A stretch of 37,320 nucleotides of DNA, taken from the NCBI GenBank assembly GCA_027366675.1, contig DAHXND010000025.1:1-37320 (forward strand), given 5' to 3'. How positions within the stretch are numbered: the stretch's first letter is position 1; every line of letters begins with the position of its first letter. This DNA is from Acidimicrobiales bacterium. GTDB lineage: Bacteria; Actinomycetota; Acidimicrobiia; Acidimicrobiales; JAMCQF01. The notes beneath the pieces are model-generated. The model saw only the letters and a list, made by a program, of their open reading frames with translations, did no database searches and was not told where the DNA came from. Below are positions 1-37,320 of this stretch, one piece after another. A program made the translations under genes and the position numbers.

Positions 1-1784
1 AACGCCTGTGCCACGGCTTCGCGATTCGCCCGCACCTCCATGTCTATGAAGTCCACCACGATGATACCGCCTATGTCACGCAGCCTCAGCTGGCGGGCTA
101 TCTCCTCGGCTGCTTCCAGATTGTTCCTGTAGACCGTCTCCTCAAGATTCGACTTGCCTACGTTCTTCCCCGTGTTCACGTCGATAACCGTCAGCGCTTC
201 GGTGCGCTCGATGATGATGGAGCCGCCCGAGGGCAGCCACACCTTGCGATCCAGTGCCTTGTGAAGCTGCTCGTGAACATGGAACCTGTCGAAAAGGGGA
301 AGGTTCTCGGCCGCAGCATCGTAGTACTCGACACGATCAGCCAGGTCCGCGTTCACGCTTCCCACATAGGCTCGGGCTTCCTCGTATATGGCGCGATCGT
401 CTATCACGATCCCCCGGTAGTCCTGGTTCAGCTCCTCACGCAGCGCCCTCACTACGAGATTCGGCTCCGAGTAGAGAAGGGCTGGAGCCCTGGCATGCCC
501 CAGGCGGGACTCGATATCCGACCACAGGCTGACGAGCTGCTCCAGATCGCGACTCATCTCCTCCTTCGTGGCTCCTTCGGCAGCCGTCCTGACGATGAGA
601 CCATGACCAGATGGCCTGATGCCATCGACTATGTGCCGCAGGCGGCGGCGCTCCTTGTCGTCCAGGCGCTTTGAGATCCCGTAAGCGTCATTGTTCGGCA
701 CGAGAACCACGAAGCGTCCCGGCAGCGACACGTCCTGGGTCAGACGAGCCCCTTTGGCCCCGATCGGGTTCTTCACCACCTGGCAGAGGATCTCCTGACC
801 GTCGTGGAGCACCTTCTCTATCCGGGGCCGTTCCCGTTTGCCTCCTTCGAGGTCCTCGGGGTCGTAACGGACATCCCCCCAGTAGAGAACTGCGTTCTTC
901 GGCGTTCCTATGTCAACGAACGCAGCCTCCATGCCGGGAAGAACATTCTTGACACGCCCGTAGTAGATGTTGCCGTCGATCTGGTTCACCCCGTCACTCG
1001 GTCGCGATACGTAATGCTCGACAAGCGAGCGACCCTCGAGCACGGCGACCTGGATCGCCCCGGGCAAAGTGTGCACACACATCAGGTACCGCCCGGTGTG
1101 CCGGCGGCTCTGTCTCTGACTCGCCTTCGGCTCGCTCCTCGCCCGGCGAGCGCGTGTGGAAGGAGACCTCGGCGTGCCGGCAGATCCAGGGGCAACTACC
1201 CCACCAGCTCCGGATGGACCACCCTGCACAGCAGGCGCAGCATCGGCCGGCAGCGTCGAGAGACCCGGCCGGGCTCTGGCAGCCTGGCCCTCGGCGTAGG
1301 CAAGCTCGCCATCGACCCCCTCCGGCTGATCCGCCTGGAGCCCACGAGCAGCCTGCAACCCACCAGGCCCTGCCGCAGGCGCCGCCGGCGAGCCGGCTCC
1401 GGAGCGACCCCGCCCCCGCCCCCCACGGCGGCGCCGTCGCGCCTGGCCCGAGCCGGGCTCGTTCGCAGCAGTCCCCGGCACTACGCCTGCATCACCGGCA
1501 CTCCGGGCATCACCGGCACTCCTGCCATCGCCGGCACTCCTGGCCGGAGGCGACGGTGCCGGCCGGCTGTCTCCTATCTTCGGTCGTGGCCTTGAAGCTG
1601 GCTCTGCTTCTGCCGGTGCCCCCGTAGCGCGGATCGGTAGAGACCCGGGGGGAGCGACCGGCGCAGGACGGCTGTCTCCTATCTTCGGCTTATTTGCCGC
1701 TCCGTTGCCGGCATGTTCTGCCTGCTCCTCGGGCGGCGCGCTGGTAGGTGGCCCAGCCGATTGGTTCGGACTGGTTTCGTACAT
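1..1784 (-). CDS. rng: Ribonuclease E/G family protein, C-terminus truncated by window edge, with long disordered N-terminal extension
   Basis: Manual reverse-strand translation from ATG at 1782-1784: MYETSPNQSAG...RYLMCVHTLPGAIQVAVLEGRSLVEHYVSRPSDGVNQIDGNIYYGRVKNVLPGMEAAFVDIGTPKNAVLYWGD...GGSIIIERTEALTVIDVNTGKNVGKSNLEETVYRNNLEAAEEIARQLRLRDIGGIIVVDFIDM, the typical RNase E/G S1 and catalytic core. Frame stays open to base 1. Not in the supplied ORF track. Confidence 0.9.
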   Translation of the reverse strand, partial: MYETSPNQSAGPPTSAPPEEQAEHAGNGAANKPKIGDSRPAPVAPPGSLPIRATGAPAEAEPASRPRPKIGDSRPAPSPPARSAGDGRSAGDARSAGDAGVVPGTAANEPGSGQARRRRRGGRGRGRSGAGSPAAPAAGPGGLQAARGLQADQPEGVDGELAYAEGQAARARPGLSTLPADAAPAVQGGPSGAGGVVAPGSAGTPRSPSTRARRARSEPKASQRQSRRHTGRYLMCVHTLPGAIQVAVLEGRSLVEHYVSRPSDGVNQIDGNIYYGRVKNVLPGMEAAFVDIGTPKNAVLYWGDVRYDPEDLEGGKRERPRIEKVLHDGQEILCQVVKNPIGAKGARLTQDVSLPGRFVVLVPNNDAYGISKRLDDKERRRLRHIVDGIRPSGHGLIVRTAAEGATKEEMSRDLEQLVSLWSDIESRLGHARAPALLYSEPNLVVRALREELNQDYRGIVIDDRAIYEEARAYVGSVNADLADRVEYYDAAAENLPLFDRFHVHEQLHKALDRKVWLPSGGSIIIERTEALTVIDVNTGKNVGKSNLEETVYRNNLEAAEEIARQLRLRDIGGIIVVDFIDMEVRANREAVAQA

Positions 1785-1805
1785 GATCTTCCCTTCTTGT
1801 CTCGT

Positions 1806-2687
1806 TCACGAGGCACGCTCCAAGGCGCGCCCCTGCGATTCCCCCAAGGGCAGCAGCTCCTGCTTCCCCTGGGCACCATCGATCCACTGATGAATCCGCC
1901 TAGCGCGGGCCAGGGTAACCTCACTCCCGCACAAGCGCCCCAGACCTGCCGCCAGCTCATCGAGCCGGAGGCCGCGAGGGCGGACTGATACCTCGATCAC
2001 CAGCACCGTATCGGCAACCTGCTCTCCCACCTGCCACGCGGCAGGCGAGGGAGAAGCACCGCATGCAGGGCCAGCCACTTCGCCGGGGATACCTTCCCCC
2101 CGGGTTCCCGACCACCGGACCACCGGTTCCAGAGGTACGGGACCTGCGTCTACATACAGGATACGCGACTTGACATCCTCTTCGGATGCCTTGCCATGCC
2201 GCTGCTCGTTCACCATTATGGCAGGGGAGGAAGCGATCCGGTCTGCAAGCTCGCGATGTCCCGAGCTGGTGGTATTGCCGATCATGAGAGCCCAGGTACA
2301 GGACTGCACCGCTTCTTGGAGAGACGATGCAGCCCTGGGGCACCTCTCCGCATGAAGCGGGACTATTCCCTCTGGCAACGCACCGGCCAGCCTGTCCAGC
2401 AGATCGCCCGGGGCATGGCCGGCTCCCTCGATGGCATCGCGCATCTGCCCATCGGCCTCGTCGGGGTGGACCAGGACATCCACGTACTCCGCCACCGACT
2501 CCGCCCCGGTGGGCAGAGCCAGGCCGAAGGAGATCCGAGCCCGCGGTGAGTACCCGCCGCTCACAGCCATCGGCACCCCGGCAGCTCTCATTCCCCTCTC
2601 CAGAGCCCTGGCCGTATCCCTGTGACTTATCCAGCGAACCCGACCGAGCTTCGCGTAGCGGATGCGGAGCCGCTGCTCAGCCGGCAC
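1806..2687 (-). CDS. TIGR03936/DUF2344 family radical SAM-associated protein
   Basis: 293 aa ORF; RIRYAKLGRVRWISHRDTARALERGMRAAGVPMAVSGGYSPRARISFGLALPTGAES signature; lies next to the TIGR03960 gene as usual. Confidence 0.85.
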   Translation of the reverse strand: MPAEQRLRIRYAKLGRVRWISHRDTARALERGMRAAGVPMAVSGGYSPRARISFGLALPTGAESVAEYVDVLVHPDEADGQMRDAIEGAGHAPGDLLDRLAGALPEGIVPLHAERCPRAASSLQEAVQSCTWALMIGNTTSSGHRELADRIASSPAIMVNEQRHGKASEEDVKSRILYVDAGPVPLEPVVRWSGTRGEGIPGEVAGPACGASPSPAAWQVGEQVADTVLVIEVSVRPRGLRLDELAAGLGRLCGSEVTLARARRIHQWIDGAQGKQELLPLGESQGRALERAS

Positions 2688-4764
2688 TGCTGCCTCGCAA
2701 CATTACAGGCACACCTGGATCCACTCGGGGGCTGCAGCCAACCGGACCTGAGCCGGCGATGACAGCAGCCTCAGGTGGGGCAACATCAGGTGGAGCAGCA
2801 TCAGGTGGAAGCAGTGCCTGCCCCGTTCCCTGGCTTCCCCCGGCCGGCGGCGAGGAAGAGGCAACGACGTGCTCGACCCCTAGCCCCGTACATGCCCCGC
2901 AGTCGTAGCACGGGGTCCAGCGACAGTCCTCCACCGCTCCGGCAGATAGGGAATCCTGCCAGTCTTCCCACAGGAAGTCCTTGTGCAGACCGGCCGAGAT
3001 GTGATCCCAGGGGAGCACGTCATCACGGTCCCTCTCCCGGTTCACCACTTCACCCATATCGAGCCCGGCAGCAGCCATCCCCTTCGCCCAGCGCTCGAGA
3101 CGGAAATGCTCGGACCATTCCTGGAACACGCCGCCAGCCCTCCAGACAGCCTCTATGGCATCGCCAGCTCTACGGTCACCACGGCTGGCGATCCCTTCGG
3201 CCAGGGTTGCCTCAGGATCATGCCACCTGAGGTTCACGCCCCTCGCTCCCCGGGTGGAGTCCCTGAGCAGCGCTATCTTCTGGTGCAGCTCCGGCAAGCC
3301 GGCTTGGGCAGCCCACTGGAAGGGCGTATGGGGCTTCGGCACGAATCCGCCAACGGAAACCGTGACAGTCACGGACCGGGCATGCTCGCGGCCAAGCTCT
3401 ACGCACCGCCGGGCCAGCGCTGCGATTGACTCCACGTCCTCGTCGGTCTCTGTCGGCAGCCCGATGAGGAAGTAGCACTTGGCACGACGCCAGCCGCCAG
3501 AGAACGCCGACTCCAGCGCTCCGTAGAGGTCCTCGTCCGAGATGAGCTTGTTTATCACGCGGCGCAGGCGCCACGTGCCTGCCTCGGGAGCGAAAGTCAG
3601 GCCCGTCCTCCGCGCCCCCTGGAGCGCCCCGGCCAGACCCACGGTGAATGCATCGACGCGAAGGCTCGGCAGGCTGACTGACACCGGCTGGGCTCCAGCT
3701 CCAGCGGTCCGGCATGCGTCCACGACCGGCTCTATGAAGGAGTAGTCGGCACTGGACAGGGATGTAAGCGCCACCTCGTCGTACCCGGTTCTGGCAAGCC
3801 CTGATCTCACCATCGCGAGGACCTGATCCTCCGGCCGCTCCCTGACCGGCCTCGTTATCATGCCTGCCTGGCAAAAGCGACAGCCCCTCGTGCAACCGCG
3901 AAACACCTCCACGTTCAAGCGGTCGTGGACGACTTCCATGAGAGGAACGAGCTGGGTCTTCGGATAGGGCCAGGCAGCCAGATCTGCCACGGCCCGCTTC
4001 TCGACACGCTCCGGCACCCCATCGAAGCGAGGCTCGACAGCAGCCAACCGGCCATTCGAATAGCTGACCTTGTAGCACCAGGGAACGTACATACCGGGCA
4101 CCCGGGCCAGCTCCTTCAGCAGCTCCTCCCGGCTCGCTCCTCCCGCCCGTGCCGACGACAGGACATCTGTGCACTCCCCTGCCAGCTCCTCACCGTCGCC
4201 GATGGCGAAGGCATCTATGAAGGGAGCGAGTGGCTCGGGGTTCAGCGCAGCGTGCCCCCCGGCGATCACCAGCGGATCCGAAGCCGAGCGCTCCTCGCTT
4301 CGCACACGCAGCCCGGCCAGATCCAGGCAGTTCAGGACGTTCGTGTACGTAAGCTCGGCCGAGAGGTTGAAGGCGATCACGTCGAAAGCCGCTGCCGGCC
4401 TGTGGCTCTCCAGGGAGAACAGTGGCACGCCTGCCGCGCGCATTGCGGCCTCCATATCCACCCAGGGCGCGTAGGCACGCTCTGCCCGGGCATCAGGGCG
4501 CTCGTTCAGGATCTCGTAGAGAATCTGCAGGCCCTGGTTGGGAAGCCCTATCTCGTAGACGTCCGGGTAGACGAGAAGCCAGCATATGAGCTCACCGGGA
4601 TCGAGCAGGGGCTTTACCGCCCCGCTCTCGCCCCCTATGTAACGGGCCGGCTTCGTGACACGGGACAGCATCTGCTCGACTGAGGGCCAGAGAGATCCAC
4701 CCGCTCCCGATACCCGAATGGGAACCGCTCTTGAAGTCTCGGGTAGGTATCGGGTGGAATCCAT
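2677..4764 (-). CDS. TIGR03960 family B12-binding radical SAM protein
   Basis: 695 aa; FRGCTRGCRFCQAGMITRPVRER radical SAM CxxxCxxC motif; overlaps the TIGR03936 gene. Confidence 0.9.
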   Translation of the reverse strand: MDSTRYLPETSRAVPIRVSGAGGSLWPSVEQMLSRVTKPARYIGGESGAVKPLLDPGELICWLLVYPDVYEIGLPNQGLQILYEILNERPDARAERAYAPWVDMEAAMRAAGVPLFSLESHRPAAAFDVIAFNLSAELTYTNVLNCLDLAGLRVRSEERSASDPLVIAGGHAALNPEPLAPFIDAFAIGDGEELAGECTDVLSSARAGGASREELLKELARVPGMYVPWCYKVSYSNGRLAAVEPRFDGVPERVEKRAVADLAAWPYPKTQLVPLMEVVHDRLNVEVFRGCTRGCRFCQAGMITRPVRERPEDQVLAMVRSGLARTGYDEVALTSLSSADYSFIEPVVDACRTAGAGAQPVSVSLPSLRVDAFTVGLAGALQGARRTGLTFAPEAGTWRLRRVINKLISDEDLYGALESAFSGGWRRAKCYFLIGLPTETDEDVESIAALARRCVELGREHARSVTVTVSVGGFVPKPHTPFQWAAQAGLPELHQKIALLRDSTRGARGVNLRWHDPEATLAEGIASRGDRRAGDAIEAVWRAGGVFQEWSEHFRLERWAKGMAAAGLDMGEVVNRERDRDDVLPWDHISAGLHKDFLWEDWQDSLSAGAVEDCRWTPCYDCGACTGLGVEHVVASSSPPAGGSQGTGQALLPPDAAPPDVAPPEAAVIAGSGPVGCSPRVDPGVPVMLRGSSAG
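2769..2813 (-). repeat. 15-bp tandem repeat x3 in 3' end of the radical SAM gene
   Basis: cctcaggtggggcaa / catcaggtggagcag / catcaggtggaagca; encodes an A-P-P-[DE]-x-A-rich tail. Confidence 0.8.
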
Positions 4765-4779
4765 CAGGGCACATCCAGT

Positions 4780-4841
4780 TTAGCCGCTCCTCCCCCGCGC
4801 CCGGGGCATGGGCAGCGGCACCGATGCTGCGGAGCGGCTAA
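4780..4841. other. Perfect 11-bp inverted repeat, 40-nt loop, between PBP2 and radical SAM genes
   Basis: TTAGCCGCTCC (4780-4790) and its exact reverse complement GGAGCGGCTAA (4831-4841). Confidence 0.8.
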
Positions 4842-4866
4842 GAGCTCATCTGCGCCCGGGGCAAGC

Positions 4867-7062
4867 TCAGCCGCCGGCCCCTTTCCTTCCAGGAAGCCTG
4901 GAGGGGCCGACTGGATGGCTCATCAGGTACTCGAAGATCTTGCGGGCAACAGGCCCGGCGCCGACGTCCCCGTAGCCGCCCTGCTCTATGATGGCCGCCA
5001 CCACGTACTTCGGGTGTGGCACGGGGCCGAAGCCGACGTATAGGGAGTTCGGCTCCTTGCCAGGTCCCAGGCTCGCGCTACCTGTCTTACCTGCTATGGG
5101 GAACTGCGAGTAAGGGTACCCGAGGAAGGTATAGTAGCCGGTCCCCAGCGGATTCAGCACCTCCTGCTCGAACCCCGTGAGCATGGCGTCATAGGTGGAT
5201 GGGGGCAGTGGGACGTGCCCTACCACCTTCGGGGCAAAGCGCTTCACCACCTTGCCTGACGGGCTCACCACGGCCTCTGCCACCTGAGGCTGGTAACGGG
5301 TGCCGCCGTTCGCGAACGTGGAGTAGGCGGTGGCAAGCTGGATCGGCGTGAGCAGCGTCTCGCCCTGGCCGAATGCCATCTCCAGGTTGTCGCCAACATA
5401 CCAGCCGGGATTCGGGAAGGCGGTGGGGTTTTCCTTGTGCTGGAGTGCCCGAAGCTGCGGGCTGTCTACCTGGCCCGTCACCTCTCCCGGCAGGTCTATC
5501 CCGGTGAGCTCCCCGAAGCTGTAGCGATTTGCCATGTTCTGGATAGGAGTCAGCCCGTACTTCGCCCGGTTGATCCAGAAACGGAAGCCGAGGGTATAGA
5601 AGAACACGTCGTCGGATGCTGCGAGCGCCAGGGGGAACTGGATCGGGCCGAGCGCAGCGTAGCCGGCGTTGTGGAAGGTGCACTTGCCGGTGCAGTTCGG
5701 AACCGTGAACAGTCCCGTATCGTCGATGGTCGTGGTCGGCGTTATCAGGCCGTCGTCCAGTGCTGCCGTGCTCGTGGCGATCTTGAACGTGGAGCCCGGC
5801 GTATAGGCGCCCTGTATGGCTCGATTTACCATCGGGTCGTGCGCCGAGGGAGCGGTCAGCGCCTGGTAGTTCGCCTCGGAGATGCCGCCTACCCAGACGC
5901 TGGGGTTGTAAGAGGGGTAGGAGACCATCGCGAGGATGTGCCCGTTGTTCGGATTCTCCACCACGACCGCACCGCCCGGGGCAGCCGGATAGATGTGGTT
6001 CACGGGATCATAGGTATGCCTCAGGATGTGGATCTCTTTCGACAGCGCATTGGCGGCGAACTGCTCCAGAGGCAGGTCCAAGCTCAGCTCCACGTTGTCC
6101 CCTGGCTTGGATGGCTTGTGCGACAGCGTGCCGACCACGGCGCCCAGGGAGTTGACCTCGAGCTGCTCCTTGCCGGGCGTGCCGCGCAGGTAGCTCTGGA
6201 AGCTCCCCTCCACCCCGGCCTGTCCCACCAGATCTCCTGGCTGGTAGCCCTGCCCCTTCATGGCCTTCAGCTCAGAAGGGCTTATCTCGCCTACGTAGCC
6301 GAGCTCCTGGGCCGCCGTGCTCCCATAGGGGTACGTGGTCTCGGGCGTGGTCTCGACCGTGACGCCCTGGAACTGCGAGGGATGCTCCTCCAGGTAGAAG
6401 ACCTGAGAGGTGGTGACACCCGTAGCCACCGGTATTGGCTCGTAGTCACTGAACACCGAGTCCGTGAGCGTGGCGCGGATCGATGCCGGGGAGACGCCAA
6501 GAAGAGTCGCGAGTCGACCTACAAGGTTCGGGTTCGCGTCTGCAGCCAGCCTGGTGACAGCCACCGTCTCGCTCGGCACGTTGCCGACGAGAACCTGGCC
6601 ATCCCTTGCCAGGATCTCACCTCGTACCGGCGTCGTCTGTACCGTGCGCAACACGTTCGCCAGCACGCTCTGGCGGTAGTGCGGAGCCTCCAGCACCTGC
6701 AGGTACCAGAGGCGCACGAACAGGGAGATGAACGCCACGACAACAAGGACCCCAGCCACTCGCAGGCGCACGCGTGGTCTCGGACGCAGCTCCTTAGGTG
6801 CGCGCCTTGGCCTGAGATCGGGCTTCAGCTGGCGCTTCGCCGCCCTGCGGGCGCCTTGGCGAGCCTGCAAGAGGGAACCCAGGGACTCCCCGGAACGGAA
6901 CCACCGCCGCCTGGAGCTCCGCCAGCTCCGGTACCGCTCACCGGCGGAAGAGCCGAGCCTGGAGGAGCTCGGGAGCCTGCGGGAGCCCGGGAGCCTGGAA
7001 GAGCCGGGGAACCTGGAGGAGCCGGGCCTGGAGGAGCCGGGCCTGGATCCATCCATGCTCAT
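4867..7062 (-). CDS. mrdA: Penicillin-binding protein 2 (transpeptidase) with Ser/Arg-rich N-terminal tail
   Basis: 731 aa; single TM segment, PBP dimerisation domain, STFK-containing GAYTPGSTFKIATS active site, SDDVFFYTLG, GKTGSA motif; located next to mreD/mreC. Confidence 0.93.
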   Translation of the reverse strand: MSMDGSRPGSSRPGSSRFPGSSRLPGSRRLPSSSRLGSSAGERYRSWRSSRRRWFRSGESLGSLLQARQGARRAAKRQLKPDLRPRRAPKELRPRPRVRLRVAGVLVVVAFISLFVRLWYLQVLEAPHYRQSVLANVLRTVQTTPVRGEILARDGQVLVGNVPSETVAVTRLAADANPNLVGRLATLLGVSPASIRATLTDSVFSDYEPIPVATGVTTSQVFYLEEHPSQFQGVTVETTPETTYPYGSTAAQELGYVGEISPSELKAMKGQGYQPGDLVGQAGVEGSFQSYLRGTPGKEQLEVNSLGAVVGTLSHKPSKPGDNVELSLDLPLEQFAANALSKEIHILRHTYDPVNHIYPAAPGGAVVVENPNNGHILAMVSYPSYNPSVWVGGISEANYQALTAPSAHDPMVNRAIQGAYTPGSTFKIATSTAALDDGLITPTTTIDDTGLFTVPNCTGKCTFHNAGYAALGPIQFPLALAASDDVFFYTLGFRFWINRAKYGLTPIQNMANRYSFGELTGIDLPGEVTGQVDSPQLRALQHKENPTAFPNPGWYVGDNLEMAFGQGETLLTPIQLATAYSTFANGGTRYQPQVAEAVVSPSGKVVKRFAPKVVGHVPLPPSTYDAMLTGFEQEVLNPLGTGYYTFLGYPYSQFPIAGKTGSASLGPGKEPNSLYVGFGPVPHPKYVVAAIIEQGGYGDVGAGPVARKIFEYLMSHPVGPSRLPGRKGAGG
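6950..7055 (-). repeat. Degenerate tandem repeats encoding PBP2 N-terminal SR-rich tail
   Basis: Repeated gagcc(t/c)gg-gagcctgg units; protein SRPGSSRPGSSRFPGSSRLPGSRRLPSSSRLGSS. Confidence 0.75.
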
Positions 7063-7640
7063 CGGCTCACCCTATTAGCGACGCGCGCAGCACCTGCTGC
7101 CCCGAGTGCTGCACCGGGCTGGGATTCCTTCTCCGAAGCGGCCCGGACCCCAGCCCACGAGCACGCCCAGAGACAGACCGGCCCGAGCACCACCGCTCCT
7201 GCGCCGACCACGATCAGAACTACTGCCAGGTGCGCGTGGAGCACGTCTGGCTGGCCGAGCAGCGCTGCGAGCACAGCGAAGCCTGCGGTAGCGACCATAG
7301 ATCCCCCGACGACCGTGAGAGCAGTGGTGATGCCCGAGCTCTCCAAGACGCTCTGCTTCACGAGTCCTGCACCGTATCCGGCCAGAGTCCAGGTAAGGGC
7401 AGTGAGCCCGAAGGGCGTGGGCAGGAAAGCGTCGACCAGCAAGCCAATCAGGAAGCCGGCAAGCGCTCCACGCTCAGGGCCGCCCAGGTAGCCGATTGCC
7501 AGCACGAGGACCACCATGACATCGGGGTGAGCCCCGGAGAGCCGCAATCCGTCGAGCAGCGTCCTCTGGAGGACAAGAGCCACCACCGCGAGCATGATGA
7601 GCCGGACGCGCCCCAGGGCGCTCAAGGAGCCGGCTCCCAC
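7059..7640 (-). CDS. mreD: Rod shape-determining protein MreD
   Basis: 193 aa multi-TM protein between mreC and mrdA; GLRLSGAHPDVMVVLVLAIGYLGGPERGALAGFLIGLLVDAFLPTPFGLTAL. Confidence 0.85.
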   Translation of the reverse strand: MGAGSLSALGRVRLIMLAVVALVLQRTLLDGLRLSGAHPDVMVVLVLAIGYLGGPERGALAGFLIGLLVDAFLPTPFGLTALTWTLAGYGAGLVKQSVLESSGITTALTVVGGSMVATAGFAVLAALLGQPDVLHAHLAVVLIVVGAGAVVLGPVCLWACSWAGVRAASEKESQPGAALGAAGAARVANRVSR

Positions 7641-8464
7641 TCGATCACGCTTACGTACATTGCCTCCCCGGCAGCCGCTGCCGGAGAAGGGCGCACCGTC
7701 ACATGCTGCTCCAGGCCGCTCGCTGCGCTCCTCACAGCGATCACCGTACCAACGGGGAGATCCGGGGGGAAGAGCGCCCCGGTCATGCCGCTCGTAAACA
7801 CCTCGGTCCCCTTCGAGATATGCTCGCCACCTGCCACGAACCCGACCTGCAGGGCCTTCCCTGCCCCTTCGCCCGAAGCGAGCCCCAAAGGACCGGTCGC
7901 TCCAATACGCACTGCGACACTGCTGCGCGGATCCGTTACCAGGAGAACCGTGGAGCGATGATCGGACGCTGCTATCACCCGACCCAGCAGTCCAGATCCA
8001 GATACGACAGGCATGCCCACTGCGACTCCATCCGCCGTGCCCTTGTCGATGTCAAGCGTAAGCTCGAAGTTCGACTGCCCCGAGCTGACCACCTCGGCGG
8101 GGATGGTGGCAAGGCTCCCCACCCATGGCAGGTGAGCCTGGCGGAGGATAGCGCTCACCTGGCGGCTTGCTGCCTGCGCTTCCTCGAAGCGACGTATCAG
8201 ATCCCCATTCTCCGCACGAAGGCGGTTGTTCTCCTGGACAACTGCCCCGTAGCGCACGGCACCCTCGATGAAGTTCCCCACCGGGCGCAGGGCGGACTCC
8301 ACGCCGGCGTCGATCGGGTTGAACACGTTGCGCACTGCACTCTGGAGCCTCGGGATCGTTCCCCGCAGATCACCGCGGAAATCCAGGGTAATCAGCGTTA
8401 TCGACGCCAGCACCAGCAGGACGAGGGCGTAGCGCGACCTCAGCGAGCGACGCGAGACCGCCAC
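7622..8464 (-). CDS. mreC: Rod shape-determining protein MreC
   Basis: 280 aa; N-terminal TM then coiled coil; ...VSSGQSNFELTLDIDKGTADGVAVGMPVVSGSGLLGRVI...; adjacent to mreB. Confidence 0.9.
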   Translation of the reverse strand: MAVSRRSLRSRYALVLLVLASITLITLDFRGDLRGTIPRLQSAVRNVFNPIDAGVESALRPVGNFIEGAVRYGAVVQENNRLRAENGDLIRRFEEAQAASRQVSAILRQAHLPWVGSLATIPAEVVSSGQSNFELTLDIDKGTADGVAVGMPVVSGSGLLGRVIAASDHRSTVLLVTDPRSSVAVRIGATGPLGLASGEGAGKALQVGFVAGGEHISKGTEVFTSGMTGALFPPDLPVGTVIAVRSAASGLEQHVTVRPSPAAAAGEAMYVSVIEWEPAP

Positions 8465-8486
8465 GGACGGCCTTCCACCAGCTCGT

Positions 8487-9530
8487 TCAGCGCTGGGAGG
8501 CGGAGATCAGGACCTGCTTCAGCGCCTCGAACTCTTCCAGGCACTGCCCGCTCCCCAAGGCCACGCAGTTCAGAGGGTCAGGGGCCACTACGATAGGCAT
8601 ACCCGTCTCGGCCTGGAGCCTGCGGTCGAGGCCATGGAGAAGCGCGCCACCACCTGCAAGCACGACTCCCTGCTCCATGATGTCCGCAGCCAGCTCCGGC
8701 GGGGTGCGGTCGAGCGTCACCTTCACCGCATCCACGACCGCGTTCACGGGCTCTTCTATTGCCTTGCGAATCTCCTCCGTGGTTACCACCACCGTCTTCG
8801 GCAGGCCGGTCACGAGGTCACGACCACGGATCTCCGCGTGCAGCTCCTCCTCGAGTGTCGAGGCAGACCCGAGAGCGATCTTTATCTCCTCTGCAGTGCG
8901 CTCACCCAGAGCCAGGCTGTACTCCTTCTTAATATACGACATTATGGACTCGTCCAGCTCGTCACCTCCGATCCGGATGGACTGGCTGGTGACTATGCCA
9001 CCTAGGGATATGACGGCGACCTCCGTGGTGCCCCCTCCTATGTCCACCACCATGTTCCCCGTTGGCTCGTGGATCGGCAGACCGGCTCCTATCGCGGCGG
9101 CCATAGGCTCCTCTATTATGTAGGCGGGCTTCCGGGCGCCTGCATACTCGGCCGCCTCCTGGACCGCGCGCTGCTCGACCCCGGTAATCCCGGAGGGCAC
9201 GCATATGACCATCCTCGGCTTCGAGAAACGATGGGGATGCACCCGGTGGATGAAGTATCTCAGCATCTTCTCGCAGATCTCGAAGTCGGCGATCACCCCG
9301 TCCTTCAGCGGCCGTATGGCCTGGATGTGACTAGGCGTACGCCCTATCATGCGCTTCGCCTCGGCCCCTACGGCCAGGGGACGCCCATCCTTCATGTTCA
9401 CTGCGACCACCGATGGCTCGTTCAGAACTATTCCTCGCCCGCGGACGTAGACAAGGGTGTTGGCCGTTCCGAGATCGACCGCCAGGTCACGACCTAGGAA
9501 AGAGAACGAAGAGGAATCGGACATTGCCAT
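8487..9530 (-). CDS. mreB: Rod shape-determining protein MreB; start at 9530 or 9524 preferred over ORF start 9686
   Basis: SFLGRDLAVDLGTANTLVYVRGRGIVLNEPSVVAVN; MVVDIGGGTTEVAVISLGG; actin-like ATPase motifs. Confidence 0.95.
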   Translation of the reverse strand: MAMSDSSSFSFLGRDLAVDLGTANTLVYVRGRGIVLNEPSVVAVNMKDGRPLAVGAEAKRMIGRTPSHIQAIRPLKDGVIADFEICEKMLRYFIHRVHPHRFSKPRMVICVPSGITGVEQRAVQEAAEYAGARKPAYIIEEPMAAAIGAGLPIHEPTGNMVVDIGGGTTEVAVISLGGIVTSQSIRIGGDELDESIMSYIKKEYSLALGERTAEEIKIALGSASTLEEELHAEIRGRDLVTGLPKTVVVTTEEIRKAIEEPVNAVVDAVKVTLDRTPPELAADIMEQGVVLAGGGALLHGLDRRLQAETGMPIVVAPDPLNCVALGSGQCLEEFEALKQVLISASQR

Positions 9531-9670
9531 CGTGCTCAGGCTCCTTATAGCTGGGATGTCATAGGGAAATCGAGGCCGGTTCGAGCCCCGCCACAGGCTC
9601 TGTCGCGGGTAGCCCACGAAACCAGCGCTGCTTCCGGGCGCCACGGGGGCCATCGCCAGGATACATCCCT

Positions 9671-9839
9671 CCGGGCCTACGGGCAAGGGCGGCTACGGGC
9701 GCTCCCCGATTCTTATGGCATGACCGGTCAATGCAAGGTCCCGGGCCCACGGGCAAGGGCGGCTACGGGCGCTCCCCTCGCTGTCGGGCTGGTGTCAGTA
9801 AGCTCCCCTCGCTCTCGGGCTCGTGTCAGGAAGCTCCCA
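9671..9839. repeat. Direct repeats between mreB and ndk: a 37-bp pair 70 bp apart, then a 31-bp tandem pair
   Basis: ccgggccYacgggcaagggcggctacgggcgctcccc at 9671-9707 and 9741-9777; tcgct[gc]tcgggct[gc]gtgtcag[tg]aagctccc[ca] at 9778-9808 and 9809-9839. Confidence 0.85.
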
Positions 9840-10260
9840 GGCCCGGGAAGAAGAGAGCTATCTCCCTGGAGGCTGACTCGGCGGAATCAGAGCCATGGAC
9901 CAGGTTCTCCGTCATCTCCAGCCCCAGGTCACCGCGGATCGTCCCGGGGGAAGCCGACCTGGGGTCGGTGGCCCCCATCATGTCCCTCACTACCTTCCAG
10001 GTCGCAGGTGGACCCTCCAGAACGGCGACGAGCGCCGGAGATCTCGTGATGAAACCCACGAGGTCCTGGTAGAAGGGCTTGTCGCGATGCTCTTCGTAGT
10101 GGCGTGCCGCAAGATCAGGACCTATAGAGCGCAGCTCAGCTGCGACCAGCTTCAGGCCCCTCCTCTCGAAACGCCCCAGGATCTCGCCGACAAGACCCCG
10201 CTCTACCCCGTCCGGCTTTACTATCACCAGGGTACGAGTGGACTCTCCTGCTTCACTCAT
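9826..10260 (-). CDS. ndk: Nucleoside diphosphate kinase; start at 10260 preferred over ORF start 10491
   Basis: [29 protein letters not shown]...[20 protein letters not shown]...[12 protein letters not shown], canonical Ndk motifs. Confidence 0.95.
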
Positions 10261-10361
10261 GGAGCGTGACCCTACACCAGGACCACCTGGTGGCCCGATC
10301 CTGCCGTAGAACGCAGCGCCTGCTTCACTCACGGAGCGAAACCCTACACCAGGACCATCCT
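10248..10361. repeat. Duplicated translation-initiation region of ndk
   Basis: cctgcttcactcatggagcgtgaccctacaccaggacca and cctgcttcactcacggagcgaaaccctacaccaggacca, start codons 72 bp apart (10258-10260 ATG; 10330-10332 becomes GTG). Confidence 0.85.
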
Positions 10362-10373
10362 CTGATCCAGATG

Positions 10374-10477
10374 GCAGGGAGTGCCCGGGCGGGCGGGCCT
10401 GCCGTCGGGCTTGGCTCCGCGCAGGGCAGGGAGTGCCCGGGCGGGCCTGCCTGCCGTCGGGCTTGGCTCCGCGCAGG
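10374..10477. repeat. 52-bp tandem duplication upstream of ndk
   Basis: gcagggagtgcccgggcgggc...ctgccgtcgggcttggctccgcgcag in two near-identical copies from 10374 and 10426. Confidence 0.85.
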
Positions 10478-10512
10478 GCAGCGCGGGCCACTTCTGCGCA
10501 GGCTGCCGGCAG

Positions 10513-12051
10513 TCAGCCAATACCCAGGGCCAGCTCCCGGACCTCGGCAACCAGGTAGAGAGATCCCGCGGCTACTACGATGCCCGGCACCGGGGGCACC
10601 GGGCGCACCGGGGAGGTCACATCGCTGGATCCGGCCAGGGAGCGAGCCAGGGCGAGAGCCTCGTCTGCACTGTCCACCTGGTGGACCGGGACGCCCAGAA
10701 CCCCTGCTGCTGCCGCCACGTCATCGGAGGATCGAGCCCGCGGCGAGGCCGGGGCACAGGCCACGACCGCACGCAGCCGTCCCGGCCGGAGCGCCCCGGC
10801 CAAAGCCTCCAGCAGGGCGGCTGGGTCCCTCCCGCGTAGCATTCCGACCACCAGAACTATCCCGGCCTCCTCTGGAACGGCCTCCTCTGGAACGGCCTCC
10901 TCTATCCCGGCCTGCGCTGGGCCGGCCTCCTCTGGAACAGCCTCCTCTGGAACAGCCTCCTCTGGAGCGCCCGCCCTAACGCTCTCGGCTCGCACAGCGC
11001 CATCGGCTCCAGTGGCCGGTACAAGCGAGACGCGGGGCACAGGCACCGCCAGGTCTGACTCCAGGGCCTCGCCCAGCGCTCGCATCCCGGCTGGGTTATG
11101 GGCACCGTCTACCACCAGAAGCGGGTCCCGCCCCAGGATCTCCATGCGCCCGGGCACTCTCACCTGGCCGAGCACATCTCTCACCAGGTCGTCGTCACCC
11201 GGTCGCCCGAAGAAGGCCTCCACTGCCGCGACGGCTGTGGCCGCGTTCATGGCCTGGTGGGCACCGAGCAAGCTGACGTAGCAGCCCTCGTAGCGCGCTT
11301 GGCGGGTGAAGATGTCCACGAGCCTGCCGCCATGGGCGAGCAGGGCTCGCTCGACCCCGTAGTCCCTGCCGATCATCCAGGTGTCGCCTGCACGCTCGCA
11401 GGCAGGCACCAGCGCGGCATGCACCTCCTCATCGCCCGCCCCACACACGAACGACGAGCCTGCCTTCACGATCCCCGACTTATCCCTGGCGATGGCCGAC
11501 CGGGTCGAGCCCAGCACGTCAGTATGGTCCAGATCGACATTCGTGAGAACCGCTACATCGGCCCGCGCTACATTCGTGGCGTCGAAGGTCCCCCCCAGCC
11601 CTACTTCCAGGACTGCCACGTCGACAGCTCGATCCGAGAAGAAGCGAAAGGCCGCAGCCGTCACCAGCTCGAACCACGTAGGACGCTCGGGCAGTAGCGA
11701 CTCCAGGTCCATGAGAGCCTCGAGGATCTCAGCCAGCTCCAGGTCGCTGATCGGCTGCCCGTCGTAGGCGAGACGCTCGTTCAGCCTATGCACGTGCGGA
11801 CTCGTATAGGTCCCTATTGCCAGGCCATGAGCCGCGAGAAGCGCGGAGGCCATGCGTACCGTCGAGCCCTTCCCGTTCGTGCCAGTCACGTGGACGACGG
11901 GGAAGCTGGACTCCGGATTGCCCAGCACACGGCAGAGTGCCGCCATGCGATCGAGGCTCGGTGGGCGCCTTATGCCACCAGGCAGCATCTCGAAGTTCAC
12001 GTGCCCGTCCAGCCACGACACTGCCTTGGCCAGGCGCAGGCTCGCGTCCAT
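10513..12051 (-). CDS. folC: Folylpolyglutamate synthase / dihydrofolate synthase
   Basis: 512 aa; HVTGTNGKGSTVRM P-loop, YTSPHVHRLNERL, LVVDGAHNPAGMRALGEAL; Mur ligase-like. Confidence 0.9.
   Translation of the reverse strand: MDASLRLAKAVSWLDGHVNFEMLPGGIRRPPSLDRMAALCRVLGNPESSFPVVHVTGTNGKGSTVRMASALLAAHGLAIGTYTSPHVHRLNERLAYDGQPISDLELAEILEALMDLESLLPERPTWFELVTAAAFRFFSDRAVDVAVLEVGLGGTFDATNVARADVAVLTNVDLDHTDVLGSTRSAIARDKSGIVKAGSSFVCGAGDEEVHAALVPACERAGDTWMIGRDYGVERALLAHGGRLVDIFTRQARYEGCYVSLLGAHQAMNAATAVAAVEAFFGRPGDDDLVRDVLGQVRVPGRMEILGRDPLLVVDGAHNPAGMRALGEALESDLAVPVPRVSLVPATGADGAVRAESVRAGAPEEAVPEEAVPEEAGPAQAGIEEAVPEEAVPEEAGIVLVVGMLRGRDPAALLEALAGALRPGRLRAVVACAPASPRARSSDDVAAAAGVLGVPVHQVDSADEALALARSLAGSSDVTSPVRPVPPVPGIVVAAGSLYLVAEVRELALGIG
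10866..10970 (-). repeat. 15-bp repeat x7 within folC encoding a (A-V-P-E-E)n-like linker
   Basis: cctcctctggaacgg-type units; protein PEEAVPEEAVPEEAGPAQAGIEEAVPEEAVPEEAG. Confidence 0.9.
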
Positions 12052-12152
12052 CAGAGCGCCCCCGGTGGGCTGGCGGCGTACTCCCCCAAGAAAGCTGGCA
12101 GCTCCAGGCGCACGCTCGCGTCCATCAGAGCGCCCCCGGTGGGCTGGCGGCT
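12030..12152. repeat. Duplicated translation-initiation region of folC
   Basis: caggcgca[gc]gctcgcgtccatcagagcgcccccggtgggctggcgg in two copies; start codons at 12049-12051 and 12123-12125, 74 bp apart. Confidence 0.88.
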
Positions 12153-12232
12153 CCAGCCGTTGGAGAAGTCATGAAAGAGCCTCCAGCGGGCCGGGGAGCC
12201 CAGCCAGGACAGAGCTCATCGAGTGGCCGCAA

Positions 12233-12277
12233 AGGATCTGCCAGGGAGGATCTGCCAGGAGGAATCTGCCAGGAGCA
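12233..12277. repeat. Short tandem repeat x3 between folC and clpX
   Basis: ggatctgccaggga / ggatctgccagga / ggaatctgccagga. Confidence 0.75.
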
Positions 12278-12292
12278 GCTTCGAATGCCAGT

Positions 12293-13570
12293 TCAGGAGG
12301 CTGCTCGGCGCGGCCGGGGTGGCTTGCTCGTCTCGGCTAGCGGCACCAGGGCAGGCGCCACCCTGTCGAGCACGACGGAACGGTCGATGACACATTTGCC
12401 CACGTCGCTCCGGCTCGGGATGTCGTACATGACCTCGAGCAGGATCTCCTCCAAGATGGCACGGAGCCCTCTGGCTCCGGTCCCCCTGAGCAGGGCTTGC
12501 TCGGCCACTGCCTCTATGGCATCGTCTGTGAACTCGAGCTCGACCCCATCGAGCTCGAATACCCGACGGTACTGCTTCACGAGCGCGTTCTTCGGCTCCA
12601 CCAGGATACGGACCAGCGCCTCCTGATCGAGGCTAGCCACCGAGCCGATGACGGGCAGGCGACCGATGAACTCGGGAATGAGCCCGAACTTCAGGAGATC
12701 CTCCGGAAGGACCTTCGTGAAGAGCTCACTCTGCTCCTCGTGGTGAGCCCTGCGAACCTCTGCACGGAAACCTATCCCGCCACGGCCGATGCGAGCCTGG
12801 ATGATCTTGTCCAGCCCTGCGAAGGCCCCACCGCAGATGAATAGCACGTTAGTGGTGTCTATCTGGATGAACTCCTGGTGCGGGTGCTTACGACCACCCT
12901 GCGGCGGGACCGAGGCGACGGTTCCCTCGAGTATCTTCAAAAGAGCCTGCTGGACCCCTTCACCCGATACATCACGCGTGATAGATGGGTTCTCGCTCTT
13001 ACGGGCTATCTTGTCGATCTCGTCGACGTATATTATCCCCGTCTCGGCTCGTTTCACATCGTAGTCTGCAGCCTGGATCAGCTTGAGTAGGATATTCTCC
13101 ACATCCTCGCCCACGTAACCTGCTTCTGTGAGGGCAGTGGCGTCAGCTATGGCGAAAGGAACGTTCAACATGCGGGCAAGCGTCTGGGCCAGCAGGGTCT
13201 TCCCGCATCCAGTCGGACCCAAGAGCAGGATATTCGACTTCGCGAGCTCCACTTCTTCATCATGACCCGCTGGATGCGACTGTATCCGCTTGTAATGGTT
13301 ATAGACCGCTACCGACAGGATCTTCTTGGCAGAGTCTTGACCTATCACGTAGTCGTTCAGGAAGGCGAATATCTCCTTCGGCTTCGGAAGCTCTTCGAAA
13401 CGCACATCGTGCGACTCGGTCAGCTCCTCCTCGATGATGTCATTGCACAGGTCTATGCACTCATCGCAGATATAGACACCTGGCCCGGCGATCAGCTTCT
13501 TCACCTGCTTCTGGGACTTGCCGCAGAAGCTGCACTTGACCAGATCACTGCCTTCGCCGAACTTGGCCAC
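12293..13570 (-). CDS. clpX: ATP-dependent Clp protease ATP-binding subunit ClpX
   Basis: 425 aa; N-terminal zinc finger [60 protein letters not shown]. Confidence 0.97.
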
Positions 13571-13587
13571 CGCCCCTCGCCCTCCTG

Positions 13588-14220
13588 TCAGGCAGCTCCC
13601 GCTGCCTGGATCGACTCTTCCTCCCGGGTCGTGATGACTTCATCGATGATACCGTAGGTCTTCGCCTCCTCGGCGCTCATGACGAAGTCCCGGTCGGTGT
13701 CCTTCGATATGCGCTCTACCTCCTGGCCGGTATCCTCTGCCAGCATCTGGGTAAGCAGATCCCGCATCCGGAGGATCTCTCTCGCCTGGATCTCTATATC
13801 ACTGGCCTGCCCCCCGACGTCCCCCCAAGGCTGATGGAGCAGTATGCGGGCATGCGGCAACGCGAAGCGCTTTCCATGCGCGCCCGCTGCCAGCAGAACT
13901 GCGGCCGCCGATGCCGCCTGCCCAAAGCAGAAAGTCGACACGTCCGGCTTTATGTACTTCATGGTATCATAGATCGCGAAAAGAGCTGTGAGGTCGCCGC
14001 CAGGAGAGTTCAGGTAGAGATGGATGGCCCTGTCCTGGTCTTCGGACTCCAGGAAGAGCATCTGAGCGGACACCAGGTTCGCCACCGTGTCATCGATGGG
14101 CGTACCCAGGAAGATGATACGTTCCCGGAGCAGCCGTGAATAGAGGTCATAGGCTCGCTCACCCCGGCTGTTCGCCTCGATGACTGTTGGCACCAGGTAG
14201 TCGTACGTACGGGGGCTCAT
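13588..14220 (-). CDS. clpP: ATP-dependent Clp protease proteolytic subunit ClpP
   Basis: 210 aa; [54 protein letters not shown] with catalytic Ser and His motifs. Confidence 0.97.
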
Positions 14221-15827
14221 GTCAGCTCTTCCTCGCTATCCTCGGCATCTGAAGCGCCATCCGGTCCGGCATCTGAGGCGCCCGTCGATGCATCCGAGGC
14301 GCCAGGGGACTCGGCATCTTCCTGGCTCCCACCGGCCTGGGAGGAGGAGGCACCGTCATCGCTGTCGCCTTCGCCCGGCACGCCTTCGCCCGGCACGCCT
14401 TCGCCGAGCACGCCTTCGCCGAGCAACCGCTCGCTGTCGACTGCCTGTCCTGCCTCATCTACCACCTCCACATGCCGCACCAGCCAGTCCAGCGCTTTCG
14501 ACTTCCGTAACTCCGAGCGTAGCTCGGAGAGGCGCCCCGCGCGCTCTACCTCTCGCCGAACCTCGCTGGCCCCCCTTCCCATCTGCTCGCCCAACCGTGC
14601 ACACTCGGCGTCGATGTCGTCGTCGGTCACCTCCAAGCTCTCGGCATCCGCGAGCGCCCTGAGTGCCAGGTCTGCGCGCACAGAACGCTCGGCTGCCTCA
14701 CGGAGCCGGGCCTCGAAACCGGCCGCGTCCTGGCCGAGCGCCGCCAGGTAGTCCTCCACGGATGCGTTTCGATGCTCCAGTCGATGGCCGAGCTCGCGAA
14801 TACGCTCCGCCATCTCCTGGCGGACCATCGCATCGGGCAGGTCCATGTCCACCAGACCGGAGAGAGCCTCGATGGCCCCGTCACGCAGAGCGAACGTCGC
14901 CCGGAGGCGGGCTATCCGCTCGAGCGTGCCCCGAAGATCTGCCCTCAGCTCCTCGACGGTCGAGAACTCCGTGGCATCTGCCACCCACGCGTCATCCAGG
15001 TCGGGCAGGACCAGCTCGCGCACCTCTTTTACCAGGACGCGCAGGGTCACCTCGCCGCTCACCTCGCCCGAGGACGCTGGATCACCCTGCCCCGCTTCAC
15101 CCTGCCCCGTGGCAGGATCTCCGGTCTCCTGTGGCGACGTTCCAGCCAGAGGAGCCCCGAGAGTCACGTTGAACTGGAGGACATCGCCTGCCTGCTTGCC
15201 AAGAAGCTCCTCGTCGAGGCCCGGTGCCACCGATGCGGAGCCGACCTCGTAGACGAGATCGCTCTGGGTAAGCGCATCGACCACCTCGGTATTCCTGTGG
15301 GCATGGATGTCGATCGTGACGTGGTCACCCTCTCTTGCCCGGCGACCAACAGTGGCAAGCTCACCGTACTGGGCCCTGAGCCCGTCTATCTCTTTCTCCA
15401 GGGCCTCCTCGCCCACCACCGGCGAGGGCACTGTAACCACCAGACCCTGGTAGCCGGGAACCGACGCCACCGGGCGCACCTCCACGACTGCCTGGAACGC
15501 CAGGGGTCCACCGCTCTCTCCCGACTTCACGTCTATCTCCGGAGCCGCTATGGGATCGAGATCAGCCTCGGCCACAGCCTGGGCGTAGAGATCAGGAAGC
15601 ATGTCCCTCACGGCCTCACGTCTCAGGGAGCCAGGTCCTCCCATGTGCGCCTCCAGCACCGGGATAGGGACCCGGCCGGGCCTGAACCCCGGGATCTTCA
15701 CGCTCCTGGTGAGGCGGCGCTGGGTGGCCTGAACGGCCTCGTTCACCTCGGCCTCGTCCACCTCCACCGACAGGCGGATGCGGTTGCCCTCGTCTGGGGC
15801 CGTCGTCGTTCGCATGGTCTTGATCAC
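14217..15827 (-). CDS. tig: Trigger factor (start 15827 or 15815)
   Basis: 536 aa; [40 protein letters not shown] ribosome-binding motif; PPIase and C-terminal domains; next to clpP. Confidence 0.93.
14367..14426 (-). repeat. 15-bp repeat x4 encoding GEG[VL][PL] repeats in trigger factor tail
   Basis: cgccttcgcccggca x2 then cgccttcgccgagca x2; protein [20 protein letters not shown]. Confidence 0.85.
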
Positions 15828-15841
15828 CGTAGCGGGAAGTC

Positions 15842-15887
15842 TACCGGTGCTCGGCTCCGCGACCTACCGGTGCTCGGCTCCGCGACC
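15842..15887. repeat. About 22-bp tandem repeat x2 in tig / hyf-1 divergent intergenic region
   Basis: taccggtgctcggctccgcgacc repeated. Confidence 0.85.
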
Positions 15888-16000
15888 GGGCACCCCGCTC
15901 CCGTTGCGCTCCCCTGCCCGTCTGGCTAGGATCGCTGCGAAGCGGCACCCAGTGCCTACCCGGATGAGGCTCCGGGAGCTCGCCCAGGAGGACTGCCTGG

Positions 16001-16035
16001 CTTACCGAAGCGCTCGGCTTACCGAAGCGCCCGGC
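16001..16035. repeat. 17-bp tandem repeat x2 in leader of hyf-like operon 1
   Basis: cttaccgaagcgctcgg / cttaccgaagcgcccgg. Confidence 0.85.
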
Positions 16036-16050
16036 AGGCACCGAATGGGC

Positions 16051-16067
16051 TGATGGCCTCTACCTGA
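16051..16067 (+). promoter_or_regulatory. Shared 17-bp leader element, copy 1 (putative regulatory site or mini-ORF M-A-S-T-stop)
   Basis: TGATGGCCTCTACCTGA, 49 nt before hyfC-1 ATG; matches 25191-25207 at 15 of 17 positions. Confidence 0.5.
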
Positions 16068-16116
16068 ACCAATCGCGACGGAACGTCACGAGCGAGAGAG
16101 GTAGACGAGCCAGGAG

Positions 16117-17073
16117 ATGCTCCCAGACGCAGCGATACAGGCCCTGCAGGTAGCTACCATCGCGCTGGCCGCGCCCCTCCTGAGCGGCTTCATAGCGAAG
16201 GTAGAGGCGCGCATCCAAGGACGCTCTGGTGTCCGGGTGCTCCAGCCCTACTACGACCTCTTCAAGCTCTTCGCGAAGGAAACTCTCGCCCCGGAGGGAG
16301 CAGGGGTGCTCTTCTTCGTGGCGCCGGTGATAGCGCTTGCCTGCTACTGCATCGTCCCCATGCTGATCCCGGTGCTCACGACCTTTCCCCTCCCCCTCGG
16401 CTACATAGGCGACATTCTCGCCGGCGGGCTCATCCTCGGCCTGGCCAGCTTCCTGACCTCCCTGGCAGCGACCGAGTCCGGCGACCCCTACGCCCAGCTC
16501 GGTGCCAGCCGCGGCACGACCTTTCATGCCCTGATAGAGCCTGCCTTCCTCTTCGTGCTGTTCACGGTAGGCATACTCACCGGCACCGACCTCCCCTACG
16601 CCATGGCTTCTGCGGTCAGGTCGAGCGGAAGCGCGATACTCGAGCCAGCTCACGTCCTCGCCGCCATCGCCTTCTTCCTCGTGGTGCTCGCTGATACCGG
16701 GAGGATCCCGGTCGAGACCCATACCGGCACGCTCGAGTTCGGGATGATAGACGAGGCCCGCCTGTTCGAGCACAGCGGGCCCACCCTCGCCCTTTTCAAG
16801 TGGGGCTCGATGATGAAGCAAATGATCCTCTATACGATATTCCTCGATGTCTTCGTGGCGCCGTGGGGACTCGCCTCTGGGCACGGTTCAGGGGCGGTGC
16901 TGCTCGCGATCCTCGCCCTCCTTGGCAAGGCCAGTCTGGTCGGGATCCTATTTGCCCTCATCGACAATGCCTTCGCGAAGCTGCGACTGTTCAAGATAAC
17001 CGAGTTCATGGGCGCCGTCTTCCTGCTCGCGGTTCTATCGCTGTTCGCTGTCTATTTCGTGGGGAACCTGTGA
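16117..17073 (+). CDS. HyfC/NuoH-like membrane subunit, operon 1
   Basis: 318 aa; IQGRSGVRVLQPYYDLFKLFAKE; GASRGTTFHALIEPAFLF; GRIPVETHTGTLEFGMIDEARLFEHSGPTLALFKWG; NuoH-family residues. Confidence 0.92.
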   Translation: MLPDAAIQALQVATIALAAPLLSGFIAKVEARIQGRSGVRVLQPYYDLFKLFAKETLAPEGAGVLFFVAPVIALACYCIVPMLIPVLTTFPLPLGYIGDILAGGLILGLASFLTSLAATESGDPYAQLGASRGTTFHALIEPAFLFVLFTVGILTGTDLPYAMASAVRSSGSAILEPAHVLAAIAFFLVVLADTGRIPVETHTGTLEFGMIDEARLFEHSGPTLALFKWGSMMKQMILYTIFLDVFVAPWGLASGHGSGAVLLAILALLGKASLVGILFALIDNAFAKLRLFKITEFMGAVFLLAVLSLFAVYFVGNL

Positions 17074-17810
17074 TGCCCGCAGCCAGTCCCAGCCCACGCC
17101 CTGCGCTGGTTCCACCGCTTACGCGCCAGGGCATCCTGGCCCCTGCGGCACCACACATCAGCATCCACGCGGACCTTCTGGTCGTGCTCGCCATGGCCAT
17201 GCTTCTCGCCCAGTTCTGGATGCTTCGCTCTCCCATGCTGCGCTCCCAGGTCCTCACCTTCGCCACGCAGTCCACCATGCTCGCCGCCGCTATGGTCGTC
17301 GTGGGAGCCACCAGCAACATCGGAGCGCTCTACGGCTTGGCTGCCCTTACGATACTGCTGAAGGTAGCCATAGTCCCGCCTGTTATCCACCGGCTGACAA
17401 GAGCCCGATGGGTGGACGTCGCCCACAGCATTCGCCTCCGGCCCGCCAGCGCGATGCTCGCCGGGATAGTGGTAGCCGGCGTAGGGTTCGCGCTCTCGGC
17501 AAGCTTCCACCTGGCCCGTACCGCCGCCGGCAACGGCGCGCTGGACGCCGCCATGGCGCTCCTGCTGCTCGCCTTCCTCGTCACGCTGCTTCGCACTGAT
17601 GTATCCTCTCAGGCTATAGGTTTTCTGTCCCTCGACAACGCTGCGTCATTGGCGAGCCTCGTCCTGGCAAGCTCCGTGCCACTGCTGGTCGAACTCGCGT
17701 TCCTGCTTGACGTCCTCGTCGTCATAGCGACTTTCGGGATCCTCATACGAGTGCACCACGTCGCGAACGACACTCTGTCTACCGATGTGCTGAGGAGGCT
17801 GCGCGGATGA
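17073..17810 (+). CDS. HyfE-like (NuoK-like) membrane subunit, operon 1
   Basis: Starts at ATG overlapping the hyfC stop (TGATG); 245 aa multi-TM protein; collinear with the HyfE-like ORF of operon 2. Confidence 0.85.
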   Translation: MPAASPSPRPALVPPLTRQGILAPAAPHISIHADLLVVLAMAMLLAQFWMLRSPMLRSQVLTFATQSTMLAAAMVVVGATSNIGALYGLAALTILLKVAIVPPVIHRLTRARWVDVAHSIRLRPASAMLAGIVVAGVGFALSASFHLARTAAGNGALDAAMALLLLAFLVTLLRTDVSSQAIGFLSLDNAASLASLVLASSVPLLVELAFLLDVLVVIATFGILIRVHHVANDTLSTDVLRRLRG

Positions 17811-19372
17811 CCAGCGTGCTGATCGCAGTGTCGGTGATTCCTCTGGTGGCCGGGGCCATCTGCTATCTAGCTGGTCGGCGGCTCCAGAGGGTCGTGTCCA
17901 TCGCCGCGGCCGCTTCGACTTTCGGGCTGGTCATGGCGCTCCTGCCCTCCGCGTCTGCGGGCCACGTCGTCCATGCCGGCGCCCTGCTCAGGCTGGGCCC
18001 GCTCTCGGAGATCTTCGCGGGAACAAGCGCCCTCGTCTACCTGCTGGGCATCGTCCATTCGGTCGGGTACGTCCCCAGGAGAGATGACCGGGAGGAGATG
18101 AGACGCTACGATCGCCGGTACTTCTGCGGATATCACCTCTTCGCCTGGGCGCTCATACTCGTTCCCGTGCTCTCCAGCCTGGCGTTCGTATGGATCGCCA
18201 TCGAGGCGACCACGGTGGTATCGGCGCTGCTGGTCGCGATCGAGAGGAACGACCGTGCCCTGGAGGCAGCCTGGAAATACCTGCTCCTTGCGGAGATGGG
18301 GCTGGGAGTGGGCCTGGTCGCGATACTGTTCTGCTACCACGCAGCCAGTTTCGCCGGAGTGCACGACGGCCTGCTACCTATAGGAGCCCTGCTGTCGCAC
18401 GCCGATCGCTTCTCTCCCGAGACCATTCAGATCGCCTTCGTGCTCGCAGTTTTCGGGTTCGGAACGAAGATCGGACTCGTCCCTCTCCACTGGTGGTTGC
18501 CCGACGCTCACTCGGAAGCGCCCACATCGGTATCGGCTCTGCTCTCAGGCGCCCTCCTTGCCACGAGCCTGTACGTCGTGTTCCGCTTCGCCCAGATCAC
18601 ACGTCCCGCCGGAGGCGCCTGGTTCGTCCATGACGTGCTTCTGGCTTTCGGCGTGGCATCCCTGGCCTTTGCTGCTGTCGTAGTGCTCGTGAGCCGCGAC
18701 ATAAAGCGCCTCCTCGCCTATTCCAGTATCGAGCAGATGGGGATAATAGTGATCGGGGCGAGCTTCGCTTCACCGCTGGCCCTGGCCGGAGTCCTCCTCC
18801 AGGTGATCGCCCACGGAGCAGCGAAGAGTGGGGCCTTCTTCGGCGCCGGCTCCTTCATGCGCAAGTACGGGACGAAGGACCTGGCCAAGATGGCGGGTGG
18901 CCTTACATTGCTGCCGTGGAGCGGCCCGGCCTTCGTGCTCGCGCTCCTTGCCCTTGGAGGCTTCCCCCCATTCGCCATCTTCCGCTCAGAGATGTCCATC
19001 GTGGCAGGTGGCCTGCGCTCAGGTGAGGACGCCGCGGCCGTCGTGCTCGTAGCGCTCGCCAGCGTGGCGTTCCTGGGGCTGACCCTGGCAATCGTGCGAA
19101 GCGCGATCGCTCCCACTACGGGTGCGATGGCTCAGCCTTTCACCGGAGAGGGCGCCGGCCCGCCTGGTGCTGCCGGAGGGACCAGGCAAGGCGCGGGCTC
19201 GGGCGCGGTAGGGCCGGGCTCGGGCGGGCTCCTGCGGGGCGAGCCGAGCTGGTGGATGCTCGCCGCCCTGCTCGCAAGCCTGCTCGTGCTGGTGGTTCTC
19301 GGTGTGCATCCGCCTGCGATGGTAAGTCACCTGCTCGCCAGGGCGGCCGCGAACCTGGGAGGCCGGAGGTGA
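17807..19372 (+). CDS. HyfF-like Mrp/NuoLMN antiporter-type subunit, operon 1
   Basis: 521 aa; WIAIEATTVVSALLVAIERNDRALEAAWKYLLL and FGTKIGLVPLHWWLPDAHSEAPTSVSALLSG. Confidence 0.92.
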   Translation: MTSVLIAVSVIPLVAGAICYLAGRRLQRVVSIAAAASTFGLVMALLPSASAGHVVHAGALLRLGPLSEIFAGTSALVYLLGIVHSVGYVPRRDDREEMRRYDRRYFCGYHLFAWALILVPVLSSLAFVWIAIEATTVVSALLVAIERNDRALEAAWKYLLLAEMGLGVGLVAILFCYHAASFAGVHDGLLPIGALLSHADRFSPETIQIAFVLAVFGFGTKIGLVPLHWWLPDAHSEAPTSVSALLSGALLATSLYVVFRFAQITRPAGGAWFVHDVLLAFGVASLAFAAVVVLVSRDIKRLLAYSSIEQMGIIVIGASFASPLALAGVLLQVIAHGAAKSGAFFGAGSFMRKYGTKDLAKMAGGLTLLPWSGPAFVLALLALGGFPPFAIFRSEMSIVAGGLRSGEDAAAVVLVALASVAFLGLTLAIVRSAIAPTTGAMAQPFTGEGAGPPGAAGGTRQGAGSGAVGPGSGGLLRGEPSWWMLAALLASLLVLVVLGVHPPAMVSHLLARAAANLGGRR

Positions 19373-21018
19373 CATTCAAGCCTTCCCAGGCAGGTGGCGA
19401 GCAGCTCGTCCCGGAGAAGATAGCGACCGCTGCAGGCCGCCATGTTCTCGGCACCGGGAAGTGCGTGCAGATCGCTCCGGAAGAGCTGCCCGAGGCGGCA
19501 GATGCCCTTTCCCAGGCCGGTGCGCGCCTGGTGGACCTCAGCGGATGGCGCCTGGACAGCGACCGGGCTCGGGTGCTCCTGACCCTGGAGAGGTCAGGCT
19601 CCAGCCCCGCGGGCAGTGATCCAGGAGGCAAGTTGGTCGTGCTCGAAGCGGAGCTCCGTAACGGGCGCCTCGCCTACCCCTCTATAACGCCGGTCTTCAG
19701 GGTCGCGTCCTGGTACGAGCGGGCCCTGTATGACTCCACAGGGATCATGCCCGAAGGACACCCGAACCTGCTGCCGCTCTGGAAAGCGGAGGCTGGCGTT
19801 GCCCTTCCGCACCGCACATCGGGTGAGGGGGTATTCATGATTCCCTACGGCCCGGTGCGGTCCGGGATCTTCGAATCAGGCGCATACCTCGTGGAGACCC
19901 CTGGCGAGGAGATCTTGCACGTGCGCATCCTTCTTCACCACAAGCACAGGGGCATCGAGCGCCGGTTCACCGGTCTCGATCTTGGGAAAGGCCTTCTTCT
20001 CGCCGAGCGCGTGGAGGGCGTGGCTTCCGTGGCTCACGCCATAGCGTACGCCCAGGCGGTAGAGCGCCTATGCGGCATCGAGAGCACCCCGGGAACGGAC
20101 CTTACAAGGCTCGTCCTGGCAGAGCTGGAGCGTATCTCCAACCACCTGGACAGCTTCACGCGTGCAGCCGAGGCAGCAGGGCTGGCGGTGGCTGTCGCGC
20201 GCTTTTCCCACCACAAGGAACAGACCATGCGGCTGATGGCCGAGCTCTGCTCCAGCCGTTTCGGCCGCAACGGCGTAGCGATCGGCAGCCCTGGATACTT
20301 CCATATACCGGGCAGCATCCGGCGCGAGCTGGCGGATGCCTGGAAGCCAACGCTCGATGACCTCGAAGCCTTCTTCAAGACCCCCTCGATGGTCGACCGG
20401 CTCCGCTCTACCGGGCCTCTGGACAGCGGGCTGGCTCTGGCAGCCGGCGCGCTGGGTCCTGTAGGAAGAGCCTCAGGGGCGGGAGACGACGTGCGGCGCA
20501 CCCGCCCCTACGGGGCATATGGGCCGTCAATGGCTCATCCTGGGCATGGCTCTGGCACTCCTTCGAGCGGCGACACCCTGGCGGGCAGCCGTTCCAACGG
20601 CGGCGCGCTGGCGGGCACTCCTTCCAGCGGCGACGCCGTGGCGGCAGCGGACCAGGGCGATGCTCTCTCGCGCATGGCGGTGCGGGCGCGGGAGATATCG
20701 GAGTCCTTCAGGCTGCTGGAAGGCGCACTCGCCCGGCTCACGGACCTGCCGGCGATCAGCGAGGCTGAGGCCGCGCAGGTGGAGCGCCCCATACCACCGG
20801 CAGGCAGCATCGCTGCAGGATGGGCAGAGGCCCCCCAGGGAGAGGTCTTCTATCTCGTGGAGACCGGAGCGGACGGCCACCTGAGCCATGTCGTGGCGCG
20901 CTCGGCATCCTTCCATAACCTCGCCCTGTTCCCATCCACCTTCCAGGGGGACATACTTACCGACTTCGCCTTCATCGAGGCCAGCTTCGGCTGCTCCATA
21001 GCAGGAGCTGCACGCTGA
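19369..21018 (+). CDS. HyfG-like (NuoCD-type) large subunit lacking [NiFe] cysteines, operon 1
   Basis: GTG start at 19369 overlaps the upstream stop; PYGPVRSGIFESGAYLVETPGEEILHVRILLHHKHRGIERRFTG; ELERISNHLDSF; ERVEGVASVAHA where hydrogenases have a CxxC; C-terminus FIEASFGCSIAGAAR without DPCxxC. Confidence 0.9.
   Translation: MTFKPSQAGGEQLVPEKIATAAGRHVLGTGKCVQIAPEELPEAADALSQAGARLVDLSGWRLDSDRARVLLTLERSGSSPAGSDPGGKLVVLEAELRNGRLAYPSITPVFRVASWYERALYDSTGIMPEGHPNLLPLWKAEAGVALPHRTSGEGVFMIPYGPVRSGIFESGAYLVETPGEEILHVRILLHHKHRGIERRFTGLDLGKGLLLAERVEGVASVAHAIAYAQAVERLCGIESTPGTDLTRLVLAELERISNHLDSFTRAAEAAGLAVAVARFSHHKEQTMRLMAELCSSRFGRNGVAIGSPGYFHIPGSIRRELADAWKPTLDDLEAFFKTPSMVDRLRSTGPLDSGLALAAGALGPVGRASGAGDDVRRTRPYGAYGPSMAHPGHGSGTPSSGDTLAGSRSNGGALAGTPSSGDAVAAADQGDALSRMAVRAREISESFRLLEGALARLTDLPAISEAEAAQVERPIPPAGSIAAGWAEAPQGEVFYLVETGADGHLSHVVARSASFHNLALFPSTFQGDILTDFAFIEASFGCSIAGAAR
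20560..20655 (+). repeat. 30-bp minisatellite x3 inside hyfG-1
   Basis: ggcactccttcgagcggcgacaccctggcg / ggcagccgttccaacggcggcgcgctggcg / ggcactccttccagcggcgacgccgtggcg; protein GTPSSGDTLAGSRSNGGALAGTPSSGDAVA. Confidence 0.9.
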
Positions 21019-21857
21019 TGGGCTGGCTCGGCCGCGGGCTCAGGCACGGTATCGTAACGACACCCTATCCACGAAAGCCGGACGGCTACGGAGAGCACTT
21101 CGCTGCGACCGTAGTCGTCCGCGCGAACGGCGAACCCTCTACGGCCACTCCGCCAGCTACCGAGCTGTGCCCGACGCGGGCGATACAGGAGAGCAAGGGG
21201 CGCGTCCAGCTCGACCAGGGGCGCTGCATATGCTGCCTCCGCTGCGTGAAAGCCGATCCGCATGTATTCGCCTCCAGTCCCGATACGGAGAGCGCCACCC
21301 TCTCCAGCCGAGCCCTCATCTCCCCTTCGCCGCCGGATATCTCCGAGGACGTCGAGCTCCTGCGCCAGTCGCTTGGCAGGCGAGCTCGGGCACTGCGTCG
21401 ATCCATCCACATCCGCCACATAGACCTGGGCTCCGACGGCTCAGAGGAGTGGGAGATAGCAGCGCTCACGAACCCCGTCTACGACGTGAACCGCCTCGGG
21501 ATCTTCTTCACTGCCAGCCCGAGGCACGCTGACATAGCCCTCGTCACCGGGATGGGTGCGCCCGGTATGGCAGGCCCCCTCGCACGCACCCTGGAGGCCA
21601 TGGCCCGCCCCGTCGTCGTGGTGGCCGTCGGGGTCGATGCGTTGAGCGGCGGCATGGTTGCCCCCGGGCATGGCTTCAAGCCCCTCGCAGAAGCCGTCCC
21701 CGGCCATCACTCGCCTATCCCAGATATAGTGGTTCCCGGTTCCCCACCCAGTCCCTTCGCGATATTACATGGTCTGCTGCTTGCAATGGGCAGGCTGTCG
21801 CCCGGACAGGCGACGGGACCCGATAACGCTACGGTGGACAGGGGAGCCAGCCGATGA
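21018..21857 (+). CDS. Fused HyfH-like ferredoxin + HyfI/NuoB-like small subunit lacking proximal cluster cysteines, operon 1
   Basis: 279 aa; N-terminal ELCPTRAI...GRCICCLRCVKADP (one [4Fe-4S] set) followed by NuoB-like NPVYDVNRLGIFFTASPRHADIALVTG...VVAVGVDALSGG...VVPGSPPSPFAILHGLLLAMGRL. Confidence 0.88.
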   Translation: MGWLGRGLRHGIVTTPYPRKPDGYGEHFAATVVVRANGEPSTATPPATELCPTRAIQESKGRVQLDQGRCICCLRCVKADPHVFASSPDTESATLSSRALISPSPPDISEDVELLRQSLGRRARALRRSIHIRHIDLGSDGSEEWEIAALTNPVYDVNRLGIFFTASPRHADIALVTGMGAPGMAGPLARTLEAMARPVVVVAVGVDALSGGMVAPGHGFKPLAEAVPGHHSPIPDIVVPGSPPSPFAILHGLLLAMGRLSPGQATGPDNATVDRGASR

Positions 21858-23902
21858 TCACCTCGCTCCTCGCAGCCGGGCTCTGCGCAGAGCTCCTGGC
21901 CATGGCCGTCCTCGCGATCGCGCGAAGCGGTGGCCTCTGGTCCAGGGCGAGCCTCTGGACAGCCTCGGGAGGCGCTGGACTGCTGGCTTCCTGTGGCTTC
22001 CTGGCTGCGCTGCGTCATGGGGAGGAAGCCCACCCCCCCGCACTGCACCTCGGCTACCTACTCGCCTTCGGCCACACGCTTCTCCTGGTGGACCACCTGA
22101 GCGGGGGGTTCCTCGCGCTGTGCGGCACCCTCGCCACAGTGCTGCTCGCGGTCACCGCGGCTGGACCCAGGCAGCCGAGAATGCTCGCTCTATCGTCTGC
22201 CCTGGTCGTATTCAGCCTGGGAGTCGTGATCACTTCGGGCGACACGTTCAGCTTCCTCTTCGGATGGGAGCTGCTGACCCTCGCCTTCTTTGCCCTTTCC
22301 AGCATGGATCGCAACCAGACTGGGAGCATCGCGGCCGGGTGGGCAACTGTGAGCCTGGGCAAGGCAAGTGGTGCCGCCCTCCTGATCGGTTTCCTCCTTC
22401 TCGATGCGTCGACCCACCACTTCGCCTTGGCCGCCTGGCACAGCGTGCCCGGTGGCACCCTGCGAGATGTGGCATGGGTGCTACTGATCGCCGGCTTCGG
22501 CGCGAAGATCGGCCTGGTCCCCTTCCACGTCTGGATGCACAGGGGCTACGCGGCTGCACCTCGCTCAGCCAGGGCACTCATGGCCGGTGTTGCCGTAAAT
22601 GCGGGCTTCTATGGCATGTGGAGATCCTTCTCCCTGCTGGGGCCCCCAGCTCATTGGATCGCCGGCCTGGTCGTGGTGCTGGGTGGCATCGGCGCTATCA
22701 CGGGCATGCTGCAGGCCGCAGCCCAGCGCGACCTTGCGCGCCTCGTGGCGTACTCGAGCGTGGAGAATGCCGGGCTCATCACAGCGGCATACGGTCTCGC
22801 TCTCGTGGGAGCGTCCTACCACCAACCCCTGCTCGTAACGGTTGGCCTGCTGGCCGCGACCCTCCAGGTCGTCACGCACGCCATAGCGAAGTCCGCCCTC
22901 TACCTCGGCACCGATGCGATAGAGCGCGACTACGGCACTACCTCTCTGGACAAGATCACCGGGGCCATCCATGTGGCTCCTGCGAGCACGACTGCCATGC
23001 TCGTAGGAGGCTTCGCCATGGCAGGCCTGCCGCCTACCATAGGCTTCGTCTCGGAGTGGTTCATACTCGAGGCATTCCTCCAGCAGTTCCGTGTCCACGG
23101 CTTGGCCATACACCTGGCCATGGCCGTGGGAGGTGCCCTCGTGGCACTAACGGCAGGGCTGGCAGCGTTCACGTTCACTCGCCTCCTCGGGCTGACCCTT
23201 CTCGGACGCCGGCGCCCCGGGGCTGAGCTCGCCACGGTTGCCGGGAGAAGGCGTCGTGACCGCCAGGTCCGTGCTGGAGCATCTGCCGGGCTCCTGGTTG
23301 GCCTGGTCGGCATGGCCGTTGTAAGTCCCTGGGAGATACGTTTCCTCGCGGATGCCCTTTCACCTGTTACACCGAGATCTTCGACGCGCCTTGCCCTGGC
23401 AAGCCCCTGGGTGCTCCATCCCGTCTACGCGGGCTTCTCGATCCTCTCGCCGTCCTGGTTCGCCCTGGCTCTCGTCGTGGGGTTCGCCGGCGTAGCCCTT
23501 CTCACGTGGGTCCTCTCGGGGGGCCGTGTCCTGCGGGTTCGCAGGGTCCCCGCCTGGCGCTCGGCAAGCGATCCAGTGGAGCTGTCCACCCGGTACTCCT
23601 CGACTGGTTTCACGGGCGTTCTTCGGAACGTTCTGGCGAACGTGCTGAGAACCCGCCGCAGCCTGACGCCGTCCACCCTGGCAAGCAGCACCGCAAGCGA
23701 CGAAGCTACGGCAACGAGAGCTTCCTACGCCTCAGCCGTGGAGGACGTGACCGAGACATTCGGCTACCGGCCCGCCCTCAGGTCACTCGGCTGGCTGGCG
23801 CGCTGGGCGAGCAGGCTGCAGTCGGGCAACCTGGCCTCCTACCTGGCAGCCATGCTGCTCGTCGCCATAGCCCTGCTGGCCGTGGTAGCTGGGTTGCACT
23901 GA
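21854..23902 (+). CDS. HyfB-like NuoLMN antiporter-type subunit, operon 1
   Basis: 682 aa; FGWELLTLAFFALSS; FGAKIGLVPFHVWMHRGYAAAPRSARALMAGVAVNAGFYGMWR; C-terminal TM helix. Confidence 0.9.
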   Translation: MITSLLAAGLCAELLAMAVLAIARSGGLWSRASLWTASGGAGLLASCGFLAALRHGEEAHPPALHLGYLLAFGHTLLLVDHLSGGFLALCGTLATVLLAVTAAGPRQPRMLALSSALVVFSLGVVITSGDTFSFLFGWELLTLAFFALSSMDRNQTGSIAAGWATVSLGKASGAALLIGFLLLDASTHHFALAAWHSVPGGTLRDVAWVLLIAGFGAKIGLVPFHVWMHRGYAAAPRSARALMAGVAVNAGFYGMWRSFSLLGPPAHWIAGLVVVLGGIGAITGMLQAAAQRDLARLVAYSSVENAGLITAAYGLALVGASYHQPLLVTVGLLAATLQVVTHAIAKSALYLGTDAIERDYGTTSLDKITGAIHVAPASTTAMLVGGFAMAGLPPTIGFVSEWFILEAFLQQFRVHGLAIHLAMAVGGALVALTAGLAAFTFTRLLGLTLLGRRRPGAELATVAGRRRRDRQVRAGASAGLLVGLVGMAVVSPWEIRFLADALSPVTPRSSTRLALASPWVLHPVYAGFSILSPSWFALALVVGFAGVALLTWVLSGGRVLRVRRVPAWRSASDPVELSTRYSSTGFTGVLRNVLANVLRTRRSLTPSTLASSTASDEATATRASYASAVEDVTETFGYRPALRSLGWLARWASRLQSGNLASYLAAMLLVAIALLAVVAGLH

Positions 23903-23913
23903 GCTGCGCTGCC

Positions 23914-23952
23914 GAGATCGGCCCTGGCGCGACCGATCGGCCCTGGCGCGAC
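23914..23952. repeat. 19-bp tandem repeat x2 downstream of operon 1
   Basis: gatcggccctggcgcgacc repeated. Confidence 0.8.
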
Positions 23953-23991
23953 CGAGAGGAAACGCTGCCAGCGTGAAGAGCAGCTCGACGT

Positions 23992-24879
23992 TCAGATCAT
24001 GAATCCCATGGAGGTGACGACGCGCCTGCCCAGCTCCTCGTCACCGGTTATATGCACACGCCCCGCTTCCAGGTATCCGAGGGGCTCACCCCTTCCGAGG
24101 CCCAGGCAGCAGAACACCTCGGTGTCACAGGTGATCCTCGCAGCAGCCTCCACCTGGGACGGCGAGCGTCCTACCGGAGGCGAGGTGGCAACCGGCGCTT
24201 CTCCGGGCCGGAGAAGCAGGTGAGCGCGCCCGTCCTCGACGACAGCAGTTACCTCGCGAACCACCGGACCTGTCACCTCCCAGGTCACTGACGTGCCGTC
24301 GGGTGGCGCCACGAGCTTGCCGAGCACGTATGGCATAGCGTCGATCACGCGATCCACCGACAGCTCCGCCACCGGGCCGTTCAAGTGGCCCGGGCGGCAC
24401 GTAGCCCTGCGCACGTCCTGCTCGTGAGCCCAGCAGTCGAACGCCCTGACCTCCATGAAGGTGAAGTAGGGAACCTGGCCAATGGGGCTCCAGCCGACCC
24501 TGGCCAGATCATCAGCCGTCATTCCACGAAGCATCTCGAGGCGCTCCGAGGTGACCTCCCTGAGCTCCACCAGGATGTCTGGTCCGCTCGCACCGCGCCT
24601 GGCTGCGATCCAGGCTTCGTTCGCCGCCCCGATAGGGTTCTTCACATGAGCCCCGTAGGGCTCTGCAGCCGCCGGCGCGCTCTCGCCCATGAGCATCCGC
24701 TCTGTGCCGATCACATGGGAGTAGTTGTCCTTAACTTCCCAGCCCGGGCAGTCCGTGGAACGCCCCCAATCTGCGTCTACCAGGGTCTCCCCCAGGTCGG
24801 CGAGCGATCCCCATACCTCCTCCAGCAGGGACACCACCCGGGACTTCGGATCCGATGACAGCACTCTCATGGAGTGCAA
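23992..24879 (-). CDS. Maleylpyruvate isomerase family (mycothiol-dependent/DinB-like fold) protein
   Basis: 295 aa; LVDADWGRSTDCPGWEVKDNYSHVIGTERMLMGE...FMEVRAFDCWAHEQDVRRATCRPGHLNGPVAELSVDRVIDAMPYVLGK typical of TIGR03083-type proteins. Confidence 0.85.
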   Translation of the reverse strand: MHSMRVLSSDPKSRVVSLLEEVWGSLADLGETLVDADWGRSTDCPGWEVKDNYSHVIGTERMLMGESAPAAAEPYGAHVKNPIGAANEAWIAARRGASGPDILVELREVTSERLEMLRGMTADDLARVGWSPIGQVPYFTFMEVRAFDCWAHEQDVRRATCRPGHLNGPVAELSVDRVIDAMPYVLGKLVAPPDGTSVTWEVTGPVVREVTAVVEDGRAHLLLRPGEAPVATSPPVGRSPSQVEAAARITCDTEVFCCLGLGRGEPLGYLEAGRVHITGDEELGRRVVTSMGFMI

Positions 24880-24907
24880 TCTAGACCGCGCCAGGGCTCT
24901 CGAACCT

Positions 24908-24923
24908 GGTAACGGTACTTACC
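24908..24923. promoter_or_regulatory. Possible operator palindrome upstream of the maleylpyruvate-isomerase-like gene
   Basis: GGTAA-cggtac-TTACC within acctGGTAAcggtacTTACCggtgg; 29 nt upstream of the start codon. Confidence 0.35.
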
Positions 24924-25048
24924 GGTGGCAAGCACCGCGCGTTCCCCCGTAAGGCTATGCGGATGCAGCACGCCGGGGCAGCCATAGGAGCACCGTTCTG
25001 TTGCACCTGAGCGCCATCAACGCCCCAGACGACGAGGGCGCCGGGTGC

Positions 25049-25077
25049 GCACCAGGCAGAGTGGTTCTGCCTGGTGC
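25049..25077. other. Perfect 12-bp inverted repeat with 5-nt loop
   Basis: GCACCAGGCAGA-GTGGT-TCTGCCTGGTGC; no T-tract follows. Confidence 0.9.
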
Positions 25078-25134
25078 CGCAGATCTACCACCTGCCGCGG
25101 CGAAGCGGCGCTCCCTACCGCGAGCCAGGCGTCG

Positions 25135-25143
25135 TGCTACTAT
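25135..25143 (+). promoter_or_regulatory. Candidate extended -10 element (TGCTACTAT) upstream of operon 2
   Basis: TGn-TAnnnT pattern 113 nt before the GTG start; no convincing -35. Confidence 0.35.
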
Positions 25144-25190
25144 CGGGGTACGCGATGAGGCCCGCGTCATGCAGGGCAGTTGGGGACTGC

Positions 25191-25207
25191 TGATGGCTTC
25201 TATCTGA
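25191..25207 (+). promoter_or_regulatory. Shared 17-bp leader element, copy 2 (mini-ORF M-A-S-I-stop)
   Basis: TGATGGCTTCTATCTGA, 48 nt before hyfC-2 GTG. Confidence 0.5.
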
Positions 25208-25255
25208 CGTCTGGACAGTGACGACCAAGGATGCCGGATCGAAGGAGGCTGGATC

Positions 25256-26224
25256 GTGCGCAGCGGTGTCGCAGTGCCAGTAGTCCTCCAGGTGCTCCAG
25301 AGCCTCGTCGTCATAGTGTTCGCGCCGCTGTACGTCGGGGTGATCACGAAGGCCGAAGCCGTCGTAACCTCCCGACGAGGCCCGAGCGTCCTCCAGCCCT
25401 ACTTCGACCTGGCCAAGCTCCTCCGCAAGGGTTCGACGATCAGCGACCAGGCGTCATGGGTCTACCGCGGCGCCCCGTTCGTCGTCTTTGCCTGCTACAT
25501 CACAGTGTCAGCGATCGTGCCGATCATCACCTCGGTGCCGCTGCCCCTGGCCTTTCTGGCCGACCTCATCGGGGGAGCGTTCGTGCTCACGCTGGCGTCG
25601 TTCTCGACCACGCTGGCGGCGATGGACACCGCCAGCCCGTACGGGGGCCTCGGGGCGAGCCGGGCGTCGTGGATCGGCAGCCTGGTCGAGCCGGCGCTCA
25701 TCCTCGTGTTCTTCACGGTCGGCGTCCTCTCCGCCTCGGACAACCCCTACCTCATGAACCACGCCGTGAGGGCCTCGCCGTACGCGCTGGTGCTGCCCGC
25801 CCACCTCCTCGGGACGCTGGCGTTCTTCATGATCGTGCTGGTGGAGAACGGCCGCATGCCGATCGAGAGCCCCGGGGTCAGCACCGAGATATCCATGATC
25901 GAAGAGGGACGCGTCCTCGAGTACTCGGGCCGGCACTACGCGCTCATGCGATGGGGCTCGTGGATGAAGTTCTTCCTCATGTCGTCGATCTTCATGAACG
26001 TGTTCCTCCTCCCGTGGGGGCTCGGCGGGAGCGCCGAGAGCCTCGCTGGCGGCCTCCTGGCCATCCCCGTGCTCTTGGGCAAGCTGGCGATCTGCGCGTT
26101 CGTCGTCATCGTCATCGACACCTCGTTCGCGAAGCTGCGCTTCTTCCGCATCGCCGAGTTCGTCGGGGCGGCGTTCCTGATCGCGCTCATCGGTGTCGTG
26201 AGCTCCTACATCGTGAGCGTGTGA
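25256..26224 (+). CDS. HyfC/NuoH-like membrane subunit, operon 2
   Basis: 322 aa, GTG start with GGAGG 7 nt upstream; SRRGPSVLQPYFDLAKLLRKG; ENGRMPIESPGVSTEISMIEEGRVLEYSGRHYALMRWG. Confidence 0.94.
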   Translation: MRSGVAVPVVLQVLQSLVVIVFAPLYVGVITKAEAVVTSRRGPSVLQPYFDLAKLLRKGSTISDQASWVYRGAPFVVFACYITVSAIVPIITSVPLPLAFLADLIGGAFVLTLASFSTTLAAMDTASPYGGLGASRASWIGSLVEPALILVFFTVGVLSASDNPYLMNHAVRASPYALVLPAHLLGTLAFFMIVLVENGRMPIESPGVSTEISMIEEGRVLEYSGRHYALMRWGSWMKFFLMSSIFMNVFLLPWGLGGSAESLAGGLLAIPVLLGKLAICAFVVIVIDTSFAKLRFFRIAEFVGAAFLIALIGVVSSYIVSV

Positions 26225-26934
26225 TGGGCTCGCTCGTCTCGCCGACGGTGCTGGGCGTGGTCCAGAGCCTCTCGTCGAGCTCGCTGGCCGGCACGCTCGT
26301 CACCTTGAGCTCGGTGCTCATGCTGCTGGCGGCGTTCGCGTGCCTCGGCTCGAAGCTCTTCAACCGCTACGTCGTCTACTACGGGTTCCAGTCGATCGCG
26401 CTGTCGTTCGCCGCCGCGGTCGTCGCCTACCACTACGACAGCGGGGAGCTTTGGGCGCTGGCGGCGATCACCTTGATGATCAAAGGCATCGCCATTCCCA
26501 TCGCCGCGCGCCGGCTCCTGCTCCAGCGCCTGGACCTGCGCCGCGACGTCGCGGTGTCGACGGGCCTGTCGACGTCGTTGATGATCGGCGCCGTGCTGAC
26601 CGGGTTCTCCTTCCTCGTGATCCAGCCCCAGGACCTCCCCCACGGCGCGATCTCGTCCTCGGCCGTCCCGCTCTCCACTGCGCTCGTGCTCATCGGCGCC
26701 CTCTGCATGGTGGTGCGACGGCACACGATCGCGCAGCTCATCGGCTGGCTCATCACCGAGAACGGCGTGTTCCTCGGAGCGATCACCTTGGCATCGACCT
26801 TCCCCTTCATCGTCGAGGCAGGGGTCTTCCTCGACCTCGTGGCTGCGGTGCTCATCATGGTCGTGTACGTCTCGGGCATCACCCGCCAGCTGGCGGAAGC
26901 CACCGCCGCCGAGCTGCGTGAGCTACGGGGATGA
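26224..26934 (+). CDS. HyfE-like (NuoK-like) membrane subunit, operon 2
   Basis: ATG overlaps hyfC-2 stop (TGATG); 236 aa; IGWLITENGVFLGAITLASTFPFIVEAGVFLDLVAAVLIM. Confidence 0.92.
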   Translation: MGSLVSPTVLGVVQSLSSSSLAGTLVTLSSVLMLLAAFACLGSKLFNRYVVYYGFQSIALSFAAAVVAYHYDSGELWALAAITLMIKGIAIPIAARRLLLQRLDLRRDVAVSTGLSTSLMIGAVLTGFSFLVIQPQDLPHGAISSSAVPLSTALVLIGALCMVVRRHTIAQLIGWLITENGVFLGAITLASTFPFIVEAGVFLDLVAAVLIMVVYVSGITRQLAEATAAELRELRG

Positions 26935-28468
26935 CGCGACCTCCAGGGGCGCCACGGCCGACGGCCCGGCGGAGGGTGGGACACCGGTGATCGCCGACAT
27001 CGTGCTCGTCGTCGTGCTGCCGCTGCTCGGCGGGCTAACGGCGCTGGCCGGGAGGCGCGCCCGAGCGGCGGGGTCGGCCGCCATCGTCGGCGGGGTCGGC
27101 TCGTTCGCCGCTGCCGTCGTCCTGGCCGCCCGCATCGGTGGCCTTCACCATGTCGAGGCGTGGAGCGGCTTCCTCTACGTGGACGCCATGGGGGCGTACT
27201 TCACCGTCGTGGTGTCCTTCATCGTCGTGCTGGCGAGCTTCGGCTCCGCCGCGTACCTGGCGGCAGAAGAAGCGAGGGGTGAGCTGAGCGGCTTCCAGGT
27301 CCGCCTGTACTTTGGCTTCTTCTCGGTGTTCGCCTCGGGGATGCTGGCCGTGTTCATGACCGGCAACTTGGGACTGCTATGGGTCCTCATCGAGACGAGC
27401 ACGCTGGCGAGCGTCGTGTTGGTGGGCCTCGAAGGCAAGCCCCGGTCGCTCGAAGCTGCCTGGAAGTACGTGATCATCAGCTCCTTCGGGGTCACCATCG
27501 CGCTCGTCGCGACCCTGTTCCTCTTCTTCGCCGCGAGCGGGGTCCACCTGACCTCCGTACAGCGACTCACCTGGTACTACCTCCTGGCGCACGGCCACGG
27601 GCTCACGCCTGCGAGCATGCGCCTGGCGTTCTTGCTCGCGGTGGTCGGCTACGGCACCAAGACCGGCTTGGCACCCATGCAGACATGGCTGCCCGACGCC
27701 CACTCCGAGGCACCCAGCCCGGCCAGCGCGATGCTGTCGGCGGCGCTGCTCAACACGGGAATGTACGCCATCATCCGCTTCCGGGCGATCGCCATCCCAG
27801 CCCTCGGTGCGAGCTTCCCCGACACCGTGTTGCTGTTCTTCGGGTTCCTCTCGGTCTTCATCGGCGTGGTGTTCCTCGTCAACGCAAGGAACTACAAGCG
27901 CATGTTCGCCTACTCCTCGGTCGAGCACATGGGCATCATCGCCGTTGCCCTGGGGTTCGGCGGGGTCCTCGGGCTCTACGGGGCGCTGCTGCAGGTCCTG
28001 ACCCACGCGCTGGGCAAGGCCGTGCTGTTCCTCTCGAGCGGCCACCTCGTGCTCGGCTACCGCACGCGGGAGGTCTCCCAGGTGCGCGGCGTGCTCACTA
28101 CCCTGCCATTCGCCGGCGGGGTGCTCCTGCTCGCATCGCTGGGCGTGGCTGGCTCGCCACCGTTCGGGATCTTCCTGAGCGAGCTGACGATCGTGAGAGC
28201 CGGCTTCGCAAACGTCGGCCCGTTCCTGCCCGCCCTGCTCCTCCTGCTGCTCGTGATCGGGTTCATCTCCTTGCTCAACGGCACCATCGGCATGGTGTCC
28301 GGCGAGCGCCCGGCGGCAGAGGTGCACCAGCCATATCGGGGCTGGCCTCAGCGCCTGGTGGCATCGGTGCCGCTGGTGGGCGGGCTCGGGGCGCTGGCCC
28401 TGATCGGGCTGTGGATCCCCGGCAGTCTGCACGACCTTCTGCTCCAGGCCATCCGGGCGGTCTCGTGA
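26918..28468 (+). CDS. HyfF-like NuoLMN antiporter-type subunit, operon 2 (GTG 26918, alternative GTG 26987)
   Basis: 516 aa; LLWVLIETSTLASVVLVGLEGKPRSLEAAWKYVIISS; GYGTKTGLAPMQTWLPDAHSEAPSPASAMLSAALLNTGMYAIIRF. Confidence 0.93.
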   Translation: MSYGDDATSRGATADGPAEGGTPVIADIVLVVVLPLLGGLTALAGRRARAAGSAAIVGGVGSFAAAVVLAARIGGLHHVEAWSGFLYVDAMGAYFTVVVSFIVVLASFGSAAYLAAEEARGELSGFQVRLYFGFFSVFASGMLAVFMTGNLGLLWVLIETSTLASVVLVGLEGKPRSLEAAWKYVIISSFGVTIALVATLFLFFAASGVHLTSVQRLTWYYLLAHGHGLTPASMRLAFLLAVVGYGTKTGLAPMQTWLPDAHSEAPSPASAMLSAALLNTGMYAIIRFRAIAIPALGASFPDTVLLFFGFLSVFIGVVFLVNARNYKRMFAYSSVEHMGIIAVALGFGGVLGLYGALLQVLTHALGKAVLFLSSGHLVLGYRTREVSQVRGVLTTLPFAGGVLLLASLGVAGSPPFGIFLSELTIVRAGFANVGPFLPALLLLLLVIGFISLLNGTIGMVSGERPAAEVHQPYRGWPQRLVASVPLVGGLGALALIGLWIPGSLHDLLLQAIRAVS

Positions 28469-28499
28469 GCAGCAGCACGGCAGCGAGGGCAGAGCACCG

Positions 28500-29960
28500 A
28501 TGACCGGCACCTCCGACCTGCTCCTCGTCAGCGTGGACGTCGAGTCGCACGTCTGCGCCATGGCGCAGACGCCGGGCGTGCGCTTCGCCGACTTCTTCGG
28601 CTCCGTCGAGGACGGCCAGCTCGTGATCCGGCTGGTGTGGGCACTCGACGCCGAGCACGAGTACCGGGTCGCCAGGTGGCCTGCCCGGGGCACCGGCTAC
28701 CCGCCGCTCTCGGAGGTGACACCCGCCGCCTTCGTCGAAGAGTGCGAGATCTACGAGCAGTTCGGCGTGAGCCCGGGGAAGGGCAAGGCGCTCAACCGGC
28801 TCGTCATCCCTCCGGGTGCCGAGCACGCCTTTCCCCGCCTCGGCGAGGCTCCGGCGCGCGAGCACCCCCTCCCTCACGCCTCCCACTACGTCTCAGGCGA
28901 TGCCTTCGAGTTCCCTTTCGGACCGGTACGCGGCGTCGGCCAGGAGTCGATGTACCTGGGGCTCGTCACGAGCGGCGAGGAGCTCATCGACCTCTACCTG
29001 CTGCAGTGGCACAAGCACCGCGGCATCGAGCGGCGCCTGGGAGGAGAGGAGGTCGCCCGTGCGCTGTTCGTCATCGAGCGGGCCGAAGGTCTGTCGGCGG
29101 TCGGCAACAGCTGGGCCTTCCTACGGGCGGTGGAGGAGATCGCCGAGGTCACGCCGCACCCGGCGGTCGACCGCAGCCGGGGGGTCGCGCTCGAGCTCGA
29201 GCGCCTCTACAACCATGCGGCTGCGATCGCCGCGCTCTGCCAGTCCACGGGCCTGGCAGTCGGACAGGCTCAGGCGGAGATCGTCCTCGAGCAGCTCCTG
29301 CGGCTCAACGCCGCGGTCTTCGGCCACCGCTACCTCTTCGGGGTGCTCGCTCCTGGGGGGACGAGCCGAGCGGCCGACGCCGACGCGCTCGTGACCTCGC
29401 TGCCACCGACGATGGACACGCTGCGGCGCCTGGTCGACGCGCTGTGGGCGACCAACTCGTTCGTCGACCGCCTCGAGTCGTGCGGCATCGTGACGCCGGC
29501 CGAGGCGGCGCGCCTGGGCCTCGTCGGCCCGGTGGCCAGGGCGTCTGGGCAGGACATCGACACCCGGAGGGACCATGCCTTCGGACCCTACGCCGAAGTC
29601 GCGGTGGAGGTGCCGGTGAGAGCGACCGGCGACGTGATGGCCCGGATGAGCGTGATGGTGGCCGAGATGGAGGAGTCCGCCCGCCTCGCGCTGGATCTCG
29701 CCGGCGCTGGCCTCGGCGCCGGGACGGTCGAGGTCCCTCCGGCCACGGGGAGCGCGCTCGGGTGGTGCGAGTCCCCTCGGGGCGAGTCGCTTCTGTGGGT
29801 GGACCTCGACGGCGGGCGGATCCGACGCGCCCGGGTCCGTCCCGGCTCCGTCCGCAACTGGCGGGCGTTCGACGACGCGGCCCGCTCGCGCAACGTCTTC
29901 ACCGACATACCGATCATCGAGGCCAGCTTCTGGCTCACCGTCGCGGGGCTGGCGCGCTGA
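28500..29960 (+). CDS. HyfG-like (NuoCD-type) large subunit lacking [NiFe] cysteines, operon 2
   Basis: 486 aa; FPFGPVRGVGQESMYLGLVTSGEELIDLYLLQWHKHRGIERRLGGEEVARALFVIERAEGLSAVGN; DHAFGPYAEVAVEVPVRATGDVMARMSVMVAEMEES; C-terminus DIPIIEASFWLTVAGLAR. Confidence 0.93.
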   Translation: MTGTSDLLLVSVDVESHVCAMAQTPGVRFADFFGSVEDGQLVIRLVWALDAEHEYRVARWPARGTGYPPLSEVTPAAFVEECEIYEQFGVSPGKGKALNRLVIPPGAEHAFPRLGEAPAREHPLPHASHYVSGDAFEFPFGPVRGVGQESMYLGLVTSGEELIDLYLLQWHKHRGIERRLGGEEVARALFVIERAEGLSAVGNSWAFLRAVEEIAEVTPHPAVDRSRGVALELERLYNHAAAIAALCQSTGLAVGQAQAEIVLEQLLRLNAAVFGHRYLFGVLAPGGTSRAADADALVTSLPPTMDTLRRLVDALWATNSFVDRLESCGIVTPAEAARLGLVGPVARASGQDIDTRRDHAFGPYAEVAVEVPVRATGDVMARMSVMVAEMEESARLALDLAGAGLGAGTVEVPPATGSALGWCESPRGESLLWVDLDGGRIRRARVRPGSVRNWRAFDDAARSRNVFTDIPIIEASFWLTVAGLAR

Positions 29961-30298
29961 TGGCTATATGGTTCCTTCGCGGGCTCCGGCGGGGCGTGGT
30001 GACGACGCGCTACCCCGCCCAGGCAGAGCCCTCTGCGCACCTGCTTCCCACGCCTCCGACGTTCGACCCCCGTCGACTCACCCGCGCCGTCGCCGTTGCG
30101 GTGGCAGAGTGCTGCCCGTCGGGCGCGCTGACGATGGACGGCGCCGTCCTCGTCCTCGACATCGGTGCCTGCAGCGCGTGCGGCCGCTGCGTCGCCGCCG
30201 GCGGCGGGGCGGCACGGCGAAGCGGCCTCTTCGAGCTCGCCGCCACCGAGCGGCAGCACCTCGTGAAACGGATCCCCATCGCGGGGGACCGGCGATGA
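29960..30298 (+). CDS. HyfH-like ferredoxin subunit with one [4Fe-4S] cysteine set, operon 2
   Basis: 112 aa; FLRGLRRGVVTTRYP; AECCPSGALTMDGAVLVLDIGACSACGRCVAAGGG. Confidence 0.9.
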   Translation: MAIWFLRGLRRGVVTTRYPAQAEPSAHLLPTPPTFDPRRLTRAVAVAVAECCPSGALTMDGAVLVLDIGACSACGRCVAAGGGAARRSGLFELAATERQHLVKRIPIAGDRR

Positions 30299-30804
30299 TC
30301 CCCGACCGCCACGAGGAGCGCTTGTCGGCGAAGTTGCGCGACGCCACGCACCGGCTGTTCGGGCGGAGCCTGCACGTCCGCACCGTCGACACCGGGTCCT
30401 GCGCAGTGTGCGAGTCCGAGATCCGGCTCCTCACGGCGCCGCACTACGATCTGCACCGCCTCGGGCTCTTCTTCACCCCCTCCCCCCGCCATGCCGACCT
30501 CCTTCTCGTGACCGGTCCGGCCATCCGGGCGTTCGACCGGGCCCTCGAGAAGACCTACGATGCCATGCCGGAGCCCAAGCTCGTGGTGGCGGTCGGCACC
30601 TGCCCGATGGGAGGCATCTACCAAGAGGACGAGTTCGTGCACGGGCAGCTCGAGCGCGTCCTTCCCATCGACGTCTTCGTCCCCGGATGCCCTCCCAGCC
30701 CGCTCGCCCTGATCCAAGGACTGCTGGTGGCAGTGGGCAGGCTCGCCGAGAAGGTCGGCGCGGAGGGCTTCACGACCCTCGACGAGCAAGAGGAGGCACC
30801 ATGA
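30295..30804 (+). CDS. HyfI/NuoB-like small subunit with intact proximal [4Fe-4S] cysteines, operon 2
   Basis: ATG overlaps upstream TGA (ATGA); 169 aa; CAVCESEIRLLTAPHYDLHRLGLFFTPSPRHADLLLVTG...VGTCPMGGIY...VPGCPPSPLALIQGLL. Confidence 0.95.
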   Translation: MIPDRHEERLSAKLRDATHRLFGRSLHVRTVDTGSCAVCESEIRLLTAPHYDLHRLGLFFTPSPRHADLLLVTGPAIRAFDRALEKTYDAMPEPKLVVAVGTCPMGGIYQEDEFVHGQLERVLPIDVFVPGCPPSPLALIQGLLVAVGRLAEKVGAEGFTTLDEQEEAP

Positions 30805-32810
30805 CAGCCGATTGGCTCTGGGCTGCCGCCGGCGCGTGGGCCCTCGCTGCGCTTCTCGGGCTCGGCGGCACGAGACGACCCTGGGTGTGGGCATCGGCCA
30901 CAAGCTCTGCGGCGGGGGGGCTGGCGGCGCTTCTGGGCGGCGTCACGCTGGCGGTGTCGGGCTCTGCCACGGCCACGCTGCGTGCCGCGGGGAGCACGAC
31001 CGGCTCACTGGTGCTCCGGGCGGCCCCGCTGGCGGCGGCCTTCCTCGTGCTCCTCGGGCTCGTGGCGCTGGCCATCGGCTGCTACGCCCCGCGCTACCAC
31101 CGTCCCGAGGCGGGGACCGCCGCCTACCTCTTTGTGTTCAACGCCGCATTGCTGGCTTCCCTCGCCGTGCTGGTGGCGGGGAACGTCACCACGTTCCTTG
31201 TCGCCTGGGAGTCGATGACGCTGGCGTCAGGGCTGCTCGTCCTGCGCCGTCAACGTGAGCGGGGCGTCGGTGCCGGTGCCTTGCTGTTCCTCGCGCTCGG
31301 CGAGCTCGGCTTCGTCATGGTGGTGGCCGCCTTCGTCATCATGGCCACCCAGTGCCACAGCCTGGACCTGGCTACGATCGCCGCCCGGGCGGGCTCGGTG
31401 CCCCTCGCCTGGCGCAGCACGGCGTTCGTGCTGGCGCTGGCCGGCTTCGGCTTCAAAGCCGGCCTCGTGCCATTCCACATCTGGCTGCCCGTCGCTCACC
31501 CGCTGGCGCCGGCCGACGGCTCGGCCTTCTTGTCGGGTCTCGTCGTGAAGCTCGGGGTGTATGGGATCGTCCTCTTCGGCTTCGAGCTCCTGGGCCGGGG
31601 CCCGTCGTGGTGGGGCCTGCTCGCCATGGGTCTGGGTGCCCTCTCGGCGTTGATCGGCATCCTCTACGGGGTGCTCGAGTCCGACCTCAAGCGGTTCCTC
31701 GCCTTCTCGACCGTCGAGAACGTGGGTGTCATCATCACCGCGCTCGGCGCTGGCATGACCTTCTTCTCCTACGGCCGCCAGGCGCTCGGCGCCTTCCTGC
31801 TCGCCGTCGCGCTCTATCACGTGGTGAACCACGGAGCGTACAAGACCCTGCTCTTCTTGGAGGCGGGCGTCATCGAGCACGCGGCGGGCACCCGTGACCT
31901 CAACCGGCTCGGCGGGCTGGTCCACCGGACGCCGGCCACCAGCGTGATCACCCTCATCGGCACCCTGGGGATCGCCGCCCTACCGCCGTTGAACGGCTTC
32001 GTCAGCGAGTGGCTCGTGTTCCAGGGGCTGTTCCAGGGGTTCCGGCTCCCAGGGCACCTCCCCAGCGCCCTCGTCGTCGTCGCGGCCGCCACCCTGGCGC
32101 TCACCGTGGGGATCGCGGTCATGGCCTTCGCCCGCACCTTCGGGGTCGGGTTCCTCGGCATGGCGCGCAGCCCCGAGGCGGGGCGCGCCAGCGAAGCCGG
32201 CCAGCCGCTGCTCGGACCGGGCATCCTAGCCGTGGCCTGCGTGGCACTCGCGGTAGGCGCCCCGGCGGTGCTGGTGGCGCTCGACCACGTGGTGCGCTCG
32301 GTCACCGGCGTACAGCTGCGCCGCGTGCTGCTGTTGCCCAACCTCACCATCATCCCGGCCCACACAAACTTCTCCGCCTTCTCGCCGACTTACCTGGCGG
32401 TCTTCCTGGTCGCCGTGCTCGCCGTGCCCGGCGCCATCTACCTCGCCGGCCGGCCCCGGGGCCGCACCACGAAGGTCCCCGTGTGGGACGGCGGCATCAT
32501 CTCGTTCCGATCACGGATGCAGTACACGGGCACGACCTTCGCCAACCCGACGCGGGTGACCTTCGACCGCTTCTACCGGCCCGACGTCAAGGTCGACCGG
32601 GCCTCTGAGGACCCTGCGGGAATCTCGGGACCGGTCCACTACCGGCTCAAGGTGCTGCCGGTGTTCGAGCAGCTCCTCTACCAGCCGGTGATCCGCCTCG
32701 TCCGCCGGTTGGCCCGCGTGCTCGAACCCATCCAGTCGGGCGACGTCAACTGGTACCTCCTCTACATCCTCGTCGCCGTCGTCGGCTGCTACCTCGTAGC
32801 CGTGCACTGA
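30801..32810 (+). CDS. HyfB-like NuoLMN antiporter-type subunit, operon 2
   Basis: ATG overlaps upstream stop (ATGA); FLVAWESMTLASGLLVL; GFKAGLVPFHIWLPVAHPLAPADGSAFLSGLVVKLGVYGIV; C-terminal TM helix. Confidence 0.94.
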   Translation: MTADWLWAAAGAWALAALLGLGGTRRPWVWASATSSAAGGLAALLGGVTLAVSGSATATLRAAGSTTGSLVLRAAPLAAAFLVLLGLVALAIGCYAPRYHRPEAGTAAYLFVFNAALLASLAVLVAGNVTTFLVAWESMTLASGLLVLRRQRERGVGAGALLFLALGELGFVMVVAAFVIMATQCHSLDLATIAARAGSVPLAWRSTAFVLALAGFGFKAGLVPFHIWLPVAHPLAPADGSAFLSGLVVKLGVYGIVLFGFELLGRGPSWWGLLAMGLGALSALIGILYGVLESDLKRFLAFSTVENVGVIITALGAGMTFFSYGRQALGAFLLAVALYHVVNHGAYKTLLFLEAGVIEHAAGTRDLNRLGGLVHRTPATSVITLIGTLGIAALPPLNGFVSEWLVFQGLFQGFRLPGHLPSALVVVAAATLALTVGIAVMAFARTFGVGFLGMARSPEAGRASEAGQPLLGPGILAVACVALAVGAPAVLVALDHVVRSVTGVQLRRVLLLPNLTIIPAHTNFSAFSPTYLAVFLVAVLAVPGAIYLAGRPRGRTTKVPVWDGGIISFRSRMQYTGTTFANPTRVTFDRFYRPDVKVDRASEDPAGISGPVHYRLKVLPVFEQLLYQPVIRLVRRLARVLEPIQSGDVNWYLLYILVAVVGCYLVAVH

Positions 32811-32841
32811 CCCGGCGCGACCGGGACCATCGGCGCGGGAA

Positions 32842-32860
32842 GCCCGGCTGGCCGCCGGGC
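32842..32860. terminator. GC-rich hairpin between convergent hyfB-2 and ABC transporter genes
   Basis: GCCCGGC-TGGCC-GCCGGGC, 7-bp stem, 5-nt loop, 31 nt after hyfB-2 stop; no T-tract. Confidence 0.45.
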
Positions 32861-32904
32861 ACTCGTGGCCACCTCCGCGACGCTGCGAGCGCCGGGAGCA
32901 GGCC

Positions 32905-35900
32905 TCAACCAGCCGCACGTTCAGGATAACCCAGCGAGCCCTCCGGCCCCTGGGCTGCCTGCCACATAGACGAGTACCTGCCCTGAAGCGCCATCAGCTC
33001 CTCGTGCGTGCCGGATTCCACCATACGGCCGCCAGCTATCACTACGATTCTCCCCGCACGCCGTGCCGTGTCCAGCCGGTGTGCTATCACGAAGGTCGTA
33101 CGCCCCATGGACAGCCGATCCATGGCACGCTCCAGCGCGTGCTCCGCCACCATGTCCAGGTTCGCGGTGGCCTCGTCTAGTATCAGCACGAGAGGGTCGG
33201 GCAGCAGAGCACGCGCAAGGCATATGAGCTGGCGCTCGCCGGCCGATAGGGACCTTCCCCTTTCAGAGACGACATGGTCGTATCCCCCAGGAAGCAGCGA
33301 TATCGCATCATGCACTCCGACCTCGCGCGCGACCGCCTCCACCTCCGCCATGGTGGCGTCAGGTTTCCCGAAGGATATGTTCTCGTAAATACTCGCAGCG
33401 AAGAGGAAAGGCTCCTGGGGAACGTAGCCCAGATGATGCCTCCACCAGGAGAGATCCAGATCCCTCAAGTCGGTGCCATCCAGGCTGAGGCGCCCTTCCG
33501 TCGGATCATAGAAGCGCGCCAGGAGCTTCACTATCGTGCTCTTCCCGGCCCCAGTCGCCCCTACGAGTGCCACGTGTGCACCCGGTGGCACCGAAAGATC
33601 TATGACGTCCAGGACACGGCTCTCGGTGCCGGGGTACGAGAACGACACATGCTCGAAGCTGATGCTGCCCGCTGGAGCCTCGGGTGTCACAGGGTGCTCG
33701 GGCGGGAGCAGCGTCACCTGCTCATCGAGCAATGCGGCCAGCTTGCGCATACCCGCACGCGCCCTCTGGTAGCTGTCGAATGTCTGGGCGAGCTGCTGTA
33801 TGGGGCTGAAGAACTGGGTGATGTAAAGAAGGAAAGCCACAAGGACGCCTATCGGGATCACCTTCGACTCCACGAGGCTCGCACCCACGCCGAGGACGGC
33901 ACCGAGGGCGAGGATGCTGAGCAGATCCGAGAACGCTACGTAGATTGCCTGTACCCTGAGCGCCGTTAGACTCGCTTCACGATAGCCTATCCCCAGGTCC
34001 TGGTAGACCTCGTAGAGACCGGCTTCCCTGCCGAATGACTGGGTCACCCGGATACCCGAGATGCTCTCCTGAAGATGTGCGTTCAGGGCTGACACACGGT
34101 CACGCTGGCGATCGTAGGCAACCGCTGAGCGGTGCCGGAACCAGATGGTTGCCACGACGAGGAAGGGAACTGCCGTCATGGCAACCAGGGCCAGCTTCAC
34201 GTCCATCACGAGCATGACAATCGCTATCCCGACGAAAGTGCCGATAGCCACCAACGCGTTCACGAGCCCGTTCTGGAACAGCTGCGAAAGAGTCTCAACA
34301 TCATTCGTTACACGAGTAATAATCCTACCGGTCAGCTCCCTCTCGTAGAAATCGAGGCCGAGGCGTTGGAGATGGGCAAATACGCGCACCCGCAGGGCGA
34401 ACAGCATCCGCTCACCCACACGCGCGGTCCACACGCTCTCCGCCCACATGACCCACCAATCGAGAATCGTCACAAGCGCGAATGCGCCCGAGAAGACGAA
34501 CAGAACGGCTGCCGCATGGCGTAGCACGCCCAGGTCCAACCCGTAGCGGATCAGGTAAGGGCCCGCCAGGCCGCATAGTGCATCCAGGCCAACGAGCATC
34601 AGCCCTACGAGCAGCGGCAGGGTCCACGGCCTCAGGAAACGCCTGAGCACGAGCGGCCCGCTGCTGCGGGCAGCGGACCGCTCGTCGACCTTCGGCTCAT
34701 CCTTTATCGCGGGCAACCGTGCTATGGCAGTTGCCAGCTCCTCTGTTGGCGGCTGGCCAAGCCATCCAGCCCCTGCCCCACTGCCGGCCCCAGCCCCTGC
34801 CCCACTGCCGGCCCCAGTGGCAGCGGCCCAGCCACCCGCGCCTCCCGGCCAGCTCCCGCGCTGCCAGCCCCCGCGGGCGCCGGCACCTGGCCAGGACCGG
34901 CCACCGAAGGGACCCGGGGGACCCTGCGCCGTCACTGATGGCGCGGCCGGACCCCTGGCGGCCGCAGCCCTGCTGCTACCCGCCGCAGCCCCACCGGCAG
35001 CCAGCGGGGGCGGAGCTCCCCTTCGAGCCTCCTCCAGGTGCTCCACCTCGCCTAGTAGCGAGCGGAACCGTTCGGAGCGCACCATGAGCTCGTCGAAGCT
35101 CCCCTCGTCTGCCACACTGCCGTGCTCGAGGAGCACCACCTTGTCGGCAAGCTGCAACGTCGATCGCCTATGCGCTACCACGATCATCGTCCTGCCTGCC
35201 CTGAGGTCGCGAAGGTGCTCGTAGATGGTGGCCTCCGTCGTCGCGTCGACCGCTGACGTGGCGTCGTCCAGCACCAGGACCCTGGGATCGACGAGCAGTG
35301 TACGAGCGAGCGCGATGCGCTGGCGCTGCCCGCCAGACAGGGTCACGCCCCCTTCACCGACGACGGTGTCATACCCGTCGGGTAGCGCTGCGATGAAGTC
35401 ATGAGCCTCACTGGCTCTCGCGGCCCTGACGATCTCCTCGTCGCTCACATCGGGCCGGCCGAAGGCGATGTTGTCGCGAACGCTCGCGGCGAACAGGAAG
35501 CTCTCCTCCAGGACTATCCCCACCTGACGGCGCAAGGACGCCAGGGTCACGTCACGAACATCGTGCCCATCCATGAGGATACTGCCTGCCTCGACATCAT
35601 AGAAGCGAGGAAGCAGCATGCACAGCGTGGACTTGCCAGACCCGCTGGGACCCATCAGGGCTATGGCCTCTCCCGGCTCTACGGACAGGCTGAGCGCAGA
35701 CAGCACAGGCTCTCCCCGACGCACGGTGTCATGCGCCTGGTACTTTGCGCCGGCACCGCCGGAAGCACGATCCATATCCGCGACGCCCGGATCCGGACCA
35801 GCCATAGGATATCCGAAGGTGATATTCTCCAGAACGATCCGGCCCTCCAAGGGCGGCAGGGGACGCGCGCCGGGACGCTCCGTCATGGTCGGGGACAGAT

Positions 35901-36870
35901 CCAGCAGCTCGGCTATCCTGTCCACGCCAGCACGAGCCTGCTGGGAGACGGCAAGCACGCCCGCTGACATCCGGGCGGGGCCGGCCAGCTGGGTCACATA
36001 GGAGGCGAATGCCACGAAAGTACCCAGGCTCACCTGGCCACGAATAGCCAACCAACCACCCAGCGCCAGGATGAGCACCTGCCCGACGGCGGGGATGGAC
36101 TGCAGGTGGGCAGTCAGCCACGAGCGCAGGCGCACGTTCCTCAGGCGGCTGCCGAACAGCCGGCGCAGGGAGCCCACGAACCGGTCGAGCTGCTCCTGCT
36201 CCCTGCCGAACGCCTTCACCACCCGGACGCCAGAGACGGATTCCTCTACGACAGTCGTGAGATCAGCCTCACAGCGCTGGGCATCCCAACTGGACGGGAA
36301 TACCCTCGAGCGCATCCGCCACGCCACGATGAACGTACCTATGGGGATGACGAGCGCCACGGCGAAGAGCGGTGGCGAGAGCACGGCCATGACGGCCAGC
36401 GAGATGAGCGCCTGGATCACGCTTCCTATGACCATGGGCGTCCAAGCGAGAAGCTGCTGGACGAGCGATAGGTCACTGTTGGCCCGCGAGACGAGCTGCC
36501 CCGTCTGGAGGCCGTCGTGCACCGCGAAATCCAGCTCGTGCAGGTGGTCGAATATATCGTTCCGCAGGTCGAGCTGGACGTCGAAGCTCACCCTGCCCCC
36601 TTGATAGCGACGCAGGAGTGTGGTGGCAAAGCGCAGCAGGGCAAGACCTGCCAGGATCACGAGGAAGATCTCTATAGGACCGTGATGAACCGACTCCACC
36701 GAATCGATCACGCCGCGCTGGACGAGCGGGACGAGAACGAGCACTCCCATCGAGACAACACTCCCTGCCAGGGAGACAGCCAGACGCACCCGGTACCGCC
36801 CCAGGTAGGGCAGCAGCCGCCTCAGCCCGCCCTGCGTGGGAGGGTAAGCCCCCTCAGGCCTTCGAGACAC
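32905..36870 (-). CDS. Fused (TMD-NBD-TMD-NBD) heterodimer-type ABC exporter; start 36870 (GTG) or up to 37107
   Basis: Up to 1400 aa. NBD1: GPSGSGKST, LSGGQRQRIALARTLL, VLVLDDATSAVD. NBD2: GATGAGKST, LSAGERQLICLARALL, VLILDEATANLD. Gly/Ala-rich linker between halves. Confidence 0.92.
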   Translation of the reverse strand: MSRRPEGAYPPTQGGLRRLLPYLGRYRVRLAVSLAGSVVSMGVLVLVPLVQRGVIDSVESVHHGPIEIFLVILAGLALLRFATTLLRRYQGGRVSFDVQLDLRNDIFDHLHELDFAVHDGLQTGQLVSRANSDLSLVQQLLAWTPMVIGSVIQALISLAVMAVLSPPLFAVALVIPIGTFIVAWRMRSRVFPSSWDAQRCEADLTTVVEESVSGVRVVKAFGREQEQLDRFVGSLRRLFGSRLRNVRLRSWLTAHLQSIPAVGQVLILALGGWLAIRGQVSLGTFVAFASYVTQLAGPARMSAGVLAVSQQARAGVDRIAELLDLSPTMTERPGARPLPPLEGRIVLENITFGYPMAGPDPGVADMDRASGGAGAKYQAHDTVRRGEPVLSALSLSVEPGEAIALMGPSGSGKSTLCMLLPRFYDVEAGSILMDGHDVRDVTLASLRRQVGIVLEESFLFAASVRDNIAFGRPDVSDEEIVRAARASEAHDFIAALPDGYDTVVGEGGVTLSGGQRQRIALARTLLVDPRVLVLDDATSAVDATTEATIYEHLRDLRAGRTMIVVAHRRSTLQLADKVVLLEHGSVADEGSFDELMVRSERFRSLLGEVEHLEEARRGAPPPLAAGGAAAGSSRAAAARGPAAPSVTAQGPPGPFGGRSWPGAGARGGWQRGSWPGGAGGWAAATGAGSGAGAGAGSGAGAGWLGQPPTEELATAIARLPAIKDEPKVDERSAARSSGPLVLRRFLRPWTLPLLVGLMLVGLDALCGLAGPYLIRYGLDLGVLRHAAAVLFVFSGAFALVTILDWWVMWAESVWTARVGERMLFALRVRVFAHLQRLGLDFYERELTGRIITRVTNDVETLSQLFQNGLVNALVAIGTFVGIAIVMLVMDVKLALVAMTAVPFLVVATIWFRHRSAVAYDRQRDRVSALNAHLQESISGIRVTQSFGREAGLYEVYQDLGIGYREASLTALRVQAIYVAFSDLLSILALGAVLGVGASLVESKVIPIGVLVAFLLYITQFFSPIQQLAQTFDSYQRARAGMRKLAALLDEQVTLLPPEHPVTPEAPAGSISFEHVSFSYPGTESRVLDVIDLSVPPGAHVALVGATGAGKSTIVKLLARFYDPTEGRLSLDGTDLRDLDLSWWRHHLGYVPQEPFLFAASIYENISFGKPDATMAEVEAVAREVGVHDAISLLPGGYDHVVSERGRSLSAGERQLICLARALLPDPLVLILDEATANLDMVAEHALERAMDRLSMGRTTFVIAHRLDTARRAGRIVVIAGGRMVESGTHEELMALQGRYSSMWQAAQGPEGSLGYPERAAG
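34770..34817 (-). repeat. 24-bp tandem repeat x2 in the ABC transporter linker
   Basis: cccctgccccactgccggccccag repeated; protein GAGSGAGAGAGSGAGAG. Confidence 0.8.
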
Positions 36871-36949
36871 CGACTGCCACCCTACCCAGCGCCCGGATGG
36901 ACGAGAGCATGACGAGTGCAGCGCGCGCGGCCGATCGGCTGCTCCCTGG

Positions 36950-37015
36950 ACCTGGGAGCATCTCGCCACCCACTGCCCGGGAGCATCGAGGCAGCCACTG
37001 CCCGGGAGCATCGAG
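36950..37015. repeat. Tandem repeats upstream of the ABC transporter start
   Basis: ccactgcccgggagcatcgag in two near-identical copies, with a further degraded copy. Confidence 0.75.
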
Positions 37016-37320
37016 CCGGGGGTCCCATAGCCCGGCGAGCCGGGATGGCGGCAGATCCCGCGCCCGAGGGCTGGCGCCGGGACGCCTGGACCTGGCGCGC
37101 CTAGCATGAGAATCTCGATGGAAATCCTCTCACCACGAACCCGCCTGCGTTCTCAAGCAGGTGTCCCAGGGTGCCGATAACTTAGGCGAGATGACCGAAC
37201 GCGAGTCCACCCAGCCGCCGGCTGGACTTCCCCGAGATCGGCGCCCATCGGGACGATCTGCACCGGGTGGTGGCGGCCGAGATCGAGCGGTACCGGGAGG
37301 CGATCGGGCGGGCACCACCC

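Follow-up and report, generated by a model that had tools for sequence, protein, structure and literature searches.

Complex I-type pumps are understood to be redox-driven, with the N2 cluster handing electrons to the coupling site and an N6b-type cluster adjoining N2. The Pyrococcus MBH/MBX-type complexes join a NuoB-, NuoD- and NuoH-like module to antiporter-like subunits; MBH keeps both the proximal cluster and the [NiFe] site, and MBX/MBS keep the proximal cluster. Ehr complexes are defined as group 4 hydrogenase-like but without the Ni/Fe ligands (PMC6349859), and a coupling of ion translocation to a redox reaction is suspected for them. We found no description in the literature of N2 loss in an Ehr complex.

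The window analysed here is a 37,320-nucleotide stretch from an Acidimicrobiales bacterium (contig DAHXND010000025.1), part of an actinobacterial MAG (G000; 2.48 Mb, 85% complete). It contains two adjoining hydrogenase-4/complex I-type operons of six to seven genes each, encoding complex 1 and complex 2 (Table 1). The N-terminal part of the ORF at 29968 does not belong to HyfI-2: hyfH-2 is a separate gene in another frame, and hyfI-2 starts at about 30295. The remaining genes are ordinary housekeeping genes; at 32905-37107 on the minus strand, a 1400-aa single polypeptide comprises two ABC exporter units, with two membrane and two ATPase domains. Complex 1 shares the NuoB-, NuoD-, NuoH-like module joined to antiporter-like subunits with the MBH/MBX-type complexes, but in contrast to MBH it is without both the proximal cluster and the [NiFe] site. 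Relative to respiratory complex I (NDH-1), it lacks the N2 ligands of NuoB, and the NADH module NuoEFG is absent from operon 1, which has six genes only.

Table 1. Features of the two operons and their leaders in the window.
Feature	Coordinates	Strand	Support and remarks
Operon 1, hyfC-E-F-G-I-B	16117-23902		
Operon-1 leader, fluoride-riboswitch-like	15960-16069	+	RF01734 16.6 bits (gathering score 34); model R1 21 bits; motif and pseudoknot match
hyfC-1, NuoH-like membrane subunit	16117-17073	+	PF00146 9.4e-35; E-channel-type acidic residues kept
hyfE-1, NuoK/J-like, start approximate	17100-17810	+	NF008556 2.1e-11; orthologues
hyfF-1, antiporter-like subunit	17807-19372	+	PF00361 4.6e-49
hyfG-1, NuoCD-like, start approximate	19369-21018	+	PF00346 1e-21, PF00329 5.8e-12
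hyfI-1, fusion of ferredoxin domain and NuoB/HycG-like domain, intact 279-codon ORF	21018-21857	+	
hyfB-1, antiporter-like subunit	21854-23902	+	PF00361 8.6e-38; best PDB match FHL HycC
Operon 2, hyfC-E-F-G-H-I-B	25256-32810		
Operon-2 leader, fluoride-riboswitch-like	25142-25209	+	R1 32.5 bits, E 1.5e-7; RF01734 22.0 bits, E 0.0008 (gathering score 34)
hyfC-2, NuoH-like	25256-26224	+	
hyfE-2, start approximate	26200-26934	+	NF008556 3.3e-22
hyfF-2, antiporter-like subunit	26918-28468	+	PF00361 8.8e-45
hyfG-2, NuoD-like, without [NiFe] ligands	28500-29960	+	
hyfH-2, separate ferredoxin-like protein, one [4Fe-4S] ligand set (CP + CSACGRC), start approximate	29957-30298	+	
hyfI-2, NuoB-like, all four N2 cysteines	30295-30804	+	PF01058 1.9e-22
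hyfB-2, antiporter-like subunit, TM8 Lys present	30801-32810	+	PF00361 3.5e-42

In HyfI-1, the four N2-type cysteine columns are occupied by D140 (codon at 21435), E143 (21444), D207 (21636) and S242 (21741). Solved structures of Pyrococcus MbhJ, the second-best profile match, and of E. coli FHL HycG (7z0s_G, profile E 6.5e-35) served to fix the columns. This structure-anchored alignment bears out the initial annotation, which had reported the loss of all four proximal cysteines from an intact reading frame. The paralogue HyfI-2, which is 35% identical to HyfI-1, carries the motifs CAVCESE (30400-30420), GTCPMGG (30595-30615) and PGCPPSP (30682-30702), within two bases of the positions first assigned to them. 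The AlphaFold model of HyfI-1 keeps the HycG/MbhJ fold, at moderate confidence (mean pLDDT 73.8). Residues 1-100 form a HycF/NuoI-like ferredoxin domain, in which four of the eight classical ferredoxin cysteines (numbers one to three and eight) are gone and one complete [4Fe-4S] ligand set, C51 and C70-x2-C73-x2-C76, is found; by comparison with NuoI, we take the remaining cluster to be N6b-type. Since this set is complete, N2 has been lost but not every cluster.

All 85 family sequences, which are from Actinomycetota, lack all four N2 cysteines, a count that is partly selected because the contigs were scanned with a motif taken from the stretch without cysteines. That scan, of one genome per species, gave 142 relatives, and the best 80 of the 142, all with actinobacterial names, were kept. 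Among these 80 are the cultured genera Streptomyces, Amycolatopsis, Leifsonia, Humibacter, Nostocoides, Microlunatus, Flexivirga and Actinocatenispora; Acidimicrobiaceae MAGs are also represented in the 85, and a few pairs of loci each represent a single genome twice (L062/L131, L063/L092 and L064/L103). Protein searches free of this bias, covering 40 and 297 genomes, gave the same picture, every match below 1e-70 being without the cysteines. Orthologues of HyfI-1 in related genomes are 52-58% identical to it and show the same cysteine loss, and each sits in a C-E-F-G-I-B operon, with the G032 contig ending inside hyfG. Among 29 close pairs, dN/dS is 0.16-0.39 (median 0.27), consistent with purifying selection.

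Loss of the N2 cysteines is a fixed family trait, not decay. The copy in the window does break conserved positions in HyfE and HyfB more than most members. It also forms the longest branch within its clade, as might be expected of a pseudogene-like gene or an assembly artefact. Against either origin, to which we give next to no credence, stand the same losses in more than 80 independent genomes, which exclude an assembly error, together with the intact six-gene operons and the purifying selection. The initial annotation had proposed a selective loss of the N2-type cluster and not pseudogenisation, and had suggested aligning related HyfI-like proteins and estimating dN/dS; both analyses agree with its proposal.

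In a tree built from HyfC, HyfG and HyfI with the cysteine columns left out, the cysteine-free sequences group together in a single clade (SH-aLRT 100), of which no member has the cysteines. Its sister is L148/L149 (SH-aLRT 97), in which the first two N2 cysteines are kept, the third is displaced and the fourth is lost. Complex 2, L152/L153 and L157 branch just outside, and the whole group has an SH-aLRT of 99. Independent partial losses of the N2 cysteines are seen in L150/L151 (TCDD) and L152 (CCCN). L150 (G275) and L151 (G316) are a separate Ehr-type lineage with three of the four cysteines lost (TNACEQE, GDDAIDGG, PGDPPSP), and neither locus has a fluoride riboswitch above noise. Complexes 1 and 2 are co-located in the window and in L108, L123, L134, L145 and L147, and complex 1 had been suggested as a partner of complex 2. 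Despite this co-location, an obligate partnership was rejected: genome G097 carries complex 1 and shows no match to complex 2 at E ≤ 1e-15, so complex 2 is not required.

The [NiFe] site is also missing. Both CxxC motifs are absent from HyfG-1 (ERVEGVASVAH, EASFGCSIAG), and all four cysteines are absent in 81 of 81 complex-1 HyfG sequences, the motifs being present in L162, L166 and L167. The ligands are missing in every member of the tree group, complex 2 included, as the initial annotation had correctly stated for both operons. Complex 1 is therefore an Ehr by definition, with group 4 homology and no Ni/Fe-coordinating cysteines, and it is like other Ehr in having antiporter-like and NuoH-like membrane subunits in one operon. 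It differs from them in the loss of N2 and of one of two ferredoxin clusters, and in its predicted control by a fluoride riboswitch.

E. coli FHL and hydrogenase-4 (HycE/HycG, Hyf) have the same subunit types and are, in both structure and sequence, what HyfI, HyfG and HyfB match best, the best PDB match of HyfG-1 being FHL HycE. Two studies name formate hydrogenlyase as one of the commonest fluoride-riboswitch enzymes, and its role is explained as formate oxidation (PMC11139923, PMC8752731). Both the subunit homology and this listing would favour a genuine fluoride-induced formate hydrogenlyase or hydrogenase-4. However, complex 1 is without the [NiFe] ligands and the proximal cluster, and no formate dehydrogenase subunit is conserved at its locus. 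HypD, which is needed for [NiFe] assembly, is absent in four of the five complex-1 genomes tested, G000 (85% complete), G002, G032 (95%) and G034 (97%), two of which are at least 95% complete; it is present in G097. We regard such an enzyme as very improbable, and, judged from the protein sequences, the formate-oxidation explanation cannot be right for this actinobacterial group because the catalytic ligands are missing. Complex-1-type operons are probably part of the gene set in the original fluoride-riboswitch survey (Baker 2012).

Both leaders in the window carry the core motifs of the fluoride riboswitch and both fall below the Rfam gathering score. In the operon-1 leader, a stem-loop CCCG-GATGAGGCTC-CGGG is followed by a long insert, in which GGCTTACCGAAGCGC is duplicated, and then by GGGCTGATGGCCTCTACC; the pseudoknot is AGGC/GCCT. 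The tandem duplication, at 15998-16033, lies between the aptamer halves and may account for the low Rfam score. The hyfC leaders have the same aptamer core, pseudoknot and GATG/GCTGATG motifs as RF01734 (the crcB motif); unlike RF01734, many of them, including that of operon 1 in the window, have inserts between P1 and the 3' domain and score below the Rfam threshold. Hits to RF01734 above the gathering score lie immediately 5' of hyfC in the complex-1 loci L071 (Streptantibioticus), L074 (Amycolatopsis sp. 2-2), L126 and L130, and also in the Cys+ relatives L148, L149, L153 and L157; the less closely related Ehr/Hyf operons L154 and L158 yielded no fluoride riboswitch.

Of the 67 complex-1 operons whose upstream DNA is available, 62 have a match to R1, a covariance model trained on eight hits, at 73-229 nt ahead of hyfC. 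The motif test is positive in 59 of these 67 and in none of the dinucleotide shuffles, and every one of the 67 operons with visible upstream DNA passes either the model or the motif test (L123 was excluded from this set, its hyfC belonging to complex 2). In 59 of 59 cases the pseudoknot can pair, and it takes the co-varying forms AGGC/GCCT, AAGC/GCTT and GAGT/GCTC. Fluoride riboswitch control of complex-1 expression is a well-supported prediction from these data. In many leaders, complementarity of the type CCTCTACG...CGTGGAGG between the 3' end of the riboswitch and the Shine-Dalgarno sequence can be seen by eye. A strict Watson-Crick test gives a weak excess (mean 4.4 versus 3.7 nt), which is only weak because of a G-U pair, and a 'translational ON switch' is as a result something that we infer; the riboswitch of operon 1 is probably an ON switch. 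Complex 2 has a riboswitch wherever the upstream region can be seen, in six of six operons (the window, L066, L108, L123, L145 and L147). With N2 kept, it is predicted to be a second fluoride-controlled Ehr, one that may still pass electrons.

ORF clusters beside complex 1 encode a universal stress protein, CrcB with DUF190, enolase and inorganic pyrophosphatase, as well as a MutS-like protein (MutS_V), an MFS transporter and a dynamin-like GTPase. Three of these, CrcB, enolase and pyrophosphatase, are known to belong to the fluoride regulon. The riboswitches and this context change the likely physiological role of complex 1 relative to the earlier reading. DUF190 may regulate the fluoride channel; at L074:3819-5230, two DUF190 (PII-like) genes flank CrcB beside complex 1. 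In about 34 complex-1 loci (for example L136:12929-13426, L126:12925-13491 and L144:13058-13621), hyfB is followed by a universal stress protein gene of the same orientation; the window is without it. Dynamin-like GTPases occur near complex 1 in 17 loci. A third riboswitch in the source genome (L178; G000:C222:10627-10687, minus strand; 43.2 bits, above the Rfam threshold) stands ahead of a gene for a dynamin-like GTPase, which lies directly behind an NhaA-type antiporter. By frequency, Na+/H+ antiporters rank second among the fluoride-riboswitch classes, and the NhaA-type antiporters of the fluoride regulon share with complex 1 the riboswitch linkage and a proposed role in pH homeostasis (PMC11139923). 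The NhaA-type antiporter is a single polypeptide, whereas complex 1 is a multi-subunit complex I-like machine.

The active site and N2 are lost, the complex is widely conserved, and its operons carry fluoride switches; complex 1 is thus probably an ion-handling machine of fluoride defence, and not what the label 'formate hydrogenlyase' implies. The absent N2 ligands would argue against the coupling of a redox reaction to ion translocation suspected for Ehr. On balance, we favour a model in which complex 1 is a fluoride-riboswitch-controlled Ehr-type complex whose membrane arm would act as a redox-independent cation/H+ translocator in pH and membrane-potential homeostasis; its transport function is one that we infer. 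Since the N2 relay and the active site are gone, the membrane arm would serve as a cation/H+ translocator or antiporter with no electron transfer coupled to it. Entry of HF acidifies the cell, an established stress, and export of F- depends on the proton-motive force (PMC11139923). Translocation by complex 1 could counter this acidification and the loss of membrane potential, and in doing so would support F- export via CrcB/Fluc, a proposal that fits the published fluoride physiology. The peripheral arm might then be a scaffold or gate, and the lone ferredoxin cluster of HyfI-1 a structural element or redox sensor. A complex 1 that is purely conductive or regulatory is also conceivable. Of the initial interpretation, the selective N2 loss, the missing [NiFe] site and the redox-silent ion translocator all stand, the last as the best available reading; the ferredoxin cluster and the fluoride context had been missed.

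The main difficulty for the translocator model is in the membrane arm. HyfF-1 and HyfB-1 keep the TM5 Glu, TM7 Lys, TM11 His/Lys and TM12 Glu, but the TM8 Lys is replaced in both, by A, T or N in HyfF-1 (A in the window) and by N in HyfB-1. The central TM8 Lys is counted in the minimum set for complex I pumping (PMC10212512). With this residue replaced in both antiporter-like subunits, the proton or ion path is altered and must differ. Compared with the MrpA/D-like subunits of the Mrp-type Na+/H+ antiporter, the TM5 Glu, TM7 Lys and TM12 Lys/Glu are found and the TM8 Lys is not. Many Ehr-like complexes have N, A, S, P or T in place of the TM8 Lys (hyfF/hyfB of L148-L161, and complex 1). Loss of this residue was rejected as a marker of N2 loss, since many relatives with N2 intact lack the residue as well. 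The model is also weakened by the sub-threshold Rfam scores of both leaders in the window, by the long insert in that of operon 1, by the retained ferredoxin cluster, and by the long branch and the divergent HyfE and HyfB positions of complex 1 in the window.

The ferredoxin motif CP...CxxCxxC, with its four cysteines, is conserved in 85 of 85 family sequences, and the fold of the HyfG/HyfI interface is kept and matches FHL, MBH and complex I. These features suggest that some redox role may remain, and would be consistent with an enzyme in which the N6b-like cluster feeds an acceptor or cofactor that replaces N2 and drives ion pumping. However, N2 and the [NiFe] ligands are missing, no redox-partner or dedicated donor gene is conserved near complex 1, and no alternative cofactor motif was found. 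Judged by complex I, moreover, removal of N2 leaves a gap that electrons could not cross by tunnelling directly to the former active site. We consider continued redox catalysis rather unlikely.

The residues at the vacated N2 site are themselves conserved. Among the 85 family sequences, position 140 is always Asp, position 143 is Glu or Asp in all but one (Ala), and position 207 is Asp or Glu throughout. This acidic triad, in a complex under predicted fluoride control, could bind a hard cation (Mg2+, Ca2+, Fe3+ or Al3+), sense or bind fluoride and gate the membrane arm. The fourth position, 242, varies between Ser, Ala and Asn, so this is not a strict four-ligand site; the carboxylates could equally form salt bridges to Arg residues, and the AlphaFold model in which the site is viewed has the moderate confidence given above. 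We judge such a cation site improbable. More broadly, and tentatively, complex 1 may have abandoned redox coupling altogether as a fluoride-induced translocator, its vacated N2 position being a carboxylate site that may bind a hard cation, sense fluoride or protons, and gate the membrane arm; we think this possible, though we do not expect it.

Under the redox-independent translocator model, complex 1 would be a natural redox-dead version of complex I, and would test whether the membrane arm works alone. It corrects the view that formate hydrogenlyase aids fluoride defence via formate oxidation, and gives a gene set of the fluoride regulon a proposed function, the homeostasis of pH and membrane potential, that can be tested in culturable strains of Streptomyces, Amycolatopsis and Leifsonia.
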